64,000 nucleotides of DNA from Adineta ricciae. Lineage: Eukaryota; Rotifera; Eurotatoria; Adinetida; Adinetidae. Location of the stretch: the NCBI GenBank assembly GCA_905250025.1, contig CAJNOJ010000411.1, forward strand, positions 1 to 64,000, read 5' to 3'. The notes beneath the pieces are model-generated. The model was not told the DNA's origin and ran no database searches. It saw only the letters and a list, made by a program, of their open reading frames with translations. Positions 1-64,000 of this stretch are shown in pieces. A program made the position numbers and the translations under genes. Positions within the stretch are counted from its first letter, which is position 1, and each line of letters opens with the position of its first letter.

Positions 1-3000
1 AACTGTAACTACACTGCGCTGGTTTGCATTCTTGATAATAGTTCTCATACGTGACAGAAACATTCCATTGTTCGATCATCAAGTGCTGTAAGAGTTCATC
101 GACGGTTGAGTTGACACGATACTTACTTGCTAAAGATGAATTGAGATTAGCGATTGGAAACGGTGCAGGATATGATAAGTAAGACTGAATAGAATCCGTG
201 CAGTTTTTGTCATAGAAACATTCGAGTGTTGATTGTAGTAAAGCTTCCACAATATAACAACCAAATAAAAAACCTGGCACTTCAAATAATATTTCATATG
301 TCTGTACATCATAAATGTATGCCCGCTCAGTGCACAACGGCGAAAGAGAGCAATCACATTGATCATATATTTTTGGTCCAACTTCAATATTAGTGTCGGT
401 ATTGATCTGAAAATTGTAATTCGATAAAATTCCGGTTACGATAGAATTACCGTGAATCATTTGCCGAATCAACGACAAAGATGACACCAAGTTACTGATT
501 GTGAACAGCTTCAGTTGTTCAATTGCTGCTTGTGCGTCTGATTGAAGTAAATAATACGATGTTATGGATCCACTTGTGTATGGACTCGCATAAAATACAT
601 TGAATCGATTGGATAGAGTTAAATTGACTATCTCACAGACTTTGTCTAACATAAAAAACACGTTCGGTGCTTCGACCATGAAATCATCAGTCGATAGATA
701 ATCTTTACGACTGTTATAAACGTAATCAATCCAGTTCTGAGTTATAAAAACGCTCGAACAAACTTGATGTAGTGTGTAGTTCACATGAACTATGTTTTTG
801 TAGTCAATCGAGATTTGGGTACATGGACATGTTAGTGTTTGAGAATACGTAGCATTCAATTGGACGTAGTCAGCGAACGATGGTGATTTGGCAATAACTG
901 TTTTGCGAATGGTTATGAGAGAGTTGTACAAGAGAAGAATGGAGAAGAAAGAACTGAAGAGAAAGATGAATAATCTTGTCGAAATGAATTGATTTCGAAG
1001 TTGATGCTGATCGGTAGAAGGTGGAATCGACGGGAAAACATTGAAATTATGTATGTAGTATTTCATTGTTGTCCACAAGGCAATAGTTCGTTCGCGCATA
1101 CTTAGCACTATAAAATACGAGAATACGTCTCTTGAAAGGTTCGGAGTTTACTTGAACTCATTACTTACCAATAACCGGTCTTTCTGACTCTTTTTTCTTT
1201 CGAACAAAATTTATCAATTGTGGTGTCAGAAGTTTCAGAGTCGTACTTAAACCACCAACGAGACTGATCAGTGTTGTCAGTATATAAATCGCATCGTTCC
1301 GTGCTTCATAACTGTAACTACACTGCGCTGGTTTGCATTCTTGATAATAGTTCTCATACGTGACAGAAACATTCCATTGTTCGATCATCAAGTGCTGTAA
1401 GAGTTCATCGACGGTTGAGTTGACACGATAGTTACTTGCTAAAGATGAATTTAGATTAGCGATTAGAAACGGTGCAGGATATGATAAGTAAGACTGAATA
1501 GAGTCCGTGCAGTTTTTGTCATAGAAACATTCGAGTGTTGATTGTAGTAAAGCTTCAACTGCATAACATCCTGTATATATTCCTGGTAGAGCGAATACGG
1601 GCGACGCGTACGGATAATTGTAAAAACATGATTGTTCGGCACATGTCCCCGATGTAGCACACGAGCATCCATCGTACTCTAAAGCAGCTGAGTCTGTAGT
1701 TGTACTTCCACGCAGTATTCTAAATACGTAGTTAGTCATGCGCGCAGAGAATAAACTGTTACTTTGAGTTGTTTGGCGAATGATGAAAAACGATAGCAAA
1801 AATCTATTGATCATCGATGATTGAAATTGCTCGACTGATGCTTTCACTTTCAAGGGAAATACGCTGAATGATGTGAGATATGTATCCACGTATTGATTGG
1901 AATAAAACTCAGTCAAGCTTTGGGAGATTGTTTCATCCGGCAATTTGCAGAAATTATTTAAAACTTGAAACATGTATGGAGCTGTAGCTCGGAAATCATC
2001 GTAGTAAACGTCTATGCTGGAACCGGACAATTCAATGTAATCAATCCAGTTCTGAGTTATAAAAACACTCGAACAAACTTGATGTAGTGTGTAGTTCACA
2101 CGAACTATGTTTTTGTAGTCAATCGAGATTTGGGTACATGGACATGTTAGTGTTTGAGAATACGTAGCATTCAATTGGACGTAGTCGGTGAACGATGGCG
2201 ATTTGACAATAACTGTTTTACGAATGGTTATGAGAGAGTTGTACAAGAGAAGAATGGAGAAGAAAGAACTGAAGAGAAAGATGAATAATCTTGTTGAAAT
2301 GAATTGATTTCGAAGTTGATGCTGATCGGTAGAAGGTGGAATCGACGGGAAAAGATTGAAATTATGTATGTAGTATTTCATTGTTGTCCGCAAGATAGCT
2401 ATCCGTTCATGAATGCTTAACACTAAAATAAGAAAACAAAACACTACTGGCTCAGGATATCCACGAAAAGACCATCGGTCCTACGCGGTAGCTCTACTTT
2501 CAAGATAGCACATGGAACCTAAAATTCTCTCATTTTCTCTTACCAACGGCTGGTCTGTCTTCTTCCTTTTTTCTTCGAATGAAATTCACCAACAATGGTA
2601 CCACTACTTTTAGAGCTGTGACTAAACCGCCAAGTAATCCAATCAGCGTTGTCACGACAAAAACTGCATCATTTCGTGTTTCAGAAATGTGGCTACATTC
2701 GACAGGCTTGCATTGTTCGTAATAGTTTTCATACATAAGAGAAACATCCCATTGCTCGATCATTAAACGCTGCAAAAGTTCATCGACAGTTGAGTTCGCA
2801 AGGTAGTTACTTGAGATGGATGGATCTAAGGGTGTAACAGGAACGACTGGGAATAAATGAGCTTGAATGGAATCGATGCAGTTTCGATCATAGAAGCATT
2901 GAAGGGTTGATTGCAGTAGTGCCTCAACCGTAGAACATCCAATGTAAAACTTCGGCACTCTGAACGATATAGAACCATTTTCAGCATTGTAAATAATCGA

Positions 3001-3789
3001 CTCTCGCACACATGTTGCCGACGACGCACAGCTACAATTATCATATACGCGCAAAGTCATGTACAAGTATCTAGAGCGAGTATCCAAGCGGAAGATATAC
3101 GCCATCGTTCCGGTTGAATACAAAGCATTGCCTTGTGTTGTTTCTCGAATCATAGATAAGGACGACCAGAAGCCACGAACGATTGACGAATGCAATCGAT
3201 TGATTAAATCTTGAATTTGTAATTCAAGCGCATTATATGGTATGACGGATGTACTAATAAATTGATTTAAATAAAATACATTTATATCCCCGATGATCGT
3301 TTCATCTAGCAGCTCACAGATACTTTTCAAAGCTTGAAATGCATATGTACCGATGCTTCGAAAATCGAAGTAGAAAAGACTCACAGAGCTATTTGTATTC
3401 TCAGTGTGGATGCTATTTATCCAGTTCTGAGTTATAAAAACACTCGAACAAACTTGATGTAGTGTGTAGTTCACACGAACTATGTTTTTGTAGTCAATCG
3501 AGATTTGGGTACATGGACATGTTAGTGTTTGAGAATACGTAGCATTCAATTGGACGTAGTCGGTGAACGATGGCGATTTGACAATAACTGTTTTACGAAT
3601 GGTTATGAGAGAGTTGTACAAGAGAAGAATGGAGAAGAAAGAACTGAAGAGAAAGATGAATAATCTTGTTGAAATGAATTGATTTCGAAGTTGATGCTGA
3701 TCGGTAGAAGGTGGAATCGACGGGAAAAGATTAAAATGTTGAATAACATATTTTAGCTTTCTCCACAGTTTAAGAATCTGTCTTAACAT
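1..3789 (-). CDS. Three-unit repeat membrane protein (TM-ectodomain-TM x3), 3' end off window
   Basis: Proposed exons 3789-2544, 2422-1169 and 1107-<1, with introns 2543-2423 (121 bp) and 1168-1108 (61 bp). Both introns are GT-AG and phase 1. Each exon encodes one unit of about 410 aa: a short cytosolic lead, a hydrophobic segment (LFIFLFSSFFSILLL type), a Cys-rich ectodomain with N-glycosylation sequons, and a second hydrophobic segment followed by a basic tail (RRKK). The similarity between units 2 and 3 starts exactly at the splice acceptors, and both joins give a matching linker (VLS-x-x-ER). This supports one gene with at least 1202 residues and six membrane spans here. I recognise the unit as a type common in bdelloids but know no function. 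The alternative is three separate genes with their own ATGs; RNA would decide. Confidence 0.72.
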
Positions 3790-4205
3790 TACTTAAACAA
3801 AAATGAAATGAAATGTATTTCTATTTACATGTCGGAAATACTCGTTTTCTCTATGCTTCTATACACATTTCATTAAAACGTAATGGTGAAAAGAAAAAAC
3901 TCATTTTTTTCTCAAGTGTCCGACTTATGTGCAGCTCCGTTTTTTTAGTGAGAGTTGCTGAAGGGTGGTTGGCGTTTTTTATAGTGTAATTTCAAAGAAA
4001 AACTCATTTTTCCAAACACTCAAACAATTATAGGAGAAGTGTTATGCACTTTTTTGGCTTTACAGTATGTACGTTTCGAGTCTTTGATGCAATTTTGTAG
4101 AAGTAATAGATACTTATTATTATTAAGAGCATGTGACTCGTATGCAAAGAAGAACAAATTTATTCTTTCTGTTTGTAATATAAATGAAGATAATAATCCA
4201 AGCGG
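3790..4205. other. Intergenic, AT-rich
   Basis: This stretch lies upstream of the minus-strand repeat gene, so its promoter is probably here. I see only T-rich runs and no gene. Confidence 0.4.
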
Positions 4206-4663
4206 TTGTCATTGATAATATTCATAAGTCGAGCAAACGAAAAAAATAATGATGGTTCTCTTTTCAACACAACAAAATTTTCCTTTTACTTTCTTGTAGT
4301 TATTCTTAGTATACTACGTCGTTTCATATTAGAAACTTTTACACTATCGAAATGGTTAGCTGATTCAGGTCCCAATGTTATTTTAATCATCGATGACGAT
4401 ACGAGCTGGAGTAATCTAGGGACGAATTGGCCCAATACACGTGATACACCATTTCTTTATCACTTAGCCTCGATAAGTCTTCGTTTAACGTATTATCATA
4501 GTGGAGCTTCGGTTTCCAGTGTAAGTCGAGCGACTCTGTTAACTGACCGATTACCGTTACGAACGGATGTTTGGCAAAACTTGGCTGCTTCGACTCTTCG
4601 AGGATTGCCGACCAATGAAACTGTTCTATCCGAGTATCCCAAAACCCTGCTTGCGTTCTGAAC
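4206..4663 (+). pseudogene. Arylsulfatase N-terminal fragment, inactive
   Basis: The frame resembles the N-terminal part of arylsulfatases: a PNV-hydrophobic-DDD metal-binding start, then NWPNTRDTP, then FHSGAS-like and RATLLTDRL-like blocks. In the active-site motif C-x-P-S-R, which carries the Cys converted to formylglycine, the sequence reads S-S-V-S-R: Cys is replaced by Ser and Pro by Val. The frame stops at 4661, after roughly the first quarter of a normal sulfatase of about 500 aa. The next bases are GPCR-like, so the rest of the gene is absent. The listed frame opens with TTG, not ATG. I call it a truncated relic. Confidence 0.7.
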
Positions 4664-5455
4664 TTTATACTTCTAAACCGACGACAGTTTCGTACAGTAT
4701 CTTGCTGCAAGTGTAAGTTCACACTTAGAATTGACCTCATTACACATACGTTTTGCTGTAATTTAGATTTCACTGGTGTATCGCTAGCAATGGCAATCTA
4801 CTTGCGATTCGATATTTTCTCATACTTGTACTAAGTCCTCTTAGTCCAACCCAACAACAACAAATGTTAGCTTTTGCAAAGTTCACATTTACGTACTTTA
4901 GACGTTGACGATGATGTACCAGTGGTACCTGACAGTGGTGTGCGTTGATCGGTATATGTCAACAACAATCAATAATTGAATCAGAGAATTTGCAACAGTT
5001 CACACTGCGTATTATGTCAAAGGCAATAAGTATGTTGTTATATCTGTCGCCAATACAGCACTCATCTTTACTTGCTATGTACTTATAGCAGGTGAGATTC
5101 TACCCATTTCAATCATACTCGTTTGTGTCCTGCTTATTCAGGGAAACCCTCGAATCAAAACGAGAACGCCGTCATCAACTTGCGAACAACATTCGTGATG
5201 AAGTGAATACTGTGGAACGGAAACGAGATCATCATGCTTCTTCTTCAGATAGCTGTTTACATAGCAACTCAAACATCCTATATATTGACCTATTTCTGCA
5301 CGACTGCAACATTTTAGGTTACAGATAAATCCGCCGACCGAGCAGCGATCGAACAGTTTGTTAATTTTATGGCTGAACTCACAATTAACTTTCTATCTGT
5401 TGCATCATTCTGGTTATATACAATGGCTCGCAAACATTTCGTCACGAACTGAAAA
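4664..5455 (+). pseudogene. Rhodopsin-type GPCR relic, paralogue of the 10.1 kb gene
   Basis: The stretch aligns along its length with the intact GPCR at 10066-11089. It keeps the same intron position (donor near 4716, acceptor near 4769), the TM3 region with a DR motif near 4940, the RRHQLA loop near 5173 and the TM7 end reading WLYTMA near 5415. Frameshifts and stops break it between these blocks; for example the frame at 5092-5328 changes from the TM5 frame. It is therefore a decayed duplicate, and it directly abuts the sulfatase relic. Confidence 0.75.
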
Positions 5456-6182
5456 AGTTATTCTCTCCTTTTATACCAAGTCGATGGAGGAACGATAGAA
5501 CCCGAATTCATCCATCGATGGACCTGACATTAACTCACATAAATATCCATACAGTCGTTGGACTTGCTCGATCATAATTCGAATTTTTAGTGACAAAAAC
5601 TTACTAGATTTCGATCGAGGCTGTCGAGGACTTGCAATGCTTTTTAAGCATACGAATAGATAAAAATTAATCAACAAAGTGTTTGTTGAATGGGAGCGTG
5701 AATTATATGCATAGTGTTTTGCATTAATACGCTTGATGGCGCGCCGTCATCAATCAAATGTGTATTGGCTCGATACCAATAGAAATTTATCGATTGATCA
5801 TATTCTACACAGATAACGTTATCAATTGCCGATTTCTAGATAAGCGAGCTTTCTGCTTGAACTGTAATGGTCTTTCACGACTCAGTCGATCATTTTCTCT
5901 AATAAGCGATATCAAACATTCCATATAACTGTACGAGCGAACTCTACTTCTCATTAGTGTCACACTATAAACCTACATAGCCCTTTTGGGTAATACACCA
6001 TGCTAAAAGAAAAAGCGCGTGTAAGTTTTTCTTTTCTTGTTCTGCTTCTTCCATGTATGGTATTGTCGTGAGCACATGACTCATGCGCATATGCTATTGA
6101 TAAACAGAACGCGTTGCTTTCGCCATAGTATTTATGATGAGTGCATCTACTAATCGTTACTGTCGAATTTCTTGATTCTTAT
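5456..6182. other. Intergenic
   Basis: No supported gene. Short open frames on both strands have no recognisable motif. The right part is presumably the promoter of the F-box gene. Confidence 0.4.
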
Positions 6183-7838
6183 ATGAAGATGCCTGCTCCT
6201 CAATTACTTCTTGATCAATTTCCAGTGGAAATTATTTTCAACGTATTCTCTTATTTATCTGCCAGTGATATTCTCCGATCATTTCATGATTTCAGTCGAT
6301 ATCTAAGACAATGCATTCGAAGTTATGATCAGTTCAAAGTCAACTTCAAATCAATATCCAAGCGTGACTTTGATTTCATCTGGCATGTTCTTCGTCCTGA
6401 TCAAATTCTTACGTTGACATTTTCGGACGATGAAGAAACACCAGGTCAAATCGATTACTTCTTCACACTTTTCCCCGCCTTCGATCAAACTTTTACTCGA
6501 CTTGAACATCTTCAGCTGCACAATCCAGATAAACTTTCGCACTGGCCACAATTGAAATGTCTTCACACTCTCACAGTTGACTTCAAACGCTGGCCACGTT
6601 ATTCTTTCGACTATGAACAATTGAAACAATTCGAAAATAATCTCATCAACATCTTTCGCATACCCACTTTGCAAACGCTTACTGTAAACAATGAACTATT
6701 AAACATTGATTGCAATTTCCACGTTTTACCCGTGGCTGAACAACTTCATCAATTCAAAGTCCTCATCCGATCCATCGATCTTCTTCCGACTATTTTCAAC
6801 TCCACACCAAATATCCATCGACTTAACCTTATCTTAAAGTCAAGATCGATTGAAAATGATTGCATATCACACTTCGACGCGCCTCAATCATTAACTCACT
6901 TGACCATTCGAGTAGCATATGGTCTATGTGAGGAAATCAAGAAAATTATCGAAGCATGCAAAAGCTTAACTCACTTGAATATTCATGTTGAACGATTTCA
7001 GAAAGACATTGATCAATGGACGGATGGTAATTGGTGGGAGAGAGTGATCGAAGAGAAGTTATGCAAATTGAAAGTGTTTTGCTTGAAAATCGATGTTCCC
7101 GATTGGTTTGATAAAATACTTCTGCAACAACGCCTTGCAGGTTTTCAAACAGAATTTTGGGAGAATCTTTCCTCGTTCACTATTGAAATCAAACCATATG
7201 ATGAAACCGCGGCAACTATTTCAAAACAGCGGATTGTATCCATCCATTTGCCAATTGCCGAAACATCGAATAAACCGTTACCTGACTTTCCCAATGTGGA
7301 AACTTTACGATTAGAAAATAAGGATGACCTTTCAAGACATTACATTGTGTCAGACATCGCAGAACTGAAACAAAGCATAAATGGCTTATCTCGATTAAAG
7401 CACCTACAATTGGACAAGCTATGTTCAATAACACCATCTGTACTGAATGAACTCTTGAGTATTGCCCCACAACTGACGCGTTTAACAATTTCATCCGCGA
7501 AAGATGATATAAATCAACTAATTCAATCAACTTATCTACAGATCCGTTGGCTAGATATGAAACAGGAATACGTATTCAGTAAATTCCGAGCTAAATTTTG
7601 CTCTGCTTTTCCTAATCTTCAACATCTACTCAACTGCCGTGTGTATACCGAAGAGGATTTAGCAATACTAGTTGAAAATTTCAAACACCTTCAAAGTATT
7701 ACTGTTCACAACGTCACGTATTATTACGATAGCGATGAAGAGTTTGAACAATGGTTGACGAAGCATACTCCTCTCCGAGACTTTACATTCAAATTGATTC
7801 ATCCACGTCTTGTACATTTATGGATCGGTAACAGATAA
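6183..7838 (+). CDS. F-box / leucine-rich-repeat protein
   Basis: The product is 551 aa from the ATG at 6183; the open frame reaches back to a GTG at 6141, but no ATG precedes. Residues about 6-45 form an F-box (LLDQFPVEIIFNVFSYLS then SDILRSFHD), the Skp1-binding motif of SCF ubiquitin ligases. The rest holds irregular leucine-rich repeats (LTHLTIR, LTHLNIHVE, LKHLQLDKL, LTRLTIS patterns) likely to form the substrate-binding solenoid. No membrane segments are seen and it is a single exon. A poly(A) signal AATAAA follows at about 7892. Such F-box/LRR genes are strongly expanded in bdelloids; the substrate is unknown. Confidence 0.85.
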   Translation: MKMPAPQLLLDQFPVEIIFNVFSYLSASDILRSFHDFSRYLRQCIRSYDQFKVNFKSISKRDFDFIWHVLRPDQILTLTFSDDEETPGQIDYFFTLFPAFDQTFTRLEHLQLHNPDKLSHWPQLKCLHTLTVDFKRWPRYSFDYEQLKQFENNLINIFRIPTLQTLTVNNELLNIDCNFHVLPVAEQLHQFKVLIRSIDLLPTIFNSTPNIHRLNLILKSRSIENDCISHFDAPQSLTHLTIRVAYGLCEEIKKIIEACKSLTHLNIHVERFQKDIDQWTDGNWWERVIEEKLCKLKVFCLKIDVPDWFDKILLQQRLAGFQTEFWENLSSFTIEIKPYDETAATISKQRIVSIHLPIAETSNKPLPDFPNVETLRLENKDDLSRHYIVSDIAELKQSINGLSRLKHLQLDKLCSITPSVLNELLSIAPQLTRLTISSAKDDINQLIQSTYLQIRWLDMKQEYVFSKFRAKFCSAFPNLQHLLNCRVYTEEDLAILVENFKHLQSITVHNVTYYYDSDEEFEQWLTKHTPLRDFTFKLIHPRLVHLWIGNR

Positions 7839-8212
7839 TGAAATTTTCATTTTCAACGATAGCAAGCTTTTGTAATTCTATTTTCTGCTGAAATAAAACA
7901 ATAGCAAAAAATGATTCAGATTCCTCATTTCAGTTCTTAGGTTGATACTGGTGCAAGATAATTACCATTTGGTTCAGAACTAATTCATTCCTATCTCGAC
8001 AACGATGTGTAAGAGGTTGAAGGACAATCTTTTTTCTTTGTCTAAGATAATATTACTCATCTGTTGTCTCATGCTGCTACATTATATATAATGTGCAAGA
8101 TTTACTTGCTAGACGATTTTAACTCGAAGTATAAGTAAAGTGTACAATACTGAAAACCAGTGAGCTTCAATTTCTATTGTCAATTCAAACATTCAAATTT
8201 CATTTAACATTT
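7839..8212. other. Intergenic with AATAAA signal
   Basis: It holds the AATAAA of the F-box gene near 7892. Nothing else is recognisable. Confidence 0.4.
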
Positions 8213-8552
8213 ATGGTAGTGGCTATCTTTCTGTCATTAACGTTCATTGTTGTTGTTACACAAGGAAAGTCAGCAAGTATTTCACCAGCTGTCGACTATC
8301 ATCTACCAGGTAAACATCGCCAAGACTATCTACGCTCACAAACATATTTGACTGTTCTATCTAGATTGGGCAGATACTGGCAGCATGAATTATGCACGAG
8401 CACTACATACAGCAACTGTTCTAGAAGATGGCTCGGTTTTAGTGACTGGCGGATCTTATCTAAAGACTGACTTAAATTCCGCTGAACTGTATGATCCGAC
8501 GACAGGTGCCAATGTGCGGAAGAATCGACAGCAACTCTATTTATCTAAATAG
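8213..8552 (+). CDS. Short secreted kelch-motif protein, probably truncated
   Basis: Exons 8213-8309 and 8365-8552 (intron 8310-8364, GT-AG, phase 1) give 94 aa. The N-terminus is hydrophobic (MVVAIFLSLTFIVVV), a likely signal peptide or anchor. Exon 2 encodes one clear kelch repeat: GSMNYAR, then LEDGSVLVTGG, then SAELYDPTTG. Kelch propellers need five to seven blades, so one repeat cannot make one. Either the gene was cut short at about 8520 or this is a remnant that still keeps an open frame. Its neighbours are unrelated. Confidence 0.55.
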
Positions 8553-8928
8553 TGCTGAGTTGTTATAATTATTTTAAATCAATAAATTGAAAAAAACAAT
8601 TTTTTTCATCTTCAAATGTCTTTGTTAGACGGAAAGATGGAATAAATGAATATCTCTTTTTCATTCATATTTCACGCATCACTTTCAACATGAAGTAATT
8701 GCTTATTGGCAAGTAGAATAACACGCGCGTCTTTACATTCGAGATGAGCATGTGTTAAACTCTATGTACCGTATCTAGCAAATATCAAACGATGTTTATA
8801 ATGCCACGAACGTGCTCTGTACGAGAGTAACAGTAGAACACAATCATCTTTATTTCGACATTATCGAAGGAAGAGATCAGAATCATACGAGAGAAGAAAG
8901 AAGTGTAACCTGATAGAAATCTTCAAGA
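8553..8928. other. Intergenic with AATAAA signal
   Basis: An AATAAA lies at 8581, just after the kelch stop. The rest is probably the promoter of the RidA-like gene. Confidence 0.4.
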
Positions 8929-9597
8929 ATGAAACTCGTTCCTGTCGTTTTACTTATTGTCGCCGGTGCAATTTTGAATACTGTAACGGCAGAGAAATCA
9001 TCAGAATCGACAACAGGAGAAACATCTCATCAACTTGATCTTCATAAGAAAATCATATCGATATCAGTAAGTGAATCGAACTAAGAAATCAACCGTTTTG
9101 CTGATGCTTTCGGTTTATAGAATGTTCCTATTACATCCACTTCTCCATACAATCCGGCTATTCAGTTTGGTCAGATTCTTTATCTGAGTGGACAACTTGG
9201 AAGAAACCATACAACAGGTCAATTGATATCGGATGATACTCAAAATCAAACTCATCAGGCACTGCATAATATACAAGATCTATTACATGCTGCAGGATCT
9301 GATATCACTAAATTATTGCAATGTCGTGTGTATCTAACCGATATAAACGACTATCAGGTGATGAATCAAGTTTATGCAGCGTTTTTCTCATCAACTGAAT
9401 TCTATCCAGCACGTGCAACTGTTGCAGTTACCGCTCTAGCATCCAACGCGAAAGTAGAAATCGAATGTACTGCTTTCGCGACACGATCTGCAAGTAGTGA
9501 GACGCATTCAACTGGTCATAAATGTTCGATGGTTTCATCGAATTTCATCGTGTTTGGTATTTCTTTCTATTTTATAGCACATCTTTTCGCTTTTTGA
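8929..9597 (+). CDS. Secreted RidA/YjgF/UK114-family protein
   Basis: Exons 8929-9066 and 9121-9597 (54-bp phase-0 intron) give 204 aa. Residues 1-21 are a signal peptide ending in TVTA. The RidA domain spans about residues 47-175: LYLSGQLG, then QTHQALHNIQDLLHAAG, CRVYLTDINDY, PARATVAV and VEIECTAFA. The Arg of PAR and the Glu of VEIE match the active-site Arg and Glu of imine deaminases that hydrolyse 2-aminoacrylate. The C-terminus ends in a hydrophobic stretch after a Ser-rich segment, suggesting GPI attachment or a membrane tail. RidA proteins are normally cytosolic or mitochondrial, so the secretory signals are unusual. Confidence 0.85.
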
Positions 9598-10065
9598 AAT
9601 GTTTACCCTTCCATCAGAATTTTTTCATATTAACGAATTTAGTGAGTTTCGGAAATATTGATAGAAATAAATGAGCTACTTACAGGAACAAGTATTAACT
9701 CATGCACCCACCTACTCACTTCTGTCTAAATCAGCTATTCATGTAAGTATATTGATGTGCTGTTGATACGAGCGGATTTAAAGAGAAAATCTCGTGTAAC
9801 ACGTAACTTTTAGTCGAATCACGCATAAGCAGTAAAAGAAACGCGCAATATAAATCATGCGAAAAAGAACGGTCTGGGAAGTTTTCTGGTGTGCAATTTC
9901 AAAAAGAATAGAACAAAGTAAAAAAACGCATATCGATGCATGAAAACACACAATCCATTTAAAGTTAAATCCAACATAATTTCTAGCCGCTGTACTTTCA
10001 ACAGAAGATATACTTTCATATTGAACACCACACTTTTATTAATAAAATACCTCATTGCTAATTAA
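9598..10065. other. Intergenic
   Basis: No gene is supported. A short open frame on the minus strand (9855-10055) is low-complexity hydrophobic and lacks any motif. Confidence 0.4.
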
Positions 10066-11089
10066 ATGTCATCACTAAATGACAAATTACTCTTCGCTCA
10101 ACAACAGCTTACTCAATATATATTTTCATCGTACCTCATTTTCGGTATGACAGGTTGTTCTCTCAATATCATACTACTTAGTCGACGGCGCTTTCAAACA
10201 GTATCTTGTTGTGTCTGTAAGTTTATATATCTTTCTGAGATATTCTTCTTGATATTATTATTGCTTAGATTTCATCATGTCATCGATAGCAATGTTAATT
10301 GCTCTACCCATGGGTGTTGGAACGTATGTATATGCACTTCGGCATGACGATCCATATACAACGAATCAAGCTTTCTGTAAGCTTCGCACCTATGCACTTC
10401 AATCTATGACAATGATATATCGATGGTGTATCACTGCTGCATGTGTCGATCGTTGCATGTTGATTTCAACCAATGTTCGACTAAGAAATTTCGCCTCCGT
10501 TCGTATTGCTCAGCGTGTCATTGTATTGATTGTCATCATCTGGTCGACTTTACCAATACAAGTTCTCGCACTAATCGATTTGAGGGATGATCGATGTGGC
10601 GTTTTATATAACTTGGGTTTATCGCTGTATTTCAGTTTTTATACAATAACAGCAGGAAGTATTCTTCCCGTCTCAATTATGATCATTTGTGCTGTGCTCA
10701 TCTTTCGAAATCTTGAGATGAGACGGCAACACCGTCATCAGCTTGCTGTTAATCAATATGATCGGTTAGATCGAAAACGTGATCGACAGGCTTTTATCAT
10801 GCTTTTATTTCAAGCAGTCGTATTTCTCATAACTCAGACACCGCTCATGCTCTTATTCTTTTGTAATGCTGCAATGATTCATGTCACGAATAAGTCAGCC
10901 GACCAAGTAGCAATTGAACGGTTTACGGCTTTTATGGCCGATATGATCTTATATCTTTTTCCTACTATATCATTCTATTTATATACAATGGCGTCACGTC
11001 AGTTCCGTCGCGAATTTATCGACTTATTCCGTTCTGCGATAAGACATCGATATCAAAACAATATCAACCAAGTGAACCCCGTATACTAA
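10066..11089 (+). CDS. Rhodopsin-like GPCR (orphan)
   Basis: Exons 10066-10216 and 10269-11089 (52-bp intron, phase 1) give 323 aa. Seven hydrophobic segments can be traced. TM3 ends in ACVDRC, a degenerate DRY motif. The third intracellular loop is basic (MRRQHRHQLA, DRKRDRQA). TM7 ends FYLYTMASRQFRREF in place of NPxxY plus helix 8. A plasma-membrane receptor coupling to G proteins is expected from the family; the ligand is unknown. A decayed copy sits at 4664-5455. The exon 1/2 junction falls right after TM1, at the same point in both copies. Confidence 0.85.
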
Positions 11090-11882
11090 ATAAAATACTA
11101 TAGGCATTCATGTATGTAATGATTTTTAGTTCTAACGAAATTGTTAATGATGCCAAAAAATATACTTTACAATCTCGAGATGGTCACAAAGTAGAAGTGT
11201 ACTTTCGCGAAATAAACTAACGACATATAACTCACGAAAGATATAATTTACACAGTTGTCTTCATTAATGACTATATCTGTAATAGTCCAACAAGTACAG
11301 GGAATGTCAGAATGAGTAACAAAGAGTTCGTAGCACTTCTACAGCATTAAGTCGGAATAATGCAATATTTAAATGCTAAAAGTACTCTCTCGTTGGCCGT
11401 TACCGATGTAGATGTATTCAATATCCACGTGTTTATTGCATGTGTAGAAATGTGTATCATTGAAATTGTTAGCGGAGTATAATCTACGTAAACTGTTCTA
11501 TTTCAAAATATTATTACATACTACAACTCAGTACATTTTATAAATAAATGCGCTACATTACAGGATAAAGAGGTGAAAAAGAACATATTAACGTTACGGT
11601 AAGCAAGGTATGGTTTTTTGGCTTTGACTCATATCTTATGCGCTATTTCATTTCATACAAGAAGAATAGAGATATATTCATACGATTGACGTCAATTGAT
11701 CAAAATAGGTCACTAATTGCGATAAAACGTTTTATAAAGTATGACTTATTTCACCAAATCGTCATTTTTAAAGACGCATATATCGCCAAAGAGTAGTATA
11801 AATGGTGAGGCCTCAGAACCTTAAAAAGCCATAAGAAAAAAGCACTCGACTATATATTAAGCCCATTGTATTACTGTATCAA
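11090..11882. other. Intergenic
   Basis: An AATAAA overlaps the GPCR stop (about 11089). The remainder is AT-rich and holds no recognisable gene; it is probably the promoter of the hydrolase gene. Confidence 0.4.
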
Positions 11883-13787
11883 ATGAATCTTTGCAGAAAA
11901 CGTTCATGGTGGACTGTTTGCATCTACATTTTAGCAGTTCTGATCAATAGATCCGTGGCTGCCGACAATCCAGCTTTTGTTGCGAGGCATGGTTTGACTT
12001 CATCTGCGTATCAAACATTGTACAATCAACTTGCTCAACAATCGTATCGACTTCTTTATATCACTGGTTACACTGCCTACAGTCAAGAAAAGTTTGCAGT
12101 CTATTTCGAAAAATCAAGTGGACCACCGCAAATCTGCCGTCACGGACTAACTAGTAGTCAATATCAACAAGCATTTAATGATGCCGCAGCACAAGGTTAC
12201 AGCCTAGTTCTTGTCAATGGATATACTGATACCAATGGCTTGGATAAGTATGTAGCTATCTGGGAAAAGCCTGCTGGAAATGTTGCTCCTTTGGAGGCTA
12301 GACATGGAATGACTGGTGGACAATACCAAAGCGAGGTTGATAGTTGGATTAGCAAAGGATACAGACTGAAACATGTTAGTGGATATGCGATCAACAACCA
12401 AGCACGCTATGCGGCTATTTTTGAAAAAGTTTCTGGTGCTCCTGCTCAAGTTGCAAGACATGGACTTACTGCCGCACAGTATCAAACCGTGTTCAATACT
12501 CAAACCAGTGCTGGATACGTTCTTGTCCTTATTTCGGGCTACACGGTCAATGGTGTTGACTACTACGCTGCTATTTTTGAGAAGAAAGCCAGTGATCCGT
12601 GGATTGCTCGCCATGGGATGAGCAGTAAGGCATACCAAGGAGAGTTTACTAACAATTACTATCAAGGTTATCGTCTCAAAGTTATTTGTGGTTATTCGAA
12701 GAATAATGTTGACCTATACGCTGCCATCTGGGACAATCCTAACATGAAAGGAACTGATCTTTCGTTGATCGATAGTCAAATTCAAACGTATATGAACAAA
12801 AATCCAATTCCAGGTTTATCAATTGCAATTACTAGACAAGAAAGACTCGTTTTTGCCAAGGGCTACGGATATGCTGACCAGGAAACAGGTGAAAAAGTTC
12901 ATCCTGATCATTTGTTTCGAATTGCTAGTGTCTCTAAACCTATGACTGGTATTGCTGTTATGAAACTCATCGAACAAGGCAAATTTTCACTCACTTCAAA
13001 AGTATTTGGTGCATCCGGCCTCCTTGGAACAACGTATGGAACTAAACCTTATGGTCAACGCGTTTTAAATATCACCGTACGGCACCTTCTTGAACATACT
13101 AGTGGATTTTCAAATGATGGTGGCGATCCGATGTTTATGAATACGAATCTCAACCAGAAAGATCTTATTAGTTGGGTACTCGATAATCGAACCCCAAAAA
13201 ATGTCCCGGGAACCACGTACGAATACCTTAATTTCGGATACACTCTATTGGGAAGAATCATTGAAAAGGTTTCAGCACAAACTTATGAGCTCTTTCTTCG
13301 CAACCAAATTTTTAATAATGCTCCGCAAACTAGTAAGATGCTCATTGGCGGAGATACCCTAGCTGATAAAAAAACAAACGAAGTTACCTACTATCCAAGT
13401 AGTGCATACAATCTTCTCATGCGGCGAATGGATGCCCATGGTGGCTGGATTGCACGACCAATCGATCTTGTAGGCATCATGGCAAAAGTAGATGGATTTA
13501 GTTTTAAAACAGACATTTTGTCTAGTGGCACGATTACTACGATGTGGACAGGCTCTTCGGCAAACGCTGGATACGGTAAAGGATGGATTTTAGACAGTTC
13601 TTATAGAGGTCACAACGGTGCCATGTCAGGAACAATCGCATTTCTAGTTCGAAGAAATGATGGACTGTCGTATGCGTTCACCGTAAACACAAGACCTACG
13701 AATGACAGTTTCGCATTTCAATTGAAAGGAACAATGGATACCATCGTCTCAAGTGTGAATGCGTGGCCCGCCTACGATCTTTTCTAA
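11883..13787 (+). CDS. Secreted BTRD1-repeat / beta-lactamase-fold serine hydrolase
   Basis: The product is 634 aa and intronless. Residues 1-27 form a signal peptide. Residues about 30-295 hold five repeats of about 52 aa, each with ARHG(L/M), YQ, GY, a central (S/N)GY and AAIFEK-like end. This matches bacterial tandem repeat domain 1, known from polyglycine hydrolases. Residues about 300-634 are a class C beta-lactamase/penicillin-binding-type hydrolase: SVSK (S349, K352), HTSG, Y448-L-N450 and a HNG third motif. A secreted peptidase or esterase is likely. The closest architectures known to me are fungal and bacterial, and there are no introns among intron-bearing neighbours, so horizontal acquisition is plausible. 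Confidence 0.88.
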   Translation: MNLCRKRSWWTVCIYILAVLINRSVAADNPAFVARHGLTSSAYQTLYNQLAQQSYRLLYITGYTAYSQEKFAVYFEKSSGPPQICRHGLTSSQYQQAFNDAAAQGYSLVLVNGYTDTNGLDKYVAIWEKPAGNVAPLEARHGMTGGQYQSEVDSWISKGYRLKHVSGYAINNQARYAAIFEKVSGAPAQVARHGLTAAQYQTVFNTQTSAGYVLVLISGYTVNGVDYYAAIFEKKASDPWIARHGMSSKAYQGEFTNNYYQGYRLKVICGYSKNNVDLYAAIWDNPNMKGTDLSLIDSQIQTYMNKNPIPGLSIAITRQERLVFAKGYGYADQETGEKVHPDHLFRIASVSKPMTGIAVMKLIEQGKFSLTSKVFGASGLLGTTYGTKPYGQRVLNITVRHLLEHTSGFSNDGGDPMFMNTNLNQKDLISWVLDNRTPKNVPGTTYEYLNFGYTLLGRIIEKVSAQTYELFLRNQIFNNAPQTSKMLIGGDTLADKKTNEVTYYPSSAYNLLMRRMDAHGGWIARPIDLVGIMAKVDGFSFKTDILSSGTITTMWTGSSANAGYGKGWILDSSYRGHNGAMSGTIAFLVRRNDGLSYAFTVNTRPTNDSFAFQLKGTMDTIVSSVNAWPAYDLF

Positions 13788-14366
13788 AACTGCGGCATAT
13801 ACACATTACCTTTAATACATTTTAATTTTTCTACAATTTCTTCTCTTTTTCAATAAATATTGCCAAGCTCCCTATATCGTCATAGCTTTCTTTATCAGAG
13901 ATTGACTTATAATCAACTAGAATAATTATCGCATAACTAGGGCGGATACTTTCGCATCCAAGTACTTCTCTCAGACCACTTTTTGCTAGCCTAGTTTAGA
14001 AAACAATGCACATTCAAGCTCTTTTGTGGTAATCCTGAATGCAGTTTAGAAGTAATTCTTTAGGTTGCTTTTCTTTCAACTTCAAGTTCGATTACATATG
14101 CAATGAATGTGATGCTCCTTACTTCCTCGGAACTGTATGCGAGTGTGTAGATCAAAGTAAAAACAGATTTACCTTAGCATATATACCACAAAACTCTTCG
14201 TAATAATGATATTTCAATGCAGTATGTTATTACACAAGTATAAATAGAAACTGACTCATACTTGAAGGTTGGAAAAAACCCGTTCCTACATACATAAAAT
14301 GTTTCTTTCTGTTCTATGAGTTAAGAGAATTTTTACTCGCTAAGCTATTTACGGAGGAAAGATCAG
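13788..14366. other. Intergenic with AATAAA signal
   Basis: AATAAA occurs near 13853 after the hydrolase. No gene is seen beyond it. Confidence 0.4.
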
Positions 14367-15110
14367 ATGGATGGTATAACTAAACAATCTTCATATAATT
14401 TCGAGCGATATGCATGGCCACCTGATGGTGATTTCTATCCCGGTCGATTCATCACTGATTGTGTGCACTTAGCTTCGGGCAGTTGTAGAGCAGCTTATCT
14501 CGGCAAGGACACATCAACCAATCAACCAATTGTTATTAAACAGTTCATCGCCGAACGTGTACATGCTTCTAAACTGGATCGTTACTGGTCAGAAGATATA
14601 CAAGCATCTAAAATTGCCCAAGATATCACGAATAAATATAATGAATATATGAATACATCAAAACCAATTTATTTCGTTGTCCCTGTCGTGCATCACTGCT
14701 TTAAAGATATTGGACGGCCATTCCGACCGAGCGAGAGAGTTCTTATCGAACCTTACCTCGGAGATACTTATGAAAAGTTCAACACCAATCATGGTTTAGT
14801 TCTAAAACCAGTAAGTCAAGGATTATCAATGGCAACTCTTTCACACTTCAGTTACCATATCACACGAGGACAGTATCTTCTTTGTGACTTACAAGGTGTA
14901 AAGAAAAAGGACAGGTACATTCTAACTGATCCGGTCATATGTTCACTTAACGAACAATTTGGTTTAACGGACTTGGGAGAAGATGGTATTCGATCATTTT
15001 TTGCTAATCATCAGTGTACACCGTTATGCGAAAGAAGTTGGCTGAAACATCCATCACCTCAACCCTATCCTGATCATCAAAACTTACACGGAACACTATT
15101 TCGCATATGA
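14367..15110 (+). CDS. Alpha-kinase (MHCK/EF2K family) domain protein
   Basis: The product is 247 aa, nearly all of it one atypical alpha-kinase domain. It shows the GSCRAAYLG glycine region, VIKQF with the ATP-binding Lys, IEPYLGDTYEKFNTN, LSHFSYHITRGQYLLCDLQGV, the LTDP loop, FGLTDLGEDGI, and the zinc-coordinating H-x-C-x3-C end (HQCTPLCE). The set of catalytic and zinc residues looks complete. There is no accessory domain, so it is a free-standing cytosolic Ser/Thr kinase. It is one exon, and AATAAA follows at about 15141. Alpha-kinases are numerous in bdelloids; the substrate is not predictable. Confidence 0.9.
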   Translation: MDGITKQSSYNFERYAWPPDGDFYPGRFITDCVHLASGSCRAAYLGKDTSTNQPIVIKQFIAERVHASKLDRYWSEDIQASKIAQDITNKYNEYMNTSKPIYFVVPVVHHCFKDIGRPFRPSERVLIEPYLGDTYEKFNTNHGLVLKPVSQGLSMATLSHFSYHITRGQYLLCDLQGVKKKDRYILTDPVICSLNEQFGLTDLGEDGIRSFFANHQCTPLCERSWLKHPSPQPYPDHQNLHGTLFRI

Positions 15111-15284
15111 GGTTACTTTATTTGTCTTGATTTTGTTTACAATAAATCTATTCTGTTCAAGCGATCCTTGATAATATAACTGCTGTCCGATCGAAAATAA
15201 GAGATCATGTGATGCAACAGTTTATTTATTTTTCAACAAAACAGAATGTAGAGAGAAAAAAAACACATCAAAATATCCCGCGCA

Positions 15285-17018
15285 TTAAGCTATTCGTGGA
15301 AACATATCGTAGGTCTGTTCTTTTATGTCACGACATTGTACCTTGTGAAATTCTTGATTGCGCGTCTTGTTGAATTTCTGTTGGCATTCATCTTTTGATT
15401 CCAGGCAAATAAAACAGAATGTATATCCACAGGAATAACAATTGTGATATTTACACCGACCGCCGAATGCACCTGTATAGAAACATTTTGGACACGTGCG
15501 GCGACTCGGTATCATCAAATTGGGATCAAATTCAAGGCATGGAAGTAATTCGAAGGTAATCTTTGTCTCGTAATCACAATTATTATGGCATGTATATTTC
15601 ACATTGTCCATCGTATTTGAATCCCAATCTTTGTTACAGAAGAAGCATATGTTTCTACCACACGCGTTGCATTGCTGCTTGGAATACATCGTGTCATTCG
15701 ACATCAGGGAACCACAACGGCAAATTTGAAAATTTATATACTCCAGCATTTTTCGGGATTGATGAAGACAGTCGATCAGTCTTAAGAACGATTCGGATTT
15801 GAAGAATTGCCTTGGTTGGACTAATTTATGACAATCAGTGCATTTCAAATTAAAATTCGTGCTTTTGTAGTAGGTGATGAAGCATTCAGCACATATCGGC
15901 CAACAACATAACTGTGCACATTTTTTCGTTTCTTGACAAGCGACGCATATCGCATTTTTATGCATCGATCTTTCTAATTCCTGTGGCAGATATTGTTTGA
16001 TTTCATCTATGATTTTGGCGACTTCCATGTACGACTGTGTGTTTTGACTTCTCGATCCACCTTTCATTCGTTGTAGAACAAAGATGGTGACGCCATTTTG
16101 GATCAAGCTTTTTTGCATATTGAAACGAGAGGAATCGACCAAATCAAGTTGCTTGCTTTCAATTATAAATCGGTAATCATCGACGTCAGTACTGATTTTC
16201 TCCTCAACGACTTTTCGAAATTCTGCTAAGCTTGGACTGCTCCTGATTTGTACTTGAATTGCTTGTCCTTTCATGACCATAAATGAAATATTGATCGGTG
16301 GACTGGCACTTGCAACTGCCCCTTCAGATGAATAATAACGTCTATTTGCGGCTGGATTATACTGCGGCCTTTCTTTTCGTACTGGATTGATTTTTATATT
16401 GTTCATACCGTCGTTAAGATCATATGAAGGAGAACGATAGAGTTGTCTGGCTGGTAGCGGAGCGTATTCTCTTTGAGGAGCATAATCATTTGAATATTGA
16501 TTCTGTCTTTCTCGTGGCGGAGCGTATTCTCTTTGAGGAGCATAATCATTTGAATATTGATTTTGTCTTTCTCGTGGTGGAAAATTCATTTCGAACCTTC
16601 TTTCTGGTGGTGGGGAATATCTTGATCCTCTGTATTCTTGTAGTGGCCCACGAACATCATCCATACTTGTTTTGGGTCGTATGAGATGAGGAGGTTGTTG
16701 TTGTTGTCCTCGAGGATCGAATCCCTATAAAAAAAAACAAAGATTAAATATTTGACTTATGACAAGACATCCTGCTCTCAAGCGCATATATTTGCTACCA
16801 CTATGACTGGGATTTTATAGTGGCAAGAGTATATATATGAGTACAAGCATAGAAACAATTTGAGGAAGCGTCAAAAGGTAGAAAATACGTTTACACCCAT
16901 CGGAAGGTAACACTAGAGTCTAACTACTCTATGGCAAAAAAGTAGGTGCATGAAATAAATGAATTACCCTATTTGATCCACTTTGCTTCTTCTCTTTTGA
17001 AAGTTTGACGGTGGACAT
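15285..17018 (-). CDS. RBR-type (RING-IBR-RING) E3 ubiquitin ligase-like protein
   Basis: Exons 17018-16968 and 16724-15285 (intron 16967-16725, phase 0) give 496 aa. The N-terminal 140 residues are disordered and rich in Gln, Pro, Arg and Tyr, with a perfect-period 20-aa repeat. A ubiquitin-like stretch follows (about 165-240, VMKGQAIQVQIRSSPSL onward). The Cys-rich half reads RING1 (CVAC...CAEC...CTDC), a BRcat block (CRCG...CNAC...CFFC...H..C) and RING2 (CPKC...GGRCKYHNC..C...FCFIC). The Cys after GGR is the likely catalytic Cys of RING2. RING1 lacks the usual His. It is convergent with the alpha-kinase gene and divergent from the ubiquitin protease gene. Confidence 0.8.
16461..16580 (-). 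repeat. Two-copy 60-bp tandem repeat inside the RBR gene
   Basis: Units 16461-16520 and 16521-16580 differ by only a few bases and encode a 20-aa repeat containing PRERQNQYSNDYAPQ. The unit length is a multiple of three, so the frame is kept; this is typical of slippage in disordered segments. Confidence 0.9.
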
Positions 17019-17649
17019 TACTTGAAATCGGTCTAAAATAGAAATCCAATGGGCTGTTGCGTAAATCAATTAGTATGACCAAGCTACTGACAATCTTGAA
17101 AATACAATATACTTAATCAATACTTTACGCTAGTTACGATAAACAGTTTTAAATAGAGAATTTCAACTGAGAAAAAACAATTTTTTCTTCTTCTTCCGAG
17201 AGATGTTGTGCAGTATGTACTGCGTCGTTTTTTTCTTCTTCTTGCATTTCGAATGTGGGAAAAAACCCATGTTTGTGTAATTTTAAAAAAAACATTCGTA
17301 CTATAAAAAGAAAATGAAGCCTCTTATATAAGTATGAGTTCATGATTATTTGCGCTTTCTCATACGTAATTCATCGAAACACGTTGCCTGTAGTTACTTC
17401 CAATATCGAGCAACTTAATTCTTTATAATAACATTAAAACGGCTTATCTGAATTGCTTTCAAATCATATCAGAATCAATATTGCATGGGGTACGTATGGC
17501 AGCGCTTCTAGGTTATGTTTGAAGCTTTTAGAGTTCCTAAGTGACTTTTTATTGTGATGGTTTTTCACAGACAGGGACTAAGATATTGACATGGCGAAAA
17601 TCTATTATTCCAATCTTTTAGATTGTGTGTTAGTAAACACAAACTAGAA
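17019..17649. other. Divergent intergenic region
   Basis: It lies between the RBR gene and the ubiquitin protease and probably holds both promoters. A possible acceptor (cttttag near 17620) precedes the protease start, so an upstream non-coding exon may exist here. Confidence 0.4.
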
Positions 17650-19652
17650 ATGCCGCGTTACCAGTTACAAGAACCAGCAACAGATTACTGTCTATTTTAT
17701 AACTCTGGTGATCCTTGTTTCGTTGATTCACGCCGGTCTGGAAGTGGTTTGGCAGTATATGATATTAAATATGATGATCCAGATTTATATTCATATATAT
17801 GCAATGTGAAGCAGCAGAAAAATATATCTGTCGACAAATTTGTATGCAGAAAGCACATACAGCGGCTTGAAGCCCAATACCAACGTATTAATAGAAGTAT
17901 TTCTTTACCTGCACAAGGTAACTAGACATTTGTTACTAAATCTTTACGATTAGTGAAGTCGTGCTTTAGTACTAATTTCACAATTCTCTGCCGATAGAGA
18001 ACGTCTAGATAAAACTGAATTACTGCTCACATTCAGCATTTTTTTCTCCTCTATTCCTTTGATGGTTGGTTAAAGAATAATGTTTTATTATTTATTTCAT
18101 TTCAGTAACAGATCCCGTAAAAATTGAACGACACCCACGTCCACAGTCTTCTTCGGTCGGGCGTTCGATAGAAATTGAACGGACATCTGAAAATGCTAAC
18201 CATTGGGATCGGCGCAGTAGTCCAAGTGATGCTGTTTCTCGATCTTTGTATAGAAAAGATGCTATAATAACCTGGAAGTTGTCAGGTGGAGCAGAGTACA
18301 AAACCATCGACGTAGATGTATATCAGGAAACTATTGGCGATTTAAAGAAACATATCATTGCAATATGGTCATTGGATGATGTTACCATCGAGCAGCTGGC
18401 TCTATATAGATTTGATAATTTAACGCATAGACGATCACTTATACACGCACCAGACGACAGTCGCTTGAAGATTATCTACAATAACAGATTTCTAAGTGTT
18501 TACTTCGATGTAAAACGCAAACCAAATGCATATAATAAATTGGACATGGTATCTAAACCTCCTCAGCCGAACGCTAATGATCTTGCAAAGGTGAACGTCG
18601 CAGATCCAATATCTCCTCCTGGCAAACCTGCAAATAGATTAAGTCAGGCGTCGAACGTTACTTCTTCATATCATGAAATACCACCCGGCCTGTGTGGACT
18701 CGATAATAGTGGCAACACATGTTATATGAACAGTGCGCTACAATGTCTTAGTAATATACAACCTCTAACTAATTTCTTTATACACGAACAAATTTGGAAG
18801 TTTGTCAACTCTAACAATCCAGCCGGAACCGGAGGGTGTGCTGCATCAGCATACAGCAGTTTGATCCAAGAAATGTGGTCTGCTAAGTTAGAAAAATGTA
18901 CGCCAACTATGTTAAAAGAAGCAATTGACAGGTACACCACACAATTTACAGCATATGAACAACACGACAGTCAAGAGTTTATGGGATTTCTTCTTGATGC
19001 TCTACACGAAGATCTCTTGAATTCACAGACTAGATCTTCACCTATATCCGATCTTTTCCAAGGGCAGCTTGAAAGTAGTGTTCGTTGTTGGAAGTGCGAT
19101 ACAGATGTAAAAACGGTAAGCGCATTTAATTTTCTGTCTTTGCCAATCATATCCAGTAAATCACGAACGAACCTGTCCGAATGTATGGAAGAATTTTTAA
19201 AACCTGAGACCATTGGGACACATGGTAAATGGTACTGCAACATCTGTCATCAACAGACAGATGCCAGAAAATACAAGAAAATCAAATCTTTGCCGCCGGT
19301 ACTTATTCTTCAACTCAGACGATTCGACATATTTCCTGGACGACAAATAAATAATAAGAAAATTCGAACAATTGTTGATTATCCAGTACAGAATCTTAGT
19401 CCACATGATCTAGCACTCAACTCTTCATCCACAACTCGATACGATCTTGTGGCGATTTCAATTCATCGTGGAGCAACGTTGCAGTCAGGACACTATCTCA
19501 CTATTGCAATGAATCATACAAACAAGCTCTGGTATGAGTTTGACGATTCTTTTGTCACATCGGCGAATCCCAAAGATATAACAAACCAAGATGCTTACAT
19601 TCTATGTTATGTTCGCAAAGGTTTAACCAGAATTTCCGTGAAAACTTCATAG
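17650..19652 (+). CDS. Ubiquitin-specific protease (USP/UCH-2 family)
   Basis: Exons 17650-17917 and 18106-19652 (188-bp phase-1 intron) give 604 aa. The first ATG in the frame is at 17650. Residues about 1-250 are a family-unlike N-terminal part with a possible ubiquitin-like stretch (about 140-220). The catalytic core runs from about 285 to 595: Cys box GLCGLDNSGNTCYMNSALQCL-type with Cys near 294, QHDSQEF, CWKC and CNIC zinc pairs, and the His box SGHYLTIA near residue 550 followed by DDSFV. All three catalytic elements are present. It should remove ubiquitin from substrates. It is head-to-head with a ubiquitin-ligase-like gene. Confidence 0.88.
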
Positions 19653-19902
19653 AAAACCGTTTTTCTGATCGACTTGAAATAAAAGCAAGAAAAAAGTGAA
19701 AACAATCTTTTATGTTCCGAATATAGACACATATCAATAAACGATCAATCTGAAGAAGAACTTCTATATCGTGATATACCAACCACTCATTTCGTATCGA
19801 GTGGGATTAGCTGACTGTCTTCAAGTTTTTATTTTTTTTCTGATGGCAAAAATCACACAGAACGATTTCTATCACACTAAAAGATGAGTTCGATCGATTT
19901 TA

Positions 19903-21358
19903 TCATATAAATGAATCGAGTGAAGTCAGTAAGAGCCGAATCGACTTGACTGTTGATCTATAACCTTTGTAGATAATCTTGTCATTTTCAGAACGCCATG
20001 ATTTAATGCTTTGTTCGTCGAATTTGCTTTGAAATTGGTTTTTCATCGATAACAATTGCTGCTTCACGTGAACCAGAGATGATATGCTTAATAGCGTAAT
20101 ATCAGATCGGATCAATTTCATTTTTCTAATGGAAGACGAAAGCAATTCTTGAAAAACGCACACCTTTTCAGGCTTCAGGATTTGTAAGATTTGCAATAAA
20201 TATTTTATAGTCTAAATACGAGAATTAATTCTATAGGAACAATTTCGATTGGGATTCGAACATACCGATAAACACAAGGATACCTGCTCATCCAGTTTTT
20301 TCTCACATCCTTGTATATAAACACAAATTGGTTTTCTCTCATCGGAATGTGTTAGTACCGGCAAAGTCGAATCAATCTTTCGAGTGTCATTTCTCAACCA
20401 TCGATTGCGTAGGATCTATGAAACATAACTAAGTTTTGAATGGCCGATAGGAGATTTTACCTGCACGTTATTATAAAATTGAAAGAATGTGCTTCGGACA
20501 GTTGAATAAGTTCGATTACGACGATAATTGCTCATATTTCGATGAAGCAGCGTCTTAGTCGACTCAAATATTTCGTAAATCTTCTCGAGATTGTTTAAGT
20601 ACACAGTGATTTCCACAGCTTTCGTTGGATCATTCTGTTGTTGTTGAAGAGGCAGAAGAATCGAGAAGACGTAACCATAAATCGTACAGAAATTCTCGAA
20701 TAACTGAAGTAGGACACTGTCTATTCCGTTTTCATTGATTAGCTCTCGAACATATCGTTTCAATCGATTGATTTCATTAATAAACGAATATTCTATCGCT
20801 AAAAAATCAGAAAGAATGTTTCAAAAGCCGTCTACGAATTTGATCTTACCATGTGACATTCTAAAAGTGTTGATAGACTGATCAACATATGGTATTATTT
20901 CCTTTGATGACAATACATTTGAGATGACATCGTTATCTACGTCTAAAAAGTCAACAAAACCATTTTTTCGAATGGACTAACATAATCAGACCAACCTTCG
21001 TCGTACGTGTATAAGTAAATAGCAATACTATTGCCACTTAACCCATTTGAGTCGATATAATCATGAAACGTCCGATATTTTCCAGTATTTAACGGTTGCT
21101 TTTGATAATCGTATAGTTTTGTATGAATTTGCGGATCACCTACGGTATGAAATCAAAATCAAACATGCAATCATAGGTTGAGTTTGTATTACTTAAGCCG
21201 TAAATTTTACGAATTTGGCGATGAACTTGAACGAAATTCATTTGTTTACCGAACCAATGACAATATCGGCTGCCTCCACCATTTTCAAGGTCAAGCTTTT
21301 CTATAATACCATTTTGATTTAGATATAAACGACCACAGCGGAATCTTTTGGTTTTCAT
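19903..21358 (-). CDS. Unknown six-exon protein, helix-rich C-terminus
   Basis: Exons 21358-21193, 21139-20996, 20942-20850, 20798-20461, 20415-20284 and 20211-19903 keep phase through five introns of 53-72 bp and give 393 aa. I do not recognise a family. The N-terminal 100 residues are compact, with RFRCGRLYL, VHRQIRKIYGL and IAIYLYTYD blocks. Residues about 135-390 are strongly helical with many Leu, Ile, Lys and Gln (KLIRSDITLL, LVHVKQQLL), suggesting coiled coils or an alpha-solenoid. There is no signal peptide or membrane segment. The intron 2 donor (GTTGGT) is weak. It follows the PBZ-like zinc finger gene on the same strand, with 345 bp between. Confidence 0.7.
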
Positions 21359-21703
21359 CGAAAATGTTTCTTGATAAAAGTTCCAACTCGAAGATAAAAA
21401 TCTGAATTTCGATGCAATTCGTTTGAATGTCGTTCTTTTTCGTTCTCTACAGTGTCCGAAACACGTGTCTGGAGAAGGGAAAAAGAAAATTAAGTGTTAT
21501 ATGGCTGGAAGAACAGCGACGAAAAATAACGAACTGTCCGATGTTTGTTGTTGCTTTCAAATTCACATGGATATTTAGTCAAATGGCATAGTCTACTGTA
21601 TTTGATTCTTTATTGATTGAGCTTGATAAAAAAAAGATTAATTATATAAAAGGAAAAATTTGAGAAAATGAATTTCGATTTGTCTATGCTTTTATTTATC
21701 AGT
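21359..21703. other. Intergenic
   Basis: A gap between two minus-strand genes. It probably holds the 3' end of one and the promoter of the other; no gene is seen. Confidence 0.4.
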
Positions 21704-24594
21704 TTATTGCAAATTACTTCGGAAGTTTCTGTCGAATGTCGGATGTAGGTTGGGCTGTCGATCGAAGCAAATGATTAGATTTCGCATCGGTACTTTATGT
21801 TTTCCTGCACTGACATGAACAAAGTTCAGTGTTGTTAAATCGAGTTCTGATCGACTGAAGGCACAAACCATCGCATTGTGATTGTAAATACCATTCGGTC
21901 CTGCATGAGAAAGAACGATATGACCGGTACCACGATGAATTTCCAAACAGTAAGTAAAGAAGTCGTTCACATTACAACCCATATAGAAATGATTAGACTT
22001 GATTTTATAGGTTTTTTTGAGAACAATCGTTTCGTGTTGGAATGGGTGCCCAGCTGAAAGATACGTACTTGCTTCGTGATAGTTGTCGTCCGTGACTGAC
22101 GGTTTGGGAGCGACGTAGCAAATTAGACTGCGAAGATTTGGTTGATGTTCGGTGGGGCTAATTTCTTCATTGGATAATGTTATCATCATATCGCCGTTTG
22201 CAGCTTTCCAGTAAATATAGGTGGTGTTAGCCGTTGACGGGTCTGATTCCATAATGCGATAGTGTTCATACGCTTGACGGATGGTGAGAGGCAAAACGTA
22301 ATGTTCTTCGAAATTTGTAGGCCGTATAGTCATTGTTATTCCTTGGTGATAATTCAATGCTAGTTGAGAGGTGTACTTCTTGTAGCGGAACAGGAGTGTA
22401 TGAACACAAGCATCCTGGTACTCTGCACGCATCTTCGCCGGAGGTCTGGGAGCAAATGTTGGCACTTTATCCACAGGCTCGACTATCTGTTCGGCCACAC
22501 TTATTCGATTTCGAAAAACGGCAGCGATAGCTCGCATAGCGTCCTCGCTAAGGTTCTCATAGATATTTTTCGGGATATAGACATGGTCGATATATTCTAG
22601 AGGAATCAACTGAGGTAAATGAGCTTCGACGGTCTGATGGGAATCGACTGATGTCCATCGATCGAGAATCTGCTTTATGCTAACATCCAATGAGTTTAAT
22701 TTTTGGTGCAGACTAGTCAATGCCATCAATTCCGCACTGAGGGCATAGTCATAACCTGGAACGCCAGCATGTAGCTTTGTGGCATGATATTGTTTCACTC
22801 GTTCATCTTGTGAACCAGGTGCTTGTCCTAACCACGGTCGCCATTTATAGGCATTGCCACTCAGGTACGTCGTAGCTGCTTGCATCGATATATTTGAATC
22901 AGGATGATGTAAGATTTCTCGTTTGAAAATTACAATAACGTCACCGTAATAATGACCTTGGTGTGGCCCGAGAATGCTGAAGACATGCTTGTCGGTGCGC
23001 AAAATCTTGTCGGGTTGATGACCAATACCAGCTGGATTGGAATGAAGGTTGATCGACGCTTGGGCAATCTGCAGCGTTTTGTCACGGATTGCTTTTACAT
23101 CCTGATTTCCAATCGTCAAGGCTAATCGGTTCTCCTTTCTTTTGATGATATCCTGATAGAACGCTTTCGTATCAGGATGAGCTGCAGCTGGCGTTGCTGT
23201 GTCTGTATCAAGTAGATCCATTCCTTGAGTCATTGCTGATGTAAAATTGTTTTCTATGAATTCGACGCACACCAAGGCAGTGATATACTGTCGGGCGTCA
23301 TTTTCGCATGCAGGCGTTTTCAGACCATCAATACGTCGTAATCGACTGTGCTGTAGCACTGAAGTAGCAACAAACTTGGGATTTTTCAATCGCTCCATGT
23401 AGTCACGACTCATGACATGTCCATGTAGAAGGATAGACTCGAATATAATTGGATTGCATCGATGGATAGGAAATACAGTGTGCACCCAATCAAGGATATC
23501 TTTGGGAATAGTTCCAGAAGGTAAAGGTTTCCAATTGTTCTTTTCGGCATATCGCTTTACACGTTCAAGAACTTCTCGATGGTTTTTTGTGAAATCTGAA
23601 CCTTTATCTAGACTGTAGTAGGGTACTACACCGGTTTCATCGGCTATGCTGTGACGGAATTTAGCTACATGATCAGCGTTAGCACGATCGGAACAATTAT
23701 CACCCTCGGAACACAGCAGTCGAATGTCGAGTATGTTAGGATGTGTGAATGAATTGAGATGCTCTTCATCGGTAAGTCGAAGACATTTTTCGCCATATGG
23801 ACACAGGTTTCGAGCGATATGAAAGGATCTAGACCAGTGCAGCTGTGTTGTGTCGGTACAGTTTCGGCCGGCTCTGCATACATGTGCGAAGTTGAGACAG
23901 TGTTGGTGAACTGCATTCGAAAGACCTCGGCTATTCCTGTGTTCAGTTAGATCGTCGTAAAGTGAACAGTGAAACGGCGTATAAGGACATGGCGTCGGAT
24001 ACTGATGACTGAACTCATCGATATGCTTTTTGTTGTGAAAGTCGACACAATTGTTTCCATAGGGACAGCGTGGAGCGAAATGGCGAAATTTTTCGCAGTG
24101 TTCTTTTACTTCCTTTTGATAGTCAATACATTTGTGCGATTTTGAACAAAGTGGTAAATGTCGATACTTTTTCAGATGATCGAATTGTTGGTTCTTGCAA
24201 TGACCACCGTCAGGACAATAATCAGGATGCTTCCATTTACTGCAGTGATTTTTATCGTTGATTTGCGAACATTCACCGCCTTTTTCGCATTGCTTTGCAT
24301 CTCTTCCTGACGCTGCTGTGTCTGAAGCCTTTCATCATACAATAATGCTTAGTTATATGTACGAAAAAGAGATATAAGACTCAGCTCTCTCCTGTGTGCA
24401 TTCTTTAAAGATACTTTCTGACTACAACATCCATTTTAGAAATACGAACACTTTTGTCTTACTTGATCAGTATTTGGTGATTTTGGCTTGAGCAGTTGTT
24501 CTAAACAAAGACGATGGAACATGATTCCAGTCGCAGTGGTTACTTGTTCATTTTTATCTTTTAATGGTAGATTACACGACGAGCAAGTCGACAT
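21704..24594 (-). CDS. Protein with tandem PBZ-like zinc fingers and a novel C-terminal domain
   Basis: Exons 24594-24463 and 24328-21704 (134-bp phase-0 intron) give 918 aa. Residues 1-44 contain a CSSC...H..C pattern, a small zinc-binding start. Residues about 50-280 hold about eight fingers of the form C-x5-C-x6/7-H-x5-H; those reading CPDGGHC..H..H and CRAGRNC..H..H match the poly(ADP-ribose)-binding zinc finger (PBZ) spacing exactly, and several have CPYG as in PBZ. Residues about 326-918 form a long globular part I do not recognise, including GPHQGHYYGDVIVIF and GHIVLSHAGPNG. A role in poly(ADP-ribose) or RNA binding is inferred from the fingers alone. No membrane segments are seen. Confidence 0.78.
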
Positions 24595-26735
24595 CTTCGA
24601 TTAATCTAGCTATAAAGATTTTCTCTTACATTTATTCATGACATTCACCACTTCCTACCTTCAACTCGACGTTTAATAACTGCAAATGTGAATAGCAATG
24701 AAGAAAAAAACAATTGTCGTGAAAAGAACTCGACAATATTTATTAGCTTATCGCCACGTGCACACACTCCACGTATAAGTGAGTTCTTTGAAATTTTTTC
24801 GGAGAAAGAGAAAAATTCAGTGAGTCAAACATTTTTCGGACTTTGTGGATGAGATTGTGACTATCGAATTCAAACTTCTCGTCATATATTTATTTATTTT
24901 TATTAGCCCGTGCACTTAAATTCGACATTGAGCTGTTATCATATTATTTTATATACTTTCCAAGGCCATGCCGTTAAATGACAGGGTTTTTTTTCGTAAA
25001 ATAGTCATATAGATAAAAGTTCGCAAGAAAAGCGTTTTCATACTCGACAGAGTTCCATCTTGACAACTTGTGTTCGATGTATTCGCTATTCCTATTTTTC
25101 TTCCTTGACAACATGAGTTACTGTTGATCGCTTTTGTACATAACGGCGATGTAAGACATGAAGAAAGAAGAAATGAAATTAGCAAAGAAAACACCGTGTG
25201 TATTGAGTACATCTTAGATACGAGAAAGCATTGATCTATTTTTATATCCAGCCAGGTCCTCGAAGTACTGCATGCAGTCGGAAACTGGGCAGCAGGTATC
25301 TCGTGGAAAGCAGTCTGCGTGTTGGGACATAACATGCCTGTATAAATTCTGCGCATCTAAGTAACTTTCATTCAAATGGAAACATTCTTTGCTAAGCAGA
25401 CAACGAAGTCAGATTGGAGGATTTGCTACTTCATGTTGAACTCATTTTCATTGTTCATTAAATGATTGTTGACAGGTGTCGATACCGCATCCTTTTTTTG
25501 TTTTATTCTAGCTTCCTTCGAATTGTCTGCAGTGAACGTCGTTGTTGTTATTATTGAAGACTCTATGGCTGTTTGCACATGCGGGTATTGAGCTAGCTGA
25601 TATTGCTTCAAATCATTTTCCTTTGGAACCACTGCCTTGCACATATCAATGTCACATTTGTATTTCCATCTTTTCACTTTTCGACTGTGGATTACTTGAA
25701 GTAGATGATACCGCTTCATCGGGGATCGCTGTCGACATACTTGAATGTTTAGCTAGCTGATGATCTTTTAATGCGTTTAGATTTTTGAATTGTTTCCTGT
25801 ATTTATCAACACCTCAGATTATCTTTTGAAGCTTTCACTGTAATCACACTTGTCTGAGTTTCTCATTTTTCAATTGAATTTCCAGTTTATTACTTTATCT
25901 GACTTCTAAATGATCAAACAAAAACGACACTGATGACAATTAGATGTCAAAATTCACTTAACTAAATATTCAATTCGATTTGACACTTCAGACAAGTTCT
26001 CCGCGCACGAATAACTGAGAATATTTTCTGAATGTTCAGCCTGCAGTCGCAATTCTTCGAGTAACTTTGCCTAATTACTCTCACAACCACCACGTGCCTT
26101 CATTAGATACTTGAAACGTAAAATTAGTGTTTTATTTGAAAAGACGGTACACTGAGTATTAAGGATGAAAACTGCTAAACAATTCATGACATCCACAATT
26201 ATTGCCCATTAGTAGGCAATGTTTGAAGTTTTGCGAAGAAGTAATTATGGTACCATATTCGGAATTCATCGTTTGTTCATTAGTCTACAATGGTCAATCA
26301 TGTGACTGTTGTTCAAAACTTTCTTGAGAAACGTAAACACACACGGTTATTCGCCTTCCACTTTCATTAATCACAACACAGAAAACAAAACGTTTTAGAT
26401 ATAAAACTGAGTTAGTTGGTTTGCTCTTACCAACCGGTGAGCAAAAAAGCTTTCCGTCCCCGTGTTTCAGATCGAGTATTACATTGATAATAAGACCGAG
26501 AAATTTATCTACTATGGTGCATTCATGTTCAGAATTGAAGAATGGATATCAAAGCTGTCGTAAGTGAATATTTTCTTTCTCCCCCATCCTGAAGTTGACA
26601 CTTTTATCGACTGTTTTACTAATCTAGTTCTTCTCGTCAGCCGTTGTCTTATTCATTTTCGTTCCAACAGATCATTCAAAATATAGTATTATTATTTACA
26701 AAAGAAAACATAATATATATATACTCTCTCGTACA
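24595..26735. other. Gene-poor stretch with possible gene remnant
   Basis: Two minus-strand open frames (25719-25426 and 25356-24949) lack recognisable domains. Around 25426-25800 two neighbouring frames give similar phrases (LKDHQLAKH and LKQYQLAQY, each followed by AI and Ser/Thr runs), hinting at a decayed internal repeat. The minus frame at 25210-24949 starts with a signal-peptide-like hydrophobic run. None of this is strong enough to call a gene. Confidence 0.35.
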
Positions 26736-28082
26736 CTAGCAAGCTGATATAGTGCGATTGACATAGTCTTCAATTTGATAATTGAATAAAAGTAGATCAT
26801 TCTTGTACAAACGTACAAGTCCGCAGATCAATTGGTCGGGTAAAGATGAGTACATCCGTCTATACTCTGCTGTACGATTGTCCGAAGCACCAAGATGATG
26901 TTGTTTATTCCAGTCGGATACGTTGAGACGCTTTAGCAACAAAGTGAAATCGTCATTGAATGATTCATATTTACCAATGAAATTATATCTGATATTGCAA
27001 ACTTGACAGATTATTGTGTATGGTTGCCAATGAGCATCCATTCGAATAATTGTACTAGGATCATCTATACCGTTAAGAATGTATTGAACAAAGTGTTCGA
27101 ATGACGGAATGACACTCTGACACGAGTAGGGTTTCGGGTTGGAACGCTGTGTTCGGTTCTTATTTGAAAATCGATAACAGATGATTTTGCGTAAGGCATC
27201 ATAGTATGGTTCTTGTTGGATTCTGTCTTTTTCTAAGGTTGCAATTCTTTCTTTGTAAGCCGAGACCAAACGTTCAAATGGGTGGCGAACGAATAGTACC
27301 CGAGTAAACGATGGAGAGAGTATGTCCGACGAACTATTTGTGTAATTAAAATTCAAATGCGGCAAAATATCTTTTAGATTCAATCGATGTGGATTTAGAA
27401 ATACCGTCGGTGATGTACTGTTAACGCTTGAAAAACGGAGAAGATGAAGAAAGATCTGAATCAGTGACGTCACAGAAATCTCTTCTCTTTTCTCCGGTAG
27501 TGGAATTCCATTCTAAGGACAAGAAAAAAGAATTTCAAACTAAATATACTCGAAAGTGATGTCGCTTACTTTTCGAAGTGCTTCGTGCAGCTTCTGTATA
27601 TTAACCAGTTGCTCTGCTCGAGTTTTATTTACGACAATATTTGTACCATTGGTATCTACATGATCAATTGCATCCCGAATATAAACATAGATCATGAGCG
27701 TAAGAAAACTTTTTGATGCAATCTTCGGAATAGCACAATACGCTAACGAATGAGACTGGAGAGATAGAATAGATCCACGAAGCCATGGAAATTCTTGCAC
27801 TAAACTGGCAAATGTATGATTCTTTTTAGCAGGTACCAATCGATTTGAATCAATACATTTATTGTTCAACAATTGCGAACGATTTTTATGGGTGCAAGGT
27901 AGTAAGATATTTGAATCGGTTTCTTCAACTATTATCCACGACACGTCGAATTTATTTCCTTTAATCATAAAGTACTGACGAATTTGTATTAAGACCAGGA
28001 AGTTTATCAAAAGAACTCCACATATGAAGTACTGCTTGCATCTTCGAACAGTTCTATAATAATGAGTATAATAGGCAACCAT
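26736..28082 (-). CDS. Carbohydrate sulfotransferase (HNK-1/CHST8-14-like)
   Basis: Exons 28082-27570 and 27512-26736 (57-bp phase-0 intron) give 429 aa. The protein has type II Golgi topology: a basic cytosolic tail, then one hydrophobic anchor (about residues 18-36, YFICGVLLINFLVLI). The PAPS-binding 5'-phosphosulfate loop reads AIPKIASKSF, and the 3'-phosphate loop reads RVLFVRHPFERLVSAYK. FIGKYESF and the late Leu-rich end also fit Sulfotransfer_2 enzymes. It likely transfers sulfate from PAPS to glycan termini in the Golgi lumen; several N-glycosylation sequons agree with a lumenal domain. Key loops are intact. Confidence 0.85.
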
Positions 28083-29191
28083 GATTAACTGCTCTCTTGG
28101 CTGAGGATGTGCGTATTAATTCACTAATATAACGTGTGTTGCTCTAGTTGAATCGAAATACAAATTGTTTGAAATGAAGCACGTAAAAAAGCGAGAACAT
28201 TTCAACGTACTTATTGTGTGCGGACATTTCAGCTGTTTTGCTTGCGTTTATTTATAAATCGATTGAGAGATGTGTTGAATTCTTCTTTTACTATTCTTTC
28301 GATACTCTGCACGATTGTCATGGTTGGAGAAAAAGTACATAAGACGAACGAGCGAACGTTAAAAGCACATGTCCGTGGAGGTGAAAATGAAGAGTAAAAT
28401 AATGAAAACAATGTACTATTTCAGGTTCTTTCATAGAGATGCGAAGCCAATAAAGTTGCAAAGACGTCTCTCAGTACATAATTTTAGAGGAGAATCGGAT
28501 AAATTAGAACGAAAAAAAAGAATTCAAATTCAAGTTGAAAATTCGTGTAAATGTCGCGCCTGTTCTGAGCGATCGTATTTTTTAGACGCGAACATCAGAA
28601 AAAAAATCCAACGATAGAAACTGTCAAATTAATTTTCACTTATATAATGTGACAGGTGTCCTTTGTTGTTATGTTGTCATACTTGGATCCGTGATAAAAA
28701 AAATGTTATAAGAATGCTTTGTTGCTCATCTAAATTGTCGACTGAAAGCATCAAACTGAGAAATGATACACTGATTGCACTTCACGATGACTGTTGTTGA
28801 TGATGATGGTGGAAGATTGAAGTTCTCAGGATAAAAAGATACTCCGATGTTATCATCTCGAAAAGAAAAGTATCTTCTACTTTCCTTATCTAAAATATTC
28901 ACTCTTTCTCTCTCAGCAGACCATATGTGATGCAGAAATTATTTTAAGATACTCTAGTCGTTTGTATTTTGTAGTGTACACATGTTTGAGTCGAGTATGG
29001 AAAAAAATTTTATTTAGGACAACTTCACACATCACGAAATCATCCAACATGAGTACAATGTCGACAATTAGTAAAGGTCTATCAGGTGTGATAAATTTTC
29101 ACTAGCACACTCGAGTTAATTTTCATTATTTTCTTTTATCCATGAAGCTTTTCATATAACAAACACTGATCTGGATGTTTCGCTGTCACAG
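28083..29191. other. Intergenic
   Basis: It holds the promoter of the sulfotransferase and very likely the missing 5' exon(s) of the channel gene. The frame at 29049-29097 starts with two Met but stops early. An 82-aa frame at 28369-28617 is Lys/Arg-rich with no motif. Confidence 0.4.
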
Positions 29192-30651
29192 ATGGATAAA
29201 GCAACAATCGTCTATGTTCGTCTTGTATTTCTACGAATAGGTAAATAGTTTGAAAGAGATGTATTCTCGTACGGATTTCTGTCGCGATCTGTAAGGTGAA
29301 ATCGATACATTGAATGAGAAATACCAAGCGCATGCGTCCATCGAGTCCCGATGGTTCGTTCCGGCCGACAAATTCACTTACATTCTTTCGTCTGACGATC
29401 AACTTCGTTTGAGAAAAGACAAATCTGTTCTGTTGGACAAATACGCTGAATGCTGTTGGCATCCGGAAATCTACATTGAAAACAGTTTAGGTGACCTCAA
29501 AGAACAGATCAAGTACAGTGCAAAGCTTGGTAAAGACGTTCAAATGATACAAATTTGTGAGCATCGCGTCATCAAAGGTTCATTCTGGGAGAAACTTGAA
29601 CTTCAACATTTCCCTAGTGATGTACAGGATTTATCCATATCTGTTGCATCAATGTTCTACCATGACAAAGTTATTTTGATTGCTGATCCATTACGGCTCA
29701 GTGGAGTTAATCGAGAAGCCTTCGTTGATCAACAAGAATGGTCCCTGTACGAACATGTCGATACAAAGCAAAGATTTATCAAAGAATTCGTTTTTCGCAC
29801 TGATGATGCTGTTGAGAACAACGACGACGAAATCGATGATCAACAGATGAAAGAAGTGCCAAGTAGTGAAGATCGAAAACGATCCATTTTAACAGTGACT
29901 TGTCATGCAGGTTGGTGCATATATTCTTTTTCAAGTTTACAATCGTTTTTTTTTGTGTTTGTCTACAAAAGCACGTCAATCCCAATATTTCTTTTGGAAC
30001 GGATATTGTCTCATACTACTGATTACAATGGTTTCTTTTTGTACTTTTGGAATACCGTTACAGTATGTTTTCTATCATCTAAGTATCTGTAGTTATTCTA
30101 AAATCATTGGTTATATATTTTATCATTCTAAGATATGCAGTCAATCGATTACAAGTATCATGTACACTTCTACTTACATCAATTACTTTTCGATGGACAG
30201 TGAATAGATCATTAGTGAGTTGGATCGTATTCGTTTTCTCGACCGAATACGACGTTTGTGCATTTAGCCGACAATATCTTATTTAACATCGTTGGATCGA
30301 TATGGTATCGCTGGGATATTCAATTTAGTATTCCATTCCCTATGGCACAGTACTCTTAGTGCAATTATCTGGCAAACGACACCAGATTATCGTGTGCCAA
30401 AGCATTCTTGGATTGAATTTGTAGATCATAGTATGTTCGGTGTGTTTGTTAGTGTGTTTATCATTTACCATCTGGCCATGATCATATGGTTGTATTGTGT
30501 CCCACTGAAGTACCGCAGACGAATGAAACAAAAAGATGTCCAGTACCGGATTTTAATGCAGGAGAAAATAAGGGGTAATATCAATCGATCTCTCGACAGT
30601 GAAAACTCGAGACCATCAACAGCAGCTCATATATCGATCGAACAACTTTAG
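29192..30651 (+). CDS. Pentameric ligand-gated ion channel subunit, divergent, 5' end unresolved
   Basis: Exons 29192-29240, 29296-29910, 29972-30062, 30133-30214 and 30268-30651 keep phase and give at least 406 aa. The frame stays open upstream of 29192 and no signal peptide is found, so an N-terminal exon is missing from this model. The extracellular part has WHPEIYIENSLGD and KLELQHFPSDVQDLSISV, typical of the family. TM1 is YFFWNGYCLILLITMVSF, TM2 is CTLLLTSITFRWTV, followed by LPTISYLTSLDRY and TM3. TM4 lies near the C-terminus. The paired Cys of the Cys-loop are not seen, as in a divergent bdelloid/invertebrate branch. It should form a neurotransmitter- or metabolite-gated pore in the plasma membrane. 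Confidence 0.82.
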
Positions 30652-30793
30652 TTTATCGCATTCGTATGAACAACGACTATCTGGATTATTTATTTAATCT
30701 TAAATAAACAAAGTATAAAATTATGTACTCAAACATCCGGAATAATAACTATTACATATAAGTCAAGTCAATGATATTTTAGATTTTCTATTA

Positions 30794-32325
30794 TTACATG
30801 TAGACCCGAACAAAAGCCTCTATTCCTTGTCGGCAAATAGGGCATATTTTTAGTGAATATCCACACGGGACACATGTTGCGACGTGTCCACAAGGTAAAA
30901 GGGCTAATCCCTTATCCTCCGTCCAGCATAGAGAGCACAGGTTGGATGATGACGAATCGTCTTTGAAACTTGCCGTGACTTCTACGTCCGTCGTACCAGT
31001 GGCACTTTTCGAGGATATTTCTTCAACAGCAGGCAAAATGCTTGATGATCTTGATTGTTCTTTTTCTCGGATGGATTTCATTCGAACATGTGGAACAACG
31101 ATATTTTCTTTGTTGCCATTAATACAATCAATCTGACGTTGTAGAATGAGACAAGCAACATATAAGTCGATTTCTGAAGCAAAGTCATCCTCTGTAGAAA
31201 ACAATATTTAACAAATATTTTAGTAAAAAGCATATAGTTTAAACTTACGTTTCAGTCGTAGCTGATCTTCCCAAGCACGTTTTACGATTGATATTTTATA
31301 TCCTTGTTGAATAAGACGCTGAGATATGGGCAGATCGAGACGTGCAGCAACTAATCGCGGTAATGTATTCTCGTCTGGTGCCAATAATAGACGATCTTTT
31401 GTTGGTTGTCCACTGTTTTGTTCTTTTAATTGTTTGATCTTCGCTTGTTCTTTAGGGAGAAAAAAAAATCAAATGTGTGACTTATATTGAAGGCAAATAA
31501 ACCTTGAATTATTTTTTTTGATTGTTGAATTTTTCGATAAAGTTCGTCACCACATAATTGTTTAGCATAAGAGCAATGTGGAAACCATCGGCTATGTTCA
31601 ATCAAAGGATTGTCCTTCGCACCCCAGTTTTGTAATGATCCGTTGCAATAAAAACAAGTGACGACTGTTTGTGTTCCAGTATAGAAAAATCCAGCACGCA
31701 CGAGATCATCCACCGGAGGTAAAGAATCTGTCGGCCACAAAGCGAATGAAGCAACTCGTTTGGGTATTTCGGCGTAAGCACTATGGACGACTGACGTGTG
31801 TGCGATATTATTGAATTGTAAGCCACCGAGAACTTGAGATTGTGTGTCAGAATTTTGGTTAATAATAGATATCGGTGTCTTTTCATGTATTTGGCACATT
31901 AGTTGAACATAAACGCACTGCGGTGAAAGATTTCGATGAACTTCTTTGGGATCGTCTACTTGAGATATCCAATTTTGACAGATTAAGTTACAGTACAAGC
32001 AGATTACTCGATCAGCAACGTTGCAATAGAAAAAACCAGCATAAATCATTTGGGCCGCTGACGGAATATTCTGACCATTCCAATGAGAAAACGTTCTTTG
32101 CCGGGCTTTTTTCAAAAGCTCGGTTTCTACTAGTACGTTCTTTACACTAATATCAGACTTACGAAATTTTACTAATTGGTGTTGCTCATCCGTTATCGAT
32201 GAGCGATCTGAAGCATTTGCCATAGAAGTCGAGACTAGATTTTGTCTATTTGTCAGCTGACGTATGTTGACAATCACATGACGCACTCTATCTTTGATAA
32301 GAGAATTACTTGAAGCGATGTTCAT
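30794..32325 (-). CDS. Inhibitor of apoptosis protein: BIR-BIR-RING
   Basis: Exons 32325-31503, 31449-31249 and 31191-30794 keep phase (introns 53 and 57 bp) and give 473 aa. The frame is open upstream to an acceptor-like cttttgctttag, so an extra 5' exon may exist. BIR1 lies at about residues 80-150 (FSHW, AGFFYC, CLYC, H, C) and BIR2 at about 195-265 (FALWP, AGFFYTG, CFYC, H, C), each with the C-x2-C-H-C zinc site. A middle segment (about 275-345) resembles the helical UBA-like region of IAPs. The C-terminal RING (CSLCWTEDKGLALLPCGH..C..C...CPICR) should confer E3 activity. It binds caspases or IAP-binding-motif proteins by family knowledge. Confidence 0.88.
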
Positions 32326-33597
32326 AGGTGTGTTCAAAGTATGTACAAAATGACTGTGTCCAACTAAAGCAAAAACAATATTTAAATACTTTTACACGGG
32401 AATTTCCAAGATAATACTTCCGATTATGCAATAACCGTTATGCGCCGTCGAAAAGAGGTATTCGATTAACAAACAACGCGCGTATATATATAGAGAGCGA
32501 CATATGAGTAATTTGATTTCGTAATTCTGATAATTTATTTCCCTGGATTGAATCATTGGGAAATCTCGAAGTTTGTTTGGAGTGCCTTCAATAAATTTTT
32601 AAAAAAAGATGTCACTACTTCCTGGATAACTTCTAACGTGATATTATTCGAGAACTATAGCGCCTCTCTGTTGTTCTTTATAATGATATGCTCGAGTGCT
32701 CAGCGAATATTGAGACTGTTTTTTCTATGGCCGCACAAGCAATATAGGATACGAATTCTTGCAGCGTCATAGGATTGATTTGCTTTAAATTCCTGCCAAT
32801 CCTAACCGTCATTCCATCAATGGACTGTAAATGTGTACGTCAGTAGAGTATAGTATAGTGAGTGTTACTGTGAAAATCATATACAGCCGGGAACTGTACG
32901 CTTCCGTTGTAATTGAAGTAGAAAAATCTTCAAATAGCTAATTAACAAGTCAGTGTTCTCTGTTTCAAACAAAATGGAGATAGCACGGAGCAAGAGAATG
33001 TGAAAGCGTTCATAATATGACGCAGAAAGCTTTGCTATATGTAACAACAGTCGAAAAAGGCTAGTAAAGCAGTGTAAGGCTTATACGTTATGAGAAGAAA
33101 AATACTTCTAATGAGGGATAGACACTATCTGTGCATCAAAGTGTTCAGATTACTTACAGTATGCTATTCGAAACCTGACTATGACCAGTTCATCAAATGT
33201 CACCTGATAAGATTGTACTTTATCTATAAGTTTACAATTCTATCTGAAAACATCATTCATTATATTCTTCGAATGGATTTTCCAATTAAAAACTTTCGTT
33301 TCCCCTCGGAATAAGAATAGAGCTACATTTGAGCTTCGATACTATGCAACTTCATTAGTGAATCCGAACCGACAAAACTCACATTGTGATTATATATGAA
33401 TTCATTCTGGATAAAGTAAATGAGATCATGCAGACTATAATTAAAACCCTTAGTCGTTGATTAAAAATTCAAAGTCTTTGTATTCGAGAGAGGGATATCT
33501 TCAAAATAGAGATTCTTTTCTTACTTTTATCAGTCAAACCATCGAGAGTATACTTAAACCTAAACGCTTTGCTTTCTTCTATTCGCTACTCTATCCC
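32326..33597. other. Intergenic
   Basis: A divergent spacer between the IAP and GPCR genes. Short frames at 32548-32772 and 33090-33314 have no motif. Nothing else is seen. Confidence 0.4.
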
Positions 33598-34515
33598 ATG
33601 GCAGCAGATAATGATACATTTGCAATAAGCACCGCATCGTGGTTTATCCCTATTGATGTTTTGAAGATTTCCTGCGCTGTTACTGCAATTATTCTTGCTC
33701 TATTTTGTTTATCAATTATTGTCTATGAACGCACGTGCCATACAGTTCCAATGATACTTGTAACCAATTCATACCTTTCCCAATTCATTTATGCGATCGA
33801 CGTATTAGTCATCAGTATATTTACGCTTGAAAATGATTTGAAAGAAAGACAACTGAATAATCATTTGTGCATTTTCTCCGGGTCTCTGAGTTATTCAATC
33901 ACAATGATACAGATGTATTCTTACTTGTTACAAGCTGTCTATCGATATTTGGTTATAGTATATCCATCTCGTTTAATGTGGCAGTCAAGCCGACTACAAG
34001 CGTCTTTCATCGGTCTGACTTGGTGCTGTGGATTTGTGTATTTCATTCTATTAATCGTTACCGATCAAATCAAATATCTTCCTGATGATCAAATTTGTCA
34101 GATGCCTCTTCGTCTGTCATTTCTCACGATATTCAATGCCTTGTATATATACATATTTCCGTTGAGTGTTATTATGATCATTTACTTGAAAATGATTTTA
34201 TATGTCAAAGAAATGGGTAAACGTATCACTCCAGCAAACATTCTCTCGCGTGCACAAAGAGAACTACGAATGATTCATCGTATTGTATCTATTGTGCTAT
34301 TTTTGGTTATTCTAGGTCTGCCATATGTACTATTTATTCTTATGTCATTCTTCAATAGCGCACCGAAATATCATTTTCGAATCGCATACATATTTATTAT
34401 TGTTTCATTAGTATTTATGATGATTGCTCTATGTCAAGTAGCTGAACCATTGAAAACATTTATCAAAAAAGTATATCGGAGAAGAGTTGCACATATTGGA
34501 CCAACAATTACATAA
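33598..34515 (+). CDS. Rhodopsin-like GPCR (orphan), second type
   Basis: The product is 305 aa from the first ATG of the frame at 33598; the frame is open upstream to a TTG at 33457. Seven hydrophobic segments are visible: TM1 CAVTAIILALFCLSIIVY, TM3 ending QAVYRYLVIVYPS (degenerate DRY), TM5 IFPLSVIMIIYL, TM6 IVLFLVILGLPYVLF and TM7 ending AEPLKTFIKKVYRRR. The conserved Cys pair is present at the start of TM3 (HLCIF) and in loop 2 (DQICQMP). It is not closely similar to the GPCR at 10 kb. It is a single exon of a type very abundant in bdelloids; the ligand is unknown. Confidence 0.85.
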   Translation: MAADNDTFAISTASWFIPIDVLKISCAVTAIILALFCLSIIVYERTCHTVPMILVTNSYLSQFIYAIDVLVISIFTLENDLKERQLNNHLCIFSGSLSYSITMIQMYSYLLQAVYRYLVIVYPSRLMWQSSRLQASFIGLTWCCGFVYFILLIVTDQIKYLPDDQICQMPLRLSFLTIFNALYIYIFPLSVIMIIYLKMILYVKEMGKRITPANILSRAQRELRMIHRIVSIVLFLVILGLPYVLFILMSFFNSAPKYHFRIAYIFIIVSLVFMMIALCQVAEPLKTFIKKVYRRRVAHIGPTIT

Positions 34516-35113
34516 CATCTTGTAAAATAAATCCAATAGTTTTGCATAGTCAACTGGATTCATCATTGTCTCTATTATTTGTCGCCGGAAATGCGTCAAT
34601 TACTCTTCTCACTCACCCTTGAAGAACAGATACGGATTTACGAATTTGATTGATCAAGTTGCTACGAACCAACAATCAATTGGATATATCTGAACAAACT
34701 TATAGATATTTACAAATGCAGCAGCAGCAGTATTTTCTCAATAGACTAAGCCACAACGAAGAAACATATTTCAATCTGTTGCACAAAACACAACATGTCG
34801 CGTCACAATAAAACTATTCTGACCACGTTAATCCTTACGGTATATCACTTGGAAAATGTTCCAGATGACTCTTGGTTGACATTGAAACTTCATCTTATCT
34901 TCGACCATTGATGCTCTGTGAACTGTTATGTTATCATATGTATTGTTCAGCCTGCGAAAATCCAATCTCTTTAAAAATGCCTATACTCAACACCCCCTCC
35001 CCGTCCCAACTGAATTCACTTAAAATATTTCCTCTCGTCTGACAATATTTATTGCGGCAAAAACATATAGCACGATCATATAACAAAGCAAGCACACATT
35101 CTAGTTTTTTTCG
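34516..35113. other. Convergent intergenic region
   Basis: It lies between two gene 3' ends. A C-rich run occurs near 34990; no gene is seen. Confidence 0.4.
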
Positions 35114-36264
35114 TTATACAACTGAATTTGTGTATAGTTGCACTTCAGAATATTCCGTAGAGTCCACATCCGAAACAGTTTCCAGAACGAGAAACCGATA
35201 ACTGCTGTATCGAACTGTGTTAGTAAATGTTATTATTCGACCACAGTCTTCACGACTAGAAATCTCATTCAGTTCAGCGGAACCTTGATAAATCAGAGTC
35301 CAACTTGCTCCCAGAGTGAGATCAATCCCAGATTGGTTGCTCCCTTCCAGTGACACTATGTTCGGACTGAGCGCGCGCGAGGCTAATCCTTCACATATTC
35401 TCAATCCAATGATTAGTGTTGCACCAGATTCTAGTTCAAAATATAAGCCAGTATTGTAACCACATCGAGATGCATTTGAGCCATATAAGGAACACCATCC
35501 AAAACTTTGATATTTGGTTTTTATATTATTATCACATGCATTACTTGGCGGATGTCGAACTACGTATTGCCCAACTCCGTTGCCAGCAGTCGCTGGTAAG
35601 CTATTTCCACCAACTGTAGTATTGTATATGCCCATTATTATTCCGTCAACGGTATCGAGTGAAATTTGAACTATAGATAATCACGTGATTACTTAATTAA
35701 TCTCTTTTTATACTTAGACTGTACCTAGTTCTTGTGGCGAGGGTTGTATTTTTTCAGTAGATCCGGTAGTCAAAAGTGTCGACAGTGATGTAAATGGCAA
35801 TTCGGTTGTTGCACTAGCCACTCTAGATGTTGCTTTGGAAGTAGAAGAAATATGCACTGATGTCGATGTAATTGTTGTTGATGACGACGACAGTGCCGAT
35901 GCTGTTGTTTCTGGCGAAGTTAATTGCTTACCTTTGTTCTTGCCAATAATCACAACCGGAAGTGTAACACTTATGATTATTAGTATAATAGCTGCGATCG
36001 GCAGAATGATGCAGCAAAGTTTTTGTCTTTGATTGTTACAGCATCTGATATTATATAAAGTTTTTTTTATTGATCAGTTTAGAGTCTCCACAGCGCTTTT
36101 TACCTTGCATTAGATAAGGCGATTGTTGTTCTTGCTGATGTATTCCAGCGAGTTGACGTTGACTAAGACAATAAAAAAGAAAACACCAGCTGGAATGGTT
36201 TCATCGAAAATTTTACCTCCAGAGTACCACTGACATTTTCATTTATAACTTCAATCTTCCCCAT
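35114..36264 (-). CDS. Single-TM protein with discoidin-like ectodomain (copy A)
   Basis: Exons 36264-36217, 36162-36104, 36044-35725 and 35670-35114 keep phase and give 327 aa. There is a short cytosolic part, then a TM segment (about residues 46-67, CCIILPIAAIILIIISVTLPV), then a Ser/Thr-rich stalk likely O-glycosylated, then a C-terminal ectodomain with Cys pairs. The ectodomain (GIYNTTVGG, YVVRHPPSNACD, FELESG, VSLEGSN, SYRFLVLET, YSEVQLY) resembles the F5/8C-discoidin jelly-roll fold, with the SYRFLV and SEVQLY strands typical. A surface lectin or adhesion role is inferred. Its exon layout (48, 59, ~320, ~550 nt) is shared with copy D. Confidence 0.75.
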
Positions 36265-37439
36265 ACTCGTATAGCTTGTCTAGTTTCTCTTCTCAAAAAA
36301 ACATATAGCAGCCAAGCGTTGATTGTACTCAATTTTTATTTCCCGTCCTTTATCTAGGAGAGAAATGCATGGAGGGAGCGTTGAAGAAAAGTGAAAGCTT
36401 TAATTAGCCATTATACAACAAGAATAAATTATATTTTAAATCTTTATTTGCAAGCTGCAAGAGAGATATTCTTATCCCGAATATCACGTAGCGCATAACA
36501 CATGTCATTTTAGCAGTCTTATTTTTGTTTTAAATCCAAGACAATATCTTAATGTTAGCAGAAGATATATCATATCAAACGGCGAGACATCGTAATATCA
36601 CACTACGATAGCAATGTAGGGTACATCTTTTGTAAAGAAAACGATCTTGTGAAGTGAAGTATATCGATGTAATGGATATTCGACAGAATGAAATGCTAAA
36701 CAGCATGTCGTCTTCCAACAAGCTTGAAGTAGAAGAAAATCACGTATAGTGTGCTTGTTCTACGTGTGATGTATATGTATACGTGATAAGCAACATACAA
36801 TCTATCATTCATACATCTTTACATTTCTCTAATTAAATTCATCTGTCATTGGTGTTTTTCTTTCATATAAATCGCAGAACAAATAAACGCTTTGGCTAGA
36901 GTGGATGTTTTGAAGTAAGTATAATGAGAAGAGTATTTTCTTGATATACTGAATGTTGTTTTGTCGTTTGTTCGAGTCACCTGTTAGAATGATGTGAGTG
37001 TTTTTTTACACCGCACGAAAGGAAAGAAAAAGCATGACGAAAAGAGTCTCAGAGACGGAAATATACAAATGGAAGATTTGGAAAAAAAACGAGCTTCGGC
37101 AATCTTAAAGTCAATTTCATTTCCTCAACATTTAAATACATTGCCTTAAGAACATTGCCACTGACAACAACAACGCTGACTACCACCTCTGAAACTGGCA
37201 ACAGGATCTAGGCGTGCCATGTTTGATATAATTCTTTCAGACAGATGTCGTGCCACTTGAGTTGCTTTCTAGTTTTACCTTTCGTACAGACCTTCCAAAT
37301 CAAACTTATCGGCTTTTATTAAACTTTCTCTAGAAGATATATGTGTATACATGTTCGAAATAGAGAGAATGTGAGATATTAAATTCTTTAACATATTGGA
37401 CTAAGAAAATTATTTGTATTCGCAATGATTTGTTTTAGC
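36265..37439. other. Intergenic
   Basis: AT-rich, with no coding frame or motif recognised. Confidence 0.4.
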
Positions 37440-37820
37440 TTCGTAATATCAATTGATGCTGTGGCCCGACTCATGTCAAGTCAATCACCTGATTGCACAT
37501 GCACTGGTGACAAAACGACGAAATATTTTAGTTTCGGTTCATATACTTTGAAGGATTCTCCTGAATTCGAGGTGCTTATCATATCACTAGAAGGAATGAA
37601 TGAATGAATTGGAAAGAAGCCTCGCTCTAGGTACTAGTTGGCCTCTCATTTATAATAACACAATTGGACTTAGGTGCAGATCTCGAGAGAGATGCTTGCC
37701 GCGAAATGCAGTGCTTCAACGACATAGATTCTTATAGGAGTTATCGATTTGTTGTATGTGGTATATGTTCCAGTGGAAATAGCGTTCAATACGCGGAAGT
37801 TAAATTGTATAGTTTCTAAT
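37440..37820 (+). pseudogene. Discoidin-like ectodomain relic (copy B)
   Basis: Only the ectodomain region is left. It starts with ISIDAV, shows DKTTKYFSFGS and LIISLEG, shifts frame near 37605 (duplicated gaatgaat), and after another shift near 37670-37730 ends SYRFVVCG...YAEVKLYSF with a stop at 37820. The TM and stalk exons were not found upstream. It is an inverted relative of copies A and C. Confidence 0.7.
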
Positions 37821-38009
37821 CGTTACGTTGTCGACGTACATTATCATAAAAAATAGGCTTCTCCTTTTTCATTCATTCTATTCAAGATTTTATCATTGTT
37901 GTTGCTGATATATCATACATTTCCTTTCCCACATGAATTTCCGGCTTTCGCGGCTATGCTCTACACAGAAGAAGCACTTCTAACTATTTATTACAGCGTA
38001 AATCAGTCA
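37821..38009. other. Intergenic spacer
   Basis: A short spacer between two relics; nothing is seen. Confidence 0.3.
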
Positions 38010-39090
38010 GTATCCGTAAAGTTCTAGTACAAAATACTCGGTGCTGTCCGTATTCTTGTTAGTCTCTAAAACTAGAAATCGATAACTTCTATATCGATTT
38101 GTGTTAACGAATGATACCATTTTACCCCATTTCCCATCTGTAAGAAGATTTCAAATTGCACTAGGACCTCGATAACTAAGAACCCAACTTGTACCAAGAG
38201 TGAGAGCTGTCCCTGATCGATTGCTTCGTTCCAATGAGACTATTTTTGAACTACGTACAGACGAAACTGCAGATCCGTGTATTCTCAAGTTAGTAATCAC
38301 TAATTAATCACGTTTGAGTTCAAAATACAAACCAGTATTGTGACCACATTCAGATGCATCTGAGTCGGATAAGGAACACCATCCAAAACTTTGATATTTG
38401 GTTTTTATATTATTATCACATGCATTACTTGGCGGATGTCGAACTACGTATTGTCCAACTCCGTTGCCAGCAGTTGCTGGTAAGCTATTTCCACCAACTG
38501 TAGTATTGTATATGCCCATGATCGCCTCATCGACAGCATCGATTGATATTTGAACTAGAGAGTTATTTCGAAGATTTAAATAAAATCGACATAAATGCAG
38601 AAAACTGACGACTCGATGAGACATTCTTTGAAAAAGAAGCTTTTAAACGTTTTTTCTCGTCAAACACATAACTCAACTTCTACATTTAAGTGGACACTTT
38701 TTTTATTCTTCTAATCCTATTGTTACTTGATGGTGGTGGTGCCATGGTAGATTCTGTAATTGTCATGTCTGTAGTTGACATAGTTGTGCCCACTAGTTCT
38801 GTAGCTGTTGTTTTCGCTATTGCTATAGTTGTACTTGCGTTTGGTGCCATAACTGTTGTTGTCTCTTTCTTGGAGTTCAATACAATTGCAACTACTATTA
38901 CCATGACGATCAATACAGTAATGAAGAGTGATAGAGCGGTCAGAAGTATTCGGCTTTTTCGATTGTGAAAACATCTAGGACAAAACGTAGCTGCATTTTC
39001 TTTGTGAAATAATATTATTTATCAATTTCATACGATGTTGGATGTTCAACATTTGACGTTTGGCCTGTTGATTCCGAATTGAACATGTCA
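38010..39090 (-). pseudogene. Single-TM discoidin-like gene, decayed (copy C)
   Basis: Relics of all parts exist. A likely exon 2 lies near 39090-39040. The TM plus Thr-rich stalk runs from about 38975 to 38686 (TALSLFITVLIVMVIVVAIVL) and ends in a stop. The ectodomain begins with ISIDAVDEAIMGIYNTTVGG, near-identical to copy A, and stops at 38304. A degenerate tail continues to about 38010 (SYRFLVLETNK, STEYFVLE). The stalk has lost its splice to the ectodomain, and premature stops break the product. Bases 38380-38560 are almost identical to copy A, suggesting recent duplication or gene conversion. Confidence 0.7.
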
Positions 39091-40235
39091 GTCTAAAACG
39101 AAACCAAAAAACAACAGGTTTTGACCTTTTTTGCTATATTTAACACATTGTATCATGATTAACTGCGACCCTATGGTTTCAAACCACTTGTCGACTCATT
39201 TTCAGACTTATTCGATATACGATCTGGAACCGATAATTACACAAAATCGGATAACAACCGTCTGAAATTATGCAAGAGTTATCACAAAAACATCATACAT
39301 ACACACCAGCTATACCCTAATAAAAAAAACAACATGAAATCAGCAGATCGATTTCACAGTATTTTCTGACTATGTAATAAGGGTAAAACATCAAATATAT
39401 ACCATATGCTATGAAACGCGTAGTTGTATAATGAAGCAAAACAAGAATGAGATAATCTGCGTAGAAATGCATGTACGTCAACTTGTAACATATGCTACAG
39501 GAAATTTGACTGAATGTTATTTTTAAATATCTTTTTTTTAAAGCATAATTCCAAAATGACGGCCTGTAAGAATATCAAAATGTTGTTTATCGATCTTATT
39601 TCGATACGGTATATTTTGAAAATTCACTTGGCGCTGTCAATCGTTTTTCTTCTTCGTTGTACAATCCGTTTGATTTATTTTATTATTTACTAATGCGCAA
39701 GAGCATTTGTGGTAATTGTTAAAAATGAAGAAAAACAGGTAGTCAGATAAAATGCATAAAATATTGTTTGAAAACGAGTGAAAACTCAATTCATTTTACT
39801 GGGAAAGTCTGTTTTAATCAATAGTTTCTCTGCTAAGTCTGTATTTCGAAACTAATCGAACAATTATGACAAGACAATGCCTATGAAGAGAAATCTCCCA
39901 ATTGTTTTATTATTTGACTAAATTCAACTTCTTTTTGACAATCGATCTATCGAAGATCTACGAGGAAAACGTATATCTTGTACAATATGAATAATCAACT
40001 TGTAATAGATCGACAATCTCCTAAAAAAGTCATGCTAAATGATGCTCGTACAAGGTATCGAACAGTAGCAATATCCTTTGTCAACTTGATCTTTTTCGCG
40101 AAATGGATACATATTTCACAATCAAATTTCCATATTGCATTCGCTACACTTATACGTGAATGATGAAAATGCCTAGTTCGTTTATTTATTTATCCACGTT
40201 AACAAATTACATGTTTTATCTATTGAATCACTCAA
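39091..40235. other. Intergenic
   Basis: AT-rich; short frames only, with no motif. Confidence 0.4.
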
Positions 40236-41180
40236 TTGTTTCTCAATGAAAAGCAAGTTCTCGTCTATTTTGCTCCCGACGATTTTAAAAAGGAGTTTGG
40301 TCAACCGCGAATATATTTCATGCAATTCAATAGTATGAAACAAATATTTCTAATCGCTTTTTCTCGATTTATCTCCGATGTTTTATCACATATCAACGTC
40401 TTCAAGAAAAGCCATTATCTATTTATCTATACTCCAAATATCATTAACAACTACAAGTTTATTTATCATGATTAATTCAAAACTGCGTTGACATCTACGA
40501 TCAAATTGATCGTCTATATACATCACTTCAGCAACATTCGCTTGACAACGCACTGAGAACACAAGATATCGACGATCTTTATCGTCTTCGGTATTTTCTT
40601 GATGGTTTGATGAAGAACTTCACTCAACAACTCCCATGCACTGTTCATCGATCAGGTAGCAAATAATATCGGAAACGCATTTTTTGCGTTGGGAAACTAT
40701 GCTGAAGGTCTGGAATACTTTCAGCAAGTATTCAAAAACCAACAAGCGCGAGATTTTCTAAGTCTTGATCATGCTCAGCCAAGCGAACGAGAATCTTATA
40801 TCTAAAGGAAACTCGACTCCTCGAACTATAGCAGAATTCTTAATGTAATCGGACGTATATATTTTATGGAGAAATACGCTTCTTAAAGCTTTTGAATATA
40901 TCAAACTATCATGGGATATGCAAATAACACATCGGCCCTTGAATCATGAACCAATCGCATGCAGTTTCGAAAACTTGGCCGACGTACTATTTCAACAAGC
41001 ATTTATGAAGCGATCATTGATTGTTGAGATTGAGTTGGCTCGCACAATCGTGCAATGGAATTGTTTTCAGAATCCTTAACGATTGCACAAGCGAATTTTG
41101 TTTCAGTAGATTATTAGCTGAATGGTACTCTGCATAAATTAGAAGCAAGGCATCGGAATCGTGAAGAATATGATTCAGCT
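40236..41180 (+). pseudogene. Degenerate TPR-type gene relic
   Basis: Broken coding phrases in changing frames appear. Near 40245-40330 there is VLVYFAPDDFKKEFGQPRI. Near 40495-40670 there is a helical stretch (QIDRLYTSLQQHSLDNALR, DLYRLRYFLDGLM) ending at a GT donor. Near 40700-40790 there is a TPR-like unit (GNYAEGLEYFQQVFKNQQ), and near 40880-41030 another (AFEYIKLSWDMQ, then LADVLFQQAF). Stops and frameshifts separate them. They look like tetratricopeptide units of a once longer protein. I cannot name the parent gene. Confidence 0.45.
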
Positions 41181-41842
41181 CTGTAGTACACGATCAATGA
41201 AAATCTGCAAGATTGGCAAAATTCCTATTGTCGATTTTTCAGTAAACCATTCTATTCAAATCGATTTTCGAATGTTTTGCTCAATCACATATCAGTAAAC
41301 TGAAACAATTGTCATTAATGTGATTGGTATTTTAGATCCAACAAATATCCCTGATTGGACCTTTTCTCTTAATTCAACTATATTAAATAGTCCTTTATTT
41401 TCATTTTCCTTTTCATAACAACTCAATAGCTTTTGTCTATTCAACTCCCTCCATGTGTGTAAAATAATTACTTTGGAAAATCTTCCTAATTGAAACTTCC
41501 ATGCTCAATCGAGAAAAAATTGTCGTTTTTTGTTTTAACGCAATCTTTCCTCTCACAATAAATGAATTAACAGTGATTTTCTCGTCCACTTGGGTAGCAC
41601 GTGAACAACACTTTATTTCTTGATAGAATAACGAGAAACCAAAACAACTTTTTCTTTTCATATCATTTAACGCAATATTCACTAACGTTGAAGACATTCT
41701 TCACCTTTTCTCTCTATGTTAATAACTCAAGAAACACAACTTTCTTAGCAACAGTAGCTTGCAGGGAAAATCATCTGGAAACAATTGAGAAGTACAATAA
41801 CTCGTTTCTTTTAGACTAAACGTACATTTGACGCATACAAAG
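41181..41842. other. Intergenic
   Basis: No gene is supported. The right end is the likely promoter of copy D. Confidence 0.4.
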
Positions 41843-42950
41843 ATGATCACCAAATCGATCCATGATCCTAGTCCTGTCGAAGTTCTCGAAGTACGTAAAA
41901 TTGAAATCGTACCATCTGATTTGTTTTTCTTTTATTCCTATTATCGTAGACACAATCAACTAACTCTGAGATATGCATCAAAACGACGGTCGCTCGATCG
42001 AAAACATCGTAAGAGTATTTAAGAGTACACGAATCGATATTCGATTATTTTTTTGCATTAGATATGTCGATCGAGGAAAAAAACGAAAATTTCTGTTTGT
42101 GATACTATGGACGACTGTGACAGTGTTTATCGTTTTAGTCGTGATACTTCTAGTGACAAATGCCAAGCATAATGTAGCTGAAACAACAACTGTTACCACA
42201 CCAACAGCAGTATCTACAACAGGATCAGCATTGGTACAAACATCATCAGGCACAAATATATCGTCTACTACAGCACTTTCATCGTCAGCCACCTCCGCAC
42301 CAACGACAACAGGAATGGCGAGTAAGTCAACCACCTGCATATCTAACAACTCCGTTGTAGTCGAATAATATAATAGCTTCCACTAAATGCCGTATACTGT
42401 TATAGGTCAGCTACCGCTTGTCAGTGCAGATGGAACGATTCGAGGTGTGTATAATACAACTGTTGGCGCTAGTAGTACTGGCTCAACAGCCGGTACTGGC
42501 GTCGGTCAATATGCAGCGAGTGATCCACCAGCTAATGCATGTGATAATGACACATCAACAAAGTATTTAAATCTAGGATCATGTAATCAAACCGATAATA
42601 GTTCTCTCTGCGGTTTGAACACTGGTCTCTATCTCGAACTACAACGTGGGTCATCTTTAGTTACCGGTATACAATCATGCACTGCAAATGATTCCCTTGA
42701 AAGTGATCCACTTATTGTATCCTTAGAAGGTAGTAATTTATCCGGAACGAATCTTACGCTCGGTATTAGTTGGTCACTCATTTATAATGGTACAAGCGGA
42801 TTAGGTACGGATCCTGGTCGATCCAGTTGTGGTTCTATCCAGTCAATAAATAATTCAGTTCAATACAAGAGCTATCGATTTCTTGTTTTTGGCAAACGGT
42901 CGATGTCGAATAGTGTTCAATATTCCGAAGTTCGATTGTTTGGATACTAG
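41843..42950 (+). CDS. Single-TM protein with discoidin-like ectodomain (copy D)
   Basis: Exons 41843-41890, 41950-42008, 42062-42321 and 42406-42950 keep phase and give 303 aa. Exons 1 and 2 have exactly the same length as in copy A (48 and 59 nt), although their sequences have diverged. The TM segment lies at about residues 44-68 (FLFVILWTTVTVFIVLVVILLV), followed by a Thr/Ser-rich stalk (TTTVTTPTAVSTTGS). The ectodomain starts GVYNTTVGA and has NACDND, CGLNTGLYLELQ, VSLEGSN, SYRFLVFG and YSEVRLFGY. Many N-x-S/T sequons fit a glycosylated surface protein. It lies on the strand opposite to copy A, with two decayed copies between. Confidence 0.8.
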
Positions 42951-43321
42951 TCTTTCCTAGATTTTCCATTGAGTAATTCTTTTTTTATGACAGGCGTTTA
43001 TTCACTTGATTGGTTATGCGAAATAAATTCTACTAAGAGAAAGGGTTTGTTTTTTCTCTATAATCAGAAATAAATATAGAAAATAAACGTATTTAAGTTA
43101 TATAGCTAGAACATAGACTAAGTTACATCAGAGGCTCTCGTTATACTTTGCTTGCTCTTTTGTAAAGGAGAAAAACAAAGATTAATATAACACATGGCAG
43201 CATCAGTTTCTTTTTTCACATGAATTTATTTTTCATCAGATAAGAGCTTAAAAGTGTTATTCAGAAATTCAGTTCGCACACCTTTTTTTCCATAAAAGCG
43301 AACCATACGAGATTTGAAAAA
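42951..43321. other. Intergenic
   Basis: AT-rich; it includes AATAAA-type signals near 43023 and 43069 after copy D. No gene. Confidence 0.4.
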
Positions 43322-44376
43322 ATGTTGCAGATCAATATCGTATTGTTTACAATCACGATAGTGATATTCCACAGCAATTGTGTGAATAGTCTTGCTCATG
43401 ACACTGGTTTCGAAGCTAGTGCATCTGCAAATATTGGTGGGAATGGTGCACCAATATTTTCCATTCCATCACGCACTATAACCGGAACAACGTTTGGTAA
43501 TTCAATTATGAATATTGGCCCGAATCAACTCAGAGAAGATATGATTTTTGCTGAACTTCAAGCCGGAAATATTCCTGATTTCATGAGAACTCCGATTCCA
43601 ATTTCGGTTACAGCTGGTAATGATACACTTACATATTGGGTTCTTCCTGATGTTCTCTGCGTTGGTACAAATGCCGATTATTTACGAACACCACTAAATC
43701 CGTTAACAGCTCGGAGAGTTGCCGATATATACGGTGCTGTTCTGCCAACAAAGAAGATGGCGCATCAAATCTGGCAAGCAGCAACNTTACAGCTGGTAAT
43801 GATACACTTACATATTGGGTTCTTCCTGATGTTCTCTGCGTTGGTACAAATGCCGATTATTTACGAACACCACTAAATCCGTTAACAGCTCGGAGAGTTG
43901 CCGATATATACGGTGCTGTTCTGCCAACAAAGAAGATGGCACATCAAATCTGGCAAGCAGCAACAGTCAAGTTAACACCTAGTCCAAATGGTCCACCCTA
44001 CGATTCGACAATGATGTCAACAGAACGCATGGTATTTCATAATACGAAAATTCAAACTGCGCTCGGCAATAAAACCCCTGGTGAATTGATTAGCGGTCAT
44101 AAAAAAGATGTGGTAATCACTACAGGATTATTGACATATCCACAAAATGTCGCCATTGTCGGGTGGTGGTACCCATCAGGACAAATGATTCAACCACTGA
44201 ATTACAAATCACACGATCGATTTTATAAAGACTACAGTCATGGCATACGATTGGTTAATCGCATGGTAACAATCAATGGACAATGGTACGATATATATGA
44301 TGTGTTACGCAATGCAGCAGTAGCATCACTAATAAGTGATGAAGGTGCATTTGATGCTACACAAATGTACACTTGA
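43322..44376 (+). CDS. Secreted protein of bacterial-type family, unknown function (frame broken by assembly duplication)
   Basis: Residues 1-24 form a signal peptide (MLQINIVLFTITIVIFHSNC). The mature part contains YWVLPDVLCVGTNADYLRTP, ARRVADIYGAVLPTKKM, GHKKDVV, VAIVGWW, SGQMIQPL and YSHGIRLV. I recall this pattern from hypothetical secreted proteins of bacteria, but know no function. The frame as given is interrupted at the single N (43786), where 178 bp are repeated. Removing 179 bases leaves 876 nt, a multiple of three, and a 291-aa product, so the break is most likely an assembly artefact. It is intronless in an intron-rich region; transfer from bacteria is possible. Confidence 0.72.
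43608..43964. repeat. 178-bp direct duplication flanking a single N (assembly join)
   Basis: Bases 43608-43785 and 43787-43964 are the same except for one G/A difference (gcgcat versus gcacat). A lone N at 43786 separates them. This is the signature of two overlapping contigs or alleles that were abutted instead of merged. Confidence 0.9.
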
Positions 44377-44665
44377 ACTTTTACAGGAATCGGGAATATA
44401 ACATAATAAGACTGACTCTTTTATTGCAATAAAATATGACACTGATATTTCATGAAATGATTTACTACACGAATGAATCAGTCTTATTTTTCTTTGAGAA
44501 AACGAAGACTTTCAATGGCAAGATAGTTACAATCACATGTCTAAAGAAAGAGACATACATTTTTTCATCGCGCTACAAAACAGAACAACAAAAACTTATC
44601 TCTTCACATCTTGCTGCAGAGTTTTTCTGATTTGCACAAGACGTGACAATTTTTAACGTGTGTAC
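44377..44665. other. Intergenic
   Basis: A short spacer, nothing recognised. Confidence 0.3.
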
Positions 44666-45850
44666 ATGGAATCATGCGAATGTCCCATTACTGGACAAAT
44701 GTTCGAAGATCCTGTTGCAGGTGACAATGGACACACATATGAACGAGCAGCAATCGTAGATTCGTTGTCACGAAATAAAACAAGTCCTATGGCAAGACAA
44801 CCTATGAGTATAGATTCATTGAAACCATACTGTACAACGAAGAAAATGATTGATGAATGGAAAGCCGTATCCGGATCGCAACAAATTCAGCATCAGTTTC
44901 AACTTGATGTAGATATTCGCAAGGGACCATCAATTATAATTTTGTGAATTGACGGAGCAAAAGCTTAATCGAGAAACATCGTTCTATGTCCAGCTCAGTT
45001 ATCATCCACGCATTGTCCGCACTTTTGGTCTTGTACAATGTAACCCTGGCTCTGTTATGCTCCTTCAGGAACGTGTCTCACGTAGGAATCTTTTTGAAAT
45101 GCTCCAAGAAAATGGATTTAAACCAACAGAACGCGTTTTGATAAGAGTCTTTGAACAAATATGTGATGCTATGGATCTATCTGGGTGATATTGGTATCAT
45201 TCATGGAGACTTGGCTTACCGAAATGCTTTCGTTTTTCGATCAAATCCAAGTGAACCAAGGGAAAATTTTGTGCAAGTATCGTTTATTCCATACTGAACA
45301 GTTCATCTATGTCTACAATGATTGTCGTTCCCAGTGCGTTACGCTGCTCCTGAAACTCTTCAAAATTCTGACCAATCAAGCTGTTCAGAGAGATCTGATA
45401 TATATTATTGAGGGTGTTCTTATGTGGGAAGCTTGTTCCTACGGGTAATTACCATGCAGTTCTCTGCATGATGATAACGAAGTTCGAAAACGAACACTGA
45501 AGGACGAGACACTGGCCCAGCAATTACTGTGCAAACATTCACTTTGGAGAATCATCCATCACTGCTAGAAGTTCCAAGCTACAAATCGTCCGTCTTTCAT
45601 AGATTTGAATGAGTCTTTACTGGCAATCCATACTACAGTACCATCCGCGTACATTAATTCATCTTCATCCGTTTGTAGTTAATCATACGTTTCTTTCATT
45701 TTATTCATTTCAACCTATTCCTTCATTCTTTAGATCGACCAATCGTTCAGCTTCGAGATGATATTGTATCGATTCCTTGTGAATTTTGTCAACAGTTATG
45801 CACACCTGATACTCTCAATTCTCATGAAGTACCTACTCCTAAGAGCTAAC
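44666..45850 (+). pseudogene. U-box / protein kinase / zinc-finger gene, decayed
   Basis: The first frame (ATG 44666) encodes a good U-box: CPITGQMFEDPV, then DNGHTYERAAI, then SPMARQP. After a stop at 44947 the next frame carries kinase N-lobe phrases (LSYHPRIVRTFGLV, MLLQERVSRRNLFEML). Near 45185 the frame shifts to a catalytic-loop-like IIHGDLAYRN, near 45345 to RYAAPE-like, and near 45590 to a subdomain XI-like NRPSFIDL. Near 45735 a zinc-finger phrase (CEFCQQLC..H) follows an acceptor-like site. Frame breaks inside domains cannot all be introns, so I call it a pseudogene of a U-box kinase. The U-box part alone could still be expressed. Confidence 0.65.
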
Positions 45851-46411
45851 TAGTATCAACACAGTACTTCTAATACAAATATTCGTTATTCAACAATCGA
45901 TTCATCCCAAAATTCTTTCCCCTGGTCTGGAAACAGATCCGTTTTCCAGCAGCCGACACTATTTCCTTCGTCCAGTATGATTGAAATTCATCAACCGTAT
46001 GCGAACCGATCAATACATAGGTCATACGACGACCACGACTCCAAAGAAACCGACATTCGTCTAAGATTCAAACCCGTATAGAAACCATCCGACGAGGAAG
46101 AATAGAATGAAGCTGTCTGTACTCAAACATCGGACCTGTATACGTTGCTGTGGAAGTGGTCAATAAACCATGTTACACATTGTTTTGTCGACGGACCAAA
46201 GCAAAAGCACGAATTCGAAAAATAAAAGTAAAGGTGCAATTCAAGTATGAGGCACGTCGACAACTTGTGAATATCGGTATTGGTATACGGAGATTTAATA
46301 TGCATCCTGGATGTTATGTTATTAGTTTCATTTAGACATGACAGCAGCGTCATTTTTCGCTTTTATTTAAAAAACTGACACTGAGAAGAAAAAAGAAAGG
46401 ATCATTCTCTA
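45851..46411. other. Unresolved stretch
   Basis: A plus-strand frame at 46150-46335 is rich in Lys and Arg and ends at a stop; upstream bases look coding-like but change frame. It could be further debris of the kinase gene. No motif is recognised. Confidence 0.3.
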
Positions 46412-47437
46412 TCATTGCAGTTGTCGGATCCATTTAGCTAATAGGTACATAGCCGAATTCCGATTGCAATAATTATTTGAATCAATTTTTCTCCATTCGA
46501 TATTTAATTTTGATAGGACTTCTGCATAAAGACAGACGTAACTAATCGGAAAGGTTTCTAAATCTTCAATAGTCATCTCTTCACCATCTTCATCAGTAAT
46601 TAAACTATCAGTAACGCCAGCCTCATTCACCAACGTTCGATAAGTTGGACAGGTTTTTTTCAATTCAATATCTCGATGAATATAATCATAAATAGGCATC
46701 GATGAATCAATCAAATTCACATAGATCCAACGATACATGACGCCAGGTGATAAATGTCCGAAATGATGTAATGGAGCATCACTAAATATCGATGGAATAC
46801 CATAACCATCAGGTTCAATTGATGGAATCAAAATCCATTCATAGTCATTTGTTTGCAATGATTGCAAATTCTTAATTGGAGAATCGTTTCCTTCGAGAAG
46901 ATTTGTAACATGAAGTTTGAATTGATTTAATAATTGGTCAAATGTTCCCTTTTTTGCTTGATAAACATAATAGGAAAATTGCAATCGTTCATTTCGGAAT
47001 TGTATTATATCGCCATGTTTTAATTGATTTAAAGCAGGAAAGATCTTCGTCGATTGATTTTTCAACTCTAAATTCCTTTGTTCACACGGTTGTTTATCCA
47101 ACTCCATTCTTATACATTCTAATTGACGACGGAAATCTTCTTCTTCCTCGTCTTCATGTGTTCCACTGTCTTCTACTAAATGACATTCATTCAATCGATA
47201 ATGCTCTTTAATCAATAAATCATAAAAACTTTCATTCAGTAAAACACAGCAAGCATCTGGACGAGCTAGACCAACTGATTCTGGAATACTTGATTGTTTC
47301 TTCTGCAGAATTTCTTCACAACCAGATAATGCTAACAATGAATGAGTTTTGATAACACTTTCTGCTGGCAACTCCCAATTCGGATACTGGTACAGTTTCG
47401 GTAATGTTGAAGTGTATTTTTTATCAGAAGAAGCCAT
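46412..47437 (-). CDS. Unknown intronless protein, 341 aa
   Basis: The frame runs from ATG 47437 to the stop at 46412. I do not recognise the family. It has no signal peptide or membrane segment. The middle (about 95-130) is acidic then Arg/Glu-rich (EDEEEEDFRRQ), likely a flexible or helical linker. Blocks that look structured are GDIIQFRNERLQFSYYVY at about residue 145, WILIPSIEPDGYGIPSIF at about 205 and SYVCLYAEVLSKLNIEW at about 305. Codon use and length suggest a genuine gene. A cytosolic location is the only safe inference. Confidence 0.65.
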   Translation of the reverse strand: MASSDKKYTSTLPKLYQYPNWELPAESVIKTHSLLALSGCEEILQKKQSSIPESVGLARPDACCVLLNESFYDLLIKEHYRLNECHLVEDSGTHEDEEEEDFRRQLECIRMELDKQPCEQRNLELKNQSTKIFPALNQLKHGDIIQFRNERLQFSYYVYQAKKGTFDQLLNQFKLHVTNLLEGNDSPIKNLQSLQTNDYEWILIPSIEPDGYGIPSIFSDAPLHHFGHLSPGVMYRWIYVNLIDSSMPIYDYIHRDIELKKTCPTYRTLVNEAGVTDSLITDEDGEEMTIEDLETFPISYVCLYAEVLSKLNIEWRKIDSNNYCNRNSAMYLLAKWIRQLQ

Positions 47438-47850
47438 TTTATACGGTATAGATGACGCCGGTATAAATTAAATTCTGCTAGTTTTTATAAGAATGTCATT
47501 TCACCATAGAGTAGAAATTACGTATTCTATCTATTTCAAGGCCAATTAAAAATACCTACTAATAGCGACATTTTTGACGATTTTCTACGATAATTATCGA
47601 TAAAAAATATGTTATGAATCAAATTTTTCTTTCTTTCTGTATGTATTATTTTGATTTTCTCTTATATTCAAAGGAGAGAGGAAGAAAAACAAAATACCAT
47701 GTGCCTTTGCGCTCGTCTTGTCGAGTTGTTATTCTCTTTCTATTCGTCCAGGCTTATCGTATACATATTGCCTTGCAAATATTTATTAAGTAAAACACAA
47801 AGCGCACTCCTCATTCTATTTATTTTGCGACCTTTCTAACGAACAGTAAT
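47438..47850. other. Divergent intergenic region
   Basis: It separates two divergently transcribed intronless genes; promoters are expected here. No motif is recognised. Confidence 0.4.
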
Positions 47851-48693
47851 ATGACATACAAAGAATTACTGCATATGCCATTGGATAATGGTGTTAATAT
47901 TGCTTACCGTCTTTCACATCCGATCGATAAATCGTTGGAAACCATTGTTATGCACCATGCTTTCTTAATGAATTCTCGATTTTACGATCAACAATTTAAG
48001 GATACTCGATATGCAAACTATAACCTGATATCAATCGATGCGCATGGCCATGGAGAAACAACAGGTCGTGGAGACAAATTCACGTTTTGGGATACTGCTT
48101 CGGATTCCTTACAACTTCTTACCAAGCTTGGCGTAGATCGGTTTTATGCAATGGGAACTACTCAAGGAGCTTCTATTGCTCTTCGAATGGCTCTACTCGA
48201 ACCTCAAAGGGTCAAAGGATTGATTCTGCTGGCAACTACAGTCTATGCTACGCCGGAACAAGCTAGAATCAATGCAGGCAAAGGTCGTGCCAAGTGGTGT
48301 GAAACAAAAATTCCATCCGATGAGGCAATAACAATGAGAGCAGGATCATTTGGAGGTCCTACACGCATTAACGAAAAGGTATTTGAAAAACTCAAAGAAA
48401 TGTGGATTCAACGACATGCTGGTGCTGAAGGTTATGATCCAGCATTGAATTGTCTTCTCGATCGTGATGCAATTGATGATCAACTGGACAAAATTACAAT
48501 GCCAACCATGGTTCTTCATGGATCCGAAGATCGAATTATCACAACAGACGAAGTCAATATGTGGGTACCGAAACTGCCTAATCTGTGGAAGTTTTTAGTT
48601 GTCGAGAGAGGTGTTCACCATCTTCCATTGACAGAACCGGGCAATGATGTCGCTGCCGACTTGATCACTCAATTTATCAAAGAAACATCATAA
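47851..48693 (+). CDS. Alpha/beta hydrolase with Thr at the nucleophile position
   Basis: The product is 280 aa and intronless. The fold is clear: HHAFLMNSRFY oxyanion region, ISIDAHGHGET strand, nucleophile elbow MGTTQGAS (residues 101-108), acid near GSEDRI and the catalytic His in GVHHLPLTEP (H256/H257). In family members the elbow is G-x-S-x-G; here position 104 is Thr (codon ACT), so the enzyme may be slow or inactive. The fungal-like phrase GTTQGASIALRMALLEPQR and the lack of introns hint at transfer from fungi, not proven. The substrate class cannot be told. An AATAAA lies about 70 bases downstream (near 48761). Confidence 0.85.
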   Translation: MTYKELLHMPLDNGVNIAYRLSHPIDKSLETIVMHHAFLMNSRFYDQQFKDTRYANYNLISIDAHGHGETTGRGDKFTFWDTASDSLQLLTKLGVDRFYAMGTTQGASIALRMALLEPQRVKGLILLATTVYATPEQARINAGKGRAKWCETKIPSDEAITMRAGSFGGPTRINEKVFEKLKEMWIQRHAGAEGYDPALNCLLDRDAIDDQLDKITMPTMVLHGSEDRIITTDEVNMWVPKLPNLWKFLVVERGVHHLPLTEPGNDVAADLITQFIKETS

Positions 48694-48810
48694 ACATAAT
48701 CTACTCTTTTCCTTCGAAACGATACTTTTTATTGATTAAATAGAATAACTGATTTTATTAAATAAAATTCGCTTGTTTAAAACGCAAGTATAAAATAGTT
48801 TTTAACCTTG

Positions 48811-49067
48811 CTACTGATATGGTACTTTGACAACAATATCATTTTGATCAGTAACGCAGGTGATACGTTTTGGATCAAGCATTTCATCTTCTATCCCGTT
48901 TCGTGCATTGTAAGGACGAAGGGCTATATAGCGTGAGATAAAAACAATGATTCGAATAAAGTATAAGCAAAGTTGCGAGTCTTACTGCTATCGGATGCAA
49001 GTATTGCTTGAGATGCTTCTTGAAACGATCGTCCAACTAATTCTGGCCACTCTCTACGTGTTGACAT
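48811..49067 (-). CDS. Potato inhibitor I family serine-protease inhibitor, 64 aa
   Basis: Exons 49067-48986 and 48923-48811 (62-bp phase-1 intron) give 64 aa. The protein begins MSTRREWPELVG and continues with FQEASQAIL, DPKRITC and IVVKVPYQ, matching the small inhibitors of the eglin/potato-I type: the WPELVG start, a helix, the binding loop between about residues 34 and 45, and the VxVP end. There is no signal peptide, so it is cytosolic as written. The gene is too short for usual ORF cut-offs and is split, which explains why it is easily missed. It is convergent with the hydrolase gene. Confidence 0.8.
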
Positions 49068-51940
49068 TGTGAATCGAATGAAAAATAAACATTGACGAAT
49101 CCTTTGAACCCTATCCCACAGAAAAATATCAGTCTATCCAAGCGAAACAATAGGAGATCTGTTATAATTGGCCAGACAAATTTTGAAAGAAATCTCGAGT
49201 AACTTTAACATCGACAAATATAATATGCTTTGCTTTTCTTTATTAATTCCCACGTGAGATGCTCATTTAAAGGCAACTACTGGACGATAGATGGCGCTTT
49301 TCTTTGTATGGATATTGTTGAAATATGAACGTAGAGTGTTAATGTTTTATTCTATATCTTAATGCTTCATATTTGCCAAAAAAGTATATCCAAAATATGG
49401 CAGATTTTCTGATACGTTAGCATGGAAATAATAAAATCTCATAGAAAAACGACCCGCATGACTTCGTGTATGGTTAGGTAGTGCTCCTGGAAAACTAATT
49501 TTGTGCAGTTATTGTCTTTTGTGCACGTACACACTGCTTCAGATTTAAAATAATTAACAATGAAATGTTATTGGGTAGGCACGCAAGTTCCGAGCGTTTT
49601 TTGCTCGTTGGATAAAAACTTTATTTTTCAAAACTGTTACGGCATGAACCCACGCACAGTCCACTCCCACTCTTCTTTTTCTCTTCCCTTCTCTCTCGCA
49701 GTCGTGTCCACTCACCTAGAGCGTATGAGATCATTTCATCCGTCTCTGTCGTCTACCTAAATAAATGAGCTAATGTTGCCGACAACAATAGAGAATACAT
49801 TGTTGGTTGATGTTTCGTATCTGTGTTTCAAAATAAAGCTGTTATTGAACGAGAATAAAACGCTCAGAGCTTATGTACCAACCAATATCAATTTATCGAA
49901 AAGTAAACATATTGAAACTGAATCGAAGGACTGAATTTAATGTTCAAACTATATGTTTTCTCTGTTCATATGAATAACATTGTTACTCAGATTAAACTCA
50001 ACCAGCATTCTAATATCTTTCAACATTTTATTAAAATAGAATATGAATTATATTCACATGTTCGTAGTTTATTTGCAATCTGAACATTAGCTCTTGGTGG
50101 ATTGAATGCATTTTTCTTTTAATATAAAATACGTATGAAATAAGTGAAATACAACTAGGAGTAATGATATTATTTTAGATATAAAATGATTAACCAGTTT
50201 ATTTCATGCTGTTAGTTCTGATACACCTAACATTATGCATAAATGTATTCAGAATCTGTCTATAGAGAATAAGGAACGGCTATATGTCAGAAGACGGAAA
50301 ACCATCATAAAGAAGGAAAGAAGTACATAATGTACCGGAGTGATATTGTACGGAGAAAAGGATTGAGCTTTGAGGGGAAAAGTAGTAGACGAAAGAGAAC
50401 AGAATGTCCTTGATATTATTCGTAGTAACGACGGATGCTTGAAAGGAATCAACAATACAAACAGACGGAAGTACTCAATATAGACAGATCGATGGTGTGT
50501 ATATAAGCTACGTTATCTGTATTAAGACATTCTCAATTGACGGCTACAACAAAACACAACAACAACACAATACTCGTCGGTGTATTCGCTATTTATTGGT
50601 CCTCTTCTTTTCTAAGTAAGCGAAGACAACACCAACATTGATTCAATTCTGTGTGATTCTGAACAATTTGAGAAAGCGACAACAATAGGTATTATCAAAG
50701 AATAGGAGACTTACTTCTATTCTATTCCTTTATTACAGATTGATTTCTATCGAATTTAATAGTCTCTTCTTTCCTTGGATATTCTTAATATTATTCTAAA
50801 CGATTGCTTTTGTTTTTGATTTTTTTTCATTTATAACAACATTAGACGCCTTATCACATGCCGTTGAGTTGTTCAATCTTTCGCTCTTTTCTATTTTATG
50901 AACAGAATATATATCGTCGTTTAGTATAAGAATTGTTTCTAATTTTGCGTGAATCGAACCGATTTACTTGCTCAATCGATTATTCGTTTTTTAGTCTATT
51001 GTTGTGGTCTATGCTTTTCCTTTTGACCACAAAATAAAAGGTTAATTGATATCTTGTTCAAGTTAGTGGGGCGATATTGCAACTAGACTAGGTACTAGAA
51101 AAGTAGAACAAATATCGTGAAAACACCATGAAACCGTCATATTGTACAGTCAGATCTACTCTTTTCTTTCTATGTAGTCGCAACTTTGTAGGTTCTACAA
51201 TGTAAACATCGACGTTTTGTGTTCTGTCTGCATTTCGTCTGCCGCTAAGATGTGTTGGGATTCTTCCAATATACGACGTATTGGGCTTTTGTTTTTCCAT
51301 CATGTGTAATCATACACATCCTATATATAGATGTATACGTCTTTACATATGTGGGTGTGTGATCCTCTTCTGTTGTCATAACAAACGCCTAGATGTTACA
51401 AAATATATTTTTATTTTCTTTTACTGCTATCAAAAAAATACAATTTTCCTTACACGTTACATCCACCATTGAGAGAACATTATTTCTCTATTTATTTACC
51501 ATCAAAAGTATTGTCTGCCTCTGTCTTTCATCATCAGACCGTGATATCATCGTCATTATTGTTCTCAGTATCGAAACAACAATATGACCTTCTTCGGCTT
51601 TTATACATCTCTATTAGAATATCCGTTTTTAGCTATAGTCTATTTCATATGCAAAACTTTTTGAAGGAAGTTAATTGAACTAACTTTCGAGTTTTCTATC
51701 ATGACGATCATCGAAAAGAAACTGAAAAGGAGAAAATTAGTTTTTCATCTGTTACATTTGAACCCGCACTTTTCTGACCGCATCTACCATGTTTAAATCC
51801 ACCTTGAAACATCCGAATTGTATAGGAATGCTTTGCATACTAATGTTCCATCATTAGATTTTCGTCTGTTCTAGATTGATACACGCCATCTGTTTCTTTG
51901 TCTCTTTGGCAGTCGATACGTAGGCGGAGGTACGGAAAAG
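49068..51940. other. Long gene-poor stretch
   Basis: About 2.9 kb of AT-rich DNA with only short frames lacking motifs (49560-49760, 51281-51678). A pyrimidine-rich acceptor (ttgtctctttggcag, ending 51912) lies just before the start of the SNTX fusion gene and may mark a 5'-UTR intron or trans-splice site. No RNA gene was recognised. Confidence 0.4.
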
Positions 51941-54900
51941 ATGAATGTTGACACGGTAACTACAAAGCAGGCTATTGGACGACATGGCATTATTGGGAGT
52001 CTGTATGATATTCGTAATGATCAATTTGAAGGCGGAAACTTATTCAATCAACAAATACCGTCATCGATCGTTTTAATAACGGACTGTGCCAGTTCTGATT
52101 ATCTTATGGACGACAATAAGTCACAAAGTGAAACCTTGAATAATCTGAATATTGAAGGATCAATGAAATTAAGTCTGCTGTCAGGTGTCCTTAAAGCCGA
52201 AGGTTCAGCTAAATATTTAAATCAAACAAAAACAGATAGTAGAACAGTTCGCGTTACATTCACGTATAAAGCAAAAACCAAATATGAACATTTACAAATC
52301 AGTATGACGGATTTACTTAAGTGTGTTTCATTCGATGCATTTCAGAATCCACATGCAACACATTGCGTTATTGGTATTACATATGGAGCATGTGTAGCAG
52401 CTACATTCGAGCAAACGGCGTCGAATTCTAAAGAAGCTGAAGAAGTTCAAGGAAACCTTGCAGCAGAATTCAAAAAAGGTTATATAGATGTCGAAGGTAG
52501 TGTAAAGATGAACAAGGAGGATAAAAAGGATTCAGTCGCAGATTCAATGAAAATTACTCTATCAGGTGATATTTTAATCGACAAGATTCCAATTACAATG
52601 AAAGACGTTTTTGACATCTTCGAAAAGGTGCCATTTATGCTGTCAAAACTAAATGATGGCAAGGGAAAACCAATAGAATTTGAGCTATATCCCTTACAAC
52701 GATTGGCCAAAGTTTTCAATTGCGAATTGAAAATTGAACGGTTAGTAGTATTTCTAAACTCCTGAAAATCTCATTTCAAAAATGTGATTCTGCAATGGTT
52801 TTGAATAATCACTAATAATATATCTTCTGATGTGTTATTCAAGCGAAACTATTCGAATCGGTTTTTTAGAATGATCAAAGAAGTGACGAGTGCCGTTGTT
52901 AGTCGTATTGAAAATATTTTCGAAGAAATAACTCATGCGAAAAGAATGTTCAATGACTTTGTTGCCAAAATTGACCCATGGCAAGAATGGCTTCCACCAG
53001 AATGGACAAGAATTGTTTATGAGAAAAAAACAGAGTTAGCCGGTCAACAAGTACACACACAACGTGAATTGGCTACTTTGATCCAACAGATTCGTCGTGG
53101 CGAAGCTGATGAAGCAAAAATGGTACACCTATTGGATAATTTTGATCGTGAAAATCCATGTTCGACGAGATCTATCAAGGAATTCTTGAGAGAAAATGAA
53201 AGAATTGATGCTAAAATTCGATCCTTGGGCGAATTCGATCAAAAAGCATCTACAGAGGAAGAAAGAAAACCGAATACAGCAGTTCTATTAAGAGAGTTCA
53301 CATCAATTCAAGACTTTGTATTGCGTTATAATGATACCGATGTTTTCCTTTTAAATATATCAAATAAATGGGAACAAGACAACAAAGAAAACTGGTACAA
53401 GCAACTTCGATATTTCTGTCATCTTATGCACGGAACAGAGAACGGTAAAATGCCAATTACTCGAGTTATCGATCACGATTTACACGTTAATCTGCATATG
53501 AAACCTGACGCTTGTGTCATTTTTTATGCGCACGACGGAGCCATAAAGTCTCGCGATTATTATTGCACTGCGTGGGGTAAGTCTATACACCTTTTTTCAT
53601 CATGAAGCAAACAGAATGTATGTGATCAAACTTTTTTTTTTCAGAAACGCTGGACCCGATGGTCATTAGAGAGATTAAGTTGAAACACAAATTCATGTTC
53701 TTGAATGACAAAGCTGTTCAACTTTGGCATAAAACATTCATCAAACGATCGTAAATAACGCGAACATTTGATTTCAATAATATTATTTACAGCTTTGCTT
53801 CTTTAGACCCAAAGGTCAACTAAATGAAGAAGATTTTATCAGTGCATACCAACAGTTATATACATCGTAAATTCTTTTTCAAATGTCCTATCTCGTCTAT
53901 GTATACATGTGCGTGTGCATTTTAGAGGAAGTGCAGGACCATACTGTAGGCATATATTTCATAAGATTGATGACGACAATAGTGGAACTATTAGCTTCGG
54001 AGAATTTATGTCAGCCATATCCTTGTCACTATTGGCTGATATAGAACAACAACTTAAATTTGTATGTACTTATTTGCAAACGATTGCTTTAAACCGAGCT
54101 TTTTATTCAAGGTTTTTAAACTTTGTACTCAGAAAGATTCTAAACATGCTCATAGCGACGAACTAATTAATTTTATAGAACTGATCACTGAATTAGAAGG
54201 CGGAGAAGATGCGGTTGATCCTGTCGCTGCAGAAATGATTGTTCATCAGATCATGGAATCGAACAAAAATACAACTACCGGAAGTGAATGTGCCAAAAAT
54301 GAAATTAATGAAGAAGAATTTGTTGACAAATGGTCTGTATACTTTTTAAAGCTTTTGATAAACAAAAAACCTCTTTTTATCTCAGTATGAAAAAATACGA
54401 TTTGATTCTCGCATTCTTACCGCTCTTCTGCAGTGAGTAGCTTATAGTCCAAACTATTTCTTATAATGTGACACACCTTATTTAGAAAAATCGCTCGTTG
54501 ATCATGCTGGCTTGATCAAAAAGCGACAGGTAGGTATCACACAAGATGAAATTCTCGAACAATATCGAAAGATATTGGAAGAACTGTAAATATCGTTTGA
54601 TCATGTCAACTTCGATTCATTCATTCATTTCTGTATTTATAGTCATAGAGGAATATTGACAAAATCGAGTTATACGAAAACGCTGAAGGACTATAATCCA
54701 GAGTATTGTTAAGTTTTTTGTATTATCAGACAAATAATCATAAAGAATCTTTTATTGATGTATTTAGAGGAAATTCCACGTCTTTCTGCAATTATATCTT
54801 CAAAGGAATTACTAAAGGTCGAAACAATATTATTAATTTCGATTGTTTTTTGGATGCACATCAATTGTTAGATCCGATAGATGTTGAACATGCTCTGACA

Positions 54901-56718
54901 GCGGTGAGTTCGACTTTAAGAGAAAAGATTTCCTAAATAATTTCAGTTTATACCATTATAGGCATTTAATCTCTGCGATATAGATCGTTGTGGAACAATT
55001 GGTTCAGCTCAAATAGAAACGTTTGTAAAGATCATAGCTGAACTAAATGAAAAACATACTTCAACAAGTTCATACAATGCTTCGACTTATGCTCTCAAGC
55101 ATCCAAAGTCGATAGCTAAAGCAATAATGGGACATAGTGACAACGAGAAGGATAATCAAATTAAAAGCAAGAACTTTGTTGATTGGTATAATTTTCAAAC
55201 GAATCTTATAATATTCTAGACAATCTATCAAATATCTTTATGTTTTACTTAGTTGCAAAAACGATTATTGGCTGTGTGCAGCAATTTTACCGCTTAACTC
55301 AGGTAATTTTTTCCTCCTTCATGTAATAAAAGACTATATTTGAACTAATTCACACAAATTCTATTTAGTGAATGTTCATCACGGAGTTTCTAGACGGAAT
55401 CACTCAAAGCCTCATATCAACATCGCCACGATCGGTCATAAGTCACATGGTAAGACAACTCTAACAGCTGCCATCTTCAAAGGTAGGAACGATGCAGATA
55501 GATTCATATTTTCGATATACAGTAGATTTGTACGAATAGTCCTGCATGAAAAAAGACAAAAAGAAAATAAGCCGGACGAGAAAGTCATCCCAGTGATCGA
55601 AGATAAATCCTACAAAAAATTAATCTCAGTGATTCAAAATGAAACACATTCATCACAGAAACAGAGTAAGTCTTTTAAACTTCCTGTCATGACATTTTCT
55701 ACTTCTCATTTGAACAGGTCATGTTATCGCAGTGGCATATGAAACGATTGCACGTCGTTATGTTCATTTTGATTGTGCCGGTCATCGAAAGTTTATCAAG
55801 AATATGATTTCGACTGCTGCGGTGCTTGATGGAGCAATCTTAGTTGTAGATGCTACCGAAGGTATTATGCCACAAACACGTGAACACTTGAGAATTGTCC
55901 GCAAATTTGGTGTAAAAAATATCGTCGTCTTTCTCAATAAGACAAAAGACGTCGACGAAAAGAAATTGAAACAGATAGAAATAGAATTGAAGGAATTACT
56001 GGTTCTTGATGCAAACAATGAAGATTTTATTCCTATAATACGTGCATGGGAACATTCTAGCAATAGAGAGAAGCCAACTGAGATAGATGCTGATGCAATA
56101 GACAAGTTGTTGCATGCAATCGACGTTTTTATTCCATCACCGTACAGACATGTTGACAAGAATTTTTTAATGACGATCAGCGATATTCACAATATTTCTG
56201 GCAAGGGAATTGTAGCCAAAGGCGTCGTGCAAAGAGGTACCGTTCATCAAGGAGATCAAGTCGAAATTGCCGGCTACGGAGCTATAATTAACGCGATAGC
56301 AACCAAAATACAAACGTTCAAACAACAAATAGATCGTGCTAAAAATGGTGACTATGTCGGCTTGCTTTTACGAGATTTAACGACGAAACAAATTCGACGT
56401 CGACAAGTTATTGCCATGCGCAAGACTGTAACACTTCATAAACACTTTACGGTGGACATTTATGTGCTGACAAAAGAAGAGGGTGGTCGGCATACACCTT
56501 TTTTTCAAACTTATCAACCACAAGTGTTTTCCAAAACTGGTGTCGCCACTGCTAAAATCACTTTCCTAGATGGTCAACGGAGAGCCATGCCAGGTGATAA
56601 TTTAAAACTGAAATTGGATTTGTTCAAAGGAATGGTTATTGAAGAAAAGGATCCCATATTGCTTTATGAAGGTGGGAAATTAGTTGCAACTGGCGGAGTT
56701 ATTCAAATACTTGATTAA
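51941..56718 (+). CDS. SNTX-like / tandem NCS-type EF-hand / EF-Tu-like fusion protein, 1295 aa
   Basis: Fifteen exons keep phase throughout: 51941-52740, 52870-53576, 53645-53750, 53807-53866, 53926-54061, 54112-54332, 54386-54432, 54486-54585, 54643-54702, 54768-54903, 54962-55185, 55253-55302, 55369-55482, 55540-55665, 55718-56718. Residues 1 to about 266 match the SNTX MACPF-like module; about 267-500 the helical and thioredoxin-like parts that usually follow it. Residues about 505-880 are two neuronal-calcium-sensor-like modules; loop 573-584 ([12 protein letters not shown]) is a canonical EF-hand, loop 797-808 is degenerate. Residues 897-1295 are EF-Tu-like: P-loop GHKSHGKTT (905-913), DCAGH (981-985), NKTK (1036-1039), then both beta-barrel domains. 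SNTX modules occur in many non-venom animal proteins, so toxicity is not implied. No signal peptide. Confidence 0.82.
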
Positions 56719-56800
56719 TCTAAAAAAAAACTGAAACTTACACATATTATCCTCTTTTTTAGTTGTAGTCTTTTGTAGCAAACCTCATTTTCGACTTTTT

Positions 56801-56811
56801 TGCTTTTCTAG
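56801..56811 (+). promoter_or_regulatory. Splice-acceptor-like site before the SecA-like gene
   Basis: A T-rich tract ends in tgcttttctag, 15 bases before the ATG at 56827 and within the 108-bp gap after the upstream stop. Bdelloids add spliced leaders in trans, so this could be a trans-splice acceptor of a two-gene operon. That is inference; a cis intron in the 5' UTR is equally possible. Confidence 0.4.
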
Positions 56812-56826
56812 ATAATAACTAAGACG

Positions 56827-59800
56827 ATGTCTTCGAAACACCAAACAAGTCAGACATGGATTTTAGCTGATGAACTCGAAAAACTTTTAACCAACAAGTC
56901 TGCTGAAAGAAAACTTCAAACTGTAATAAAGAACGCGGCATATATACATGATTTATTTGTTAAATTAGTCACCGTGATTGAACAGTATGATAAACAAGGA
57001 AAAAATATCGATCAACAAGCAGATTTTTCGGAACAATTATCAAGTTTCAAAGAGTTAATTGAGGAAAAGATTGAAAACTCAAGTGAAAATGTTGGTATAA
57101 TTTCATCATTGGAAAATTGTTTAGCAGCTATAATAGAGCATTATCGACTGATTCGCAATAATGTTCAAACTTTGGAAGATATTAACCAAAAGATCAAGGA
57201 AAAAGTTCAAGGAAAAAGGAATAAAAATGATATTGGTCGATTAATTATTCGAGCTATTGATGAGAAAATACCAGATTTGATTTCTTTTGATCCTCGTGGT
57301 CTGAAATCTGAAAGGGAAAAATCAGATATTCTAAAACAATATTATGATCATTTTCTCAATTATACACCATTGATTCGAGAATTGTCAGAAAATATCTTCG
57401 ACAATGACGCAGAATATATTTTCAAATTGGAAAATTTACAAGCGAAACTATTGAGCAAAAACTCGGTTAATATTAAAGATTATTTTTTAAAATTAAAAGA
57501 CAAAATTCTCGATGAGAACCGAAGTTATTCAACTGAAGTTTTATTACGAAGTTTCGTTCAAAATCCATTGGTACACATCAGTGTTTCTAATAGTTCGAAG
57601 TTTTATTCTTCACAATTGATTCAAATATTTGAAAAACTAATCACATCAGATTACCAAAGATGCATTGAACCGTTGACAACATTAATATATCACTTCGATC
57701 GAACCATTTTTAAACATTTCAATTTAACTATATTTGAAAAGAATGAAATTCTCGATTGTATTTTCAAAACTCTCTACGATAAAGGTATTGAATTATATTC
57801 GAATTCCAACGGGTCGATTTGCAGGAAAAACTTCGAAGGAAAATTCGCGGACTTCTTCGAGTTAATCTTATCGAAAAAACCGGAACTATTGCATCGATTA
57901 CGAGATTTGGTTATTGACGAAAACAACAGCAAAGGAACCTTTGATTTACTATCGAATATCTATGGTCAACATATTCAAAGTTTAAAATTCAATCTCTCAA
58001 ATGATATTACCATTGTTAAGCATTGTTTCAATTATCTTTATCTAAAATCATTACAATATGAAAAACTTGCTGATATACCCAAACCATCATTAGTTGCGCG
58101 GTTATTATTCTATATTCATACGCATGATAACCAAATGTGTTCACACGAGACTGAAAAGAAACATGAAGAAGATTTACTTGGTTTGAAAAATGTTTTCCTT
58201 CAAGTTTACAATGAAGAGAATTGCATTCATTTGAATTGTCTTATTGAAATTTTGAAAATGTTTATGAATATTCAAACGTATGACTTTCGTTTGAGAACTA
58301 TTAGTACAGCTATTTGCAAATTAAAAGATACGTGGAATCCGAATGAAAAATTCCATATAAAAATTCAAACGTTACGAGAGTTTTTCAATCACACGAATAA
58401 TGAAAAGGAGCTTTGTTTACGTTTAGTACGATCATTTAATATTCATTTATTGAACGATATTTTCGAAGATAAGAATGTCGTTTTAACAAAATTATCGGAA
58501 TACAATCCCAATTTCAAATTATTTCTTGAGATAAGTAATGAATATGAAAATATTTTTCATATTGATCGTAATTTAACTCCGGGATTTAATATTCCATATT
58601 ATTTATCTCTTCAATTAATTCACGATGAACGATACAATAGTACAGCAAAGAATCAACAAATTCTCATGGCGGTTTTATTCAAAGTATTGAATTCTTCATC
58701 GGAAAAAGATAAAGAAGAATTCTTGAGAAGTACAAATGAATTCAACAACGAATTTATGAAATTATTTCAATCAGTTAATCAATTAATCGAGTTTTATAAT
58801 CAAAGCGACTATAAAGATATTCGTCATGATCTACAACGAATGTCCATTGGATATATTTTAAATGGTTTTGGCAGAAAAAATGATGGAAATTTACATGAGA
58901 GAAATGAATATGTAAGAACAATTATTGAAAATATGATTAATTACAAATTTGAACATGTGACTAAAGTAATTGACTCTACGAAATCAAATACTGAAGTATT
59001 CAATATGTTTGATAGAATAATAAAAAGAAAAGATGATTATAATTTCTACGATTGGACAGCAAATACCAGTAAATTAGGTGACAAATTATATTTCTTATAT
59101 TGTTATCATCAATATTCAAAAGATCAGTTTGATACGTGGTTTAGAGAAATCAATCGAAATATAACCGATGAAAGTTATGTAAGAATTCAAGATCATAGAA
59201 AATCAGTCGAAAATGATTTTGAAGAGAATAGTGATGCATTGAAACATTTGAATATTAATTATTTACAACATAATCAAGTTGGTGCATTAGCGTTAATCTA
59301 TGATTATCTGGCGGAAGATTCATCGACAAGCAAAGCGAATCTCTTTATGAAAATCGGCACGGGTCAAGGAAAATCGTTAATAATTGCCGAAACAGTTCGA
59401 AAAATTGTTCAAATGAGTCGTAAATCTACTGGACCAAAGCAAAAGATATTTGTTATCACATGCTCAGATCGTCTAGCTAAAATGGACTTTGAAAATTTTC
59501 AAAGATATTACACATATCTTGATATTCAATCCATTTATTGTTCGAATGACAGTTCTATAAAAGATTTTTCTGATGCAGATGTTATCTATGCTGATTTAAA
59601 CACTTATTTCAATGTCTTAAGAAAATATGGATTTAATGCGTTGATAAAATCAGAGCCAATCAATTTGCCCGATCTTAATGATGCTATATTAATTATGGAT
59701 GAATTTGATAGTTTAGTTCTCGATTATGATCATATATTTCAAGTAGTATATCGTTTTAAATTAGAAAATTATAATGAAACAATGCGTCTTGATCATAAAG

Positions 59801-60870
59801 ATGATGTTCGAAAATTATTTCATGGAGTATTTTCAAAAGAAGTGGAACAGAAATTTGAAACTCTTATTGACCGTTGGTGCGAAAAACTCTTATGTGAAAA
59901 ACAGGAAGAAGATGCGAAAAATGACAGTAGAATGTTTCAAGATGCACTGGGGAACGAGCATACATTCAGTAGTTCGTTTTTGAAAGGATTGTTGCAAGGA
60001 TCCACAGCTAATTTTGTTCATTTTTATTTGCATCCTTTGGTGTTTTATTGCAAATTTAAACACATTATCGGATTCTCAGGAAGTATAACATTAAACGGAA
60101 TGGATCAATTAAAAACTTTATTTGATAATAAAAGTTGTCTTTATTATGAAATTCCACCATTTTTCGGCTTGTCAAACCTTCGAAATAATCGAACATTTGA
60201 AAACCAACCAGGTATTGTGGTGAAAGACACACATGACTATTTAAATGCAATTCAAGAAGAAATCAAACGTCGCCATTCGGAACAGCCAATTCTCATATTC
60301 GCCGATTCATTCAAGAAATCCTTTCAAGAAAAATCGGATTATCAATGCATCTATGAAAAACTAATCGAAGCGAAACAAACATACCTTACAAACTCAACGA
60401 TTATCAAAATCATGGAAGAAACGGATATTCATGAAAATATCCATAGAATTGGTAGACTCGGTTCAATCACGTTAGCAACTCGAATCATTGCTCGTGGTGC
60501 TGATATAAAAGTGCATAAAAATATCAAAAAGGGTTTACATTTACTACTAACATATTATCCTGAAAGAGAAAATGTTTACATACAAATGCTTGGTCGAACT
60601 GCAAGACAAGACGCAAAAGGTTCTTATTCCGAGATAACAAGGACGCCGAAAAATTTTGTTGATGTAGTTGAAGTCAAAGTTGATCCAAGAAAGAAAGTCT
60701 ATCATAATGTCAATGAATATTTTTACAAAAACATACCTTCAAATTTCAAAGATCAAAATTTGGCTATCAAATGGAATCTATTTTCGTGTTTAATGCAACA
60801 AATGTCCGACGCAGAATTGGATCAAAATGACCTAATTAAATTTATTAATAGCAATATTTTTAACTTGTAA
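56827..60870 (+). CDS. SecA-type DEAD-like helicase/translocase, eukaryotic, 1347 aa
   Basis: One uninterrupted exon. Residues 1 to about 810 are helical, Lys/Glu/Asn-rich and of no family I recognise. The motor is C-terminal: Walker A MKIGTGQGKS (about 841-850), VITCSDRLA (motif Ia region), Walker B LIMDEFD (about 953-959), the GFSGSITL motif III equivalent, ARGAD, and motif VI QMLGRTARQDAKG (about 1254-1266). GTGQGKS, DEFD and the RGAD...GRTARQ pair match SecA rather than ordinary DEAD-box helicases. The SecA preprotein cross-linking and C-terminal zinc parts were not seen, so protein export is unlikely. It starts 108 bp after the SNTX fusion gene on the same strand. Confidence 0.85.
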   Translation: MSSKHQTSQTWILADELEKLLTNKSAERKLQTVIKNAAYIHDLFVKLVTVIEQYDKQGKNIDQQADFSEQLSSFKELIEEKIENSSENVGIISSLENCLAAIIEHYRLIRNNVQTLEDINQKIKEKVQGKRNKNDIGRLIIRAIDEKIPDLISFDPRGLKSEREKSDILKQYYDHFLNYTPLIRELSENIFDNDAEYIFKLENLQAKLLSKNSVNIKDYFLKLKDKILDENRSYSTEVLLRSFVQNPLVHISVSNSSKFYSSQLIQIFEKLITSDYQRCIEPLTTLIYHFDRTIFKHFNLTIFEKNEILDCIFKTLYDKGIELYSNSNGSICRKNFEGKFADFFELILSKKPELLHRLRDLVIDENNSKGTFDLLSNIYGQHIQSLKFNLSNDITIVKHCFNYLYLKSLQYEKLADIPKPSLVARLLFYIHTHDNQMCSHETEKKHEEDLLGLKNVFLQVYNEENCIHLNCLIEILKMFMNIQTYDFRLRTISTAICKLKDTWNPNEKFHIKIQTLREFFNHTNNEKELCLRLVRSFNIHLLNDIFEDKNVVLTKLSEYNPNFKLFLEISNEYENIFHIDRNLTPGFNIPYYLSLQLIHDERYNSTAKNQQILMAVLFKVLNSSSEKDKEEFLRSTNEFNNEFMKLFQSVNQLIEFYNQSDYKDIRHDLQRMSIGYILNGFGRKNDGNLHERNEYVRTIIENMINYKFEHVTKVIDSTKSNTEVFNMFDRIIKRKDDYNFYDWTANTSKLGDKLYFLYCYHQYSKDQFDTWFREINRNITDESYVRIQDHRKSVENDFEENSDALKHLNINYLQHNQVGALALIYDYLAEDSSTSKANLFMKIGTGQGKSLIIAETVRKIVQMSRKSTGPKQKIFVITCSDRLAKMDFENFQRYYTYLDIQSIYCSNDSSIKDFSDADVIYADLNTYFNVLRKYGFNALIKSEPINLPDLNDAILIMDEFDSLVLDYDHIFQVVYRFKLENYNETMRLDHKDDVRKLFHGVFSKEVEQKFETLIDRWCEKLLCEKQEEDAKNDSRMFQDALGNEHTFSSSFLKGLLQGSTANFVHFYLHPLVFYCKFKHIIGFSGSITLNGMDQLKTLFDNKSCLYYEIPPFFGLSNLRNNRTFENQPGIVVKDTHDYLNAIQEEIKRRHSEQPILIFADSFKKSFQEKSDYQCIYEKLIEAKQTYLTNSTIIKIMEETDIHENIHRIGRLGSITLATRIIARGADIKVHKNIKKGLHLLLTYYPERENVYIQMLGRTARQDAKGSYSEITRTPKNFVDVVEVKVDPRKKVYHNVNEYFYKNIPSNFKDQNLAIKWNLFSCLMQQMSDAELDQNDLIKFINSNIFNL

Positions 60871-61371
60871 CTTTTGGTTTTTAGAAGAGTAGAACGAAAA
60901 TGTCTGCTTAGAAATAGCAGTCATTACACAAGAATCACTCCCAATGTCGTAGAAAGCCATGTTATTGAATTTATTGTAGATGTGAATTAGAACTTTAGCT
61001 TTGAGGGTGGGTGTGGGTGACTGAGTAATGTAGTTCAGGTCTATTAAAAGTTAATTGTGGTGATATTTTGAAACATCTCCTATTTTATTTATGAGAGAAA
61101 AAAGTGAGAATAATTCGTGTTACTATATGCCAAAAAGTATTGAAAAAATGACACTTTTTTGTGAGGTGAGAATATTTTAATAGATGATTATAAAACATGC
61201 AAACTATGTGTAGAAAATAAGGATATAGGGGAAAGTCAGATGTACTTAAAATACTGAAGATTTTGTAAGCAATAGTTCGATATTGTAGATAAACAAGCGG
61301 TTAATTTCGTTTATTGTGTCGCGATCAACAAACAAACAAAAAACTACAGGTTAATTATTAGAAGTAGTTTA
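60871..61371. other. Convergent intergenic region
   Basis: AT-rich with a G-rich patch near 61010-61025 (gggtgggtgtggg). No gene. Confidence 0.4.
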
Positions 61372-62175
61372 TTAAATCAAATAAAGAAAGAAAACAAGAA
61401 GAAAATAATATTTTGGTATGAAAGAGTTCACACCGGAATTTACGTCGATGAATTCCCATGGATAATAATTATTTGCTATTTGAATCATCTGTTTGATTTT
61501 TTCTTGCGTATTACATAAATTTCCCTTATTGCAAGTGTAACCAAGATGATTCCAGTCCAAGGGAAGTTCCGAACTGCCTTGTACAAGTGTTATATCATAA
61601 TATAGATATTGAAATATAGTCTGCGAGCTTGTATTTCTACATTCACCTTTAAAATCAGGTCTCCTATTCTCGATAATTTCATATCCATGGCATCCGTAAG
61701 CATTGATACACGACTTCGGTTGATTATGATTATCTGCACATTGTTGAACGTTGGTGCCGGTCGGGTCATACAATTCATTCTGTAATTCGGTTAAAACCGA
61801 TTGTTTGCTAATCAACGTTGATATTGTTGTTCGATAAAACACCTTCGCACAATCATTTGCGTCTTTACATTTGTAGGTTACATTCGAAAATAACATTTTC
61901 GGTTGAGCGAATTTGTTTTTAACTAAAAGATTAATTTCAAATGTTCTATTCAGAGCATCGCCATTTGCTAAATCCAACCGGATTTCCTTCGCTAGATAAT
62001 CTATATGAAAAACTGCTTGACAGGCAACACTTTCCACTATTTGTCCTTCGCATTTCGATGGGAAATCCGTTGCACGATCGAATGATAGAACAGTATTATC
62101 GCACTTGGTACACTGAAGACAGTTCGCAGAAGCGAAATAGAAAAATAGAAGCGCTATTTGAATCCAGGACAGCAT
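61372..62175 (-). CDS. Secreted, Cys-rich, probably GPI-anchored Ly6-like protein
   Basis: The product is 267 aa if translation starts at the ATG at 62175, which places a signal peptide (MLSWIQIALLFFYFASANC) at the N-terminus; an upstream in-frame ATG at 62223 is less likely. The mature part opens CTKCDN and has about a dozen Cys, ending in a CNKGNLCN motif typical of Ly6/uPAR three-finger domains. Several N-x-S/T sequons are present. The last 15 residues are hydrophobic (YYFLLVFFLYLI), consistent with a GPI signal. Surface location is likely; the partner is unknown. It is convergent with the SecA-like gene. Confidence 0.72.
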   Translation of the reverse strand: MLSWIQIALLFFYFASANCLQCTKCDNTVLSFDRATDFPSKCEGQIVESVACQAVFHIDYLAKEIRLDLANGDALNRTFEINLLVKNKFAQPKMLFSNVTYKCKDANDCAKVFYRTTISTLISKQSVLTELQNELYDPTGTNVQQCADNHNQPKSCINAYGCHGYEIIENRRPDFKGECRNTSSQTIFQYLYYDITLVQGSSELPLDWNHLGYTCNKGNLCNTQEKIKQMIQIANNYYPWEFIDVNSGVNSFIPKYYFLLVFFLYLI

Positions 62176-62350
62176 TGTTAGTGAAGTCTTGAGAGTAAAA
62201 AACTGAATGAATGTGCATGACATGCTTAGATAACGAAACTCCTATGTTATCGCACTCATGATGACTTAGATTTCTTTTGTCACAATGAAAAAAAAAGGTT
62301 TTATTAGTAAAACTTTCATTTTCGATATATTGTGAATACAAGAGATGTAA

Positions 62351-64000
62351 TTAGATTTGCATGGGTTGTATTTCGTGTTGTTTCATAAGAATTTCTTGAC
62401 TTTTTCCAATTGCATTCAGTTGTTCATTCATCATCGGCAGCTCTCGCATGCTCTCGATCCATTGATAAATCACATTTAGATTTCCGTGTTCATCTTTGGA
62501 GATAATATTGCTTGTTCGTTCTTCGTAACGTTGTTTCCATTGAACTAGTTCTTTGACTAATTGAACATTGAGATAGTTTGTTTCGGATCGACGACAGATG
62601 TATGTTTCCTGTTCGATCATGCGGATCAATTGAACTAGGAGTTCGTTTTGTTTTGTGCAACATGCAACATGTCGAAGAAAGTAAGCGAATTCGATACACG
62701 CATCACGGAGAATCGCCAGTTGATCTTTCAATTCACTAATTTGTTTTGTCGACGGGCGATTTAGCAGTTTATAATCGAGCAGGTAATCAATTGGAATGTG
62801 TTTGTTTGGTGAACATTGACAACTAGTGCAACATGCTCGTCGAATATCGTGTGGAACGTCAGCAATGATTCCGAAATTTCCTACTTTGATTATCTTTGGA
62901 GGACATGAAAGACAGAGATAGATCGGCCGATGAATCACAATCGGACGTAATTCGATCGATTGATTCGGAGATTCGATATTCCACAGAGTTATATTTCGAA
63001 GCGTGTTCCTCACTGTTTCAACAAGCGGACGGATGAGATGATTGATTTGAAACTGAGCATGTTTGATTGATTTCCAGCCAGTTGTCAAAGAATACGGAGT
63101 CAGTTTTGTACGAATGTAATTAACCAATCGATGAGATTCGTTCAGGGATGTTGACCAACTGAGTTCATAGTTGGATTTTTCTTTGGGATGAAACGATAAA
63201 CCTTGATTGCGTGCAACTAAATAACGAAATGCTTCGCTATCGAAACAGAATGTATTTTCGCTGCTGAATGGAATGTTTTCGAATGGCAGAGAATCGAACA
63301 ATGAATTCAATAACGGAGCAGTGTTACCAGGTGTGAAGAAGGTTGAACGAGTGTTGGTAAAGCAAAAGGTTAAACACCGAGAAATATTTGCGCCGAGATA
63401 ATCGAATAGTTGAGTCAAACATGAACGGACGAACGGATTCAATTGGGAGAGGTTTGGTTTAAGGAGAAAACAAATAGCATTGATGTGCGTATAGTGTTGA
63501 ATGTATTGAAAAATTTCTTCTAAATTATGATTGTCTTGATTGATCGCTGGAGTGTCGATCAGACACAATTTGCTTCCGTCGTCCAAATGAAACACATAAG
63601 TTTTACAATGTTGTGTAACCGACTGATCGCGTTGACGAAAATTTTCATTATCTGAATCACCGAATTCGATTGTTTTTTCCTCAGCATTTTCACCAACAGT
63701 CATTTGAAACGAAACGGGAATGAGTACAGCAGTTTTATCCGATTCAGCTTGATCGAATCGATCATAGGTTAGATAATTCATAAACGCATTGACAAATAGA
63801 GATTTTCCAACTCCAGTTTCACCTAAAAGCAAAACATTGTAAACTTCATTTGACCTGGGTACGACTGGTTTCTGTGGTATTGGATTTGTTTCGCTCGACA
63901 ATGATGATGATGAACTTGAGATTTCCACAGCTGAATCTGTTGTAACTAAATTATTCGACATTTCACTCAACGAATCTGTTTCGGTGATCGTTTCATGATC
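62351..64000 (-). CDS. P-loop GTPase (AIG1/septin-like), 5' end probably beyond window
   Basis: The frame is open from the window edge to the stop at 62351; the first ATG is at 63961 (536 aa), but in-frame codons continue to 64000. The GTPase part (numbered from that ATG) has YNVLLLGETGVGKS (P-loop 47-54), a threonine-containing switch region, LIDTPAI (DxxG replaced by DTPA) and a CFTNTRS block in the NKxD position. A Cys-rich segment (about 345-380, CLSC, CCTSC) and a helical C-terminal region follow. I know this GTPase type from animal proteins that also carry SNTX modules, often N-terminal to it, so an SNTX part beyond 64000 would not be surprising. Confidence 0.78.
   Translation of the reverse strand, partial: DHETITETDSLSEMSNNLVTTDSAVEISSSSSSLSSETNPIPQKPVVPRSNEVYNVLLLGETGVGKSLFVNAFMNYLTYDRFDQAESDKTAVLIPVSFQMTVGENAEEKTIEFGDSDNENFRQRDQSVTQHCKTYVFHLDDGSKLCLIDTPAINQDNHNLEEIFQYIQHYTHINAICFLLKPNLSQLNPFVRSCLTQLFDYLGANISRCLTFCFTNTRSTFFTPGNTAPLLNSLFDSLPFENIPFSSENTFCFDSEAFRYLVARNQGLSFHPKEKSNYELSWSTSLNESHRLVNYIRTKLTPYSLTTGWKSIKHAQFQINHLIRPLVETVRNTLRNITLWNIESPNQSIELRPIVIHRPIYLCLSCPPKIIKVGNFGIIADVPHDIRRACCTSCQCSPNKHIPIDYLLDYKLLNRPSTKQISELKDQLAILRDACIEFAYFLRHVACCTKQNELLVQLIRMIEQETYICRRSETNYLNVQLVKELVQWKQRYEERTSNIISKDEHGNLNVIYQWIESMRELPMMNEQLNAIGKSQEILMKQHEIQPMQI

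Follow-up and report, generated by a model that had tools for sequence, protein, structure and literature searches.

The window analysed here, 64,000 nucleotides of one strand of a contig of the bdelloid rotifer Adineta ricciae (CAJNOJ010000411.1), contains a region in which a stonustoxin (SNTX)-like segment, two calcium-sensor-like modules and a segment resembling elongation factor Tu (EF-Tu) follow one another. The question raised by this locus is whether these parts form a single gene and, if so, what kind of protein it would encode. On the plus strand, positions 51941–56718 comprise 15 predicted exons whose joining in phase yields 3,888 nt, i.e., 1,295 codons and a stop; each of the 14 introns is bounded by GT..AG and is phase-compatible with its neighbouring exons. 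The deposited A. ricciae protein P0001 (1,295 residues) is identical to the product of this gene, and its spliced alignment to the window DNA recovered the same 14 introns. These results confirm the 15-exon frame of 3888 nt without a stop proposed in a preliminary description of this DNA. The order of domains given there (SNTX/MACPF, two modules of the neuronal calcium sensor (NCS) type, EF-Tu) was borne out by a Pfam profile search, in which MACPF_SNTX, DUF7656, the EF-hands of module 1 and EF-Tu domains 1, 2 and 3 were all found over the cut-off. As read from the sequence, the structure and domains of the gene are those given in Table 1. Intron 13 is 57 nt long, in frame and stop-free; a 13-intron model in which it is coding was rejected, since its excision restores the EF-Tu-like stretch and the agreement with the deposited protein.

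Table 1. Features of the window gene and its surroundings.
Feature	Position	Strand	Basis
Exon 1 with the start codon: SNTX domain of MACPF/CDC-like type, residues 1–266	51941..52740	+	PF24674, stonustoxin beta alignment
Exon 2: putative FAT-like helical domain, and DUF7656 in the place of the stonustoxin thioredoxin, residues 267–502	52870..53576	+	
Exons 3–7: first NCS-type EF-hand module	53645-53750, 53807-53866, 53926-54061, 54112-54332, 54386-54432	+	NCS-1 match, EF-hand profiles, introns common with paralogs
Exons 8–12: second, degenerate NCS-type module	54486-54585, 54643-54702, 54768-54903, 54962-55185, 55253-55302	+	Alignment with module 1, KChIP4 match
Exons 13–15: degenerate mitochondrial-type EF-Tu, three domains	55369-55482, 55540-55665, 55718-56718	+	PF00009, PF03144, PF03143, TIGR00485, tree
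Intron 13: codon and phase match an intron of the rotifer's own mitochondrial EF-Tu gene	55483..55539	+	
Stop codon of the window gene	56716-56718	+	
Neighbour single-frame gene, weakly SecA/DEAD-like, inside the block	56830..60870	+	Below-cut-off profiles
Block of ~11.9 kb that includes both the window gene and its SecA-like neighbour; a second copy of the flanks on the same contig lacks it	49272..61204		

It is very unlikely that the region holds two or three genes, or a main transcript ending before the EF-Tu part, wrongly joined both in gene calling and by the earlier reader. AATAAA occurs in exon 2 (at 53363) and in intron 12 (at 55325), a Met is present close to the start of module 1, and read-through of introns 2, 7 and 12 meets stops; nevertheless, these three introns are 68, 53 and 66 nt long and leave little space for a terminator and a promoter, and a Met is absent ahead of both the core of module 2 and the EF-Tu part. 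Moreover, six paralogs carry SNTX and NCS parts in a single gene with the same introns. Together with the identical deposited protein, this supports one gene as the predicted gene model.

The N-terminal part of the protein resembles the fish cytolysins. MACPF_SNTX (PF24674) scored 59.8 bits against a cut-off of 27 over residues 9–260, and DUF7656 (31.1 bits, cut-off 27) occupies the position of the thioredoxin domain of stonustoxin. Stonustoxin_helical stayed under the cut-off of 27 with 24.8 bits; the stonustoxin alignment spans this FAT-like helical region and the model of the relative P0004 matches. The order of these parts (MACPF, putative FAT-like helices, the domain in the place of thioredoxin) is also that of stonustoxin and related cytolysins with an SNTX-type MACPF (PDB 4wvm). 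Gly209 of stonustoxin beta, named for pre-pore formation, is aligned with Gly209 of the window protein, whereas the charged zipper residues at positions 55 and 206 of the beta chain are not conserved. Another difference is that stonustoxin ends in a PRYSPRY recognition domain, in place of which the window protein has the NCS modules and a variable tail; no match to PRY or SPRY was detected in the parts of the window protein (E up to 0.05) or in P0001 (E up to 0.01). P0004, folded with 8 rows as a substitute for the 1,295-residue window protein, gave a MACPF part mostly with pLDDT < 50, too low for a structural claim, and its structure comparison was dominated by NCS folds. The alignment with the stonustoxin beta chain (E 1e-31, residues 9–393) would fit a secreted, venom-like pore-former; however, no signal-peptide-like stretch is seen by eye at the N-terminus, the PRYSPRY domain is absent, and NCS and EF-Tu proteins are, to our knowledge, otherwise intracellular, so that a venom role is highly improbable.

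Module 1 matches NCS-1 (E 8.6e-19) and module 2 matches KChIP4 (E 1.1e-10), which supports their earlier assignment to the NCS type. EF-hand_6 (26.5 bits) and EF-hand_1 (26.0 bits) both exceeded the Pfam cut-off at a single site within module 1, and no EF-hand did so in module 2. The two modules align with a score of 113 (200 shuffles: mean 12.0, s.d. 5.6, maximum 38), and their exons have matching phases and lengths of 106/60/136/221/47 versus 100/60/136/224/50 nt; module 2 is flanked by phase-1 introns. Judged by alignment and exon structure, they are a tandem duplication of five exons, with the second copy degenerate. In the NCS family (NCS-1/frequenin, KChIP), to which both modules are alike in sequence and whose fold appears in the P0004 model, this arrangement differs in that the modules are an internal tandem pair in a larger protein, and therefore are without an N-terminal myristoylation site. 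The proposal that the protein is calcium-gated is possible on the strength of module 1, where one canonical-looking calcium loop is seen by eye; in module 2 none is seen.

Six introns, together with the SNTX core and NCS module 1, are common to seven A. ricciae genes, including the window gene, and the intron sites and phases of module 1 are the same in the window gene and its six predicted sister genes. Their tails are different: EF-Tu, PBZ fingers, TLDc, an F-box-associated-like domain, or helices. Two loci of this genome (L042, L046) showed the SNTX domain only, according to Pfam. Other bdelloid proteins (P0002–P0007, and P0008 without NCS) are 45–53% identical over the aligned part with the same order of domains; however, the second NCS module is absent from the alignment, and the tails of P0002–P0008 are PBZ, TLDc, helical or NHL and not EF-Tu. 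The exchangeable tail, located at the stonustoxin PRYSPRY position, likely decides what each protein binds. The family of seven, this equivalence of position and the mitochondrial look of the EF-Tu part are absent from the preliminary description. As for the architecture itself, which was said there never to have been met before and was to be sought in other bdelloids, no EF-Tu fusion besides P0001 was found among 11 matches from 7,993 scored candidates or, by Pfam assignments, among the best 120 of 194 matches from 7,998 scored candidates. P0001 was thus alone among the matches listed in these two protein searches, which scored top candidates only, and other species may hold a fusion.

The EF-Tu part contains the three domains end to end (PF00009, PF03144 and PF03143, with 128, 33.3 and 65.3 bits, all over the cut-off), as in mitochondrial EF-Tu (TUFM), and in this respect the segment was correctly recognised. 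It differs from TUFM in forming the tail of a large protein and in reaching, for the whole protein, only 349.4 bits with the EF-Tu equivalog TIGR00485, below the cut-off of 522.4. The P-loop GKT and the DxxG with its His are retained; in contrast, the P-loop Asp is replaced by Ser, the Pro of DCPGH is lost, and the switch I motif RGITI is missing, its stretch being replaced. The Asp of NKxD is also gone, not only here but in four relatives (K/K/K/Q/K in the window gene and P0012–P0015). Given this loss in all five and the absence of RGITI, a GTP switch is unlikely as judged from the motifs. The nucleotide control postulated initially, i.e., an EF-Tu part that binds and hydrolyses GTP and so gates the core, is weakened by these losses and the low equivalog score, and appears improbable even though AIG1-type GTPase domains accompany SNTX frames, within or next to them, at L045 and L034 of the same genome, indicating that SNTX–GTPase partnerships recur. 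Canonical mitochondrial EF-Tu genes are present elsewhere in A. ricciae (L027, L028). If the reading given below is right, it suggests that P0001, labelled 'Elongation factor Tu, mitochondrial' in the database, is not an actual one.

Regarding its origin, the tree grouped the EF-Tu part with mitochondrial EF-Tu on a branch of 92/98 (not starred), and intron 13 coincides in codon and phase with an intron of the A. ricciae mitochondrial EF-Tu gene, a single site with a uniform-chance probability of 0.015 in a comparison that left out the last, past the stop, of the 10 introns found in that gene. The tree and this one common intron favour a mitochondrial descent, and a duplicated mitochondrial EF-Tu gene was likely joined behind an SNTX-NCS gene via phase-1 introns. 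Bdelloids are known for foreign genes, and the part could instead have been acquired horizontally from a bacterium and gained introns later; many of the best matches among those listed are bacterial (about 40–44% identity), and the domain-3 loop GRHTPFF...YQPQ resembles bacteria and fungi and differs from the rotifer's mitochondrial EF-Tu. Against this, both the branch and the intron point to the mitochondrial gene, and the transfer is considered unlikely.

The block that holds the window gene is missing as a whole from the second flank copy: flanks 47181–49271 and 61205–64000 match L047 at 907–2958 and 2994–5784, there about 35 bases apart, and at the block ends no terminal repeats were found beyond short chance matches. 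The neighbouring protein in the block matched P-loop_SecA (23.3 bits) and SecA_DEAD (22.1 bits) under the Pfam cut-off; its other 15 genome matches are at most 35% identical, and it gave no match to phages (tblastn) or to solved structures at E up to 0.01. The absence of the entire block from the second copy, the knowledge of the full fusion from one species, and the lack of a second genome copy of the EF-Tu module (the next match by E-value is 34% identical over about 260 residues) would agree with a chance fusion heading to decay, its EF-Tu exons co-transcribed and functionless. Nevertheless, exons 13–15 maintain 413 codons without a stop or frameshift, and, among the best 120 of 7,997 matches listed in a search with the module, P0012–P0015 keep it at 61–72% identity, each without the NKxD Asp and three of the four apparently reading through the same intron 14 site. 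The module therefore predates the locus, and decay is quite unlikely.

Our reading of the whole is plausible but tentative: one 15-exon gene joins a stonustoxin-type core (MACPF, FAT-like helices and thioredoxin-position domain) to two NCS-type modules, followed by a degenerate EF-Tu that likely descends from the mitochondrial one. The gene product is likely calcium-responsive and membrane-acting, and its EF-Tu part would serve as a head for binding and not as a GTP switch. The function is most likely that of a calcium-responsive membrane actor whose targeting head can be exchanged and is a pseudo-EF-Tu in this case. On this view, the SNTX core would form oligomers on membranes in the manner of stonustoxin. 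The first NCS module would, on binding calcium, uncover or mask either the core or the head, and the tail, replacing PRYSPRY, would select the target. As such a head, the EF-Tu part would interact with the partners of EF-Tu, or be the binding target of an attacker of EF-Tu, without GTP turnover. A more far-reaching idea, which we regard as rather unlikely, is a bdelloid family for intracellular perforin-like surveillance with a constant, calcium-armed SNTX core and interchangeable heads for recognition (PBZ, TLDc, FBA-like, NHL, EF-Tu), where the EF-Tu head would be an integrated decoy that detects agents directed against translation of the mitochondrial or bacterial type and, in response, arms the core at membranes.

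In the literature collection searched, combining bdelloid with stonustoxin or with MACPF found nothing, and searches for bdelloid with EF-Tu, or for a fusion of mitochondrial EF-Tu and EF-hands, listed matches unrelated by title. If this reading is true, an animal lineage has remade a family of pore-formers into an intracellular platform linked to calcium, in which exon joining exchanges the end used for recognition, and has recruited a duplicate of a central translation factor of mitochondria as one of these ends. The window gene would then offer a concrete case for studying the targeting and control of MACPF proteins within cells.

The preliminary description of this locus as a single 15-exon frame was borne out, given that the exons join in phase to give 3,888 nt and that the spliced-alignment script returned the same set of 14 introns. 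Intron 13 (57 nt) is open and its length is a multiple of three; its removal joins TAAIFK to VLHEK, in agreement with EF-Tu and with the deposited protein. This protein, P0001 (1,295 residues), is deposited for Adineta ricciae and is 100% identical to the predicted product of the window gene. It would be a predicted model from the gene set of PMC7943196, where the A. ricciae gene predictions were obtained with BRAKER fed with aligned published RNA-seq, which need not mean that reads covered every intron; the deposited name of P0001 is misleading.

Exons of the window gene and the neighbouring SecA-like gene
Feature	Position	Strand	Note
Exon 1	51941-52740	+	in-phase join
Exon 2	52870-53576	+	in-phase join
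Exon 3	53645-53750	+	in-phase join
Exon 4	53807-53866	+	in-phase join
Exon 5	53926-54061	+	in-phase join
Exon 6	54112-54332	+	in-phase join
Exon 7	54386-54432	+	in-phase join
Exon 8	54486-54585	+	in-phase join
Exon 9	54643-54702	+	in-phase join
Exon 10	54768-54903	+	in-phase join
Exon 11	54962-55185	+	in-phase join
Exon 12	55253-55302	+	in-phase join
Exon 13	55369-55482	+	in-phase join
Exon 14	55540-55665	+	in-phase join
Exon 15	55718-56718	+	in-phase join
SecA-like gene	56830-60870	+	1,346 codons, single frame; weakly SecA/DEAD-helicase-like, below cut-offs

The introns between modules (2, 7 and 12) are 68, 53 and 66 nt long. The first Met lies at residue 155 at the earliest in module 2 and at residue 110 at the earliest in the EF-Tu part (own numbering), so neither has a Met start that keeps its core. 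A shorter product lacking the EF-Tu part is possible, because intron 12 contains an AATAAA at 55325 and read-through into this intron meets a stop after 13 codons. The two calcium modules match NCS-1 (module 1, E 8.6e-19) and KChIP4 (module 2, E 1.1e-10). Both have five exons of near-equal lengths and identical phases, are bordered by phase-1 introns and align with a score of 113 versus 12.0 for shuffles, which marks them as tandem copies of one symmetrical exon block. Inspected by eye against the EF-hand consensus, module 1 has one canonical loop and module 2 none.

The search of the genome (130.46 Mb, 1,033 contigs) gave 15 SNTX matches, the window gene among them. Seven of these, including the window gene, combine SNTX, helices and DUF7656 with one NCS module, or two in the window gene, and have introns of phases 2,1,2,2,0,2 at common positions; according to the spliced-alignment script, the paralogs L037 and L038 have an extra intron within the DUF7656 part, and one tail junction was left unresolved in L039 and L040. 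The tails differ: EF-Tu in the window gene, PBZ fingers in L036 (36.7 bits, cut-off 22.7), TLDc in L039 (81.6 bits, cut-off 24.5) and, by tblastn, in L040, a helical tail in L037 and L038, and an F-box-associated-like domain in L041 (25.2 bits, below the cut-off of 32.4). In Rotaria proteins the tails are again PBZ, TLDc or helical, and in one of these proteins an NHL propeller stands in for the NCS module. Among the 11 hits of a protein search that scored its top candidates, one of the eight bdelloid-named proteins carries an EF-Tu tail. In two recent pairs the core shows dN 0.026 versus dS 0.113 and dN 0.018 versus dS 0.110; the window gene core differs from the other six by dN 0.42-0.47, dS being 1.35-1.56 for three of them and saturated for the other three. 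All seven cores came out free of stops from a script that penalises stops.

A Pfam scan of the other eight SNTX matches, leaving out L035 and L023, detected AIG1-type GTPase domains over the cut-off with or beside SNTX frames (L034, L045), Thioredoxin_11 plus fn3 (L043, L044), and the SNTX domain alone (L042, L046). About 11 kb downstream of the window gene, a 917-codon frame (L047:4135-6888, minus strand) matches AIG1 weakly, at 25.6 bits against a cut-off of 27, and its N-terminus is SNTX-like by eye. Zinc fingers resembling PBZ, the type in the tail of L036, are seen elsewhere within the window in an 875-codon frame at 21704-24331 (minus strand); their score of 21.1 bits is below the cut-off of 22.7.

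The EF-Tu part covers all three EF-Tu domains and keeps 93 of the 139 columns invariant among seven canonical EF-Tu rows; the window protein scores 349.4 bits against the EF-Tu equivalog, below the cut-off of 522.4. Four related sequences, P0012-P0015, are 61-72% identical to it and end at the same residue. The Asp of NKxD is lost in all five (K/K/K/Q/K, window gene first) and the Pro of DCPGH is Ala in 5/5. In the window gene, switch I RGITI is lost and the P-loop Asp is Ser, a position that P0012-P0015 do not cover; GKT and DxxG with its His are still present. In our reading of the alignments, the frames of P0012, P0014 and P0015 seem to continue across an unspliced intron at the intron 14 site and into the shared exon, and P0013 starts inside this exon. 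Because of the common end and this apparent read-through, the module likely predates the window locus and is eukaryotic; the sources of P0012-P0015 are likely bdelloids.

The EF-Tu part and P0012-P0015 formed one clade (100/100) on a long branch (2.13) in a 36-row tree, where it grouped with mitochondrial EF-Tu of animals and fungi (92/98, not starred); support was 68/7 for a grouping with only the two animal mitochondrial rows, and p was 0.318 for one with only the two fungal rows. The mitochondrial EF-Tu gene of the rotifer itself has an intron at the codon and phase of intron 13. With two introns in the module and nine in that gene, the probability of one or more coincident sites under uniform placement is 0.015, and one is observed. 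The domain-3 loop is closer to bacterial and fungal EF-Tu than to the present mitochondrial EF-Tu of the rotifer, so the EF-Tu part may, less probably, have descended from bacteria. Two EF-Tu-like places, L025 and L026 (C220), are 32-42% identical to the module; one has stops in the matching frame, and they are perhaps another degenerate EF-Tu copy.

The flanks 47181-49271 and 61205-64000 repeat on the same contig at L047 907-2958 and 2994-5784 with 87-96% identity, about 35 bases apart and lacking the 11.9 kb with the window and SecA-like genes; the repeated flanks carry an alpha/beta-hydrolase and neighbouring genes. The difference reflects either an insertion in one copy or a loss from the other, and the second copy may have arisen by tandem duplication or may be an allele placed wrongly in the assembly. 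No close second copy of either gene was found in the assembly; the next matches by E-value are 34% (window gene) and 28% (SecA-like gene) identical. The other 15 genome matches of the SecA-like gene reach at most 35% identity, six lying in frames of more than 3,000 codons. Elsewhere in the window, a frame at 11835-13787 (plus strand) combines a beta-lactamase-family domain with five stretches of BTRD1 repeats, a make-up known from microbial proteins. A 178-base direct repeat (43608-43964, 99.4% identity) flanks one undetermined residue within an open frame and is perhaps an assembly join; four direct repeat pairs at 1-3737 (247-361 bases, 97-99.7% identity) lie among neighbouring related stretches, in a pattern as left by duplication or gene conversion.

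The window gene is a variant of the SNTX kind: its component families are known and PRYSPRY was looked for in its protein and not found, so it is not a full member. The domain combination and the family of swappable tails were not found in the literature searched with the terms tried. Core oligomerisation, calcium control and the target of this protein are putative. According to PMC8704401, stonustoxin first touches its target cell through the C-terminal domain. In the SNTX-NCS genes, the C-terminal end varies from gene to gene while the core and the calcium module are constant. The EF-Tu tail would act as a binding surface and not as a switch, since the guanine motifs are lost and domains 2 and 3 are kept. 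In the simplest reading, the core of these proteins would respond to calcium and the tail would choose the place.
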